Source of the DNA: Gordius sp. MW1
Lineage: Eukaryota > Nematomorpha > Gordioida > Gordea > Gordiidae
Direction: 5' to 3'
Assembly: GCA_964036665.1 (NCBI GenBank)
Contig: OZ038528.1
Location: forward strand, 25,531,245 to 25,595,244
Length of the DNA: 64,000 nucleotides
Shown: one piece after another, positions 1 to 64,000 of the stretch
How the letters are laid out: each line of letters opens with the position of its first letter
Numbering within the stretch: the first letter of the stretch is position 1
Program-made: the position numbers and the translations under genes
Notes under the pieces: model-generated
Told to the model about the DNA's origin: nothing
Seen by the model: the letters and a program-made list of their open reading frames with translations, nothing else
The model's database searches: none

Positions 1-732
1 TTTTCTCATGATTATGAATCTTTTTTTCCATTTGGCTATTAGCATTTTTTTTAAATATTTATAACAATTAATAGTTTTTGTAGATAATATCTAGTAATAA
101 AAAGATTAAAAAAATTTATAAAATAAGTTGTTAAAATTTTCGGTCATTTCTTTTAAAAATCTTAAATTTTACTAATTTGTTTTTATATTTTTTATTCGTG
201 TATATCATAATTATAATTATTTGTTTCTGAATAAAACTTTTAATATAAAAATTTAAAAGCTCTCAAAATTAATTAATATTTTGTCCCAATCCACGGTCCC
301 AATATAAAACTCGTTTATCAATTGACCATAAACCGAATCCAATTTAATTTTAGAATTTAATGCAATTTATAACCATTTTTGCAAATCTCTGACCCCAATG
401 TATATATATAAAAAATTTGCTACTCTAACATGTAATTACATTTGTAAAAATTTTATTTATAATACGGAAATCTTAGCAAACTATATATTAAAAACCAAAG
501 TATTACTATTAAAAATTTAATATTTTAAGCATTTTGTACGATATTGTTACATTTATTATCAATAATAAATAATTCAGTAGCAACATACATATAAATATAT
601 TATTTATACATTTTTTTATAATATACTCATAAGCTTACGAAAAAACCCAGTTTTTCATCTATTAATATGATATTGAGTGTTCCTAATATTTATGGGTAAA
701 TTATTTATTTGGAAACTTTTATGTGTGTCTGT
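1..732. other. AT-rich flank without a recognised gene
   Basis: Very AT-rich sequence downstream (minus strand) of the secreted-protein gene. I see no coding exon in it. A minus-strand AATAAA lies at 709-704, about 24 nt past that gene's stop codon, and could be its poly(A) signal. Confidence 0.5.
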
Positions 733-3700
733 TTACGATCTAGTCCTGTTTCGCCTACCTCCTGCTCTTAGACGATACCTCGAGGATGAACCTAAATATT
801 ATAAATTTTATTTCGATATTTATTTTTATTATAACTATTATGATTTATTATTCAAATATTTATTGCTAAATCTCTCAATCATAATGCCTAAGGATTAATG
901 CAGAAAAATTTAAATATGGGTCTTATTTTACTTCACAAACTTACAAGTTCGCATTTCAAGGGTAAATAGCTTTAAGATTTACTTTAATTGAATTATTTTA
1001 ATATATTTATACCAGTTGGTTCCCTCCCCCCTTGTTTAAAAAATATAGATTTTAGAGTAAATATGATAAAAAATTAACCCGCCGATCATAAAACTCTGCA
1101 ATCATTACCACAATTGCTGTAGTGATAGACTTTTTTTTAGAATAATACTTATAATTTAAAAAGGCAATAGGTCTTTTTAAAAAATACAACTTTATTCAGC
1201 CAAAATCCACTATATAGGGCCCACAAGGATTTGATAAAAACCTTATAATCATATTAATTTACTCACATTTATATAATTAAATATTTATATTTATTTGAAA
1301 TACAAACTCCCTTAGGTAAGTAATACCAAAATCCATTTAAATAGGCAACAAAATTTTTAGAATCAAATTACTTTACTAAATAAAATATATATATTTATTA
1401 ATTGCTATGCAAAATGGGCCCATTTTTGGTTGTCCGTCCGTCCGTCCTATCCAACTTATAATTTATTTTAAATTTATTGCATTCAATTGGAAAAGCGATC
1501 TCTAACGTTTCATTAGATTTGAAAAAGTATTTTTTATGCAAAAGATCAAAATGGAAATCGTTAAACCAACACGAGATTTCCATACACGGATCAATGCCAT
1601 CTGTTTAGTTAGAGCGCGTTTTTAAAGTTTTTAGTCGTGAATGTAATTTTTTTGTTATACCATCCTACTAAAAAATTCAGTATCTAAGATTTTAACCAAA
1701 TACAATTAACTAAAGATACCTCTGGTATTGGCAAATTCCTCTTCATCATCTCCCCCGTTATCATCAGGTCTTCTCCTATCAGAATCTTGGTCACCATCAC
1801 AATCCCCGCCCCGACAAGGTGGTGGCCATGTTGGTCTACGAGTAGTAAAATCATCATCACAATCATCACAAGGTGGACGTGTTGGCCTTCTGGTTACTGG
1901 ATCACAATCCCCATCATCACAGATAGGGGGTGGTGGGGGACGCCCACAGCCGTCACCTCCCGAACATTTTTTCTAATTTTTTCCCCATCATTATTAATTA
2001 TGTATGACAATTTGTAATATAATATAATCAAATTTTAGGTAAATATTGAGCTAGTCTGAGCCCTTCTTCTTTTTGGTCAATTATTAGATCTTACTGTTGT
2101 TTTAATGAGTTTTTTCCATCTTGCCCGGGTAAGGATCATAACTCGATTAATATCTTTTGTTTTCATAACTTTACCAACTCGCTCTTTCCACGTGACACGA
2201 GGTCGTACTTTTCTCCTCTTTCCCGGCACCTCCATGTCCAGTACTTTTCGATTTACATCATTGGTCCCTACTTAATATATGCCCTACCACCTTAGCCAAT
2301 TTTCTGACTTATATACGATAATATTATATTAAGCGACCAAATGACGAATCATTTTCTTAACACAAAAAATAGGTATTTAACCTAGTGCCCACTTGTTTAA
2401 CGATATTCGGTTATATGGGCATGTACTAAGAAAGGAAACGAATGATGCAAATCGAAAAGTACTGGACATAGAGGTACCCGAAGAGAGGGGAGGATTACAA
2501 CCTCATGTTACGAAGAATGGTCATGTGAATACTAAGAATATAAATCAGAACATCGCCCCCTTACCCGATTAAAATAGAATATCAAAATCTTACAATTTTT
2601 GCCAAAAAGATTATAGACAGGGGTGAGGGGCTGTAACAAGTTTTATTTCTCAAGAGTTGAATGAATTTAGAAAGGTAAAATGATTTGTTGTTTCATGTTT
2701 GATCGGGTGGGGTTGGGTCCGTTTATTTATTATTTTTGTCCGAACCTAACTTGGAATATTCTTTGACCGAGTCCGGCTTTGGGCTGCCGCTGCAGGACCC
2801 TAGTGGTTTAAAAATCAAATCAAAACTTAATAACGTATTCTTTATTTTGTCACAAGTAAATTACTTAGCTATTTTTCATGTTCATCGGAGGTATATGCAT
2901 TGGAATCAAAGGGGGGAAATAATGATTTAGGAAGGGGCATGGCGATCATTTTTTTTTAAATTTTAGCCATAGTTTTATAAATTTCAGCAAATTTTTGGAT
3001 TTAGAGGGGGATAGCCGCCCCTCCCTGCCCCTCCCCTTGACTACGCCCATAGGTATTTGTGACTAATCATATTGAACAAACAAATTAGCACCATAAGGCC
3101 AGACATTAATAATACATAGACTGGATTGATTTTTGTATTAAAATTAATTAAAAAATTTGGTTCCACCATTTGGGGTATTTTCAATTAGCAATGTTATGCA
3201 ATAAAAAAATTGTAGTTATGGATGAAAGAATAATGAGAACATCAAAAAATTAAAGGTCAGATTTGTTAAAAATCTTCTGCCCGATCACGACCCCGTCCGA
3301 TTTTATATCTAAAGTGCCCACCTCGGCCCGCCCCAAACCCTTAAAACTGTCCGCCTGGCTATGCTCAAAGATTAAGAGCTGTTCTCCCCAAAATTATGTT
3401 TTTTACATTTTTTAGTGATAGTATCTTTATATTTTCCAAATTTTTATTTAAATATCCGATATCTTTGAATAAAGACTTGGAATAACAAATACCATACAAC
3501 TAAATAAAACATAATACTCGATTACAAAATAATATCAGATTTAAAAAAATGATGAGCCTCAATTGCCCGAATCTTGTTAAGGTGCCCTTCCGATTCCGCC
3601 CGAAAATATAAATGAGCAACGTAGTCTGGCCCGGCCCGTGGGCCGGGAGTGCAGGTTAAAGCAGCGGACCAGGCCGGGCTTTTCTGGTTTCTTTAAGGAA

Positions 3701-4786
3701 TATCTATTCTTACGTAAGTTTTAACTTTAAATGGCGGACTACACCCTTACTTAATTAATATCCGCTCTTAGCCAGTCTATTGTAACAGTAGTTTTATAAA
3801 ACCTGTTATACGCATCAATTAAAAGATAATTAGAACTATATACATTTTTCTGCATTTTAGCTTACACATATGCAATTAGGAATTTCCAGATCACAATAGT
3901 AATAATAGGAGGGCGGTCTGAAGAGGAGAACTCTTCTTCTGGTACATACCGAAGACTTGCACTTTCCTCTCTTTCCATTACCTCTCGTACAAAATTCTCC
4001 AGGGTCACTGAATATTTTATAAAATAATTATAAATATTTTGTAATATTATAATTTATAAAAATTGGTTTAATTAAGGTATAACCTGCAGTCTCTAGATAT
4101 GATACTTTGTTCATAAACGCCAGGTATGTCAACAATGAAGAGTTTATCATCGAATCTCGGATGTTGTATACAATCTAATCTATCTTCATAAGTTTGACAA
4201 CTGCCACTCCTGTTTCATAAACATAAAAAGTTAAATTTTAAAGTAATAACAAAATTTAAAAGTATCTTGTGTAACTATACTTAGGGCAAGAATCGCTGCC
4301 GGATGAATATGAATGTCTTGAGGATGATCGTCCTCTGTTAGATGCAAAATTTTTCCATTTGCTTGAATATAGAAATAAGTTAAGTTTATTAACTTTTTAT
4401 TGTAATATATTATTTTATTTCTCAAACAAAAATTTAGTCGAGATTTTGATATACATGCATAAATACCCGAAATTTAGTTAATATATCTAAAGCATTAAAA
4501 GCACAAAAAATTCGGCAAAGATACACTGTAATCGGAATAAGTTGATATTGATATATTAAATGTAATTGATACATAACATAAAAAATAAAATTTTGTATAT
4601 AGCTCTAAATAACCTCCTGTATTCACTGCTGTCGCCACATTGTCTAATTAGGGAATAGGCACTCCTACCCGTTCCTAATGGCCTTTTAGGGATCTTGAAT
4701 GATCCTAAATTTTCCACTTCTTGTCCATGCAAACCTGATAACCCTAATAACAGTAAAAATCCCAAAAATTTGCCACAAATCTGCAT
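733..4786 (-). CDS. Secreted Cys-, Asp- and Arg-rich protein, six exons, family unknown
   Basis: I assembled this gene from six exons: 4786-4614, 4361-4281, 4209-4084, 4007-3950, 1972-1720 and 791-733. Every junction is GT-AG, every phase agrees, and the frame ends at a TAA at 735-733, giving about 249 residues. The start at 4786 was chosen because it puts a clear signal peptide at the N-terminus (MQICGKFLGFLLLLGLSGLHG). A Met 16 codons upstream is possible. The middle of the protein is Ser/Arg-rich with spaced Cys (motifs SGSCQTYEDRLDC and CTRGNGKRGKC). Exon 5 is a proline-rich and aspartate-rich stretch with imperfect repeats such as RRPTRPPCDDCDDD and RRPTWPPPC, and the last exon is a basic tail ending RNRTRS. 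I do not recognise the family. An extracellular matrix or mineral-binding role is only a guess from composition. The two long introns (2.0 kb and 0.9 kb) hold repeats, so the link to the last exon is the weakest. Confidence 0.6.
1402..1664 (+). repeat. Dispersed repeat, copy 1
   Basis: The left part (ATTGCTATGCAAAATGGGC followed by a GTCCGTCC run) resembles the repeat end at 18046-18095. The part from 1492 to 1664 matches 31752-31920 almost throughout, sharing for example TTTCCATACACGG. It lies in the last intron of the minus-strand secreted-protein gene. Confidence 0.6.
2135..2310 (-). mobile_element. LINE fragment (C-terminal reverse transcriptase region)
   Basis: Read on the minus strand this gives RKVLDMEVPG- and GRPRVTWKERV-like peptides. 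These resemble the region after the reverse transcriptase of RTE/Craft-type non-LTR elements. It is interrupted and too short to be active. A similar fragment lies at 45895-46100. Confidence 0.5.
2400..2515 (+). mobile_element. LINE fragment, opposite orientation
   Basis: Plus-strand reading gives YGHVLRKETND followed by RKVLDIEVPEER, the same LINE C-terminal region as at 2135-2310 but inverted. Both sit in an intron of the secreted-protein gene. Confidence 0.5.
2900..3050. mobile_element. MITE family A copy (left end decayed)
   Basis: Matches the family core (GGGGCAATAATGATTTAGG ... TTTTAGCCATA ... AGCCGCCCCTCCCTG) and ends in CTACGCCCAT. The left terminal repeat has decayed. Confidence 0.7.
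3580..3690. repeat. GC-rich GCCCGGGCC repeat
   Basis: A local island of GCCCGGCCCGTGGGCCGGG-type sequence in AT-rich DNA. Similar islands occur at 24590-24725 and 25680-25800, so this is a dispersed repeat rather than a CpG promoter. Confidence 0.45.
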
Positions 4787-7700
4787 TTTGTAATATTTTT
4801 CTAATTCATCAAACAACCTGTCTATGTTTATCAAGGTTAATTAGTTTGTTACTGTGGATTGATTATTATAGTGACTGTGCCAATTATTCAGGTGTATAAT
4901 GTCTTTAACCCAATCAAACTTACTTATTAAGTAGATGAATCATTTAGTATATGTCTTATTTTGATATTATAACCATCTCTCGCTAATTGTTTTTAAGACA
5001 TCTATAATACTTTCGTTATTTCAAGGCACGGTGCTAATAATTTAACGCACAATTGCTATGCTAATATAATATAAATTAGATTAATCCATAATATATAAAT
5101 AAGTCTTTAAGTGGTAAAATAATTATTAACAGAATTTCAGTAATATGCTTTTATTTAAAGTTTCGTAAGAATGATTTTTATTGAATGTGTAGACTTGTAT
5201 AATCTTTGCTTTGATCATTAAATAAGTTCTAGTTGAATTCATTCTATTATTCATTTTATGTATGTGTTTAAGATCAATTGCATAGATATAATGTCATGAT
5301 TTTGATCAAGGTTACACTTCAATTTACAAGAATTATAAACAAAAAGCCATTTGATATTAGCTGTGTAAATTGGGAAAGCAAAGCTATGATGTAAGATAAC
5401 ACTTATTTGAATATTCACAATTAAAAAATCTCTTATAAACTGCAAAATAAATGATATCTTTTTTCTATTTCTTATATAAGATATAAGTTGCTTTTGATCG
5501 CCACGTAATTGCATTCAAACATAGAGATTATATTTCTTTAAACCTAAATTAGATTCAAAATACATAAAAAATTTCTTTTGATCTTTCGCACTAGGCTGAT
5601 CTATACCCGTTTTAAATTAATTAATTTATGCTCCAAATACCACCGTAACTATCTTGAACTCTCATTGTCACAACTCTCACCGTTCTATAGCAATAGTTTA
5701 AATGCTTGACCATGCCTCTGCACTTACCCTTTTAACGAAATTTGAGGCCGCCACTTTAATGATCTTATTAATTTGTGTAGTTTGTTGAGACTAAATATCA
5801 GTGGCGTAGCCAGCGGGGAAAAAAATATCTAATGTTTATATTTTCTTTTGATGTTGAAATAATAATGTTACAAAAATTTTTTGGAGATTCCCCCCCCCGG
5901 GATAAAATCCTGGCTACGCGCCTGCTAAATATCTATGTCTCTCAGAATTGTTAAAAAAACAAAATATAGGTGAAAATGGTGAAACGATTTATAGATAGTT
6001 TGTCCCTATATAACTTTAAAAGCGCTATTTATATGCCATAACAATAATTATAAGCTCCTAGTTGAGAGGGGTTAATTATTAAAAAACATTCGTTAATTTA
6101 GACTATTAAGACTTTTGCGAAATGTAACTACATTTATAATTGTCATAAAATTGTCGGATTTCCTGACATTCGACTCGGATATAAATTATAAACTTTACTG
6201 TAAGCATTGCCAAAATATGAAGACAATTAATTTGTGTTAATCAGTAAGTCACATCTGACGAGTGACGAAAGATTGAAAAAACATATGCTCTACTGTAATC
6301 TAGAATAGATAATGCTAAATCTAAACAATCAAATGTCCAAACCACTAAAAAGATCGTTTTATTAATGGTATCCATCCGATTAAATTATTGTTATAACCCA
6401 CTTTCTCAAAACCTAAATCTACTTTGATTCACTTGTAGGACAAACATAAAAATGAAATATGCACCTCTTTTTTATTTATCAAAAAATTATGGAAATTAAG
6501 TAGTGCTAATAACTTTGTGCCTTAAGATGTAATTAGTTTACGTTACACTAGTTATTTTCAAACCTATTATTAAAATAAAGGAAGATTTTAGTTTATTTAA
6601 TCAATAATAGTAATAGTTTTTCTTGATTAAATGATATTATGATTTACATTAAACATTGTTCCTAGAAGCCTTAAACATAAAATATTTTGAATGTATAAAT
6701 ATTATAAGTAAAATCTGAAAGTATAACATGTTATAATCATATTATAAGAACAAATGTGTTTTTATTTATAAAATTCATTTTATATGGATATATTTATGAT
6801 GGATATATCAATAATATTGAAGGCTTATTTTAGTATAATAGACAAACTTAAATTTAAATAAAACAGAGTTTTATGATCAAAGAGGTTCTTTAAAATTCTT
6901 AGGCGTTTCAATTTGATTTGGATATAATTGAAGTCATGCTACATATTGAATGTAGTATATGTAATATCTTTTATAAGCTTAGTTGACAGAGTTTAAATTT
7001 AGTGTTAATTAAATAATAATTATTAACCCAAATTTACTAAATTTTGAAATCCATTTTATTAGAGGAGTTTAGATTTGGTGAAAAAGTTTATCTTTACGAA
7101 CACAAAATCACATATACAAACATAAAAACCAAAATGAAATATTGGTTAAGTACAAAGATCTATTTCCTTATCGTCTAGGGCCAAGAGTTAGGATTTTAAG
7201 TGTATCGTACATTGACAATCTTTAGTTGTTGCCTGAGGAAAAGGAACGTAAAAACTGTTAATTTCTGTGCACCTTTTACGATTTGGTCAAAAAATCTATG
7301 GCCTGTTACCGAAAAAATTAGACATGAAGCAAAAATGGAGATAAAAATATTGGATGCCAAAAGGGCAGAATATTTTGCCATTTTACCCCCCCCCCCTTGC
7401 GATTGCTAAAGGTCGTAGTTAAAATGAGAAGAAGCAAAAAGATCGATAATATTAAAATCCTATTTGAGGAATAAGTTATTTTGCCAGAGGACTAGAGAAG
7501 AACCGTTAGGGCACCTACCTTCCAGAGAAAGATCCGAGGGCTCAATGGCGACTAAGCTAAATGGGCCTACCCAAACAATTAAGGCAAATTAGCAAACGTT
7601 ATTTTTTTCTTCGACCCAACATTAGCGTTAAAACCAACTCCTATGCTTAACTCGAGTTCCATTGAGCCAGCATTTATTATAAATTTATTTAAAGTCAGAT

Positions 7701-8126
7701 TTAAATATTATGCGAAATGACGAGTTGATTATATGCTAAATTTATATTATATAAATGTTGATGAAAAGCACCTTTCTTCCATTAATATGCTCTCAAGGTA
7801 AAAATGATTAGAATTTTATAATTTATAAGCATCAACTATTGAAATTTATTATTATTTATTTAATTATGTAAAGCCGTAAAATTGACTGTTACTTAACAGT
7901 TAAATTTATTTATTACCTGATGCTGTGCCATGTTGCCTTTTTATTTTAGCTTATGATATTTAATATTCCGTGAACACTTTTATCTCTATCTATTAATGAT
8001 TAAAAATTATTTATTATTTAAGTTATTGAAGGCAAATATATGTATATTCATGATGATAATAAAAAATTTATTTGTTAAACAGAAATTTTCTAGTAAATTA
8101 GATTCAAGATCCAACTATATCGCTAA
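4787..8126. other. Intergenic region between two divergent genes
   Basis: This AT-rich stretch separates the start of the minus-strand secreted-protein gene from the plus-strand zinc transporter, so both promoters should be in it. I see no confident exon. A repeat with GGCGTAGCC ends lies at 5801-5923. Confidence 0.5.
5801..5923. mobile_element. Short MITE related to family A ends
   Basis: Begins GTGGCGTAGCCAGCGGGG and ends CCTGGCTACGCGCC, so the ends are inverted repeats resembling MITE family A, but the interior differs. Confidence 0.5.
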
Positions 8127-10061
8127 ATGGGTCGTCGATATACTGGAAAAACATGCAGATTGCTTACAATGTTATTCCTAACATTGACATTTTTCTTTAT
8201 TGAAATTGTTGTTGGCTATGTAACAAATTCAATGGCATTAGTAGCTGACAGCTTTCACATGCTCTCGGATGTTCTTGCTCTACTTATTGGATTTTTCAGT
8301 GTTCGTGTAGCTCGAAGACGCACAACCAAAAACACTTTTGGATGGGTAAGAGCAGAAGTCTTAGGTGCCCTAGTAAATGCAGTTTTCCTAGTAGCCCTAT
8401 GCTTTTCCATCTTGGTTGAAGCTTTAAAAAGACTCATTTTAGTTGAACCAATTCACAACCCTAAGCTTCTACTGATAGTTGGAGCAGTGGGCTTAGTTGT
8501 TAATTTGATTGGATTATTTTTATTTCATGATCATGGACATTCACATGGGCACTCCCATAACACTAGACACCCCGGAAATGCTGAAAGTCGTGAACACTTA
8601 GGAAGCTTTGACAAGTTGAATCTCAGTGGAGCCAAGTATATAGAAGGTGCCATGGCAGAAGATGATGATGATTTGCTTTATGATCAATATACGGCAATTG
8701 ATGGATCATCCGATTCAGAAACTACCCTGCCCACCTCAATAGCAATTGGGAGTGGTCAAACTAAATTACTCAAATCAGAAGCAGCCCATCAAGATGTTGC
8801 TCCAAATCATTCGATTGGAAATGGCAATGTAAGTAACCTAGTTGACAATGATCACTTCTTTGTTAAGACCCCCAAAGAAAATGGGAGGATTGACACAAAA
8901 ATCAAAGATTCCAAATTACAGGCCAAACATAGGACCAAGGTATCTAATAACACATCAGACAAGGCCAATAGCCCAATTTCACAATCAGCGGGTAAAGAGA
9001 AGGAAAGTCATAAACATGGCGCCCACAATCACGGTTCTCACATGAGTATGCGAGGCGTATTTTTGCACGTTTTAGGGGATGCCTTAGGCTCTGTTATAGT
9101 TGTTGTCAGCGCCTTAGCCATCATGTATTTCAAGGGTTCTTGGCGCTTTTACGTTGACCCGTGTATGAGTATAATGTTAGTTGCCATCATCCTCGGCACC
9201 ACGATCCCTTTGCTTCGCGAATCAGCTTTTATTTTACTCCAAACCGTCCCAACCCACATCGAGGTTGAAGACTTGCGACGTCGTTTAGTTGATAACATAG
9301 ACGGGGTTTTGGCTGTACACGAATTTCACGTGTGGCAATTAACTGGTAATCGTATTATCGCGTCGGCTCACATCCGATGCCGCAATCTTATCGATTACAT
9401 GAAAATTGCGGGAAAAGTTAAGGAATTCTTTCACCGCGAGGGCATTCACTCCACCACGATACAGCCAGAGTTTGTGGAAGAATTCGAAGAGGAGGAGAGG
9501 TCAGTATATGTTTTTCTTGTGCGTCGTTATATTTGGTATTTTTTATACATTTCTCATATTTGTAATAGGTGTCTGTTGCAATGTCGAGCTCCTATCATAT
9601 GTGCGCCTAAAACTTGTTGCGGCAAGAATGGAAATAAACCAAACGAAAATGGGGTCGGAAATCAGTTTGTTCCGACGGGAAACGCATCGGGACAACCTGA
9701 TATCGACGCCATTGATTTAGAAAATTTTATCAAAATTCACCAAGCCTCTGCTCCGCACAAAGCTACCAGGCTCCCACCACCACCTGGTACAGCCTCGCGC
9801 AAGAATAGAAACACACCTAGTGCTAATGTAACACCAAAATTATCCTTTAACGAAGGTGTACCCGTTACTCTCACCAACGATGAACTTACCAAACGGCTAA
9901 GTACAGTTTCTCAAGGACCATCTTTAAATCCCTTCCTCTCTCAGGCAGATACATTGGATTTAGCCAAATTGACTCCCGCTAGTTCATCCACCGTAATAAC
10001 TTTTTTACCGAGTGGCGAGGACGCACTTTCCGAAACCCCTTCTGTTTGTAAAAGTTTGTAA
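8127..10061 (+). CDS. SLC30A1-like: ZnT1-like zinc transporter (SLC30 cation diffusion facilitator)
   Basis: A cation diffusion facilitator that by family exports Zn2+ from the cytosol, usually at the plasma membrane, in exchange for protons. Exons are 8127-9499 and 9569-10061. The 69-nt GT-AG intron is in frame but, if translated, would interrupt a Cys-rich segment conserved in animal ZnT1, so I treat it as spliced (about 621 residues). The start is supported by N-terminal likeness to ZnT1. Zinc-site residues are visible: H44 and D48 in TM2 (DSFHMLSDVLAL), and H314 and D318 in TM5 (HVLGDALGS). Six membrane helices flank a long loop that opens with a His-rich run (HDHGHSHGHSH) from residue 134 and contains a D/E cluster. 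The C-terminal cytoplasmic domain includes STTIQPEF and the Cys motif CAPKTCC. The tail is longer than in vertebrate ZnT1 (about 500 residues). A ZnT10-type relative is possible but less likely. Confidence 0.93.
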   Translation: MGRRYTGKTCRLLTMLFLTLTFFFIEIVVGYVTNSMALVADSFHMLSDVLALLIGFFSVRVARRRTTKNTFGWVRAEVLGALVNAVFLVALCFSILVEALKRLILVEPIHNPKLLLIVGAVGLVVNLIGLFLFHDHGHSHGHSHNTRHPGNAESREHLGSFDKLNLSGAKYIEGAMAEDDDDLLYDQYTAIDGSSDSETTLPTSIAIGSGQTKLLKSEAAHQDVAPNHSIGNGNVSNLVDNDHFFVKTPKENGRIDTKIKDSKLQAKHRTKVSNNTSDKANSPISQSAGKEKESHKHGAHNHGSHMSMRGVFLHVLGDALGSVIVVVSALAIMYFKGSWRFYVDPCMSIMLVAIILGTTIPLLRESAFILLQTVPTHIEVEDLRRRLVDNIDGVLAVHEFHVWQLTGNRIIASAHIRCRNLIDYMKIAGKVKEFFHREGIHSTTIQPEFVEEFEEEERSVYVFLVRRYIWYFLYISHICNRCLLQCRAPIICAPKTCCGKNGNKPNENGVGNQFVPTGNASGQPDIDAIDLENFIKIHQASAPHKATRLPPPPGTASRKNRNTPSANVTPKLSFNEGVPVTLTNDELTKRLSTVSQGPSLNPFLSQADTLDLAKLTPASSSTVITFLPSGEDALSETPSVCKSL

Positions 10062-11158
10062 ATAGCCTTCATGACTCAATTACATAAGATCCGTACTTTT
10101 TTCATACGGCCGTGGCTGAGAGTTGCCTTTTGATCTTCTCTCTATACCTTTACACAAGGTTGGAGAAATCTTTATATAAGCCACATAATCTTCCTATACA
10201 CACCTACATGCATGTTTACACCCCCTCCTATTTATACAAGGGTGTCTCGAAGCCATTCTATAGACACCATTTTATGTATGTATCTATTGTTTATTCATTT
10301 GATTAGAGACAAAGCCTTCCCTGTCAATGTAAACTTAAGCATCGTGTACTTATTTCACCCAGTTGTAATTTACTAGCTTCACATTATTATCTATTAGATT
10401 GCAAGTTATATAAAAATTGCTCTAATTAAATTAAAAATTAATTTTTTTTCAAATAAAATTCGTATTATATGTTTATAGGGAGCAAGGTTGTCTGCGAATG
10501 TCAGTGTCTTGTTTACTCAATGATTAGATCAAACCATATAACGACATAGTGTAGTTTAGGCTAACCTAATTGTGGGGAAAAAGTTAAAAATGACATTTTA
10601 TGGATAAATTAGAATGGAAATGTTTATGTTAGACATGTCAAATAGGTTGTCCTATTTTATAAATTTAATTATTTTTTATTACAATTTCAATACATTACTC
10701 GCACTTGTGGAAAAATCTATTTTATCGAAATTTTGCATTGTTTCAAAGTTTTAGTCTCATATAATGTTAAGCGAGGCTAGGGTAATACCTTTCTTGCTTA
10801 AAATTGGCAATGGAAACAGTACAGGGAAGTTACTAATAAATTAAACATGTCTTTTATGAGAGCTGTAAAAGATAGGTAAAATATAAGTTTATTGTTTAAT
10901 GCGGTCATGTAAGAAACGATAGAAATTTTGCTAAGTATAAAACATAAAATAATTAAAAATAAGGTATTTACATTGTGTAATAATTTAAGTATGGATTTGG
11001 GCAATTGATCAATCTTTTGCATATTTAATATTCACGAAATCGACATTATATGAAATGGCGATATTTTTCGCTTCCATTTTTGGTGGCCATCTTGAAATAT
11101 TTTCCGTGAGGTAGGATGGATTCTCGAATTTATACGATCATTAATCTCACCTATTGCT
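10062..11158. other. 3' regions between convergent genes
   Basis: Space between the 3' ends of the zinc transporter and the minus-strand integrin. Candidate poly(A) signals are AATAAA at 10452-10457 (plus) and at 10893-10888 (minus). No other gene is visible. Confidence 0.5.
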
Positions 11159-14100
11159 TTATCCATCATCTATCCCTTTGCTCGTTTCGGCATTTAATTT
11201 AGGTGGTCTTTTTCGTAAGAAGAATCCAAACTAGACGCATTAAACAAAAATCAATTGAAAATTTAAATTTGTTATAATTTAGCAAATTAGTTTATAAATA
11301 TGTATTATATATATATAAGAAGTGTACCCTCCATAAACACAATCCAATCAAGCCCAATATAAATATGCCGGCTGTTATGGCTAAAATAATGACCCAAACT
11401 TCTACTTTACGCCCCTGCGGTTCTGCATATTGAGACACCAAATATGTACTCACCTATATAATGAAATCAAGATAATAGTAATACATGGGCGTACCAAGGG
11501 GGTGGGAGGAAGGGGCGGCTGCCCCCCCCCCTCTAAATCCAAAAATTCTTTAAAATATATTTAAATGTGGCTATGAGTTCAAAAAATTATTTTTTATCTC
11601 CCTAATATTGCCCCCTCTTATTCCAATCCTGGCTCCGCCCATGAGTATACCTAGATTAATAAAGATGTTATAGACTGAAGCTGATAATTATTAAATTAGT
11701 GTTGAGGACTTTATTTTCAAAGGTTAAAGCTACGATCACAAAACAAAAGGCCTTTAAAAAGAAAAAAAACTTATGTTAGGTGAAGAATATTCGAAATTTC
11801 ATTGAAATTATTTAAATTTATCTAGAGCGTATATATGTTTTCTATGGCCTCTAACTGTAATAAAACTCCTTAAAATGGCGTGCTAGGTTACTTAAACGCA
11901 AAAATAAGCTGATTAATTAGTTTATGAGCAAAATTTACCAATGCTTTTTTGAATGGAATAGAATCAGGATCTATGGAGTAGGGGACTTCTGTTATTTTTA
12001 GTAAGGCTTTGGATGATACAGTAACAGTTTCTAATTGTTCCTATGAAAAAATTAGCTAAAAAATATAATTACATTTTTACCTTTATTAACGTTTCCACCC
12101 AAACTCTGGCCCGTAAATGTATACTCACAGAGTCTCCACTTTCAAATTTTCCCAACAAACATTTTATAATAGTACAATTTTTTGCGTCGCAATTCTATGA
12201 TAAACAATTTAATAAATTTTAGTTATTAAAAAGTCCGACATTTTTCACTTACGATTTCGTCCAAGTAATGTTCCTCTCTAAAATTTGGTGCTTTTTCATC
12301 GAATTTTTCATCTAGTTTACGGGAATTCGCTTGTTTGAGGTAAGGGTGAGTATCTCTTTGACCGATATGTTTATGAGGATCAATGAAAGAATCAATTAAA
12401 AAATTAGGGAATACATCGGAATCTTGAATAGCTAATCTTTTGTTCCTCGATGCTGCATAAAAATGATCTCCAGTCTTAGTAGGGTTAGGGTTATCGCCTC
12501 TAAAATCATAATTTTCATCTTCACTAACTGAATCTTCTATAATTTGTGTGATCCTATCGCTGGCTATGAGTGTAGAATTGGCTATCGCCTTTAACCTTTC
12601 AAATCTATCGATCTATTATAATCAATATAATTTTAACAAAAAATGGAAACATTTGGGTGATTTTATTTAAAATTTTTGCATGTTTAGATGCTACGTCACT
12701 AATACTCTTTTTTATTTATTTATACCTTTAGTCCTAGGGGATTGATGTCATCTTGATTGAAGACTTGACAAATGACATTTTTGGAGTCGGCAGCATTACT
12801 TTTTTTATTTTCGTTTATCATAGGCTTTTCCATAAGGTAAAGCAGTCGCTTATTATTTTTCCTAATGTAACTCGGCCACAGTATAGTCATTTCGGCGCTA
12901 GTTATAGAAGTGAGTCCTTTATTTATCACCTAAAAGTTGTCAACAAATATTATTATTCAATTAAATAAAATTACGTAAACAAACCTCGTAAACGTGAATA
13001 ACATGTGGTCCTATATTAGTTTCATTGATGTAGGTGTTAGGTTCACCAATCTCTCTCGGAAAAACTATCTGATCTGGAATTGAAGCCCTAATAATAATAT
13101 AAAGGAATAAAAAAGTTTAATTTTTTAAAAACGTAAAATTACGTATGTGTTTTTTTTAAATTACCCTAAAAGGACGAGATCGGATTCAGTTTCAACGGGT
13201 ATTGATATTAGTTTTGCATTATCGGCCATGGTGCTTTCATTTTCGGGATTTGTGCTATTTAAAAGGACCAAAAAGTCCATCGACATATGGCCAGACTTCA
13301 AAATTGCATCCAGTGCGGTCGGGTAAAATCTAGCGTCAAATTCTACTTTAGCTCCTTGCGTTAGTGGATTTCCAACGTCGCAACTTATTATACTTTCGAA
13401 ATTACCAACCAGCATTTCAACCGCCCTCTCTCGAGCTGAAATCGTAAAGTTGGGGGGAAATCGGGTTCCTATACCCCTAAGTCCTGCACCCTCTATAAGA
13501 TTGTCAATCATTTTGATCAAGGGAAGTCTGGGGTCATTTTGGACCCCACTTTGAAGAGTTCCTCCAGTGCTTGATTGAGGTAATTCCTTTATGCTACACG
13601 ATATTCTTCCCCCCGGTGGCACTATGTTATTGGGATCGGATTCGAGATCGACATTGATAAAATCAACTCCCCTGGGAACGTATATCAAGACTTGCGCTTC
13701 AAATGCGTCTTCCAACTGATTAAGAACCGTTACGTGTACCGTTAAGGTCCTGTCACCTCGATTACCACCCAATTTATAGAAGGGTACCGTTGGGGCAACC
13801 GAGACAAGAGATAAATTGGGAATACAGATATTATCTGATCCACAGTTTTTCAAGATGTGAAGCTTTTATTTAACGTATAAATAAGGTTACTATTAGTTAA
13901 AAAACACATAATGAAGATGAATGAGTTTAATAAAGAAAAACAAATATTGCGAGTAAATTAAATAAAAAAAATGTAATGCCGATATAAGGTCTTAAGATTC
14001 GCGATTATCGTGGGATAGCAAAAAAAAATTGTTTACTTATCTTTTTAAACTAATTTTTAAGGCCTGGGGGCTGAATTATTGAAAAGAGTGGGGTCAATAC

Positions 14101-17100
14101 GACCCCTAAAATTACCGGTTTTTTGACTTGTGAAGGAGTTAAACTATCCAAAATTGGCTTCAAGGTTTGGTAAGCGAAGTTTTGTTCGTTCAAATTGACA
14201 GACACTTGAATCATGATAGGTGTAAGTTTATCCCTCAATTCTTTCTAAATTTGTTAGAAACAAAGATTATTAATTTTAATATAAGATTTTAATAGAAATA
14301 ATTACTTTGAGGTAAATGTAAGAACTTTTGCACCAGCTATTTTGGGAAACCAACCTCACAATCTCCTTGGACTTAGAATGACCTTCGTTGCCCAGTACAT
14401 ATGCACGGGTATTATACGTTTTTCCCACGTCTAGCTTAATTTCTATATCCAAATCTACACGCACAAAAATATTGAAATCTTAATATAGATTAATTAAAGA
14501 TTCGTTTATTTATTTAAAACATGAATATGTAATTCAGTGGCGTAGCTAGTAGTGTTGTAAAAACGGCAGGGTTTTGTTCGGTCAACCGTTGGTTTTAGTC
14601 GACTGAACATAAACAGACCAACGGTGTTTTAGGTCTGATTTCTTAGTCGACCTCTAGCTCTAGGCTTGGTCGAAATTGTGAAAACATACCAGAGCCGACG
14701 GTTAGTTTTAGTTGAACGACCAAACAGAACCCAGCGGTTTTACTACACGAGTAGCCAAAGGAGGAGGCCGAAGGGCTTTAAAACGCGCTAAAGCCTTCAC
14801 GACCTCCCCTAACTATATTTAATAATTTTAAAATAATTATAATTAAAGAATATTTAACCTAGTTCGGGTGGAGATCCAATTCCTTCGTATTTAACACAAA
14901 TCGTAGCAACGGTACTAAAATATGAAAGATATTAAATTGTCAGCATTCTACTCAAAATAAGCGTACCGCTTTTCCGCCATTTTAAAGTGCACAAATGAGG
15001 GAAGGCCAGATAGATTACAGTAATTTTGGTTAATTAAAATTTTTTAAAGCTTAATGGAAAAAAATATTGAACTAGTGCAACATTGGAAACAGCATTTTAA
15101 AATATATATCATTCGCAAAATTTATAAAATTAAATATACTGTGATAATGCGATGTTAGAGAAATTTTATTAAATTATCATTTATTAGCATTATTTATTTA
15201 TTTTATTTTTTTTATTAAAAGTTTATTAAATCAAATACGTAGATATTGACAATACAGGATATGAAATAAATATATAAAAACAACTAAAGAGGAATGTAAA
15301 TTCCCTTTTTATGCTTTAACAATATGGTACTACATTGCAGAAAAACAGGAGATAATTAAATTATGGCGGATTTAATGGTACACAATTTACCATATGAAAC
15401 ATATGACATGTGTGAAGGAGAAAAATATTTATAAAAATACCATGCAACTAAGGTACCATCGATTAGGCTACAACTTTGATCCTCCAAACTCAAAATTTCT
15501 GGTTCCAATTTTAAATCGATGTGAGTAGTTATGATTGGTCTTGCCCTAAGCATACGACAAAAAAAATTAATTTATTTTACTAAATTATTTGCAAAATTAA
15601 TTAATGGAAAAAATAAAAGGTTGAGAAAAAATAACCTCAAAGAAACAGCGTTATCAGAATTGTAAGCTCCAATAACTAAGTCCGGATATTTATTACGGTC
15701 TAAGTCTATTCCCCCATGCAGGGACCAACCAAATTGCAGTAACGATAGCGAAATATCTTCAGCCATTATAACCTTTGTCAGTTAAAATATTAAAATATAA
15801 CATCTATTTTTATAATTTTAAATAATTTAAATAAATAAATAAATATAAAGATGATTTAATTTTTTTTAATTTTTTTAGATTTATAAGAAAATCTTACTTG
15901 CGTATGTTTTTCGATAATCCCTTTTTTGCCACCATTAAATATATAGATAGCACCCCTGTCTTTAGGTCCATCATAAGGAGCTCCCACTACTAAATCTAAT
16001 CATAATTTATAAATTATTGATTAAAATTGATTAGGTATAACTAAAAAAATTTAGTTACATAAAATTTTATTATATAAATACCTTGATAGCCGTCTAAATT
16101 AATGTCTCCAATAGACGAAATCGCCATACCAAATCTACCTCTAGGCTTTTGACCGTTCAATATAGAAGTCCGTGTAAATCGACCCTGTAAACAATTATTA
16201 TTTTAAAATGAAAATTAAAACTTTAAATTATATTATATAGACAAATTAAAAATATCAAAAAATTACTCTAGTTTCTTGGTAAAATATATAAACACGGCCC
16301 GTCTCATAAGCCGATGGCTTCGTATCTTTTAATTCATTGTAAAAGGGGGCACCCACTATCACATCATCTAAACTATAGTTATTTATTTAATTTATTTATT
16401 TAAAATATAATATATGGATACCCATTAGCATCGAGATCGGCCACAGTAACGGAGTATCCGAAATAAGAACCGATCTAAAAAACAATTTCAAATTAATTTA
16501 AAATTTCAAATTACTTGATCTGACATTTTATTGGTTGCATCATCAGCCAATCCCGCTCTCAGCTCTTGTAAAAGATTCAAATTTTGATCCAATAACATCA
16601 CTTTACCCGTCAAATTATTGCCCCGCGGAACGCCTACCACCAAATCTAACACAAATGCATAAATTTAAAAAATAAAATTTGAAATTTTAAATAACTCAGG
16701 TCTAAGCTATTCTACTGTAATTATGAACAATCAATACCTTCTCCACTTTTACCATCAAATTCCCCAGTTGCAGTTGCATATCCTTAAAATAAAATTTATA
16801 CAATAATTTATTATAAAAATTTTGATTATTTTAGTTATTTTTGAATTTAAAAATTTTATTATTATTTTTTAGTATACCCATATAAGAGTCATCATCAGAG
16901 GGAGGTCCTTCTCGGGTTTTAGCTATATTTCGCCCAGAAGTAATATCATCCACAAATACTTGACCTAATACAATGTTAAATAATTTTTATGTATTCATAA
17001 GCTTAGGGGCGTAGCCAAGGGTAGGCAGGGACGGGCGGCTACTCCTCTCTAAATCAAAAATCCTATAGAATTTATATCATTATCCAATCCTGGCTACGCC

Positions 17101-20100
17101 CATACATAAGCTTTTAGCTTAAAAGCTCCACCCAATTGCTTTGACATAATACCAAGAAATTATCCACTTATCTATGAAACTTATAAATAATTTAGTGAGT
17201 CTAAATATAATATGTCATATATATAATATTTATAACATGGATGATAACTTTATTAAAAGCAATAACTTATTTTAAAACATTAACCCGACTATACCCTATT
17301 TTTATAAAATTTGGACCAAAATTCACCGTCTCAAATAAAAAAAAATTAACTAAAATTATTTATACAAACCTTGTTTATCAAATGTTTTCTTTTATCAAAA
17401 ATGTAAAAAAATGCATGGTAGAGTCCTGTAAACCCCATTTTATAATTTAAATCCACAATTTTTTATATATTTACGTGAATTCGACCCAAATAATTTTTTA
17501 ATTTTTAATCCTAATATTTTAACAAATTTATAGACGTAAAAGATCGAGGGCTATAAAAAGAAATTATGATTCTTAGAAATTTTATAAGTTATAAAAAACC
17601 AAATTAAACAATTAATAAAATAGATTAAAATTCGTTTAAAAATATTCTGCACTGGGTTACTAATTTTCTTAAAATTAATTAACCTCTCGAATAGCTGGTG
17701 CAGGACTATGAGCCTAAACTCTCTCAATTTCATAAAAAAACTTAGAAAAATAAAATAGATTTTTAAGTTTTTAGAGTTTTTTTTGACAATTATATAGCTA
17801 ACCTTGCCAGTACCAACTTCCCACGGAGCCTATGTAAGCTTTTTGTCCGCTCTAAATTTGTTCCAAAATTTATTAAATAGATTAAAATAATGGGGTTAGT
17901 AGACGATGTTTTTTTAAAAAAATAATAATGCTTATACTTTGGTAAGAGAAGCGCTAAATCCAGCTTGGCAATGACCCTGTCTATGGTAACCCCATTTACC
18001 TGTATCAAAAAATAATTAAAAAAATTTACTTTCAAACTATATTTTAATTGCTATGCAATTTATGGGCTCGTTTTTGGTTGTCCGTCCGTCCTGTTTAACT
18101 TGTGAATTTTTAATAATTGCTGTCGAAACTTATAGGGGTTTTAAGCGGCTGTGGACTTATACTTTAGTAAAATAGATTTATTTTGCTTTCGCAAATAGAC
18201 TAACTAATGACCGCTGGTTGACTTTAATTTTTCCGACCTCGCCCGACTCCAATATTCATTAATATTTTGTGCCCGACTGATTATAATTTATTTATTTTTA
18301 ACAATCCTATCTACTGGTTAATGTCAAATTAATGAGCTAAAAGAAAAAAAAGCGAAATTTATGTTTAAATTTATAATGGATTTAATTTTTAAATTTTTAA
18401 AAACTACTGATTCCCATACCTGTCCTGCATGGTGAAATTTCTTTGAAAGTTTGCAAATGATCAGTTGACATGAAACAGGTCCCTACTGGTTCTCTCCTCA
18501 AAAAATTAGACGAATAATACACGTATCTAGGAGCACACGCCTAAATAAAAACAAAAAATATGCCATTTTTAAATTAATTATATATAAAATCATATAATTT
18601 ATAAATAATTTTTTTTTTAATTTTGGCCAATTTTATACCATTATGATATTTCCATCGGTCCCCGAAACAGAAATAGTGTGGCCGAACCATTGATTTGATT
18701 TATCATCGGCTTGTTGCATTATATTCCCGTTGAATGAAAAATCAGCTCCTAGTAATATCAACATTACAATAGAGGGGGGCAATAATGATTTAGGGAGGAG
18801 CAATTTTTGCCATAATTTTAATAAATTTTAACATTTTTTTTTGATTTACAAGGGGGGGGCAGCCGCCCCTACCTGCCCCCACCCCCTTGGCTACACCCAT
18901 GCGCCTATGCATTTGATTTACTAGACAAGTAAAAAGGACATTGTTTAATATGACATTTAGTATTTCATAGTTACATTTATTATGCTTCCCCTCCCCTCCC
19001 CCCGCTAGCTATGATACAATGTCCTTTATAAATGATATTTATAAAATAGATGAGGGAGTATCTTCTTTTTTTACAAATTAAATTGCATTTTTTATACCTA
19101 TCTCCCCTTACAAACAGGACTATGAATGACAAATTCAATTACAAACCTTCAGGCATTTTTACAACGTGCAAATGTAAAAAAAATTTACCTTGAAATATTA
19201 TGGGGAGGGGTATCATGATAGTGTGAAATGTTAACTTATTTTTAAATCCTTACATTTCATTTATTTGCTTTTACGATAACATTAGGTAATATATAAATGA
19301 TTTTTAAATTAAATGTATTTATAGATTTAAGAAATATTAAATTTAAATGCGTTTTCTGGATTTAAATCACGCAAGAGGGGGGGGACAAAAAAATCATGGG
19401 GGGAGGGGGAAGAGCCACCCATCTCTCCCGTGGACACGCCCATATCAGTTTAAAAACTTTCATGGAATTTAAAAATTTATTTAATTAATGAGTCATTAAA
19501 AGGAAGGGGGATTTAAATTGATTCGCTTAAGGCGCAGACAGAAATAATGTATAATTCCCATAGTTTTACTAATAATATCACTTACAATATATATATATAA
19601 TTTAAGGGATTATCCCTAGAATTTTTTTTTTAATAAATAAGATGGATTAACTTAAAATAAATAAATTTTGGAAGTTTGAATATGAGGAAAGTTATATACC
19701 GGTAGGATCAAAGATAATTTCCTGACAAGATTGTGGAATTCCAGCAACACACCTAATAACAGTGCCACCCCTGGTAACTCCTGATTGGCGAGTTTGAGCT
19801 CTAGGCGCACCAATCAAAATCCTGCAAAATTACACAAAAAAATCTTTTTGAAATTTTTCCCCTACCACTAAATGAATTTTTGTATAAGTTACATTCAATT
19901 TAAAAAATAATTCAATGGATCCAATTTAAAATTGTGAAGAATGTTAATAAACGTTTAAACAGAATTCGCTAATTAAAACTAACTAAGTAAAGTTTTAGAT
20001 GAAATTGTTAGAGAATAGGATAATTAACTCTCATAAAAGGGGAGTTTAAGTTAGTAATGTTAGAAGTTTAAAATCCTCAGTTTGCAGATCCTGTTAAAGC

Positions 20101-21531
20101 CTTCCATGCCTTTTTTAATGCACTCTCTTATATTTAATGCGCTTGATTGCCTTTTAGGGTTTCTTTTGATTTATTATAATTAAGTCTTCCCTAATCCATA
20201 GATGATCTAAAACGAGTTTGAAATAATTCATTGAACCCATCTTTATTAAAAACTTAACAAAAAACTAAATATTACAATAAAAATTATTCATAAAATTTTA
20301 AATTAATTCATAGTAAGTCACAATCGCAAAAGAGTTCATAAAATAAAAGATATAGTTTCTATTAACTGTATCGGCATCGGCATATAATGTTTCTTTATTA
20401 GAACAAATATGGGGCGGTAATTTTACAAAGAAACATTTGGGGTATCTTTTTTAATACTTTAAAAAACGTGTGCTGACTGTCTGTGCCTGCAGTCGCAGAG
20501 AGATTTTTTTTAACTTTCAATATAAAAATAATTATAAAAACTATAAAATTTTATTTTAAAATAATATTATTAAGTAATTCTTTGTTTTATCGAGCATTTT
20601 AAATTTTTTCCAGAATATGTCTTCTCAAAAAGTGTCCCCATTGTCAAAATTATGACACATATTCTATTGTCACTTAGACATGACCTCGCTTCTGACATGT
20701 GATATTTAAGATACAATCTATATTCACAAAACAACTTTCATCTTAAATAATTTCATTAATTTTTTGGTAAACTTTGAAATGAATGTTAAAACAATTAAAA
20801 TTCTCTCTCTTTAAACATATAAAAGCCTAAACAAATGAGTAGTAATGTAAAATGAAATGATAACAACAACAATATTGAACTAAGATATAATCTCCTCCTC
20901 GTAAATTAAAACTATCATTATCAGATATCACATATATCTTCTGGGAGATAAGGGAAATATTAATGTTCAACCACAATGTTGTTACATAAATAGTAAATAC
21001 TAAGATTAAAACAGGAGAAATTTGATATACACTATTAATTTTTATATATTTATTTACATGGGCGTAGCCAGGATTGGAATTAGAGGGGGGCAATAATGAT
21101 TTAAAGAGGGGCAAAATGATTCAAAATTTTAGCCATAATTTTAATAAACTTCAACAAAGTTTTGGATTTAGAGGGAGGAAACCGCCCCTCCCTGCCCCCC
21201 CCCCCGGCTACGCCCATGTTTAATTATATTTTTATAGATTTTAAGTTAGAATTTACCATGGGGTCTGTTGTCGCATATAAGATTTAACTGTCCAGCCATA
21301 GTATGATCCTTTTGCGCCAGAATAGACGATGGAATAATTAGTATCGATATTGAAGGATCGGGTGAATTGCACGTTCCACGATAATAATGATATTATAATC
21401 AAAGTTCTGACAAAAACGTTGTTTGTCAACCTTACAGGGGCAAAGTATGTATATCGACTAGAACATTCATCTTCCATTGTCACTTTTCTGTTTGAAGTGG
21501 ACAACATTCCTAGAGGTGCCTTAATTCCCAT
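11159..21531 (-). CDS. Integrin alpha subunit without I domain, 26 exons
   Basis: Adhesion receptor alpha chain that would pair with a beta subunit at the cell surface. Exons (5' to 3'): 21531-21257, 19821-19700, 18748-18639, 18540-18420, 17999-17938, 17851-17803, 16964-16878, 16782-16738, 16645-16515, 16474-16422, 16372-16267, 16184-16082, 15995-15898, 15772-15636, 15545-15441, 14914-14859, 14454-14306, 14244-14116, 13862-13165, 13087-12985, 12929-12726, 12612-12253, 12194-12081, 12040-11939, 11453-11328, 11230-11159. All junctions are GT-AG with matching phase (1238 residues). Order seen: signal segment near residues 41-59, FNID mature start, seven FG-GAP blades (YHRQGHCQAGFS, SYFGYSV, PRGRFGMAI, FGWSLHGGIDLD) with Ca2+ loops DLDANGLDD, DINLDGYQD and DLDRNKYPD, RDKLTPI, CGSDNICIPNLS, a furin-type RNKR site (1037-1040), one TM helix (about 1190-1214) and the tail FGFFLRKRPP. 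No I domain lies between blades 2 and 3. Likeness is to the alpha-V/PS2/alpha-5 group, but ligand is inference. Several Met codons precede the signal segment, so the exact start is uncertain. Confidence 0.93.
11484..11643. mobile_element. MITE family A copy in integrin intron 24
   Basis: Starts CATGGGCGTACC and ends GGCTCCGCCCATG, with the GGGGCGGCTGCCCCC and TTCCAATCCTGG subterminal blocks of the family. Confidence 0.8.
14550..14752. mobile_element. MITE family B copy 1
   Basis: Begins TAGTGTTGTAAAAACGGC, followed by GGGTTTTGTTCGGTC, and ends with the diverged inverse (GACCAAACAGAACCC ... TTTTACTACAC). It shares GTCGACC-rich arms with the copy at 24271-24451. It sits in an integrin intron. 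Confidence 0.65.
17005..17103. mobile_element. MITE family A copy, internally deleted
   Basis: Both ends are kept (GGGGCGTAGCCAAGG and CCTGGCTACGCCCAT), but the copy is about 100 bp rather than about 160 bp. It lies in an integrin intron. Confidence 0.7.
18046..18095 (+). repeat. Terminal fragment of the TTGCTATGCAATTTATGGGC repeat
   Basis: Shares ATTGCTATGCAATTTATGGG and CTCGTTTTTGGTTGTCCG with copies at 1402, 60868-60898, 62688-62713 and 63812-63840, the last three inverted. Confidence 0.6.
18765..18901. mobile_element. MITE family A copy in integrin intron 2
   Basis: Carries the GGGGGCAATAATGATTTAGG block, the GCAGCCGCCCC block and the end CTTGGCTACACCCATG. The left terminus is decayed. 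Confidence 0.75.
19376..19443. mobile_element. Half copy of MITE family A
   Basis: Only a G-rich block and the right end GGACACGCCCATA are left. It lies in the same integrin intron as the copy at 18765-18901. Confidence 0.4.
21058..21218. mobile_element. MITE family A, best full-length copy
   Basis: About 160 bp with near-perfect terminal inverted repeats: CATGGGCGTAGCCAGG at the left and CCGGCTACGCCCATG at the right. The interior contains GGGGCAATAATGATTTAAAG and TTTTAGCCATAATTTTAATA. It has no coding capacity, so it is non-autonomous. It sits in the first integrin intron. Confidence 0.85.
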
Positions 21532-22627
21532 GTTTAAATCTCCTATTTTCTAAGCAAAATCTAGAAATTTCGATCAATTTTATTCTTGGAGATCAAATCG
21601 AAGGAGGGGTGGGGGTATGGGGTTATAAGGGATTAATTAAATGGAAGGGGGAAATTGAAGAGGCATGCTGGATAGTTTTGCTAAAGTTTTTTTCTCGTAA
21701 AGTAACATATTCTAGTAGTATAAAACGTAAAAGGATAATAAGATAGTGTTGTTGTAACAGATGCAGAACAGGGAAGCAGCGAACGGATGGGGTTGGGGGA
21801 TGCGCAGCAGTTAGAAATGGCTAAAGACCAGGAAAATCGAGGATATATAATATGTGAAACTTATGTTAGTTAGGCGAGGAGGGGGGGGGGGTCTTGATAG
21901 CTATAATTTTAATTTCTTCAATGTGTATTGCTTGCGATGACCATACCTTTTATATCTACGGAACTGTGCTGTGGTATAGAAAAAGCAATCAGAATATATC
22001 AAAGGTCCCGCAAATTATCCAAATGAAGTTGATTAGGGTTTGGGGGACAAAGATTGTATAACGCGACAGACGATTTGTCTAATGGGTAATAGTGATTGAC
22101 CAATACTATACAAATCGATTATTTTCGATAATCTAAGATCATAACATCATAATCGCGCAGTTAAGATTTGTCATATATATTTTGAGCAGGAGGGGGGGGG
22201 GAGTTGACATTTGTGTCATTTTTCAAATATAAGTAGGGTGTAGCCATTTATAAAGAGGGAATTAATCTGATTAAGTAGGTAGTAGTAGCTTTAAATGCGT
22301 ATGATAAAATGAAAGGTAAAGAAAGCATACACGCGCACACCTTGATATTAAACATAAGCTCACATAAGGGAGAGGGTGGGGGGGGGGAGTAAGACCGGGG
22401 GCAAGGGGGTTCCTGTACATTCAAATTCTGTACCTTCAAATTATTTGCTATTTATCAAACCGCCCCTCAAATAATTTAACCATGACGCACATTTTTGTAC
22501 GTTTTCAAAATGTAAAGATGATGAAAAAGTTGTTTAATTTGTAAGTAATTTAAAGATACACAATACCGTTTAAAAGTATTATGCTCTCAATGAGTTTGAA
22601 CGTAGCGCGAGAAAGAGATTTTATTAC

Positions 22628-22743
22628 CTCATTTTTAATGCGATTCCTAGCGGTAATAATATTATCACGTTTACAAAGGCCCCGACTACCGCGTAGCATA
22701 ATAAAGTCGTGCGAGCATAAATTACTTTAAGTGAGCTCGCTTT
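22628..22743 (-). CDS. Orphan exon-like segment with one transmembrane helix
   Basis: A minus-strand stretch of 116 nt is open from an acceptor (TTTGCAG) to a donor (ATGAG then GTAATA). It encodes a basic start followed by a hydrophobic run that reads CYAVVGAFVNVIILLPLGIA, a typical membrane helix. GC content is higher than in the surroundings. I found no convincing partner exons on either side. It could be part of an unseen gene, an alternative exon, or chance. Confidence 0.25.
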
Positions 22744-22815
22744 CTGCAAACCAGTTTATTTAATAATCCAGTAATTATTTACTCAATGCAAACCTTTAAT
22801 TATAGTAAAGGCTTT

Positions 22816-22987
22816 CATGGGCGTAGCCAGGGGGTGGAGGCAGGGAGGGGCGGCTGCCCCCCTCTAAATCCCAAAATTTGTTGAAATTTTTTAAAATTAT
22901 GGCAAAAATTTACAAAAATTACCATTTTGCCCCACCCTAAAACATTATTATTGACCCCCTCTAATTCAAATGCTGGCTAGGCCCATG
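22816..22987. mobile_element. MITE family A copy, inverted orientation
   Basis: Starts CATGGGCGTAGCCAGG and ends GCTGGCTAGGCCCATG. The GGGGCGGCTGCCCCCC block is near the left end, so the orientation is opposite to the 21058 copy. Confidence 0.8.
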
Positions 22988-23139
22988 GGTGGCAGGGAGG
23001 GGTAGCTACCACTCTAATCCATAAATTCTATAAAATTTAGTATTAATAAGGCTAAAATTGCAAGAAATTATTATTTTGCCCCTCGTCCCTAAATTATTAA
23101 TGCCCCCCCCCTCTAGTTCAGATCCTTTCTACGCCTATG
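22984..23139. mobile_element. MITE family A copy abutting the previous one
   Basis: Starts directly at the shared CATGGG of the previous copy and ends TTTCTACGCCTATG, giving a head-to-tail pair in the same orientation. It is more diverged. Confidence 0.65.
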
Positions 23140-23811
23140 TTTGAGTTGCTTGCGTTGTAAAATTGACTAAATTTACGATTTATCAGTGTATTTTTTAGAC
23201 AACTTTACTTTAATGTATTTTTACTTGGGAAAAAACCTTAACTTTTAACAATGAAAGAAATTTAAAAAACTTTTAAAGGTAATTACTGTTTTTGGATAAC
23301 CTAAAGTGTGTAATTGCCACCGGAAATTTATATGACGCCATGGATTAATGGAAGTTGAGAAAAAACAATTGCCCACTTATTGGAAATCAGTCTTCAATTT
23401 AACAAAATAAATTTCTAATTGATTTGATAAGGAATGATATTAAACGTTTCTGGTCATTTTTCTAAAGCTATACACTTCAAAAAGTAATTAAAAATTATAA
23501 AATGGGTTGTAAAATTAACCTGAATTTAATATTATTATAACTATTACGTTTCAAAAAACCCAATATTAAACTAGTTTTATAATTTCCTTAACTCATTAAC
23601 AGTTAAACATTTTAAACTTAAATAAAAAATGTTAAAAATGAAATGCACATTCGCCTGGATTTACTACTTCCGACGTTTGTTTAAAAGGCTAGAACTTTAT
23701 TAACTAAAAGTGATTAGCTTCTAACCTTAAACTGGCCACAATGTGTCTAACCTATCACTGCTAATAGAATGTTGCCCACATTTCGATGGAAGATTCTAAA
23801 GGAATCCAATC

Positions 23812-23971
23812 TTGGCGTAGTCGAGGGGGGGAGGCAGGGACGGCCGGCTGCCCCCTTCAATTCCCAAATTCTTTATAATTCATTAAAGTTATGGCTAAAA
23901 TTTTGAAAAGTTATCATTTTGCCCCTCCGTAAATTATTATTGCCTCCCTCATTCCAATGCTGTCTATGCCC
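23812..23971. mobile_element. MITE family A copy
   Basis: Ends are TTGGCGTAGTCGAGG and TGCTGTCTATGCCC, with the GGCCGGCTGCCCCC block and TTATGGCTAAAATTTT inside. Confidence 0.7.
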
Positions 23972-24270
23972 GAATCCAATATGACTATCATCAACAGCAT
24001 ATGACATACCAATATTTATGATAGAAATAATTAAAATTTGATTCTTTTAAACTATTTGATGAATTCCATGGGCAAGAAATAAAAGGAATTCTTCCCTGAT
24101 TTAGGTAAAACATGTTAAAATCTATTCCTGTATCAATTTTAATTTGGACTACGACATCATGGAAATCAATTTGTTTTGTTTATTGTATCACAAAAAATAG
24201 ACTGTCATTGATCAGCGTTGGCCATAATTGAAATTTTAATCACAGATTCATGACAACTGTTTGTCCTAGA

Positions 24271-24451
24271 TAGTGTTGTAGAAAAGGCTGGGTTTTGTTT
24301 GGTCGACCTTTAGTTTTAGTCGACTAAACATAAACGGACAGATTTTTTGGTCTGTTTTTCTTAGTCGACCTCTAGGCGTAGTCGAAATGTGATAAAACAG
24401 ACCAGAAACCAAGGGTCGACCAAACAAAACCCATTCATTTTTACAACACTA
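24271..24451. mobile_element. MITE family B copy 2
   Basis: Starts TAGTGTTGTAGAAAAGGC and ends with the inverse TTTTTACAACACTA, with the subterminal arms GGGTTTTGTTTGGTCGACC and GGTCGACCAAACAAAACCC. About 181 bp, non-coding. Confidence 0.75.
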
Positions 24452-24589
24452 ATCCTTGATTCTTTCAAGCGGGATGAATGTTGTGAAACATTATAAATTA
24501 TTCAGCTTTTCCTCACTCTATCAACTCTTCAGTCCTAAACAATTATGACGGGGTTTAAATCGAATAAAAACTTTATAATCTAGACCGAT

Positions 24590-24725
24590 CCGTTCGAAAA
24601 CTTTCAAGCCCACCCCAGCCCGTCAGTAATTATTTTGGGCATTTCAGGCCAGCCCGTACCCGTTTTGAAAATTTTTGGGCCAGCCCGGGCCCGTCCAAAC
24701 TTTCTTTCATGTGTTTTAGGCCAGC
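24590..24725. repeat. GC-rich GCCCG repeat
   Basis: Repeated GGCCAGCCCGTACCCG and GGGCCAGCCCGGGCCCG motifs. It belongs with the islands at 3580 and 25680. Confidence 0.45.
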
Positions 24726-25679
24726 CTATTGCTAAATAAAACAGGTATGCAACATTTTTTGCGATTTTACAGATGTTATTATTAGAATTTCTCGAGCAAT
24801 TGAATCAGTGGATATTTTTAAGGAATTGACTATAATCCATCTTCATCCATAAAAAATATTAAAAGAATTTATTTATTAGTGTCTTAAGTGTGTGTTAAAC
24901 ATAACATTTTTAAAATTACATCCTTATTTTTTGTGCAAAAATGGGGATGTAAAAAGTTTTTTTTTGAAATGTTATCCTTTATTAATTCGAAGTAAAGTGA
25001 GATAGTTGTGTAGTTAAATATCCACATTCCACATGTCCATAGGCCAACAGTAATTTATAAATCTTAAATTCTGGAAGTTGGCAAAAGTCATTTAAGATGC
25101 AATAAACCTTTAAAATATTAAATTTTATTAGTTAGCATAATATACAATAATTTTTTTTTAGTGTTAGATATATAAAGACATTAAAAAAAGGGTATAAGAA
25201 CAAAATATTTAAAAATAAAATGATTAAAAGGCATCTGTTTCTTCGTCTTCTTTAAGAATGGGCATTGAATCCATAAGGGAATAAAAATTATTTTAGTAAT
25301 GGCAATGGCGATCGCTTGTCTGTGTGAAGATATTGTCTAGGGACCTGGCGTTTATTAAGTTCATTAAAATAATTTAAAGCACTCATCCCTTTTTATTTTA
25401 GTTTGTGTAAAAGTGTAGTCATATAATATAAAATAAAACATGAGCAATTTAATAAAATTAAAATAGCATGGGACAGGTAAATGAAATAAATTTAAACACC
25501 ATTTCCATTTTGGTAAAAGGATTAATGCTATCTAAATATATTTTGCCATGAATTTTTATGTTTTAAATACTAAGAATTTATATTTAGGGGAAAAAATTAT
25601 AAAGCCTCTCTATGGTGGGTTTAAATTAAATATAAATTCCAGGACCGTTTACCGAATATTAAGTCCGTTCGAGCATGTT

Positions 25680-25800
25680 ATTAGACTTATTTGGCCCGCC
25701 CGAGCCTGGCCCGTTAATTTTTTTTTGTTTAAAAGCCCGCCGTACCCGCCCGTTGGCCGGGCTTTTGGGCCCGTCAGCAAGCCGGGCTTGCCCGTGCTGA
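25680..25800. repeat. GC-rich GCCCG repeat
   Basis: GCCCGCCCGAGCCTGGCCCG and GTTGGCCGGGCTTTTGGGCC motifs. The open frames over it on both strands are by-products of the repeat. Confidence 0.5.
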
Positions 25801-26046
25801 TCTCCAATTCCCATAATTTTTTCAGTAAATTATGTACTAACAAAATTTGTAACATTAATACATACCGGACATTTTAAACAGAAAAATAAAGAGTCAGAGT
25901 GTAGTCTAGAGCTGGAGCGCCATCAACTCCATAAAAGGATGATAATTTGAACCTTTTAATATAATATCTGATTTTGTTTTAAAAATTGGAATTAGTGAAA
26001 TTATGACTTAGTAAGCAGGTTTTGGTAAAGCAACGATTCAGATAAC

Positions 26047-26248
26047 TAGAGTTGTTAAATTGCTAACTTCCTTCAACTCCAGCTACCAACTGCTCTAGTT
26101 TCTGCTCGGCTCTCGAGCATTTTTATATGCTACGTTCTGCCTAGTGCACCGAACAGCGAGCTCATATTTTGCTAACGCGCATATTAAGCAACTCAGTGTG
26201 CGTGCTCGCGTCTGGAGTTTGAAGAATTTTAGCAATTTAACAACTCTA
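26047..26248. mobile_element. MITE family C with about 35-bp inverted ends
   Basis: Begins TAGAGTTGTTAAATTGCTAA and ends TTAGCAATTTAACAACTCTA. The arms extend inward through TTCAACTCCAG and CTGGAGTTTGAA. The interior is less AT-rich than its flanks. I found only this copy in the window. Confidence 0.65.
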
Positions 26249-27899
26249 AAGCTAACTATACAATTGAATAATAAAAATATATTTATACTGTAGCAGCTAA
26301 TAAACACTTTTGATCTTCTGGACATAAAGCTTGACACTTTATTTTTTTTATACATTTAGGAAATATTGTGCCTGGGTGATTCTAAAATAATCAAATTGCA
26401 CAATAAGTCTTATTATTTGACAGCACCACCTTTATACCTAAATGCTTGCTTATAATATCGTTTAATGAGATCACGCATTCAATTCCAGCTTCTTTCTGTG
26501 ACGAAATTTAATGTCAACGGATGCAATTTTCAAGCATATTTTATTAATAACATGGAGGAAGCGAGAATAAACTTTAATCTTGACAAAAGTCTTTCGGTAA
26601 ATATACTAACTAATTTTTTGTTTAACGCTAGAATCGTATTTCTCATATCGTAGTTTTAATAATAGCGTTAGCTGAGGAAAACTCAAAACAGGTTGTGATA
26701 TCTAAAGATTGAGTCTATCGTCTCATTTTTAATAACCGTTCATCTAAAGGCATGATTTATGTAATTACAAACCTTATCTTATAATGCAATATTTTGTTTT
26801 TTGATAAGATGATCAATATAGCGTGAGAACGTTAAAAATCCTCTATAATAAAATCTTCTAATTTTATGAATGAAATCATTGTTCCAGGCTTAAAAATACT
26901 GAACATTTAACATGGCTTTAACTAATGTATGTTATTTATAAGGTATAGTTAATGGAGGAGTCAAATTGAATTAGAACGAAAAATAATGGGAATCAATACT
27001 TACCTTAAAGCAGTGTTGGAGAGATCCGAGCCACTTATCTAACTGTGTTGCTCATATTAGGCTCTCAATTGAGAACTAGTTAATGAAAATTTGATTACTA
27101 AAATATTTAAACCATGACATCGCGAACTTATTAAATCAATGAAATTTTATTTATGCCCTATTAAGCTTTAAATATCATATGCCTCCCTTAGTAACAAGCT
27201 TTTAAATATTTGGCACATAACCAATTTATATTCACTTTGTCCATTTATAACACATACATTCCAACGATATTTATCTAAGATGTGGGCATGTATGCACCTC
27301 ATGGTGCTAGAAAAGGCAAATCCTAGCTAAAGTTGGGATAGTTTTCTTGTCTTCGGGGCTTAAAATGACGAAAGTAATAAAGGAATTATGAAGGTAATGC
27401 GCAATCATATTAAATATTATACTACCTCTAAGTATAATTTGTTGTGGGATACACAAGTTTGCTTATAGACTGTTAACATATATAAATTGTAGAAAATTCT
27501 CTTATAATAAGTGTTTTGCAATAGTTCAAAACGATGTGTTGGCCTAATATTTACTATATGTAAAAATTTCTTGCGTCTATATAAAAATAATTATTCGTGT
27601 GTGATGTAATAATACACAATGGTCAACTTATGGGCTTGAGGGTTTAATTGTTCAATCATTTATATTATCGTAAATTAATGGAGATGAGTAGGTATGTTAG
27701 TTATATTATTTTTAGAATAGAGTTATGTGCCGTCAACTAACATTATATTGGTTAGTGCTCATTAAAATCTACAAAGCTTAATACCAATTAAAACCCACCT
27801 TTAAATTATTATATTATATCTGGCTGTTGCTATGGAAGCTTGAGTGGGATTTCGGGACAGGAGTCATATGACTAACCTCTTTAACGAGTTATTGTGATT

Positions 27900-28015
27900 A
27901 GTGATTCGATCTCGTCTCATCTCGGTCTCGAAAGCAAAATCTCGCCTCGGGTGCGATTTATAAATCTCGGTCTTGTCTCGGCCTAGAAAAATCTCGATCT
28001 CGTCTCGTCTTTTAA
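27900..28015. repeat. TCTCG-rich repeat
   Basis: Dense TCTCGTCTCG and TCTCGGTCTCG motifs. A related, partly inverted block lies at 37605-37725 (TCTCGTCTCGTCTCGAGG and GGCGAGACGAGGCCGAGA). Confidence 0.45.
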
Positions 28016-28611
28016 AAATAATTATACCATATATATTTCGGGCTCTTAAAAATTATTATAAAAGATATAAATTCGTTAAAATGGAACAAATTTTTTTATC
28101 TCAAACCCCAAAACACAAGCTAGAGTAACTTGGTAGGAAGCATTCATATAGGTGTTATATACTACTTGACTCGAAGATATAAAGTTGCTAATTAATAAAT
28201 CTTATTTCCTAGCTAAGGCTCAATAAAAGATAAAGTTTAATAATATCATCATATTTTAATATTATGAATTTATTGAGTTTATATAATAACGTTAAAATAA
28301 TGACAAAAAATGCGAGAGTAAACTTTTAAATATATTATCATTATTTATAACAAGTATTTATCTGAACATTGCAAACACAATAAGAGCGGCATTATTGTTG
28401 GAAAAACATAAAAGTTTTAAGATCTTAGGTAAATTGCACATATATAAATTAATAAAAGTTGTTAAATATAAAATTTAAACAATTTTTTTATTCCCCAATA
28501 ATATCTTTTGTTAAATGAAACTATATACTACTATAAAAATCATATGCGAGGTAAACATTCAAAAATTGCGATCGCGTTGAAATGACAAATTATAATTCCG
28601 ATTTTCTGTTT

Positions 28612-31160
28612 TAAAAAAAAAGTTTCCCTTTTGTCAAGGGTATTGGCAGCTATACGGCGCCCCAATTCTTTCAGGAGGGCTGGGTTTTAGGACCTATTGT
28701 TGTAAGGGTAGTGGTCACTATAGGGCAGAAAAGGAGTGAGGAATTAAGTTCTGCGTATTTAGCTGACTTTATTCTTTCAGAATCGACAAGGGGGTCTTTG
28801 TTTTGGTTTGAGGGTGCAAAGGCATACGGACAAGTGTAGTCCCATGCTAGGCATAGCCCTTTTGCCCATGGGATGAGGGTCTGTCCATCGGGTCTCTTCT
28901 TGTCGCTAAGGCAAAGACCATTGTGCTCCAATTGGGAGGGAAAGCCAGCCTTATTGAATGTCTTCTGTAGAAGAGCATTAACAGATGTGTGACGTAAAAA
29001 TCTGGTTAAATTTGCAATGTAGGCCGTGATGACCTTTTGTACCTACAGATGAGCCACATAAGTTGCATTGATGGGGGGCAACTATATCACAACCTAGGCG
29101 GAGCCCTGTTGCGATCCTGAACTCGTTGTTGGAGAGTTGAAGGTCATGGGTCCGACTTGGGATGGCCTCCAACCACTCGTGGCCGGACCTTGATGCAAAA
29201 CTTCTTAAAGCTGGTAACTCCTCCAACGAAGCGCCCGATATAAGAGTTTTAAGGGCATGGTCGTAGAGAGGAGTGTTCCAACTTTTTTGAGAGTTTATGG
29301 TAGGGAATGGAGTGTTAGGGTCGGACAAAGAGCTCCACATGTCGAGAGCGATTTGGGTAAAGGGATCTAGTTGATTTATTATGTCGATGATTGATTGGTT
29401 TGGCTGAAAGTCGACTCGAGATGAAGGCCGACAAAGCTACTAGAGGGGGTGATCTCAGGCCCAAACCACCATATTTTGTGGGGAGACAGGCTTGTTTCCA
29501 TTGGGACCCTGTAAAAGAAAGGTTTGTGGTTTCCTCGACTACACCTTTGAGTTTTTGGTCGAATATAGATAGAGCATTAGGATTTAAAAATGAGGTGGAT
29601 GACCTGAAGATATGATTTATCTTAGGTAGAGAATGCAGTTTTTAATTAAAAAGAAAGCCTGGTGGGCTGGCAAGTAAGAAAGGAGGGGTTTGATTTCTAC
29701 TAGTTTTTGTATTGTCTCTGTTAATGACTTGTTACAAGGGTGTGAGTCACCTACGGGAGATCCTAAGTGCGTTAGTTCGTTAGGGTGAATATGTTTGAAA
29801 GCGTCAAAGTATGGGTCTAGGCTTAAAGAGTCAGTATTGTTTTTGCAAACCTCGATCTTGCTATGATTTAGATGGAGACCAAATTTTGAAGCCTCGACTT
29901 CTAGATAAGAGAGGGCTTCTTTGACGTCTTCGGCATTTCCCTTGATGGTACCATCGTCTAGGTACCACAAGTTGAGTGATAGATTATATTTAGAGGCTAG
30001 GTCTTCAGTCAGGGATTTTATACCTAGGCAGAATAGTAGGGGGCCTAGCGGGTCTCCTTGTTGAATGCCGTCACTCGATGCAATTATTTTGGAATTAAAG
30101 TTGAGCATGGAAGTAGGAGCGTAGCATGCGTTAAGGATGGAGTACTCGGGAAGAGATTTATAAGCCACGGTTAAGAAGTGTGACCTGTAGATCGTGTTAA
30201 ATGCGTTTTTGAAGTCAATCTTAGCTAGGATCGAATGGTCGGAATAGGCTAGGGCTATGCGAACAGCGTGAGAGGCGATTTCACAACCACCCTTGGTTCC
30301 GAAACCTAGTTGGATAGGAGCTAATTGATCTGCAATGTCGGATTTTACTCGTGCAATGATAAGTTTGCAGCATATGCGTCTAAAAATTGAACCCATGGCA
30401 ATTGGACGAAGGCCACCATCAGGTTTGGTGAGAGATATTAAGGTGGCCCCAAAAAATAGGGAGAGATCGCGTCAGGTACTAAGCCTTTAATAACCTAGTT
30501 AAGGAAGGTTGCTAGGGTGGATGTGAAGTGGCCAGACCTGTCAATGTGAGGTCTTGTTAATTCTATTAAATGTGAAGCACGGAAGCCGTCTAAACCAGAA
30601 CCTACTAAGGATTTTTTAAAAGAACCGATAGCCTCGAGAATTTCAGGCGTGAAGTCCTTGAAGGGGGAGTTGATTGTAGGGGGAAATTGGGAGCAATTTC
30701 TTTCAGGGTGTTTAGTTTGTAAAGATTCGAAGGTTTCTTGAGTGTCTGGAGAAATTTTGCAGTCTGATTGGCCAGGCGAAGGGCACCCTGGATGTCAAAG
30801 TGGTTGAGTTTTGAGGAAACCCGTTTGGCTCTTTGTTGAACTGATGTAATCTTATGGATGTGTGGCTCGTATATAATGGGGGGTGATGAAACGTCCCATT
30901 TTGCTGAGTTTTGTTTAACCCAATTCGAGAGGGTACCTTTGTAATTTGATGGTGGTATTGAAAGGACACGGGAAGTAAATTGAAAAAGGTTGGCCCAATG
31001 GAGGGTGCTTGGGTCCTTAGAGAGGTGTGAGATGGCATCAGTAAGGGCAATTAGAACTTGATGTCTGGCACCTTTAGAGATGTTTTTTAGAATCCTGTTA
31101 ACAGGAGAATGAGGAATGTCTGAATATGTATTGGTGGTGGTGGTTTTATAGTGCAACATC
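28612..31160 (-). mobile_element. Degenerate non-LTR retrotransposon with C-terminal zinc motif
   Basis: Minus-strand remnant of a non-LTR retrotransposon. In order it has an N-terminal segment (31159-30605), the reverse transcriptase (30396-29617, with IDFKNAFN, GIQQGDPLGPLLF and the catalytic YLDDG), a conserved post-RT segment, a C-x2-C...H...C zinc motif (CNLCGSSVGTKGHHGLHC near 29050) and a C-terminal block with KRPDGQTLIPW and AWDYTCP near 28860. Frames change near 30440, 29600 and 28995 and a stop falls near 30500, so it is dead. The order RT, CCHC, then a PD..D-like block resembles elements with a restriction-like endonuclease, but that assignment is inference. The 3' end looks truncated near 28612. 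Confidence 0.85.
29617..30396 (-). pseudogene. Reverse transcriptase domain of the non-LTR remnant
   Basis: Longest open stretch of the remnant (about 260 codons). It begins near the conserved GSIFRR region and holds the palm motifs (IDFKNAFN, QQGDPLGPL, YLDDG). Catalytic aspartates are intact, but upstream and downstream parts are in other frames, so no full-length protein can be made from this copy. Confidence 0.8.
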
Positions 31161-32009
31161 CCCTAACATATAACAAAATATTTATTTAATCCATTTATTA
31201 TTAATTTTTGCATAAAAAAATTACGTACTAATAAAGCTTATGTTTATATATTTTAGTTTATTGATAAATTGCAGCAGTTTGCAAAAAATTCAGTGAATTT
31301 GAATGCATCTGTCAAGCCCACATTTTGACGTAAAATGTTATGGTTGAAAATTGTTGAGTTGTGCCATGTGTTTAGGCATAGCAACTCAGGACAGATTCAT
31401 GAGTTACTCTATTACGATGTTTTCAAATAGTCAGAGACGCCTTCGAAAACAAGCTTTAGGCAGGCACCGAGGTCACCGGGGTGCTCAGAAATTCTCTAGC
31501 CATTGCTGCTAGATTGGGATAATTATTTTTGTTATTCAACTAATTATATCGGGAAAAGACCACACGGGGTCACACTCCCATGGTCCCGAGGACTGAATCT
31601 CATTTGGGATTTCACCCGACCTTATAGTCAGTGCAGAGAATAGGAAGACAATTAAATATTCCTCCAACGCGGACACAATATTCATTCCCGTAGTGGTACC
31701 CACAATTGGAAATAGGGGGCGCCGAAGCTCTCGCTCTCCTGAAACAAATTAAAGAAGCGATCTCGAACGTCCCATTAGTTGAAAGAGTACTTTTTTATCA
31801 GGCAAAAGATCACAATGGAAACGTTAAATCCACGATTTCCATACACGGGTCAATGCCATCCGTTTATAGTGCATTTTTATGTTTTTTAAGTCGTGAATGT
31901 AATTTTTCGTATATGATTTTATAAATATAAAAATATAAAAAAATTTAATAAAGTATCTATACAATTATTTAGTCATTTTTAAAGAATATGTTTGATAAAT
32001 GATAACTGT
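31161..32009. other. Region between retroelements with repeat fragments
   Basis: 31270-31700 is less AT-rich than its surroundings and may be the 5' untranslated part of the minus-strand non-LTR element or another repeat. I cannot assign it. 31752-31920 is a copy of the repeat at 1492-1664. Confidence 0.4.
31752..31920 (+). repeat. Dispersed repeat, copy 2
   Basis: Matches 1492-1664 with scattered changes. Shared stretches include AAGCGATCTC and GTCGTGAATGTAATTTTT. The open frame across it reflects the repeat, not a host gene. Confidence 0.6.
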
Positions 32010-32274
32010 TGTAGCGACATAAACATGGAGAATGTAACAAGTCGACGAAAGACAGAGGTTTTGATTATCTCCTGACATGTGGATTGCATCATTTTTCATC
32101 ATCACACTTCGCTAAAAATCGCTATTATTAATCTAAAAAATGTAAATAAACTATCGCGAATCTTAAACACATATCAACCTATCTTATCTTTGAGATTATC
32201 ACTCCCTTCGCATATATTTCTGTATTTGTAGTTTAATCGTCGAAATAAAATATAGTAGTATACAAAATACAACA
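32010..32274 (+). repeat. 5' LTR of the CsRn1-like element
   Basis: Starts TGTAGCGACATAAAC and ends AAAATACAACA, with TG...CA termini and 265 bp. It matches 36319-36583 apart from one A/T difference in the ATATCAACCTA/ATATCATCCTA stretch. Confidence 0.95.
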
Positions 32275-32295
32275 TTGGTGACCGTTCAACGTGAT
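32275..32295 (+). promoter_or_regulatory. Primer binding site of the CsRn1-like element
   Basis: TTGGTGACCGTTCAACGTGA follows the LTR directly. TGGTGACC and ACGTGAT fit the complement of a tRNA-Trp 3' end, with mismatches in between. Confidence 0.6.
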
Positions 32296-33123
32296 ATGGA
32301 TACACAATCGTCTGACAATTCAACTCTCTACAATGAGACAGCATCCAACACTCCCACCACGGCAAACACATCATCAGTATACATCAAGCTACCTACATTT
32401 CACCTCAGAAACATCCAAATCTGGATAGCTCAGGTCGACGCAATATTTTCCACTAGGAGAATCGTATCACAAAGAGTCAAGTATGCTTATCTTTTAGAAT
32501 CTCTCCCGGCTGAGATAGCCGAAGAAGTGGCCGACCTTATACTAAACATCCCAGATGAAGACCCTTATGATGTGTTAAAGCAAGCCTTAGTCAAAAGAAT
32601 TGAGAGTGAAGCAAAAAGAATAGACAAGCTGTTCAAGGACATATATTTGGGAGATAAAACACCATCCCAATTACTTAGGCATCTGAAGAGTCTTGTCGGG
32701 GAACAGCAAATGAGTGATAAAATTCTAAAAACCCTTTGGACACAAAAACTTCCAAGGGAGGTAACAGGTATCTTAACTTGCATAGGAGAAGAAAAGTCTC
32801 TGGCACATTTGGCTGAGGTGGCAGACAAAATCTACGAGACATATACGGCCAACAGCGTAGCTTCCATAGCAAGCCCTCAAATGAGCCAAACAAACGAAAT
32901 ACAGGAACTGGTAAAAATGGTCGCACAGTTGGAATTGAAAGTAAACCAGCTGGTCAATCAGCCACCACAAAGTAGAAAGGTTTGGAGATCCCCAAGCAGA
33001 TCACGGTCAACATCAAGACACCATCGAGAAGAAATTTGTTGGTATCACCACAAGTTCAAGGGTAACGCTCAAAAATGCACACAACCATGCGCATTTACCT
33101 CAAACTCCCAGTCAAAAAACTAA
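32296..33123 (+). CDS. gag: Gag of the CsRn1-like element
   Basis: Structural capsid protein. I place the start at the ATG at 32296, because upstream codons in this frame lie in the primer site. The N-terminal part ([20 protein letters not shown]) matches the gag motif of CsRn1-type elements. The C-terminus carries [18 protein letters not shown], an unusual CHCC zinc motif in place of a CCHC knuckle, preceded by an Arg/Ser-rich stretch. The end overlaps pol by about 49 nt with pol in the -1 frame, consistent with translational frameshifting. No internal stop. Confidence 0.88.
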
Positions 33124-34457
33124 CTGACCTTTCCATTCAGGCGACTTCCGGAAACGGTCATAAACCAAGTCGCCTATTCTACATCATTGATCATACGTCA
33201 GGACATAAGTTTTTGATTGACACAGGAGCTGACGTGTCCATCATTCCAAGACCCGTCAATTCACCTAAGGTACCAAATGGTCCAGTATTGCAGGCGGCCA
33301 ATAATAGCAATATCTCTACCTATGGACAAAAGATGTTGTCCCTCAATCTAGGTCTGAGACGCCCAATACAGTGGTTATTTCTGATCGCCGAGGTACACAC
33401 CCCTATCATTGGAGCCGACCTCTTGCACCAATACAACATCATCGTAGATGTCAAAAACCAGCGATTAATTGATGGTCTGACTCACGTAACTTCAAAAGGA
33501 ATTTCCACCCATCATCAAACGTTAGGAATCCGCATAGCTCTCTCGAGTCAGGACTCTAAGTTGGAATCTGTGATCAACAACTTTCCATCACTCCTAACTC
33601 CTTTAAATTTCACCCAACAAATTTCAACCAACGACATTTTTCACCACATAGCAACAAAAGGGCCGGCACAATACGCACGCCCAAGGCGACTTACTGCTGA
33701 AAAACTTAATGTTGCTAAGAAAGAATTTGAATATATGTTGGAACTGGGAATCATAAGGAAATCTAAAAGCAACTGGGCGGCACCAATACATTTGGCTGCT
33801 AAAAAATCAGGTGACTGGCGTCCGTGTGGAGATTATAGAGCCTTGAACAAAGTCACCGTACCAGACAGGTACCCAATTCCTCACATTCACGACTTCACAG
33901 CTAACCTTCACGGAAAAGCAATTTTTTCCAAGCTGGATTTAGTTAGAGCCTACCATCACATTCCGGTAGCGCCGGACGACATCTGTAAAACAGCCGTGAC
34001 GACACCATTCGGTCTTTACGAATTCACGAGGATGCCGTTTGGTCTAAAGAATGCAGCTCAAACGTTCCAAAGATTCATAGACGAAGTTTTGCGAGGACTG
34101 AATTACGCCTACGCGTACATAGACGATGTACTTATAGCAAGCGGCTCAGAAGAGGAACACGAGGTACATCTAAAGACCGTCTTGCAACGACTCCAAAAGT
34201 ACGACCTCAGGATCAACCCTGCAAAATGTCAATTTGGAGTGCGGGAATTAGAGTTCCTAGGTCACAAAGTTTCGGCCACAGGTATTTTTCCTTTACCAGA
34301 GAAGATTGAGGCTATTAAAAACTTTGCGACGCCAGTTTCATGTAAACAACTCCGAAGATTCTTAGGCATGATCAACTTCTATCGAAGATTTCTGCCCAAT
34401 ATTGCTCAAATCCTAAATCCGTTGACAGACATACTAAAGAATCCGCAAAATCTATAG
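33075..34457 (+). CDS. pol: Pol part 1: protease and reverse transcriptase
   Basis: Aspartic protease motif [14 protein letters not shown] lies near 33220. The Ty3/Gypsy reverse transcriptase follows, with [41 protein letters not shown] and the catalytic YIDDV near 34115. The frame ends at a TAG at 34455-34457, just after the [13 protein letters not shown] motif. The continuation of pol is in another frame from this region, so a single indel between about 34420 and 34450 breaks the polyprotein. Confidence 0.9.
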
Positions 34458-36247
34458 CGTTCAACAAACTTCAGGAAGAAGCTTTCGAAAAAGCAAAATC
34501 CGCTCTAATCACTTTTACCAAGCTAAATTTTTTGAACACCAGTCCAGAAACCCAAATTACACTAACAACAGACGCCTCTAATTCAGCAGTCAGTGCGGTA
34601 TTACAACAAACAATGGCCGGAGAGACTACACCAATAGCATTTTTCTCTGCTAAACTTCAACCAACACAATCACGATACAGTACATTTGGTCGTGAGCTTC
34701 TCGCCATTTACCTAGCAATCAAGCATTTTCGACACATCCTGGAAGGCCAAATATTTACCTTGTACACCGACCACAAACCACTCACATACGCCTTTGACGC
34801 TAAGCCTGATAAGTACTCTCCGAGAGAGATACGACAGCTCGACCTAATCTCACAATATACCACTGACATTCGCTTCATTAAAGGCGAAGGAAACACAGTA
34901 GCAGATGCTCTATCTCGGATAGGAGTAGACGCGGTAAATCTTCCAAAAATGCCAGAATTAGACGACATTAGCAAGCACCAAAAAAACGACAAGTCTTTGG
35001 AAGGTTTAGAAGATACTACTTCACTAAAACTACAAGTATTACCCATCCCAGGGTCAGATAACAAAATCCTTTGCGATTTGTCGACTACTAAGCCTCGACC
35101 GGTCATACCTGACGCACTGAGGAGAACAGTTTTTGACCATTTTCACTCGTTATCACACCCAGGAGTTCGATCCACCCTAAAGCTCATCACTAGTCGCGTA
35201 GTCTGGCCATCTATCAACAAGGACGTCACTAACTGGGCAAGAACATGCATAAGATGTCAACGTTGTAAAGTACACCGACACACCATTACGAAACCAGGTA
35301 CTTTTAAACAACCCGATGCCAGATTCGCTCATGTCCACTTGGATGTAGTAGGACCACTACCACCCTCCAACGGGTTCACTCACATGCTAACGGCAGTTGA
35401 CCGTTTCTCGAGATGGCCCATGGCCATACCACTTAAAGAAACATCCGCCGAAGTTATCGCGGACAAATTTATCAAGAACTGGGTGGCAAATTATGGGGTT
35501 CCGAGTACAGTTACCACAGATAGGGGATCCCAGTTTCAGTCACAGCTTTTTAGAGAGTTCGCGAATATTTTAGGATGCGAACACATCAAAACTACAGCTT
35601 ACCACCCGTCCGCAAACGGGTTAGTTGAACGTTTCCACCGGCAGTTAAAGGCTTCGTTAAAAGCCGCAGGAAACACAAAATGGAGTGAAGTTCTTCCCTT
35701 TGTCCTATTAGGTATCCGCACAACCATCAAAGAAGACATTGGTCTCACGCCGGCGGAAGTGCTATACGGGACTAACTTAAGTCTCCCAGGAGATTATTTT
35801 TCACAAGAAACAACGCAACAATCAGCAGAACAAGTACATCAATTCGTCGAGAAGTTGAGAGAAGCGATGATGGCGTCGCCGTACCCCGTGCCACACCACC
35901 ATGGAGAAACAAAAGAACAGGTAAATCGGTACCTGTGGGAAACACCGCAAGTGTTTGTCAGAAATGATACAGTACGCAAACCACTCACCCCACCCTACGA
36001 TGGGCCCTTCAAAGTCTTACTTCGTAGACCAAAGTACTTTATAATCGAGAAAAATGGAAAAAAGGACTCCATATCAATCGACCGATTGAAGCCCGCTTAT
36101 GTAGAAAGCAAGAAACCGGTACATAATCAAGAAACCTCCCTCAAGAAACCTATTTCACAAGAACCAGAGCAGGAACAACAACCAGTCAAAACCACTCGCA
36201 GTGGCAGACATGTCCATTGGCCCAAAAGACTTTGCCAATACAAGTGA
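34451..36247 (+). CDS. pol: Pol part 2: RNase H and integrase
   Basis: Continuation of pol after the frameshift, with no start codon of its own. RNase H motifs are [27 protein letters not shown] and YTDHKPL. Integrase has the HHCC zinc finger (HSLSHPG ... CIRCQRC) and the catalytic D, D, E in [18 protein letters not shown] and NGLVERFHR. It ends just upstream of the polypurine tract. All catalytic residues are present, so this half looks intact. Confidence 0.9.
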
Positions 36248-36299
36248 TACACAGGCGAGATGGTGTCCACCTAATCGATTGTTTAGTGTTACTCCAAAC

Positions 36300-36318
36300 A
36301 ATCTAGGGGGAGAATATC
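36300..36318 (+). promoter_or_regulatory. Polypurine tract
   Basis: CTAGGGGGAGAATAT lies directly before the 3' LTR. This purine run is where plus-strand DNA synthesis of the element would be primed. Confidence 0.65.
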
Positions 36319-36583
36319 TGTAGCGACATAAACATGGAGAATGTAACAAGTCGACGAAAGACAGAGGTTTTGATTATCTCCTGACATGTGGATTGCATCA
36401 TTTTTCATCATCACACTTCGCTAAAAATCGCTATTATTAATCTAAAAAATGTAAATAAACTATCGCGAATCTTAAACACATATCATCCTATCTTATCTTT
36501 GAGATTATCACTCCCTTCGCATATATTTCTGTATTTGTAGTTTAATCGTCGAAATAAAATATAGTAGTATACAAAATACAACA
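36319..36583 (+). repeat. 3' LTR of the CsRn1-like element
   Basis: 265 bp, TG...CA ends, identical to the 5' LTR except for one base. It is followed by the CTGT target-site copy. Confidence 0.95.
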
Positions 36584-36587
36584 CTGT

Positions 36588-37990
36588 CAAATGCTTAAAT
36601 TTTCTGAAGCATCTAGGTTGGCTGAAAAAAGTATTTTGGGTTGTTTTGATTCCTTATTAACCTGAGAAGGGTAGAGGTCATAGTAATTTTTATGATGGTA
36701 ACGTTTAAGATGTAGTTGAAGACCCAAAATATTGCTATTAATCATTTTTACTGCTTTAAAGCACAATTAACCCTTACCCAATTTATTTGATTCATTCTTG
36801 GATACTGTGAAATGCCTTGCTCTTTTTTGAGTTAATTGATGAACTTGTCTGGCATAAACTCATTACAGGTCTAAAATTTTTATAATATATAATAATGCCA
36901 TACAAATAAGTCATAAATACATAATTAATTCTTCATATAGCTATTAAATTATATTATATTACAAATTTGGAATTTGCGCGAAGCGGATAATTAATTAGGT
37001 GCGTAAGTAATTTAATATCAAACGTTTCAAAATCATACATAATTTGCATTTAATATCCTAGATGCTTAGACTAATAGACTGCTCATCCACTTTTAAAAAG
37101 TGTTCCAAATTTTGGCATCCATTTTGAAAAGTGAATTGCATGGTTAGGTTTATGTTTATAATGGTTTCGGTTATGCCTTATATATTTTTTTTGATATAAA
37201 AATGTAAATCATTTTGAGTTTTATCAACATGAGCTTTTAAAAATTAAAATATTGGTATAAATATTAATAATTATTTATAAATAATATTAACTTTTATAGC
37301 GCCATCTACACTTAAACTTATTTTCTAACATGAATTTTGGCCAATTTATATGGTTTGATGAATTTTTAAAATCGCTATAATGATTAAAATGGGTTGTTTT
37401 ATATTATAAAATCAATGATTATTGACCAATACTATCCATCGCTATACAAATTCTACGTCACTTTTCAAAATGGCGGTCGTTTTTGCAACACTTTTGATGC
37501 GTTAATATATAAGAGATGAGCAGTCTATTTAGTCTATGCCTAGATGTAAATCTCATAATTCGCTAAATTAAGTCTCAATAGTTTAAAATAAAAATTAAAG
37601 CCGAGATCTCGCTGATGAAATCTCGTCTCGTCTCGAGGTAAAAATTTTCGTCTCGATCTCGCCTCCATTTTTCAAATTCTCCGAGGCGAGACGAGGCCGA
37701 GATATTTCTCAGTTTTTCCGTATTACTAGTTGTGATAGAATAATCAATCAATGAGCAAGAATTGTGCCTTTATTTAAAAGCAAAAGAAATCCTTAGAATT
37801 AGAATTGTGAGAATTAGAAAGGTTGCAAGCTAACTTGCCACTCCTTAAAAATTTTGAAAAAAATCTTGGGCACAATGCTAAACAACGAAGTAGACGTATC
37901 GGCTAACCAATTTAAATTATTGGCTGTTAAATTTACATTCGATACGATTTTTGCGAAAGATGTGGAATAATGGTTTAAAAGAAAATATTT
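36588..37990. other. Non-coding sequence between retroelements
   Basis: AT-rich with no recognised gene. 37605-37725 is a TCTCG-rich repeat block related to 27900-28015. Confidence 0.45.
37605..37725. repeat. TCTCG-rich repeat, second block
   Basis: Left half TCTCGTCTCGTCTCGAGG and right half GAGGCGAGACGAGGCCGAGA form an imperfect inverted repeat. It resembles 27900-28015. Confidence 0.45.
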
Positions 37991-37992
37991 AT

Positions 37993-38225
37993 ATATAGTC
38001 TTCATCGACCTAAGCAAAGCTTATGACAAGATGCCTCGCGATTTGATAGGTAATGCTTGATAAGACAAATTATCTCTAACGCATATGTACAGATTAGGAA
38101 ATATATTTATAAAGCCGAATTCTTGCGTTAGAACGATGGGAACTCTAAACCTTTTCGGGTTGAAATTGGATTTCATCAAGGATCTGCCTTAAGCCCCTTT
38201 CTATTCATCATTAAAATTTCTCTTG
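37993..38225 (+). pseudogene. LINE reverse transcriptase fragment, 5' half
   Basis: Plus-strand reading gives VFIDLSKAYDKMPRDLI and, after frame changes, GFHQGSALSPFLFIIKI. These are the RT motifs that precede the YADD box. The missing YADD part appears 6 kb further on at 44480, so one LINE copy was probably split by the Mag-like insertion. Confidence 0.7.
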
Positions 38226-38634
38226 TTTCGACATTTTCGCCCGTCCAACCAAATTACAATGCTCTGACCCTCGCCAAAGCCTGTAAAAGGGCCAAATTTT
38301 AGGCTCTCTCACCTTCAAGTATTTTTACCCTTATTGTTGCCTCATACTCTAGGACATTTGTACCAACCGCCATTTAACGTTTTAAAAAAATCAGCCGGCG
38401 CCGGTCTCTAAATATTACCAATTTTTACAACAAAAAATAGGTATTATAACCGCAAAATATATTTTTAGATCCCTGGCCAACAGCTGGATGCTTAAAAGGG
38501 ATGATACATGCGACGCTTTCGAATTATGATTTATTTATTTTTATTTCTTACCCGCTTTTATATTTTATATATTCCCCATTTTCATACTTCGCCTGTAAAA
38601 TGCTTCTACATCGAATAAAAAAATTATAAACACG
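38226..38634. other. Unassigned sequence next to the Mag-like element
   Basis: Stop-filled in all frames. No match to other parts of the window. It may be LINE sequence or an older insertion. Confidence 0.35.
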
Positions 38635-39190
38635 TGTGGCATATTATGCCGAATTATCATTAATTATTGATTATTTTAATTTGTTTGCATCTTGGTTAAA
38701 TTACACTCATCCCTGTTTTAACTTGATCTTTGCCGAATTTAAACTATCTCTTACTGACATACGCACGCCACATGCACTGCATAATATTAAGATTCTATTT
38801 AATCGTAGTGACATACACGCTCTTTGATTTTTGGGTAAACTGTTCTAATAACGTATAATGCTGTATATCATACTTGATTACACATGCACCGCACCCCTTA
38901 CCAATCTTCCAATATATAAAGTCCAGAAGATAATATACGTTACACTCGTGCAACATTAATTAATCGCATCCAGAAAGATATTGGAAGAAACCCAACATAT
39001 ATGTTAACCTTATGTCATACGAAAAATATTATATGTAATATTTGAATATCATCATGAATCACTATCTGGGACAATTTTCTCTTTTTTTTAATCATTATAA
39101 AATTGTGCTGGTGAAAATCATATATAAAATTCTGCGGTAATAAAGAACATAAAATTGTTAAGGTTATTATTAAGGAAGAAGCATACTATA
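38635..39190 (+). repeat. 5' LTR of the Mag-like element
   Basis: Starts TGTGGCATATTATGCC. I place the end just before TTGGTGATAACC, a likely primer site. It matches the 3' LTR over its first 530 bp or so, except for an extra stretch around 38800. The exact right edge is uncertain. Confidence 0.75.
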
Positions 39191-39512
39191 TTGGTGATAA
39201 CCTACTAAATTTACCTATTGGATTAAAAGATATATAAAATAAGGTAAGACAATTTAATTTAATTAAAATACATTTTATTTTTTTTTGCATGGGTAAAAGT
39301 GGTTTGCTTTTTTTAATACTAATATTAGTTTCAATAATTTATTATATAATAAAAATTTTAAATTAAAATTAAAGCCTTGATTCTTACCATTTAAATTTAT
39401 TTAAAATATAACATAGATTTTTTCATAGTGATTTATAAATATTTTATTTGAATATAAAAAAAATCGTGTCGTTTGCATTCATTATTAACAAATTATTTTA
39501 TTTCTTTGAAAA

Positions 39513-39893
39513 ATGTTTGGTAGTCAACCATCCTTTCTACTGAATATTTATAATTGTTTACTAAGTGAACGCCTATTAATTATTGCATTAATCCTGGTAA
39601 TTATTTTAATGTTAGTATTGATTAAAGTTAAAAAGGTAGAAAAAGTTTGTTTTATTAGGAGTAAAGAGAAAAGACGTTGTTTCATATGTAATAAGTTAGG
39701 GCACGTCAAGGAAAACTGTTTCCTGAAATATAAAGATTTTGGACAAAGGGTACAATTTAATCGCCCATATTTCGATAGAGAACATCGAGTTGGCCCGATG
39801 CGTAATGAGTGCTGTAAACATAATTGTAAATGTAATCTGGAAGGTCAGCGTTCTGTCCAGGAAGGGGCAGGGTCATCCAATAATTATAATTGA
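39513..39893 (+). CDS. Short gag-like ORF with zinc knuckle
   Basis: 126 codons. The C-terminal part carries a CCHC knuckle, CFICNKLGHVKENC (C-x2-C-x4-H-x4-C), typical of nucleocapsid. The N-terminal part is a long hydrophobic run (LLIIALILVIILMLVLI) followed by Lys, which is unusual for gag and would be a membrane anchor. No capsid domain is recognisable, so gag is either truncated or unusual. Confidence 0.55.
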   Translation: MFGSQPSFLLNIYNCLLSERLLIIALILVIILMLVLIKVKKVEKVCFIRSKEKRRCFICNKLGHVKENCFLKYKDFGQRVQFNRPYFDREHRVGPMRNECCKHNCKCNLEGQRSVQEGAGSSNNYN

Positions 39894-39960
39894 CTGCTAG
39901 CTTCGTCTAAAACGGTTATTTCACCAATTTTGTATTTGTAAATTTTTTTAATTCTTCGCA

Positions 39961-40131
39961 GACACCTTATGTAAATATTAATATTGAGGGTATCAATTTG
40001 AGTTTTCTTATTGACACCGGTTCCTCTATTAGTATTATGTCGCGTAAAACTTTTTTTATTAATAAAGTTAATATAATTGCCAAACAATTCGATGGCACTA
40101 AGATAAATTTATTAGGTAATACTAGGTTCTA
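39961..40131 (+). CDS. Retroviral-type aspartic protease segment
   Basis: Encodes PYVNINIEGINLSFLIDTGS and continues to SISIMSRK. The active-site motif is LIDTGSS. A good acceptor (TTTTTAATTCTTCGCAG) precedes it directly. The frame stops at about 40131, and pol continues in a different frame, so a frameshift or splice is needed to join them. Confidence 0.65.
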
Positions 40132-40149
40132 ATATGCGTAGCAGAGGTA

Positions 40150-42963
40150 ATGGTAAAATTGGAATTATATGTAATTGAAGATAAAATTGATAATATAATG
40201 GGATGGAATTGGATTAGGATTTTGGGTCCTATTACAAATTGGTGGGGAATATGTAAACTAAGTAATGTTGATAATTGTAAAATGGATTGTATTAATGTTT
40301 TGAGGGAAATGCCAGAGAATTTAGACACTACAAAACCGGGTATTTACAGGCCGCTGAACTCAGATGTTGAGTCAGCCTTGATTTTTGGGGCACTGAACTC
40401 AGTTAATGAGTCAACCTCGGTTTATGAGGAACGAGATTCCTTGGTTTCGGTAAGTGGTGTCAATAGGTATAAATTTGAATTATGGCATATTAAAATTGAT
40501 AACATTAAAAAGAAATATAACGAAATTTTTAATGAAGAATTGGGTTGTTTAAATAATGTAATGTTTTCCATACGTGTGGATTCTAATGCTGTACCACGTT
40601 TTTGTCCTGCTAGACGCATTCCATTAATGTGGAAAGATGAAGTGCATCAAGTTTTAGATAAGTGGCTTAAGGATAACGTAATAGAACCAATTGAATTTTC
40701 GGAATGGGCCACTCCCCTTGTGCCAGTTAAAAAGAGTGATGGTACTATTAGAGTTTGCGCTGATTATCGCGTAACAATTAATAAATGGGTAATTGATGTT
40801 AAATATCCTTTGCCTAGATTAGAAATGGTTTTAGCTAACTTGAAGGGTAGTAGGTACGTTTCAAAGCTAGATTTAGCTAATGCTTATCTTCAACTTCGCG
40901 TAGATGAAAAATCGGCTAAGTTGTTAACAATTATCACGGATAAAGGTCTCTATTCTTTTAAGAGATTACCTTTTGGTTTAAGCGTGTCCGCTCCTATTTT
41001 TCAAAGGGCGATGGCATCTATATTTAATAATATAGATGGTGTATTTTTTTATTTGGACGATATTTTAGTTACTGGTTCAACTCAGGACGAACATGATTTA
41101 CGTCTAGAGAGAGTATCAAATTTGATTAAAATTAAAAATTTACGCGTTTCTGCTAAGAAATGTAATTTCGGTACTGACCAGGTAATTTATTTAGGTCATG
41201 TAATAGCAGACGGTTTTGTTAAACCTAATTTAAAAAAGGTACAAGATATTAAAAATATTAATAGACCAGTTGATAAAAAAGAACTTGCATCGTTTTTAGG
41301 TTTAATGAATTATTACAGTAAATTTATTGAAAATTATACAAATTATTCTGGTCCTCTTTATGAGTTAACTAAAAATGATGTTTTATTTAAATGGGATGAT
41401 AATATATATAAATGTTTTAATTTCTTGAAAAATATTTTATTAACGGATCCGATTCTTAAATGTTTTGATCCTGATAAAGAGCATATTTTGAAAGTAGATG
41501 CATCCAACACAGGTATTGGTGGTGCTTTATGTCAGATAGAAAACGAAATAGAGCATCCGGTTATTTATTTTTCTCGCAAACTTTCTAAGGCTGAACTTAA
41601 TTATTCAGTCATAGAGAAAGAAGCTCTTGCGATGGTTTATGGTTTGAAACGTTGTCGAGAATATTTAATTGGCAAAGCATTTACATTGTATACTGATCAT
41701 AAGCCATTGGTAGCTTTATATGATAAAATTAATACGGAATTTTTAATGTCACCTCGACTTCAGAGATGGTTATTAACTCTGGATAATTTTTCTTTAACTT
41801 TAAAATATCGAGAAGGTAAAAATAATCATTTGGCTGATGTGTTATCACGAATGAGTGCAAATAATATAACTAAAGAGATATCGGTTACAAATAATAACGT
41901 TGTTAATGTAATAAAAGTCATCGATCTTGACGATATTGTCAAAAGTACTGAAAATAACGCTGATTTAGCGGATATTAAACAAATTATTACAGGTGTTAAA
42001 AATATTCAAAATGTTCCTGTAGATTTTAAACATGTAATTAAAGAACTATATATTGAAGATAATTTAGTTAAACGCAATGATAAACTAGTAATTCCTTTGG
42101 AACTGGGTAGTAATGTTTTAAATATTTTGCATGAAGGGCATGCAGGTATAGTAAAGATGAAGGAGCTAGCTAGACTATATGTCTGGTGGCCCAAAATTGC
42201 AAAGGACGTTGAGATCTATGTTCGGCAATGTGCTATGTGTAAATTAAAAGCAGCCATGCCACCTAGGGATAAAAAGGCTCGATGGCCTCGTGCAGATGGT
42301 CCCTGGAGTAGAATTCATATCGATTTTTTTGAATTTAATAAAAAGAGATATATATTAGTGGTAGATGCATATTCAGGTTGGACTGAATTTAAAGTAATAC
42401 ACAATATATCTACAAAGGTTACGGTAATGTTTTTAAAAGAATTAATTGGCGCATACGGTTTTCCCAAATTTATAGTAACCGATAACGGAAAAGCGTTTAC
42501 AAGTGTCGATTTTAAAGATTTTTGTGATAATTGGAAAATAACGCATTTTTTAACGCCGCCATATCATCCTAGTTCTAATGGACAAGTTGAGAGATATGTG
42601 TCTATTGTTAAGAAATGGTTAGAATTGGCACAAACTAATAAAGAGGGTACATGGTTATGTCGGTTATACCATAACATGACACCTAGATTTAGACGGTTGC
42701 CAGTTGGTATAGAATTTTTTAGTCGTAATTTACGTTTTCCGCCTGATTTTTTGCTGGATAGCAAATTTAAACATCAGTTAACGGGCAAGACCAGATATAA
42801 TATTAATGATATAGTATGGTCGAAAATTTATTTAGGTCAACCTAGATGGATATTATCTAAAGTTGTTGATCATATAGGTAATAAAATTTATAAAGTTAGG
42901 TCATTAGAGACTAACAAGATAGAAACTAGGCATGTTGAACAACTCTTAAGTTATTCTGCCTAA
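40150..42963 (+). CDS. pol: Pol polyprotein (RT, RNase H, integrase) of the Mag-like element
   Basis: 937 codons without a stop. The RT motifs are FCPARRIPL, VCADYRVTINKW, VSKLDLANAYLQLRV, RLPFGLSVSAPIFQRAM and YLDDILVTG. RNase H shows LKVDASNTGIGGALCQ, YSVIEKEALAMVYGL and YTDHKPL. Integrase has HEGHAGIVKM with CAMCK (HHCC finger) and the catalytic D, D, E in IHIDFFEF, VTDNGKAF and NGQVERYV. All key residues are in place. The N-terminal stretch has a few direct repeats around ALNSV/PLNSD. The ORF is strongly AT-rich, in contrast to the ORF after it. Confidence 0.92.
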   Translation: MVKLELYVIEDKIDNIMGWNWIRILGPITNWWGICKLSNVDNCKMDCINVLREMPENLDTTKPGIYRPLNSDVESALIFGALNSVNESTSVYEERDSLVSVSGVNRYKFELWHIKIDNIKKKYNEIFNEELGCLNNVMFSIRVDSNAVPRFCPARRIPLMWKDEVHQVLDKWLKDNVIEPIEFSEWATPLVPVKKSDGTIRVCADYRVTINKWVIDVKYPLPRLEMVLANLKGSRYVSKLDLANAYLQLRVDEKSAKLLTIITDKGLYSFKRLPFGLSVSAPIFQRAMASIFNNIDGVFFYLDDILVTGSTQDEHDLRLERVSNLIKIKNLRVSAKKCNFGTDQVIYLGHVIADGFVKPNLKKVQDIKNINRPVDKKELASFLGLMNYYSKFIENYTNYSGPLYELTKNDVLFKWDDNIYKCFNFLKNILLTDPILKCFDPDKEHILKVDASNTGIGGALCQIENEIEHPVIYFSRKLSKAELNYSVIEKEALAMVYGLKRCREYLIGKAFTLYTDHKPLVALYDKINTEFLMSPRLQRWLLTLDNFSLTLKYREGKNNHLADVLSRMSANNITKEISVTNNNVVNVIKVIDLDDIVKSTENNADLADIKQIITGVKNIQNVPVDFKHVIKELYIEDNLVKRNDKLVIPLELGSNVLNILHEGHAGIVKMKELARLYVWWPKIAKDVEIYVRQCAMCKLKAAMPPRDKKARWPRADGPWSRIHIDFFEFNKKRYILVVDAYSGWTEFKVIHNISTKVTVMFLKELIGAYGFPKFIVTDNGKAFTSVDFKDFCDNWKITHFLTPPYHPSSNGQVERYVSIVKKWLELAQTNKEGTWLCRLYHNMTPRFRRLPVGIEFFSRNLRFPPDFLLDSKFKHQLTGKTRYNINDIVWSKIYLGQPRWILSKVVDHIGNKIYKVRSLETNKIETRHVEQLLSYSA

Positions 42964-42992
42964 TGTTTAATTTAATTTTTTTTGCATTGTAG

Positions 42993-43490
42993 ATGGACGT
43001 CATCACGTCATGGTGTATAGTTAGGATTGTTGTGGAAAGATTAGCCGGAGTGCGTCCTCCGTGCCCGCTCCATGTTTCGTTTGTTATCGGGATGGACGGT
43101 ATCCCGAGGATAACGTTTTTCGCAGAACTTCCTGTAAATGGGGGTCCAAGGATGCCCCAGGTAGCCATGAGAAATAATCGTGTGTATCGGCAGGCACCTA
43201 CACATCTTAACAGAGGAGGTGGTGGGCGACGACACCCAAGAGGTGTTGATCGTAGGCGTTGCGAAAGATGTCAGCGATGGCATCGTTTGCCATTATGTAC
43301 GCCTTCGACCGTTAACGTAGATGGTAGTATAAGTGCCTTGCCTGTTGGAGGGCAAGTGGTCACGCCTGTTGGAAGGCAGGTGAATACACCCCAAGTACAA
43401 ACCAGCGGGTTGGTAACAACTGTCGTTGGCAGTGCTTTGGTCACCCCGCTAGCTGCTATGACCTTGGCAGGAGATCTGCGAGGGCAGTGA
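42993..43490 (+). CDS. Extra 3' ORF of the Mag-like element, unknown function
   Basis: 165 codons starting 30 nt after pol, where envelope-like genes lie in some retroelements. The ATG follows a strong acceptor directly (TTTTTTTTGCATTGTAG), suggesting its own spliced mRNA. The protein has a Gly/Arg-rich middle, a C-x2-C-x3-H-x4-C motif (CERCQRWHRLPLC) and a Val/Thr-rich tail with repeated VGGQVVTPVGRQVNTP. Its base composition is close to balanced, whereas pol is AT-rich, which hints at a separate origin. No signal peptide or TM helix is clear, so I do not call it env. Part of it is duplicated in inverted form at 44147-44441. Confidence 0.6.
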   Translation: MDVITSWCIVRIVVERLAGVRPPCPLHVSFVIGMDGIPRITFFAELPVNGGPRMPQVAMRNNRVYRQAPTHLNRGGGGRRHPRGVDRRRCERCQRWHRLPLCTPSTVNVDGSISALPVGGQVVTPVGRQVNTPQVQTSGLVTTVVGSALVTPLAAMTLAGDLRGQ

Positions 43491-43511
43491 CCAGCTAATA
43501 AAAAGGGGAGG

Positions 43512-44025
43512 TGTGGCATATTATGCCGAATTAATTTATCATTAATTTTATTGATTATTTTATTTTATTTGCATCTTGGTTAAATTACACTCATCCCTGT
43601 TTTAACTTAATCTTTGCCGAATTTAAACTATCTCTTACTGACATACACACGCCACATGCACTGCATAATATTAAGTTTCTATTCAGATTTTTGGGTAAAC
43701 TGTTCTAATAACGTACAATGCTGTATATCATACTTGATTACTTATGCAGCGCACCCCTTACCAATCTTCCAGTATATAAAGTCCAGAAGATAATATACGT
43801 TACACTCGTGCAACATTAATCAATCGCATCCAGAAAGATATTGGAAGAAACCCAACATATATGTTAACCTTATGTCATACGAAAAATATTATATGTAATA
43901 TTTAAATATCATCATGAATCACTATATGGGACAACTTTTTTTTTTTTAATTATTATAAAATTGTGCTGGTGAAAATCATATATAAAATTCTGCGGTAATA
44001 AAGAACATAAAATTGTTGAGGTTAT
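43512..44025 (+). repeat. 3' LTR of the Mag-like element, right end missing
   Basis: Starts TGTGGCATATTATGCC after the purine run AAAAAGGGGAGG. It follows the 5' LTR to GGTTATT and then switches abruptly into inverted LTR sequence, so the last 30 or so bases are lost. Confidence 0.8.
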
Positions 44026-44441
44026 TAGATAGTTTAAATTCGGCAAAGATTAAGTTAAAACAGGGATGAGTGTAATTTAACCAAGATGCAAATAAAATAA
44101 AATAATCAATAATTAATGATAAATTAATTTGGCATAATATGCCACACTTCCCCTTTTTATTAGCTGGTCACTGCCCTCGCAGATCTCCTGCCAAGGTCAT
44201 AGCAGCTAGCGGGGTGACGAAAGCACTGCCAACGACAGTTGTTACCAACCCGCTGGTTTGTACTTGGGGTGTATTCACCTGCCTTCCAACAGGCGTGACC
44301 ACTTGCCCTCCAACAGGCAAGGCACTTATACTACCATCTACGTTAACGGTCGAAGGCGTACATAATGGTAAACGATGCTATCGCTGACATCTTTCGTAAC
44401 GCCTACGATCAACACCTCTTGGGTGTCGTCGACCACCACCG
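44026..44441 (-). repeat. Inverted duplicate of the 3' region of the Mag-like element
   Basis: 44026-44146 is the reverse complement of the first 122 bp of the LTR (43512-43633), and 44147-44441 is the reverse complement of about 43218-43511, with a few substitutions. The 3' end therefore forms a long inverted repeat around the LTR. Confidence 0.85.
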
Positions 44442-44444
44442 ATA

Positions 44445-44900
44445 ACGTCAAAAGCCATCGCCATGATGTATGCTATATGCCGATGATATGATACTATACG
44501 AGGAAACAAAGAAACTATTCGAAGAAGCCGAAATCAAAGCGCTTAGCTGAATATGGTTTAAGGGTCTACGATCGAAAAATAGTATATATGAAATGAACGT
44601 TACAGGCAGCCCATCGCTGGATGACCATCTAAAGTACCCAAATGTGGACAGGCTTACATACCTCGGCTTGATACTGCATCAAGAGGGAGGTTGCGCAACA
44701 GAAGTCAATGCCCGGATCCAAATGGCGAACTATATCCGGTGTAATGTGCGACAAGAAAAGGCCAAGTTAAGGAGCAAAGCTTACAAATTCATCGTAAGAC
44801 CAGTGTTACTCTAAGGAAGTTAAACATGGGCATTAAACACCACGGAAGAAAAGCTATTACGAGCCACGGAGATAAGAATGATACGTTAAAGTTTGGGGTA
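44445..44900 (+). pseudogene. LINE reverse transcriptase fragment, 3' half
   Basis: Begins with MLYADDMILYEE (the YADD catalytic box) and continues with RLTYLGLILHQEGG, VNARIQMANYI, KAYKFIVRPVLL and WALNTTEEKLLRATEIRMI, with stops and frameshifts. These are the palm and post-RT motifs of RTE-type LINEs. It complements the fragment at 37993-38225. Confidence 0.75.
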
Positions 44901-45894
44901 TTTTAAGCTCGATCATATGGCGAATGACGGTCTTAGGGCAAAAATTGGTATTCAACCGATGGCGGACCTGATATACACTTAGAACTAGAAGTGATAGATG
45001 TAAATTGAACAGTATTAGACACGGAGGTGCGGGGGAAGATATGAAGAGGACAGACTAGTGTTACATGGAAAGGGCTTAGACAAAGATATGAGAATTAAGG
45101 AGGTAAAATTGGAGATGACCCCTACTTGAAAAAGCTGATAAAAGAAATCTCATGACTGTGGGACTAAATACACGACAAATAAGAATAGTTTTCGTATTAA
45201 ACGATTTAGTCAATTTCTGCAATCGGCGAATAAATTTTTCCAGTCATTATATTATACAAAATCCATCTTGTATTAAAGTTTTATTAATTTTTAAATATTA
45301 AGCTGAGTAATATTTATATTTTTAAATCTGGCATCAAAGTGTGTTACTTTTAATTCTTTTGATTTAAAAACAAATGTAAACTCTTAATTTTTAGAATTCG
45401 AAACTAAGGATAAATTATAATTACTCAAAAACTTGCACTTAAAAATTAAAAAAACATTTGGACAGAGTTATTAGGAAGAATTGGACATTTTAAACTGCAA
45501 CTTTCTAGCCTTAGTGTTTAAAGATTTAAAAGGCCAGTTTAAAAAGAGCCTTATTTGTAAAATTAGCCTTGTTAAAAAGCATATGATTTTAACCAAGCAG
45601 TATCGTATGATTTTTAGATTGGTATAAGAAACCTTGATTTTTTATTTATATTTAAATTGTCTTTAGGTATATAATTCCTAACATCTATATAATCAAATCT
45701 CACATTATCTTTTAACTGCTTCTGAATATATAGAGATGTCTTTAAAGTTCGGACAATACAACTTTTTCGCCAAACATTGAAAAAAGTAACATTTTTTTAA
45801 TCTAGTTAAAAATGATAATAGATAATATTAAATATGTGATATCATATATTTAGTCCAACCTATGGTCGTGGGGTTTATTTTGATAATTTTCTTA

Positions 45895-46100
45895 CATCTT
45901 GATAGGTTAAGGGCGATATCCTGATTTATCTTCTTAGTTTTCATAACTTTATCCACTTGCCCTTTCCACTTAACACGAGGGCGTCCTCTTCACCTCTTAA
46001 ACGGCACCTCCATGTCCAATACTTGGTTTTAAATCATTCGTCTCCCTTCTTAGTATATGACTATACCACTTTAGCAGGGTTTCGTTAATTAAGTCCGCCA
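45895..46100 (-). mobile_element. LINE fragment like that at 2135-2310
   Basis: Shares GGCACCTCCATGTCCA and TTTTCATAACTTTA with 2135-2310. Minus-strand reading again gives the LDMEV and KGK-type LINE C-terminus. Decayed. Confidence 0.5.
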
Positions 46101-46162
46101 TAGGTTTAATATCCTTATTTACGCTATCAAACATTCGTCATATGATGGGGCTTAGTATACCC

Positions 46163-46328
46163 CAGGGCGTAGCCAGAATTGAAATTAGAGGGGGGGGGGC
46201 AATAGTGATTTAGGGAGGGGTAAAATGATCCTTTTTCGAAATTTTAGCCATAATTTGAATGTCTTTCATCAAATTTTAGGATTTAGATAGGGGCAGCGGC
46301 CTCCCTGCTCCCCCTGGCTAAGCCCATG
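46163..46328. mobile_element. MITE family A copy
   Basis: Starts CAGGGCGTAGCCAGAATTG and ends CTGGCTAAGCCCATG, with the CAATAGTGATTTAGGGAGG block. Confidence 0.8.
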
Positions 46329-46404
46329 CCCGAAACTCAACCTTATTATATATTCGATACAATTATAAATTAATTAGTAAATGTATATTTGTATTAAAAT
46401 ATAA

Positions 46405-46970
46405 CTAGCTCCGGCAAACGTTGTTTTGCTATAAACATTATTTCTAGAAAATACTATAAGTATATGGGTTGGTTATGAACAATAAAATAATTAATTGAAG
46501 GATGGATAATTATTAAGAATATGCTTCTATGATCGACCACGTGATAATAATGGCAAAAATTGCATAAGTTAAATTTTATTTTATTTAATTTAAATAGTTT
46601 GTTAAACCCCAATAATTTTGACCGTATACTGTAACATTTTTATTATACTTTTAAATATCTAATTTGTTAAACCCCAATAATTTTGACCGTACACTGTAAC
46701 ATTTTTATTATACTTTTAAATATCTAATTCGAGAAAACTTCAGCCTTGTATGTATGACGTCATTATTGAATGTGATGCTATAAATGAAACTGCCGGCTGG
46801 GAAATGTCCGATATTTTTAAAACGAAAAGGTATTTTAGGAATCTGAAAAACTATTTTACCCTTGGCCGCCCTGGGCATCTACGGCTAAATTTTCTCGCAA
46901 ATCGGGCCGGTAGTTTCAGAATTTAGCCCTTATCCACATACATGCATACACTTTACTTTATATATATAGA
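46405..46970. repeat. Possible dispersed element with an internal 65-bp tandem duplication
   Basis: 46601-46665 and 46666-46730 are direct repeats (GTTAAACCCCAATAATTTTG ...) with one or two differences. The region begins AACTAGCTCCGGCAAACGTT and ends TTATATATATAGATTA. From memory that looks like the ends of a widespread invertebrate repeat, but I cannot verify the family. Confidence 0.4.
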
Positions 46971-47244
46971 TTACGATTTTTTAAAGGGCAAAGTTACAAG
47001 CTCTACGATTCCGCGAAATATAACGTTTATGTATGCCATCAGGAGCCATTATAATATTTTTTTTAAATAAAGGTTAATTTCCAGATCATTATATATAATA
47101 CATGACTATCCTAAGTAATTTCATCATGCAGGGATGGATTTAATTTATAAATAAATCTCTGTATAATTAGATGAATTAAATAAATAAAATCGAAAAAATG
47201 AATGAAATACCATAAAATTTAAATATACGTAACATCTTTCTATA

Positions 47245-47410
47245 CATGAGCGTAGCCAAGGGAGGGGGTATGGATAGGGGGTTGCCCCCCTCTGAATCTA
47301 AAAATTTGCTGATATTTATTAAATTATGGCTAAAATTTCAAAAAATGTTAATTTTGCCCTCCCTTAATCATTATTGCCCCCCCCCAATTCCAATGCTGGC
47401 AACGCCCATG
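47245..47410. mobile_element. MITE family A copy, inverted orientation
   Basis: Starts CATGAGCGTAGCCAAGG and ends GCTGGCAACGCCCATG, with TTGCCCCCCTCTGAATC near the left end. Confidence 0.8.
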
Positions 47411-48300
47411 TTTCTATATTAATTAAGTTTACTAACATTATGCTATATTATAAATAGTGCTAATCCACTTATTGATACTATGCAATTTATGTTTATTTTA
47501 GAATCGATAAAGATTGAAATTTATATTAATTTATCACAAAAAGACTCAGCATATTCTTTACCAGTGACAGAAACTTTTTAACCTATGCCAATAATAAATT
47601 ATTGATTTTATTTCACTCCTCGTAAATTAATATCGTGAGATGTGGAAGGGAATGTGTGACAAGTTAGTTAATAGTTGAAATTTCATTTCTCATATATTAT
47701 TCCATCTATTAATAAAGTAACATATATTATTATGTATTCTAATCAATTTTTGTTTATAATATTTTGTTTTAATATTACATTTGTAAGTTGTGTTATCAAT
47801 TTAATTTTAGTGGCAAATATATTCTTATACCATTTAAAATAGTTTGCCAGATTTTTAACTCCTTTGGAACTTATTTATCAAATGTACTATTAAATTAAAC
47901 GTTTTAACGCTATAACAAGTAGGTATACAGATATATTAAGACACGCCAATCAAAAGCAAAATCAATCATTGTTCACGATAGACCTTAAGTTTGACTTGAA
48001 AATTTTTAAGAGTCTTTTGTTCAGACACAATCAATCACCATTGCTATTGCAAAAACGAATTTTTATTCCTAAATAGATTCAATGCCCAGTCTCAGGGTAT
48101 TTATCCTTTTTAAATGCTCTAAAAGTCATTATACACATTTGCATAATAAAACTTAAAAGCAAATAGTTTTTTTTTACCTAAAAATACTTTTTTTATTTGT
48201 TAAAAAGATCATGGGCCAACTCTTTTACCATATGAAATCAAGGTTTAAATTAAAGAATCTTTTTGATATTAAGGTCTTAGGTGATGATCGATGAGGCTTT

Positions 48301-50573
48301 ATGACTGGAAAAAAGAGATCGGAAAATGGAATTAACCACGAGGCAGGTAGCCGTAAAAAGATTTAAATGCATTGTATGACAACTTTAAAATTTGTGCAGG
48401 AAACCGAACAACCGAACTGTTAGATAGCTCGCCCGATCATAGCAAAGTAACTTTCGGTGGGGTTGAAGGATTTGAAATAGTTGAAGTTACCAAATCAACT
48501 TGGTTACAATACCTAAAATTTACACTATGCCACATCGGGTTAATTCTGATCTTAATTGGCTTTACTGCCGCAGGCGCTTATGTCTTTTCTATTATGGAAC
48601 ACCCTCACGAGGTTAGCATCAAAAATCACAAACTATCTCAATTGAGTCAAATGGAGAGGAACTTTATCAAACTTATAATGCTTTGTCGAACTAATGACTC
48701 TCAACTAATAGAGTTGGCGAAGGTCAAAGATAAGCAAGATTCCTTGCATTTGCATAGCAATGTTATGGATTATAACCAAGATCCTGTTCCTTATTTAGAA
48801 TGGCTCGACAGTCAAGACAGTAATTGCATCTAAATTGTAATTTGTAGCATATATTATGTAGAAGAAGATCATGAAAAAGTGGATCAATTGTTTTATCAAG
48901 CTAGAAGCCAACTGCACGAATACGCAAGTTTATTGTTGAATAGTGCTAAATATTTTGAGGTAAATAATGGAAGCATTAGACAGGCCCCTAATTTATGGAC
49001 GCTTAAAAAAGCGATATTTTTCGCAGCGACAGTCATTAGCACTATAGGTAATGGTAAGACACACGCATGCACACATTTCACTTTTACCTATAATTGACTG
49101 TAAAATGATTATAAAACTTTTTTGTGTATACAATGATGTTTATCAATGTCAACAAAAAATTATTAACTTTAAACTAACGCGCTTATAGACTTTCTGCTTC
49201 ATTATATTGTTCCGGACCTAAATTTACATTTACGCAAGTGTATTATTTACTTTGTACATATAAAATAGAAAAATTTCGAATTCCATTTTTGTCATTACTA
49301 TAGGTTATGGAAACGTGGTGCCCGTCACTACATATGGCCAAATATTTTGCATGGGCTACGCTCTATTTGGAATTCCTTTACTTTTATTAGTTGTGACCGA
49401 TTTGGGAACTTTATTTTCAAAGTTTATCCTTCTCGTCTGGATCAAATTTAGTAAGACTGTGGAACGCAATGTCGTTAGCATATTCCGTTTGCAAAATAAT
49501 CAAGTGATTCATAAAGTGACCGAGAGAGTAAAGGTGCCAAAGCACGATTTCAAATTGCCAATTTGGTTGGCTTTCTTATTACTTGGCCTCTATATAGCGA
49601 TGGGAGCTGGGTTATTCTTACTTTGGGAGCAATGGACATTTTTTCAATCTTTTTACTTCGTATTCATTACCATGACAACCATTGGTAAACATATACATAT
49701 TTTTAAAACATTCGTTTAAGATCTTTTTCTTCACTTTTCTCCTAAAATTCATTTGCTAAGGAGTATTAAAAGCATTATATACAAAATTTAAGTGTAACAA
49801 GCTATAGTACCTTTTATATAATATGGTCGAACATAAGTTTATTGATTAGTTGGGAAATGTCATACGGCACCGGGTGTGTAAATTGATATTCCACATGAGT
49901 TTGAAAAAAAGTATTCTTCGACTCAACTTTTTATTCTATTATTGGCACGCACCTAGGGGCTAATTAACTTTTTCAATTACTACCAAGACCCTTGGTTGCA
50001 AATTTATATTATTTATGCACAAATTCTGATTAATGTAGTACAATGCCTTAATATAAAAACCATTAAACTATCTGACGGACGCTATTTGATCGATTCATAT
50101 TTTACGAATGTTTTATTCAATTAAATAAATCATAACGTTTATTTTAAAATATGCATATTAATGTTGCTTGTTTTCATCGAAGTTTTTTTGTTATTCTGAA
50201 TGGAACAATATATTGCAAGGATGTTTAAATAAATATTATTGATTTACAAGCTAAAACTATTCATGTATTAATAGGATTTGGCGACATCGTTCCAAAACAC
50301 ACCACATATTTGCTGTTAATGACGATATATATTTTGATCGGTTTCGCTGGTATGACAACTTGTGTTCAACTTGTTTTACACACCTACATTGATAGGCTAA
50401 AAAATTTGCGACAGCATGTTGAGGTAGTAGCTGCCAAAACGGGTGAAGGTGCAGGAAATTTTACCAAATATCTTACTCAAAGTGACAATATGAAAAAGTT
50501 CAATAAAACCAAAGATCGCAACAAAATATATGAAAATTGTCAACCTCGGCATCTCAAAGAAACGTCGCTTTAA
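48301..50573 (+). CDS. Two-pore-domain potassium channel (K2P), five exons
   Basis: Membrane channel for background K+ current, active as a dimer. Exons are 48301-48346, 48400-48819, 48862-49047, 49304-49684 and 50275-50573. All introns are GT-AG and phases agree (443 residues). The ATG at 48301 was chosen because the second exon has no Met and an acceptor precedes it at 48399. The 46-nt first exon brings the right phase. Seen in order: TM1 (LILILIGFTAAGAYVF), a long extracellular cap region, pore 1 with TIGYGN split by an intron, TM2, TM3 (IWLAFLLLGLYIAMGAGLF), pore 2 with TIGFGD also split by an intron, TM4 (LMTIYILIGFAGMTTCVQLV) and a Lys-rich tail. Both filters are intact. One intron is only 42 nt. 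The subfamily (TWIK/TASK/TREK) cannot be fixed from this alone. Confidence 0.92.
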
Positions 50574-51239
50574 ATATTCGATACTCTCGTTAAAAAATTT
50601 AGTACCTTATATTCTCGTATAGTTTATAATTGTGCAAATAAATTAAAAATTGTAAACTGACTAATTTAAAACCAGGTAACACCTAAAAAGTTAAATGTTA
50701 TTTTAATTATATGTCTTTGAGTGGTAAACATTAAGAGCTTATGATATTTTGCTTGTGCTTTAAGCACATGTTTAATTTTTGAATTTTCAACTCTATTAAT
50801 TAACATGACTAATGATTTCCATTTAAATATAATGTTTAAAAGATACAAACAAATAGTGATCAAGAATTCATGGAGCCAAATACTTAATAGAGTGTCATAA
50901 GGTCAAACTTTATAAATTGGTTCAGACCATAATGGATTTTAGGAAATCTTAACAAGCATTTCGACATAGTGCTGCATTATTGCCTATTCGGATATAATAG
51001 ATGCTTGAATTATAATTGCTTGTGATAACGCTGTACTAATATGCAACCATAACTGTTAGTATTGCATGAAAAAATGTATGAATAATGACTCTACATTATT
51101 TTATAGAATATATTAATTAATTCAGACTTGATTAATGTTTTTGAATAATATTATAAATTTTTTTTTCATATGAAATTCGGAAGCATTAATGAATTAAAAG
51201 TAATAGAACGTTAATGTTCTTTATTAGAGCATTCAGTTA
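50574..51239. other. Gap between the K2P and lectin-Ig-Sushi genes
   Basis: Holds a candidate poly(A) signal (AATAAA at 50636-50641) for the channel and, further on, the likely promoter of the next gene. Nothing coding seen. Confidence 0.5.
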
Positions 51240-54200
51240 ATGGTTATCTTCCAAGTTACCTTATTTATCTTATACATCCTCGTTATAAATTATTGTTCAG
51301 GACACCCAAATATTACAAGTAACTCTCATACTAATTTACCAACAAAATTACTAGTTGCAATCAAAGATTTAAAAATATCACTATATATCGGAAGATTGAA
51401 TGGAGTTGAGAAAGGAGAATATATAAAGACTTCTTCTTGTCTTCATATTAATGATCCAATGGATTATTGGATTTTTGATTTAAATGATTTCTACCAAATA
51501 GATTCCATAACGTTCAATGCAAGTATTATAAACTAATTTATCAGCTAATAACTTGGCAACGTTTTAGAAAATTCAGTATTGAACGATTTAGATGTGTTTG
51601 TGGGAGTAAATTTATACGGAAAGAATAATGAAAAGTGTGAAAGAGTTGTTTGGCAAACAAAAGTTAATCTTAATTGTCACGGAACCCTAAGTCGCTATAT
51701 AAGTTTTCATTTGACACAAAGCATCGCTATTAATTACATAATTATTTGCGACTTGGAAATTAAAGGAAATAAACATAATTTAGGTCCGTCATTCGGCATA
51801 ATGTTTATTTAACAGATTAATCTCTAAATTTTTATGTTCCAGTTTATAATTTTTAAAAGGTTTTTATTTGTTTAGATAATTTATCCTTCAAGCCTAATGT
51901 CAAAGTTTTAGAAAATCGAAAAATTTCAAATACTAAAAACATTATTGATGGACAATATGCCAATAATGATGACTTCATACCGCTAACGTGCATGTAATTT
52001 TTTTCAATGTTATTAAAATGTTGAAATACTTAATAATTTGTAATTGCTAGCGCACTCAAAAAATATTCTGAGAAAAATATTTATTTTTGAAAAATAGCAT
52101 CATTGAAAATAATACGACACTTTTTAAACTAATTTTTGATATGTTTGTGCAATTACATAATTCAGAAAAACAATCAGATCGCCTCAACCCAAAATATTAT
52201 TGGACTTGGACCATTTGTATCTTATCCATTATGTTCGAATTCAAAATACTCCATGTGTAATTGATTGTATGTAATGCTACTTCTATTATAAAAATAACTG
52301 ATAATTATAAAGATCCAGATCTAACAAATGTTAATATTGGAATTGGTTACACCAAGAAACTGATAAATCATGTTATATGTCATCAAATAGAGGATTCGTC
52401 TCCGGGAGAATTACATACATTTTGGTGTGGATCAAGTAACAACATAGGCTTAGCCAGGGCTAATCTTCAAATTTTACAAAATTATGACCAAAATTACTTA
52501 AAATTATCATTTTGCCTGTGCCTATTTTATTATTGCCCCCACCCCCCTTAATCTTAGATACGCCCATGAGAAAGAATCTATCATGATTATAACAAATAAG
52601 TTTAAGGCTCATAAAAATTTTGTTTGTCATTTTATTGCTATAATTTGAGATTTCTAATAATATATCGCTTGATTACCAAGTAAAGAAATGTAAGAGGGGT
52701 AAATAGCAATAAGTGCGTTGCTCCAAACCTTGAATAAATGTAGCCAAGGGGAGGCCCCGGAATTATTATAAAAATTGCAGAAAAACATTTTTTGGCCTCC
52801 CCAATACTGCTCCTCTTGAGTTCAAATCCTGACTACTCTCATGTTGAGGACATAATATATAACACTTTATTGAACAACTGCATGACCAAAATATTGTATA
52901 TTTCTACATCTAGAGAAACGATCATTATATTATCCAATTAGAGGTAGATGGATTAGTCTATACAAGGATATAAAGGATGATTTAAGGTTCGACGAATTCA
53001 GCCTTTGTGAAATCGAAATCTATGGAATTCTGCTTGAAAGATCGAGTATGAATTTAGTATATATTTTACTTGATCGTTGTAAGGCAATGTAGCTATCAAC
53101 AAAGCGACACATGCTACTCCGGCTTTAAAGAGTAACCAGAAATCCGTAATCAACGAAATTCATTCTGGTTTAGCTGTGGATGGCATCTATAATCCCTATG
53201 ACGGGATCAATTCATGTTATATTTCTTCTTGGTCAACTGCACCTTTTTGGACACTTGATTTAGGACACATTTATGAAGTCTATAAGGTGTTTGAGCTAAT
53301 GTGTTAATTAAATTTCATTTTAATCGAGATTGGGGTGCTAGATAATGTAGTATAAGATGATGTGAAATTGATAAGTTAGCCGAGAGGGCGTGTTAGTTTA
53401 CAACTTTACCTAATATTTGTATGATTGTATATGAGTTTGCGTTCAAAAATATCCAATGGGGCTAATATTTAAGTGTAAAACTAGTATAAACTTAGACCAT
53501 TTATTAAAAAAAACCATTTTAAAATAAACATATGATTTCACAAGTAATGTGTTATAATTAATTTTACCGCTTACAACAAATTTGATCGAGCATCTTCAAT
53601 TAGCGCAAAAAGATTGAGCAAAGCAACATATTTGAATCATTATCCATCTTTATTGAGAGGGGGTACTATTTATTGAAGGTAAATAATAAAGTGAGGGAAA
53701 AGAAAAGAATTCGTAAGTAATAAAGAAGTGAACACTTCTTTATATAATCTCGAGCTAATCGAAATAATACATTAAATCAATTAACATTTAGTGGTGAATC
53801 CTTGAGCTATATGTGATAATAGTTGCGAAGCAGTATGCTCGAGTTATATAAGATAAAATAAATGAGTCAATTAAAGTTTCGGAGTAGACTTAAGTAATAT
53901 GCCGCGAGCAATCCATTAAATAGTAGTGGTTACTACATCTTAATGAAATTGCCTACTGCTAAACTTTAAGTTAATGCTAATATAATTCACAATTGTATAT
54001 ATCGTAATTCGTTGGTTTTTTTTTAAACTTATAAATACTTGCAATAATTACCATTTAATTTTATTATTGTGTATGTGAACACTAAAATTTTTATATACCA
54101 CTAATAGTAAAATTGCTAAACTTAGAGATAGAATATTATATTTGTAAAAATATTATAAATTTGTTTTATCTTTTAAGCACAATTTTTATAAGCATGGCAT

Positions 54201-57200
54201 CCCCAAATGTTGGGAGCTGTATAATCCGCAATTTTAAAACAAATTCATTACTGATATTTGTTCAAATATATAAAGTTGGTGTTTTCTTTTACATAAGCTT
54301 TTTTATATTTATAATAGGTTGTAATTATAGCGACACACGTTTATCATATTTCTAGCAGAAAATCTCAACACGTAAAGGAGAATCTTCACTTAACATGTAT
54401 GTAGCTTTACTCAATTTTTATGATACTATTATTAACTCTATAAAATTATTCAGCTTTTAAATGCGTGCTTTATCAAAATAAATCTGTAATTTTTTCACCC
54501 CATAGGGAAGAGCTTGGCTAATGCTATAATAAGTGTTCACATGGAAAAGAAATTGCTTGGAAAGCCAGTTTGTAACTGGATTAACGAAGCGGAATTATAT
54601 CAAGGAGTTATTATTCAAAAATATTGTTTTAACCCTTTACGCGGTATGTATGTGTCAATAAACACACCTGCTGACTCCTATGGTCAACCTTTACAAATGA
54701 CTCTTTGTGAAGTTGAAGCATATGGCAATAGGACTCCTTTCAAAAGTAGGTGGGCGCAAATTTATATCGTGCAGCTATTATATGAAATTTAAATATGACT
54801 TTTTATTCTCTCAAAAAAATGGGCAAAAATATGATAGGTGAATATTAAAATTTGGTAACGACTTAAATTAGGATTTAACTCAATAACAAACCTTTTTGGC
54901 TTATGTGTGTTGTTAAACCGCATCATTAAACATATGCATTCAAGTAGTCAAGAATTTTCAATCCGTTTATATAAATGTCATTGTTTAAAGTCGGTGTATT
55001 TGGATTGATAGCGTAGGTAGAGGGAAATGGAACGCGATATTTCCCTCTACCTACGCTATCAATCCAAATACACCGACTTTAAACAATGACATTTATATGC
55101 ATCCAAGTTTTTTAAATCCATTCGAAACTCTTGTTAATGTCATATTGCCTATACGCATTATTAGAATCGTATCCTTTCATTCAACCCTATGAATCAAGGA
55201 CTATACACGCATTACTAAATGATTCACGGGATCTGGAATGTAGCGTTAAAGGAAATAAACAATTATATTGGTTAGACTCAAAAGGGGAAAAATATGAACA
55301 TACCTTCCCTACAAGATTAAAATACAAATACGATAAAATTAGCAACGTTACATTATTCAAAATCAGGATTGCTTTTAAAACCGTTGGAATTCTGCATTTT
55401 AAGTGCTGTTATAAGACTGTGTGCAGTATAGCCATAAGATTAGTTATTAAAGGTATAGCCCTATTTATTTGAAATTGTATAGGAGTTGATTTAAATTAGA
55501 TAGGGTATATTTGTCTGTTCCAACTCATATCGTTCACCACCAAACACTAACGCCAAAACGATTGCATATACTATGCATTTGGTTAGGAGGGGTTCCAGTT
55601 CCATCCCTTTACATAGTTATTAATACTAAGTAATTAAATATTATACAAAAATATACAATCATGCATAATTAAAGGACGATAAATTGTTTTCAAAACATAC
55701 CTGAAGGAATGCTGCCAGATGAATACTTTTACTCTATGAAACATCATTCGTGCTATATCTACATAGACTATACCTATAATGGTGTTTACAATGTAGCCTG
55801 TAAGGCCATTCAGCTTAATCAAACTTCAACATTCGGAAAATTAATAAGTGTAAAAGGTATATTAAAAACTAATATAATATACAATTTTATAGACGATATT
55901 GAGTTATACCTAAGTCCTGCCACGAAAAACTATGAAATTCATTTGCTTAACAAACGCTCATTTGAGATCAAATGTTCTATCAACGATGACAATCTTGAAT
56001 GGAGGTATAGTATATGGAAAGATGGGAAACTTGTAGAAAAAAGTATAGGATCGGGCATCAAATTAAAATTAGACCCGGTCGATAAAAATCATGCAGGAAC
56101 TTACGAGTGCACGGCTCATTCACCATTTACTAAAATTCAAAAACGATTTAATCTTATTGTCCATTGTAAATTAATTATTATATATATCCATTATTAATCT
56201 CTTACAGATATTCCCGATGATGGTGTTATTCAAGACTCAAATATTCATTGTCTTCCGCCAACTTTACCCTCGGATTATAAAGTATTAATAACTTTTAGAT
56301 TGATCTTAACTATTAAAGGTTGAGTGGTATGACAGTAATCAAAGCTTGTTAACTAGTAGTAATTTAATAAACGCAACTAACCATCATCACACATCTTTTT
56401 TAAAATGTAGAGCCAATATATTTATGCGTCATGCTGATGAATATATGAAACATAACATGACTTTCTTTTATCAAAGTGGTAAGTCTAATTTTAACAAAAT
56501 AATTAATTAAAATATCCGAAGGTGAAGGTAAAGTGTCACGTATTCGTAGAGACTTTTCGATTGAAGAAGGTGATCCGGTAATTAATGATAAGGATAAACT
56601 AAATCAAAAAGAAAATCAAATTATTTATCATAATTCTTCGACGCTCGACCTCTACCTTCATATCAATTCAAAAATGGTTTTAAATTGCAGTGTTAAAGCA
56701 GTGACTGAAAAAGTAGAGGGAGAAAAATTAAGATTTTTTTGGATGAAATATGGAACCAAAGATGATCCTCAAATGTTATCTCAATATACTGGAGCTAATT
56801 TGATAATATCTTCCGTTAAAATACTAGACACCGGCTTATACTATTGTCATTTAGACAGGGGCAATATGCAAAAATCTTTAGCCGACTCTAAAAAAGTCCT
56901 CGGGCGATTTAACATAACCATTTATCGTAATAATAATTAAAATATATTTATACCTATACCAAATGTTTGGGTTTATGAGATTACGTTAAACTTACTCAAT
57001 AATAGAATCGCCCATTATAACTATAAAGAGTCAAGATATGGGAGAAATATCATTCAAATCTGAATGCCTAGTTGAGGCCAACCCTAAACCATTTAACGTA
57101 GAATAAACATATTTTCAATGATAAATGCAATTTAGGTGTATTGGATTAGTAGGGAAACTTCAAAAATCATTCAAAGTTCGATATTAAAGGATCTAACGTC

Positions 57201-60055
57201 CAAAGATAACGGTGAATGGGGGTGTATCGCTAGTATGACCATTTATAGAAAAGCTCCTTTTGATCCACTTAATTTTACAGCGAAAGCTTTTACTCACGTT
57301 ACGATAGGAAAAGGTAGGAAGGTTAATTATTGCAAACGTATAAATGTTGATAGGCATAAAGGAGATAAACATTGCGGGTTCATTTAATAGATCATACGGA
57401 GTTGAAGAAAAATCAGACGTTATATTGTATTACAATCAATCATCATCCCAATTAAATAGTGGAACTTATGAGTGGCAAAAAAATGGAAGATCTAACGATA
57501 ACAGTAATAACTTGCTCAAGTTATACAACGTTAAATCAAGCGATTCTGCTGTATATCAAGTCTTGCTAAGAGGCACCACTTTAGGAAGAATTGATTTAAA
57601 AGTTTTATGTAAGGTTTTGTTGAATTAATAAAGTTTATTTTAAGTCATATAACTTTTTATAAATAAAATCAAGATGGACCTACGGTTGAAACAAATTCAA
57701 ACGTTGGCCCGCCCACCCAACAAGAAAATGGTGTGCCAGTTTTTGAAATTTCTGAGATGAAAGTTCTTAAAATCTCTGCCAACGTGACATCCTATGCTGA
57801 ATTTAATGTAACGGATTTGTATATACATTAAAACTTTGCTATTTATCTGAACATTTTCAAAATTTAAAATATATATGAATACAAGTATTTGAAAAACATA
57901 CAAACAATTTTTAATATAGATTAGTTGGGCGAAACATGGGAGTAAACATCCAATTGCTCAAAACCAAGAAATGACATTTCCTAAAGTTACTAAAGAACAC
58001 AATGGAATATATGTTTGTATAGTAACGGTTAATGAAATAAAATTTGAAACATACTATCCAGCTAGAACTCGTTCCATATATTTTGAGGTTAAAGTGAAAA
58101 GTAATTTCTACTGTTAAATTTGCATAAGCTAAAAGTTCTATACAATTGTATCTAACTTGTATTTACAGCCGAAGGTTGCTCACCCTTTAATTTCCCGGCT
58201 TTGAAACTAAATAGAGTAGGCTCCGACTATGGGAACGAGCATAATATTGTTCCATACGGAAAGATTATATCGTGGAACTGTATGACTAAAGACGATATGA
58301 TTGGTTCAAAAACAAGCATTTGTCAGCCGAATGGCGAATGGGACAACCTCCCGCCTTATTGTGGTTCGCACTTATTTAAATCGACAAAATGTTATAAGCT
58401 GCTAACCCTATGTCTTCATAATAAAACAAAATAACTAATTGAATTAGGGTGTCCATTACCTAACGTTGAAAATGGCCAGGCTTTAGTTCAAAACGGAGAA
58501 GTCTTTATTGTGTGCAACGATGGGTTTAACGCGATGAAAAGTGTTTCAAAACTCGAATGTATAAATGGAAATTGGAACATACCACCACAATGTAAAAAGA
58601 GTAAGTCGCATTATTCGCACTATCAGACAGAAACATTTTAAAGGTTGCCTAGATACCGTAAATAAAGGAATCATATATATGCACGACCATGTTAAATGGG
58701 AAAAGTGTTTGATGGATAAAATTACGGGAAATATAAAGTATAAATGTAATAATGGTCAATGGTCTAGAGAATCCAGCTGTGTTAAAGGTTATTTTGAAAG
58801 CACTCATAAACTAAATTACAATGCAAAGATAATAAATTTTGTTTTTATAATTACCTTAGGTTGCACAATTCCATACATTATAAATGGTTATAGTGAAGGT
58901 AAAATTTATGAGCAATGCTTAAATTTATTCCACAAAAGATGCTAGTGAAAACGATATCTTGAATAAAACAAAAGAATCCATGCCAGATATAGAAAAGCTT
59001 AAGGGTAATGCAACTGGTTCACGAGCTAAAGGAATATTGAGACCTGCACTGATCAATAATATACCTAGGTAAGGGTATAGACAAGTTAGTTGTAGTTACG
59101 AGATAACAAAAGGAAATTATTTAAAGTAACATACCCAAATTAGGCGATAAAATTAAAATTAAGCAGGATTATGCAACAATTTTATTTAAAAAAATTACCT
59201 ATCAGTTAAATTATTTGTCTTGAATATATAATTCCTCATATGTTTCCATATAATATGATTATTAAAAAGATTAACATTATTAAAGGCATAGGCGCAGCCA
59301 GGGGGGGGGGGGGGCAGGGAGAGGCGGCTGCCCCCCTCTAAATCCAATTTGGCTAAAATTTCAAATGATCATTTTGATCCCCCCTAAATCATTATTACCC
59401 CCCCCCCCTCTAATTCCAATGCTGGCTACGCCCATGATTAAAGGGTCTGCCTTAAATTTCTTTGTATGTATAGAGATTCAGCAAAGCGACCAAAAAGAAC
59501 AGATAACGATAATATAAAAGTCAACAATAAAATGGTAAAGATTTGGTGTTCCTCATAGTTTATGGAATAATAAATAATTTAGGATAGAAATAACAATCTT
59601 AATAATCCGAATAGTAAATCGGGTCGTAATAATGAGAAGAACACTGATCAAACTGGGTCCCGTATAAAATTTAATAATAAAAATCAGCCTTTAGATGAAT
59701 TGGACTTAAAGACACCGAATACCAAGGATAAAGATGTCGCATCTTATGTTCCTGGTGACAAATTGAAGGTTGTCTGTCAATCGTCTTATGAAATAACGGG
59801 AGATTCTATAATAACGTGTCAAGACGACGGTACTTGGAGACCGAAACCACTTTGCACATCGGGTATGCGCCATCTATTTATTAAATTAATTTTTCATACT
59901 TAACTCTACACACGTTTTTATAGCCTGTATTGCTCCTTTGGGAAATTTCAAGAATGGTAGTATATTCACTCCAAATTGTGAAGGACCTAAACGAGCACAG
60001 GATATCAAATGTGCAGATCTTCCTAATCCAAAATCCAATAAAGCTTGTAGCGAGA
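51240..60055 (+). CDS. Secreted fucolectin-Ig-Sushi protein, 30 exons, 3' end unresolved
   Basis: Large extracellular recognition protein. Exons: 51240-51522, 51568-51783, 51876-51993, 52166-52254, 52319-52435, 52914-53045, 53093-53286, 54318-54396, 54506-54745, 55165-55452, 55500-55581, 55675-55856, 55893-56165, 56208-56281, 56319-56478, 56522-56926, 57006-57097, 57136-57313, 57354-57608, 57674-57818, 57925-58100, 58169-58363, 58448-58600, 58644-58787, 58860-58898, 58939-59004, 59086-59125, 59474-59534, 59583-59862, 59924-60055. The model gives about 1629 codons with agreeing phases. Most domain borders are phase 1, as in shuffled modular genes. A signal peptide (MVIFQVTLFILYILVINYCS) starts the protein. 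Three fucolectin domains, about eight Ig-like and five or six Sushi modules follow. No TM helix is seen. The last donor (GAGA then GTGAGT) leads into repeats: a tiny terminal exon near 60128 or exons beyond the window are both possible. Exons 54318-54396 and 55500-55581 are the least sure. An immune or adhesion role is inference. Confidence 0.8.
52443..52568. mobile_element. MITE family A copy in a lectin-gene intron
   Basis: Ends CATAGGCTTAGCCAGGG and TAGATACGCCCATG. It starts right after the donor of exon 5, so it lies in the intron 52436-52913. Confidence 0.65.
52736..52843. mobile_element. Decayed MITE family A copy in the same intron
   Basis: TGTAGCCAAGGGGAGG at the left and CCTGACTACTCTCATG at the right. 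Shorter and more diverged than the other copies. Confidence 0.5.
54969..55098. repeat. Perfect inverted repeat, 60-bp arms, 10-nt loop
   Basis: Left arm 54969-55028 and right arm 55039-55098 are exact reverse complements by my reading. The loop is GGAACGCGAT. It lies in the intron between the last fucolectin exon and the first Ig exon, and a transcript through it would fold into a 60-bp duplex. It matches nothing else in the window. Confidence 0.9.
55165..58100 (+). other. Ig-like domain region of the modular protein
   Basis: About eight Ig-like modules. Typical G-strand motifs are NGVYNVACKA, HAGTYECTAHS, DTGLYYCHL, DNGEWGCIAS and HNGIYVCIVT. Several modules are cut by an internal intron just before the conserved Trp (NPKPFNV then YWISRE; SDYK then VEWYDSN). 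The seventh (57354-57608) lacks the Cys pair but keeps a Trp and SDSAVYQV. An RIRR sequence near 56540 could be a furin site. Confidence 0.75.
58169..60055 (+). other. Sushi (CCP) region of the modular protein
   Basis: Four-Cys modules as in complement regulators. GCSPFNFPAL ... WDNLPPYC, GCPLPNVENGQA ... WNIPPQC and SCLDTVNKGII ... WSRESSC are complete. A module split over three short exons has GCTIPYIINGYSE and KLKVSCSYEITKG. A later exon has KLKVVCQSSYEITGDSIITC and WRPKPLC after an Asn/Lys-rich spacer. The last begins ACIAPLGNFKNGS. Confidence 0.75.
59287..59436. mobile_element. MITE family A copy in a lectin-gene intron
   Basis: Starts CATAGGCGCAGCCAGGG with a long G run and ends GCTGGCTACGCCCATG. 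It lies in the intron 59126-59473. Confidence 0.8.
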
Positions 60056-60145
60056 GTGAGTAAAAATGGGCATTATATTGTTAAGCATGATTCTACAAAG
60101 CTTTTGATGACTATATTATTAAAAAGAAATGTATAATTAATTATA

Positions 60146-60320
60146 CTCGGGCCTTCGGGCCTCGTGGGAAGGGGAAGAGGGGAATGAGTAGGGGAAGGGA
60201 AGGGGGCAAGGGAAGGGGGAACTCTTCTATACTCCGTATAAACGTAGCATATTTGCTAAGCAATTTATGGGCGAGAAAGGTGGGAATGGGCGAGAATGCC
60301 TATAGGGGGTATTAAATGCA
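60146..60320 (+). repeat. Duplicated segment D, copy 1
   Basis: ACTCGGGCCTTCGGGCCTCG followed by a GGGAAGGGG-rich run, then CAATTTATGGGCGAGAAAGG and a GGGGGTATTAAATGC end. The same order occurs at 61021-61193. Confidence 0.7.
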
Positions 60321-60519
60321 AAATAATTAGTTATAGGCCCTTGTAGGGGAGGGCATATGGTAATTATCAATGTTAACCAATTTAAAAACGAAAAAAAAAT
60401 TCGATTTATTTGGCCAATGGTCATTTTTTCCATTGGTCAGTAGCTTGCGGACGATCAAAAAGTCATATTATCAATGGTATTAGAACAAAATATTAATTTA
60501 ATTAAAAAAAATTTTGCCC

Positions 60520-60610
60520 CCTCCGGGATTCGAACCCACATCAGTAGAGGCATAGGCCTTTTGTAGGGGCACAGGGACCCATATCAGTAGAGGCATAGGC
60601 CCTTGTAGGG
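60520..60610 (-). repeat. tRNA-like (SINE) fragment with B-box
   Basis: On the minus strand GTGGGTTCGAATCCCGGAGG forms a T-arm with a perfect RNA polymerase III B-box (GGTTCGAATCC) followed by a T run. The preceding D-arm and anticodon region is not tRNA-like, so this is a SINE-type remnant, not a tRNA gene. Confidence 0.45.
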
Positions 60611-60802
60611 GAGGGCATAGGGTAATTATCAATGTTAACTAATTCAAAACGGAAAAAAAAAGTTCGATTTATTTGGACAATGGTCATTTTTTTCATTGGT
60701 CAGTAGCCAGCGGACGGCCAAAAAGTCATATCATCAATGTTATTAACAGGAACAATATATTAATTTAATTTAAAAAAAATAAATAAAAATAAACAGTGAA
60801 GG

Positions 60803-60842
60803 GTAACGGACAACGGACAACGGACAACGGACAACGGACAAT
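60803..60842 (+). repeat. (ACGGACA)n microsatellite
   Basis: About five units of a 7-bp GGACAAC repeat. Shorter versions of the same run occur near 62655-62685 and 63770-63810, always next to the AAACGAGCCCATAAATTGC end. Confidence 0.75.
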
Positions 60843-61020
60843 TAAAAATCAAAAACGAGCCCATATAAAAAACGAGCCCATAAATTGCATAGCAATTAAA
60901 AGAACTATTTATTAGAATATTTAGTACAAAGATGCGGATTGATATTTGGAAGATTAAAATAGATTCAAAATATGTTTTGAAATTTTTTTAATTCGTTCTT
61001 ATAACAAACTATATTCAAAA

Positions 61021-61193
61021 AACTCGGGCCTTCGGCCCTCGTGGGAAGGAGGAGAAGGGAAGGGAAGAGGGGAAGGGAAGGGGGGACGACTCATCTGTAC
61101 TTCGTATAAATGTATTATATTTGCTATGCAATTTATGGGCGAGAAAGGTGGGAAGGGGCGATAATGCCCATAGGGGGGTATTAAATGCCTAAT
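61021..61193 (+). repeat. Duplicated segment D, copy 2
   Basis: Same order as 60146-60320, including TTTGCTATGCAATTTATGGG and CATAGGGGGGTATTAAATGC, with scattered differences. Confidence 0.7.
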
Positions 61194-62261
61194 GATTAAT
61201 TAATTATTTATACAAATTTTCCATTTATAGGCAAAATGTAATATAGGCAAGGGTTAGGGTTAGATTTAGTGTTTGCATCTAGTTGCGTATTACATTAGTT
61301 TTTATGGCCTTTATTGATTATGGGTCTAACAAACATTATATTATAAAACATCACAATGTTAAGAATTTGCAGAATTGTTGGGAAAAATTTTTGTTGAATT
61401 TGAACAATTTTTAATTAAAAAAATCAAAAATTTGGCGAATGGTCATTTTTTCTCCATTAATCAGTACCAACAGATACTCTATAAGTCAATGATAGCCAAA
61501 AAAACGGAAAAAAAAATTTGATGCTCACTTTGGCCAATGGTCATTTTTTTCCTTGGTCAGCAGCCAGCACACGGTAAAAATGGATATAAATTCATGAGAG
61601 AAAAAAAACGAAAAGAAAATTTTTGAATCACATTTTGGCCAATGGTCATTTTTTTCCATTGGTCAGCAGCCAGGACACGGTAAAAGTGGAAATAAATTCA
61701 TAATAGTCAAAAAAAACGAAAAAAATGTTTTCGAATCACATTTTGGCCAATGGTCATTTTATTCCATTGGTCAGCAGCCAGCGGACGGCCAAAAAGTCAT
61801 AATAGCAATGGTAGGAACAGGAACAATCATAAAAGTCAAAAAAAACGAAAAAAATATTTTCGATTCACATTTTGGCCAATGGTCACTTTTCCCATCGGTC
61901 AGGAGCCAGCGGAAGGCCAAAAAGTCATAATAGCAATGGTAGTAACAGGAACAATCATTATAGTCAAAAAAAAACGAAAAAATAAACTCGAATTCACATT
62001 TTGGCCAATGGTCATTTTTTTCATTGGTCAGCAGCCAGCGGACGGCTAAAAAGTCTTATTATCAATGATAGTAACAAGAACAATCATAAGAGTCAAAAAA
62101 ACTCCGGGATTCTAAATTAAAAGTAAACAACTTTTATTTATGTTTATTATATAATAAAATGAAACAATAATAGAACAAGCGGACGGCCAAAAAGTCATAT
62201 TATCAATGGTAGTAACAGGAAAAATATATTAATTTAATTTAAAAAATAAAAAAAAATTTTG

Positions 62262-62330
62262 CCATCTCCGAGAATCGAACCAGCAATTCAGAACGTTCGC
62301 CGGGGTTCGAACCCACATTAATAGAGGCAT
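62262..62330 (-). repeat. Two tRNA-like T-arm fragments
   Basis: Minus-strand GTGGGTTCGAACCCCGGCG and CTGGTTCGATTCTCGG are two B-box-like T-arms in a row. They look like the piece at 60520 and are read as SINE remnants. Confidence 0.4.
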
Positions 62331-62379
62331 AGACTTTTGTAGGGGCACAGGGACCCATATCAGTAGAGGCATAGGCCCT

Positions 62380-62714
62380 TGTAGTGGAGGGCATAGGGTA
62401 ATTATAACAATTAATATCAATGTTACCCAATTCAAAAACAAATAGATATACTTATGCATTAATTTAACATAGCAATTAAAACCCGACCCCGCCCGAAAGC
62501 GAGGGAGATAGAGATGAGGGGTGGGGCACCTCTTATGCATAAATTTTAAAAATAACACAGCGAGGGAGATAGAGATGAGGGGTGGGGCACCTCTTTCTCA
62601 TGCATTAATTTAAAAAATCGATAACCTAATATACCCAATGTAGCTAGGGAGGGACGGACAACGGACATCAACGGACAACCAAAAACGAGCCCATAAATTG
62701 CATAGCAATTAAAA
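62380..62714 (+). repeat. Duplicated segment E, copy 1
   Basis: Matches 63488-63840 over nearly its whole length, including a doubled AGCGAGGGAGATAGAGATGA block followed by GGGGTGGGGCACCTCTT, and the closing CGAGCCCATAAATTGCATAG. Confidence 0.85.
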
Positions 62715-63487
62715 TTCTTGATTAACATTTAGGTCAATGGTCATTTTCTTCCATTGGTCAGCAGCCAGTGGACAGACAAAAGCCATATTATCAATGTAAC
62801 AGGAATAATCATAATAGTCAAAAAAAAAACGAAAAAAAAACTTGGATTCACATTTTGGCCAATAGTCATTTTTTTCATTGGTCCGCAGCCAGTGAACGGC
62901 CAAAAAGCCATTAGCAATGGTAGTAACAGGAACAATCGTAATAGTCAAAACTAAAACGAAAAAAAAACTTGGAATCACATTGGCCAATGGTCATTTTTTC
63001 CATCGGTCAGCAGCCAGCGGACGGCCAAAAAGTCATAATAGCAATGGTAGTAACAGGAACAATCATAATAATAAAAAAAAAACGAAAAAATAAACGGATT
63101 CACATTTTGGCCAATGGTCATTTTTTTCATTGGTCAGCAGCCAGCAGACGGCCAAAAAGTCATAATAGCAATGGTAGTAACAGGAACAATCATAATAGTC
63201 AAAAAAAAACGAAAAAATAAACTTGGATTCACATTTTGGCCAATGGTCATTTTTTCTTTGGTCAGCAGCCAGTGGACGACCGAAAAGTCGTATTAGCAAT
63301 GGTAGTAACAGGATCAATCATAATAGTAAAAATAAAAAGAAAAAATAAACTTGGATTCACATTTTGGCCAATGGTCATTTTTTTCATTGGTCAGCAGCCA
63401 GCAGACGGCCAAAAAGTCTTATTATCAATGGTAGTAACAAGAACAATCATAAGAGTCTAAAAAAACTCCGAGATTCTAACCCAAACC

Positions 63488-63840
63488 CTTGTAGTGGAGG
63501 GCATAGGGTAATTATAGCAATTAATATCAATGTTACCCAATTCAAAAACGAATAGATACACTTATGCATTAATTTAACGTAGCAATTAAAACCCGACCCC
63601 GCCCGAAAGCGAGGGAGATAGAGATGAGGGGTGGGGCACCTCTTATGCATTAATTTAAAAAATAACACAGCGAGGGAGATAGCGATGAGGGGTGGGGCAC
63701 CTCTTTCTCATGCATTAATTTAAAAAATCTATAACCTAATGTACCCAATGCAAATAGATAGGGAGGGTAGACAACGGACAACGGACGGACGACGGACTAC
63801 GGACAACCAAAAAACGAGCCCATAAATTGCATAGCAATTA
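63488..63840 (+). repeat. Duplicated segment E, copy 2
   Basis: Second copy of 62380-62714. Because a run of the tandem array lies between them, the whole block (array plus E) was probably duplicated as one unit. Confidence 0.85.
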
Positions 63841-64000
63841 ATTAAATAATAACAAAAAGAAAAGTAAAATAAGTATTTCAAAAGGCTAGAAAAACTCTTA
63901 TATTATTAACTAATTACCTTATAAGAAAACTTAAAATTTTTAGCTACAGATAAACATGTAATTTATTTCCTTTGCATTTAAAGCATATTATAATTTTACA

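What the first reader, a model, noticed from the sequence alone, without database searches (positions are those of the whole stretch)
51240..60055. Undescribed domain architecture: signal peptide, three fucolectin, about eight Ig and five or six Sushi domains in one secreted protein
Seen: 30 exons with GT-AG borders and agreeing phase, and family motifs in every module. Known: fucolectin (F5/8C), Ig and Sushi domains each occur in recognition and complement-type proteins. I know no characterised protein with all three in this order. Inference: a sugar-binding immune or self-recognition molecule, or a matrix protein. The predominance of phase-1 borders fits assembly by exon shuffling.
Basis: partly seen in the sequence, partly recalled or inferred. 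Interest (0 to 1): 0.88.

Follow-up and report, generated by a model that had tools for sequence, protein, structure and literature searches.

The report
Three-lectin, Ig and Sushi membrane receptor
An unidentified animal carries a gene that reads as a large cell-surface receptor, built from three worn lectin-like domains, eight immunoglobulin domains and seven Sushi domains on one membrane anchor, a combination our searches did not find described.

Summary
A 29-exon chain (reader: 30) runs from 51240 to 60055. It scores 152 as coding, against at most 18.6 in 60 shuffles, and encodes a signal peptide, three F-type-lectin (fucolectin) domains, eight Ig modules and five Sushi modules. Ig and Sushi are well above Pfam cut-offs; the lectin match barely is.

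The gene does not stop at 60055. After a 4.5-kb repeat-filled intron, past the window end, come two more Sushi exons, a transmembrane helix, a 108-residue tail with six tyrosines, a stop and AATAAA signals. The product is predicted to be a 1913-residue type I membrane receptor, not a secreted protein. No lectin domain keeps the full fucose-binding triad, so "sugar-binding" is doubtful.

Own-genome probes of four segments found only this locus below E 0.3. Two large protein searches found no relative; the listings and passages seen from seven literature searches show no such architecture. Closest kinds: Drosophila Furrowed and tunicate fester co-receptors. Function, expression and species remain unknown.

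The parts
51240..51302 (+). signal peptide (residues 1-21), start of exon 1
   Evidence: second most hydrophobic 19-residue stretch of the product, mean 2.19; cleavage site inferred
51303..51767 (+). FTLD1 (residues 22-161), exons 1-2
   Evidence: weak Pfam F5_F8_type_C_2 E 0.06; keeps His52 and Lys at Arg79, loses Arg86
51783..53026 (+). FTLD2 (residues 167-304), exons 2-6
   Evidence: no Pfam match, no PDB match for a draft of it; rests on alignment with FTLD1/3 and the IIDGQ...LDLDHLY...LCEIEIYG pattern; triad lost
53045..54726 (+). FTLD3 (residues 311-475), exons 6-9
   Evidence: Pfam F5_F8_type_C_2 28.3 bits, cut-off 27.8 in the full product, 21.7 bits alone; PDB FBP32 E 5.4e-6 and eel lectin 1k12 E 0.12 for a draft; triad lost
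54745..55451 (+). Ig1 (residues 482-577), exons 9-10
   Evidence: C...W...C pattern only; no Pfam match; single-sequence fold uninformative
55452..55855 (+). Ig2 (residues 578-681), exons 10-12
   Evidence: pattern only, no Pfam match; two exons joined by a 45-nt intron
55856..56164 (+). Ig3 (residues 682-772), exons 12-13
   Evidence: Pfam Ig_3 E 3.2e-6, 28.0 bits, cut-off 30, scanned alone
56165..56523 (+). Ig4 (residues 773-851), exons 13-16
   Evidence: C...W...C pattern; at most a weak second Ig_2 stretch in the Ig4-Ig5 piece
56524..56925 (+). Ig5 (residues 852-985), exon 16
   Evidence: Pfam Ig_2 E 1.6e-6, above cut-off, best stretch in Ig5
56926..57355 (+). Ig6 (residues 986-1076), exons 16-19
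   Evidence: Pfam Ig_3 E 3.7e-4, below cut-off
57356..57607 (+). Ig7 (residues 1077-1160), exon 19; both canonical Cys lost
   Evidence: Pfam V-set stretch 1095-1146, E 6.2e-8 for the Ig7-Ig8 piece; 0 Cys
57608..58099 (+). Ig8 (residues 1161-1265), exons 19-21; one canonical Cys lost
   Evidence: Pfam Ig_3 E 1.1e-10 for the Ig7-Ig8 piece, best stretch in Ig8; 1 Cys
58100..58449 (+). Sushi 1 (residues 1266-1331), exons 21-23
   Evidence: 4 Cys; PDB factor H E 8.3e-15 for Sushi 1-3; weak donor GTTCGC at 58364
58450..58599 (+). Sushi 2 (residues 1332-1381), exon 23
   Evidence: 4 Cys; covered by the factor H match
58600..58861 (+). Sushi 3 (residues 1382-1430), exons 23-25
   Evidence: 4 Cys; covered by the factor H match; weak donor GTTATT
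58862..59861 (+). Sushi 4 (residues 1431-1599) with a long N/D/K-rich insert in its first loop, exons 25-28
   Evidence: Pfam Sushi best stretch 1559-1597; 4 Cys in 169 residues
59862..60054 (+). Sushi 5 (residues 1600-1643), short and without Trp, exons 28-29
   Evidence: 4 Cys, 0 Trp
60056..64000 (+). first 3945 nt of intron 29 (60056-64540, 4485 nt), with minisatellite repeats; the gene goes on beyond the window: Sushi 6 exon 64541-64738, Sushi 7 exon 64782-64976, TM exon 65014-65124, tail exons to stop 65576 (locus L007: 586-783, 827-1021, 1059-1169, end 1621)
   Evidence: L007 adjoins the window (overlap checked); exons and phases; repeats

Best explanation
One gene of 35 exons (51240 to 65576, the last six exons beyond the window) encodes a 1913-residue type I transmembrane receptor: signal peptide, three F-type-lectin domains, eight Ig modules, seven Sushi modules, one membrane helix and a 108-residue cytoplasmic tail. 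Shown from sequence: an open, in-phase chain that scores far above shuffles; the Ig and Sushi modules as classes; one hydrophobic helix followed by basic residues; stop and poly-A signals. Inferred: it works as a cell-contact recognition or adhesion receptor. The lectin-fold tip and the Ig modules bind a protein or glycoprotein ligand on another cell or in the matrix; the Sushi modules form the membrane-near stalk. Ligand binding would lead to phosphorylation of tail tyrosines (YGNF and YANV fit the Y-x-N form that Grb2-type SH2 domains read, recalled knowledge; YANV also fits Y-x-x-V). Classical fucose binding is unlikely because the binding triad is lost.
For: Coding score 152.4 against at most 18.6 in 60 shuffles, and the downstream piece 64400-65700 32.2 against at most 8.3 in 20 shuffles. 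All 34 introns GT-AG, 26 phase 1; 18 of 18 module borders have a phase-1 intron. Pfam Ig_3 6.5e-25, Sushi 1.9e-22, F5_F8_type_C_2 28.3 bits. FTLD3 (a draft) to FBP32 E 5.4e-6. Four Cys in 7 of 7 Sushi modules, two of them beyond the window. Only two stretches of the product reach a 19-residue hydropathy mean above 2: the N-terminus (2.19) and 1782-1800 (3.08). The open frame of the Sushi 6 exon has no ATG upstream of the Sushi, so it needs an upstream exon; its phase fits exon 29. AATAAA at 65578 and 65616 after the stop. Own-genome probes of FTLD3, Sushi 1-3 (both listed to E 0.001), TM-tail (to E 10) and Ig1-5 (to E 1) return only this locus below E 0.3.
Against: No transcript was seen. Exon choices were settled by eye with the expected modules in mind, so phase agreement is not independent. 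Four donors are weak (GTCCGT after exon 2, GTGTTT after exon 7, GTTCGC after exon 22, GTTATT after exon 24). Intron 29 is 4485 nt while 28 of 34 introns are 36-112 nt. FTLD2, Ig1 and Ig2 have no database match; Ig7 has lost both cysteines. The unguided fold of the Ig1 exon showed a helix rather than strands in its second half, at pLDDT about 40-52. Tail motifs are short and could be chance: no ITIM, and the Pfam SIT match at E 0.04 is below its cut-off. Other 9-kb stretches of this genome score up to 119.9 in the same control. Nothing tested ligand or signalling.
Confidence: 0.6

Rival explanations
1. Immune or allorecognition receptor: the same molecule, but its task is to tell self from non-self, in the manner of tunicate fester co-receptors (Ig, Sushi, membrane helix, tyrosine tail).
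For: FcoR are type I proteins with V-Ig, Sushi, two C2-Ig, a helix and a long tail with ITIM, hemITAM or core Y-x-x-I/L/V motifs (PMC12065747, passages). This protein shares the module kinds, and YANV fits the core motif. F-type lectins often serve recognition (PMC5712786).
Against: FcoR are a multigene family (53 loci); here own-genome probes of four segments found one locus below E 0.3. No ITIM in the tail by eye. Canonical fucose recognition residues lost. No polymorphism or expression data.
Confidence: 0.25
2. Two or three neighbouring genes rather than one, for example a lectin protein ending before 55165, an Ig-Sushi protein, and a separate Sushi-membrane protein after 64541.
For: Introns 9 (419 nt) and 29 (4485 nt) are long for this gene. 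An ATG-led open stretch (MSYCLYALLESYPF...) begins just before Ig1 in the frame listed from 55116. A stop lies directly behind the donor at 60055 (at 60061) with ATTAAA at 60118.
Against: Phases match at both joints. The stretch before Ig1 is a poor signal peptide by eye, and intron 9 holds a 60-nt perfect hairpin just upstream (54969-55098). The open frame at 64541 has no ATG upstream of its Sushi. In the spliced product the strong hydrophobic stretches are only the N-terminus and the helix at the end.
Confidence: 0.2
3. A decaying or poorly constrained gene whose lectin part no longer functions.
For: Three lectin domains without the full binding triad, one without any database match, Ig7 without cysteines, a large insert in Sushi 4.
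Against: No stop in the 1913 codons of the spliced model; all seven Sushi modules keep four cysteines. Triad replacement is also described in the Drosophila protein CG9095 (PMC5712786).
Confidence: 0.1

Closest known systems
Furrowed and CG9095 (Drosophila; F-type lectin, C-type lectin, Sushi repeats, membrane helix)
   Same: F-type lectin, Sushi array and a predicted membrane helix in one protein; [quoted passage not shown] Furrowed acts in cell adhesion and planar polarity (PMC8226959, passages).
   Different: Here three lectin domains, eight Ig modules, and no C-type lectin match in the Pfam scan at E up to 1.
Fester co-receptors (FcoR) of Botryllus
   Same: Type I protein with Ig and Sushi modules and a tyrosine-bearing tail (PMC12065747, passages).
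   Different: FcoR are 520-610 residues, one Sushi between Ig modules, 53 loci, ITIM or hemITAM or core motif; F-type lectins were reported absent in urochordates (PMC5712786, section 16 part 1 of 2). Here 1913 residues, seven Sushi, three lectin domains, one locus found.
Hikaru genki (Drosophila)
   Same: Ig plus Sushi in one protein (PMC9083331, passages).
   Different: One Ig-like and five CCP domains are listed there, no lectin; the review treats it among CCP proteins at synapses.
F-type lectins of fish (FBP32, eel agglutinin)
   Same: FTLD3 is a sequence relative (FBP32 E 5.4e-6, eel lectin 0.12).
   Different: There lectin proteins with a fucose site; here the triad is lost and the domains sit on a predicted receptor.

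Membership tests
F-type lectin family | sequence homology to the F-type lectin / F5-8C fold | tested here: inconclusive
   FTLD3 matches; FTLD1 weak E 0.06; FTLD2 none
F-type lectin family | fucose motif H-X24(26)-R-X-D-X4-(R/K) | tested here: not met
   0 of 3 domains match even with X22-28; a relaxed [RK]-x-[DE] pattern matched once, in FTLD2 from a His at position 93, out of register; by register FTLD1 H/K/L, FTLD2 S/T/P, FTLD3 I/T/S
F-type lectin family | cation motif h2DGx (x = N, D or S) | tested here: inconclusive
   FTLD2 IIDGQ and FTLD3 AVDGI have h2DG but not the listed x; FTLD1 none
Immunoglobulin superfamily | Ig domain above curated cut-off | tested here: met
   Ig_3 87.9 bits, cut-off 30, 5 stretches
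Sushi/CCP proteins | Sushi domain above cut-off, four Cys per module | tested here: met
   79.9 bits, cut-off 20.7; 7 of 7 modules with 4 Cys
Furrowed | F-type lectin plus Sushi array plus membrane helix | tested here: met
Furrowed | C-type lectin domain | tested here: not met
   no C-type lectin family among the 10 families of the full-length Pfam scan at E up to 1
Fester co-receptors | order V-Ig, Sushi, two C2-Ig, helix, tail | tested here: not met
   here all Ig modules precede all Sushi modules
Fester co-receptors | ITIM, hemITAM or core Y-x-x-I/L/V in the tail | tested here: inconclusive
   YANV at 1872 fits the core form; no ITIM by eye among the six tyrosines printed
Fester co-receptors | polymorphic multigene family in one locus | tested here: inconclusive
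   only one locus from probes of four segments, but the search is exon by exon and lossy; polymorphism not testable

The most novel reading that the evidence does not exclude
A previously undescribed receptor class in which three F-type-lectin domains have lost fucose binding and become a protein-recognition tip on an Ig-Sushi stalk that signals through tyrosines, serving contact-dependent self-recognition in an animal lineage not studied for it.
Probability: 0.15. Interest if true: 0.75.

Novelty: new variant of a known kind. Interest (0 to 1): 0.45.

Why it matters
Known receptors join lectin with Sushi (Furrowed) or Ig with Sushi (fester co-receptors). This gene joins all three on one membrane anchor and shows lectin-fold domains kept after the canonical sugar site has gone. 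If transcripts confirm it, it adds an example of how animals assemble large recognition receptors from phase-1 exons, and gives a concrete gene in which to test what F-type-lectin folds bind when they no longer bind fucose.

Tried and rejected
Secreted or matrix protein: rejected after the downstream loci showed a helix and tail. Paralogue family: 11 other places of the genome (C3, C5 twice, C6, C7 three times, C8 four times) were compared with the 1859-residue draft; matches were to Sushi stretches only, best E 7.6e-4, and the C3 and second C5 place gave none. Three of the 11 got a rough gene model: by eye, C6 and one C8 place hold CUB, EGF and Sushi mosaics and C5:938-948k a Sushi array with one Ig; not scanned with Pfam. 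The C5:5.25-5.28 Mb lectin array runs, in the stretches read (5250001-5262394 and 5268001-5278165), towards EGF repeats, with no Ig or Sushi seen by eye; 5262395-5268000 and the flanks were not read. Orthonectid origin: the top zinc-transporter hit (Intoshia) is a tandem duplicate that inflates the score; core identity is higher to a hemichordate, so only 'animal' is claimed. Rfam: 0 matches at gathering scores in the window. Structure prediction of two single Ig exons without relatives gave mean pLDDT 35.5 and 44.6, no usable model. Relatives of the model elsewhere in the 103 kb around it: only chance matches, E 1.2 or more. Earlier exon choices were replaced: false exons at 52749, 55017, 59298 and in 60101-63325 in the mechanical models, and a shorter Ig2 replaced.

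Full report
What is there. The window lies at C2:25531245-25595244 of a 211.8-Mb genome in 12 contigs. A neighbouring zinc-transporter frame (8127 on) matches SLC30A1-type proteins (4264 at E up to 1e-3 among the 7990 scored candidates, 120 listed; the named organisms in the listing are animals), so this is an animal. The phylum is not settled: the best-scoring hit, Intoshia, is inflated by a tandem duplication, and core identity is 74% over 150 residues to the hemichordate Ptychodera.

Gene model. A splice-aware dynamic programme, then a reading by eye for module borders and phase, gives 35 exons from 51240 to 65576 in window coordinates continued beyond 64000. Locus L007 overlaps the window end exactly. 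All 34 introns begin GT and end AG (asserted); 26 are phase 1, 5 phase 0 and 3 phase 2. Twenty-eight are 36-112 nt long; the six longer ones are 184, 405, 419, 508, 1031 and 4485 nt. Each of the 18 borders between modules carries a phase-1 intron; the eight introns of other phases lie inside modules. Because the exon choices were settled with the expected modules in mind, phase agreement alone is not independent proof.

Control. To test chance I used a codon table from other loci (4608 codons) and free start and stop. Region 51200-60200 scores 152.4; its minus strand 24.1; 60 dinucleotide shuffles average 9.8 with maximum 18.6. Four other 9-kb stretches, both strands, score 15.0 to 119.9, the highest being the plus strand of the one that holds the zinc transporter. 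The downstream piece 64400-65700 scores 32.2 against at most 8.3 in 20 shuffles.

Domains. Full-length Pfam scan: Ig_3 6.5e-25 (5 stretches), Sushi 1.9e-22 (4 stretches), F5_F8_type_C_2 2.9e-6 at 28.3 bits against 27.8. Scanned in pieces, FTLD3 reaches E 3.2e-4 (below cut-off), FTLD1 0.06 and FTLD2 nothing. Sushi 1-3 match complement factor H in the PDB at 8.3e-15. Of the Ig3-8 piece, the Ig3 part matches CEACAM1 at 2.1e-4. A draft of FTLD3 matches FBP32 at 5.4e-6. FTLD2 and FTLD3 are 18% and 17% identical to FTLD1. All seven Sushi modules have four cysteines. Ig7 has none and Ig8 has one. Sushi 4 carries a long N/D/K-rich insert, and Sushi 5 lacks tryptophan.

Beyond the window. Intron 29 (4485 nt) contains minisatellites. 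Then come Sushi 6 and Sushi 7, a helix IGGGLLLLLMIIIIITLIV (mean hydropathy 3.08) soon followed by KIRIKKGK, and a tail with tyrosines at 1821, 1837, 1843, 1847, 1849 and 1872. The stop ends at 65576 with AATAAA at 65578 and 65616. This makes the protein a predicted type I membrane receptor. A stop at 60061, just behind the exon 29 donor, with ATTAAA at 60118, would allow a soluble form; this is speculation.

Sugar binding. The family motif is H-X24-R-X-D-X4-(R/K), with His52, Arg79 and Arg86 in eel agglutinin (PMC5712786, passages and part 1 of section 16; the spacing is given as 26 in PMC8226959, passages). No domain matches, even with a spacing of 22-28; a relaxed pattern matched once in FTLD2, from a histidine out of register. 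By register, FTLD1 has His, Lys, Leu; FTLD2 Ser, Thr, Pro; FTLD3 Ile, Thr, Ser. The register was set by hand on the Cys before His52 and on the D-L pair, assuming no gap after that pair. Fucose binding of the classical kind is therefore unlikely.

Relatives. A database search with the 1859-residue draft found 3894 candidates by shared words and none at E up to 10; with the FTLD3 region, 105 candidates and none. The database does hold animal proteins, but the search needs shared 5-residue words and similar length, so distant relatives can be missed. In the own genome, protein probes of Sushi 1-3 and FTLD3 (listed to E 0.001), TM-tail (to E 10) and Ig1-5 (to E 1) returned only this locus below E 0.3; the last also listed two chance-level places at E 0.35 and 0.38. 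Family PF22633 at E up to 10 showed five places: one on C3 (0.0042), three on C5 at 5.26-5.28 Mb (0.0054 to 1.0) and this gene at 1.17, which shows how insensitive that search is for such domains. The three on C5 belong to another large tandem lectin array near EGF repeats.

Literature. Searches of the open library (5.39 million papers) listed no paper describing F-type lectin, Ig and Sushi in one protein. I opened passages of five papers (PMC5712786, PMC8226959, PMC12065747, PMC10707392, PMC9083331) and saw the rest only as listings; one search held 164 papers, of which 20 were listed, and one search held 58, of which 10 were listed. The passage of PMC5712786 on domains that often occur with F-type lectins in eukaryotes names C-type lectin, pentraxin, CCP, transmembrane and FA58C, not Ig (12 of 16 places shown). 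Subscription papers, including Bishnoi 2015 on the prevalence of the domain (cited, not read), are not held. The claim of novelty is limited to this.

Mechanism. My best reading is a contact receptor: diverged lectin-fold tip and Ig modules bind a ligand, Sushi modules space it from the membrane, tail tyrosines signal. The Grb2-type reading of Y-x-N is recalled knowledge. Furrowed is the nearest functional model (adhesion and planar polarity), fester co-receptors the nearest for tail and Ig-Sushi. It is a member of neither: no C-type lectin, and a different order and size.

Verdict. A well-supported gene model with an apparently undescribed domain architecture; a new variant of mosaic animal receptors, not a new category.

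Noticed in passing
C5:5250001-5262394 and 5268001-5278165 of the same genome, minus strand (L038-L042): Another large gene or genes: many tandem F-type-lectin modules, a cysteine-rich stretch that looks like a WSC domain (by eye), and a very long EGF-repeat array with open frames of 793 and 1093 residues. One module has NRNDQKCKCC, close to the canonical RXD and CC, unlike the window's gene.
   Followed up: partly
window 54969-55098: Perfect inverted repeat with 60-nt arms (54969-55028 and 55039-55098, 10 nt between) inside intron 9, like a small inverted-repeat mobile element.
   Followed up: partly
window 32194-36247 and 40126-42963 (+), 28671-31162 (-): Long open frames that look, by eye, like gag-pol type retroelements (plus) and a LINE-like reverse transcriptase (minus); described only.
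   Followed up: no
window 60166-63804: Minisatellites of 108-129 bases with a 257-base double unit, and short AACGGAC repeats, within intron 29.
   Followed up: no
window 48357-50573: Two-pore-type potassium channel exons by eye (GYGNVVP ... GFGDIVP) directly upstream on the same strand, ending 666 bases before the receptor's ATG.
   Followed up: no
C5:928001-958000 (L015-L017), minus strand: A long Sushi array with a single Ig module inside it, by eye reminiscent of Hikaru genki.
   Followed up: partly
C7:14793594-14871682: A dense run of Ig_3 matches with several regularly spaced, equal-scoring ones near its end, probably a titin-like gene.
   Followed up: no
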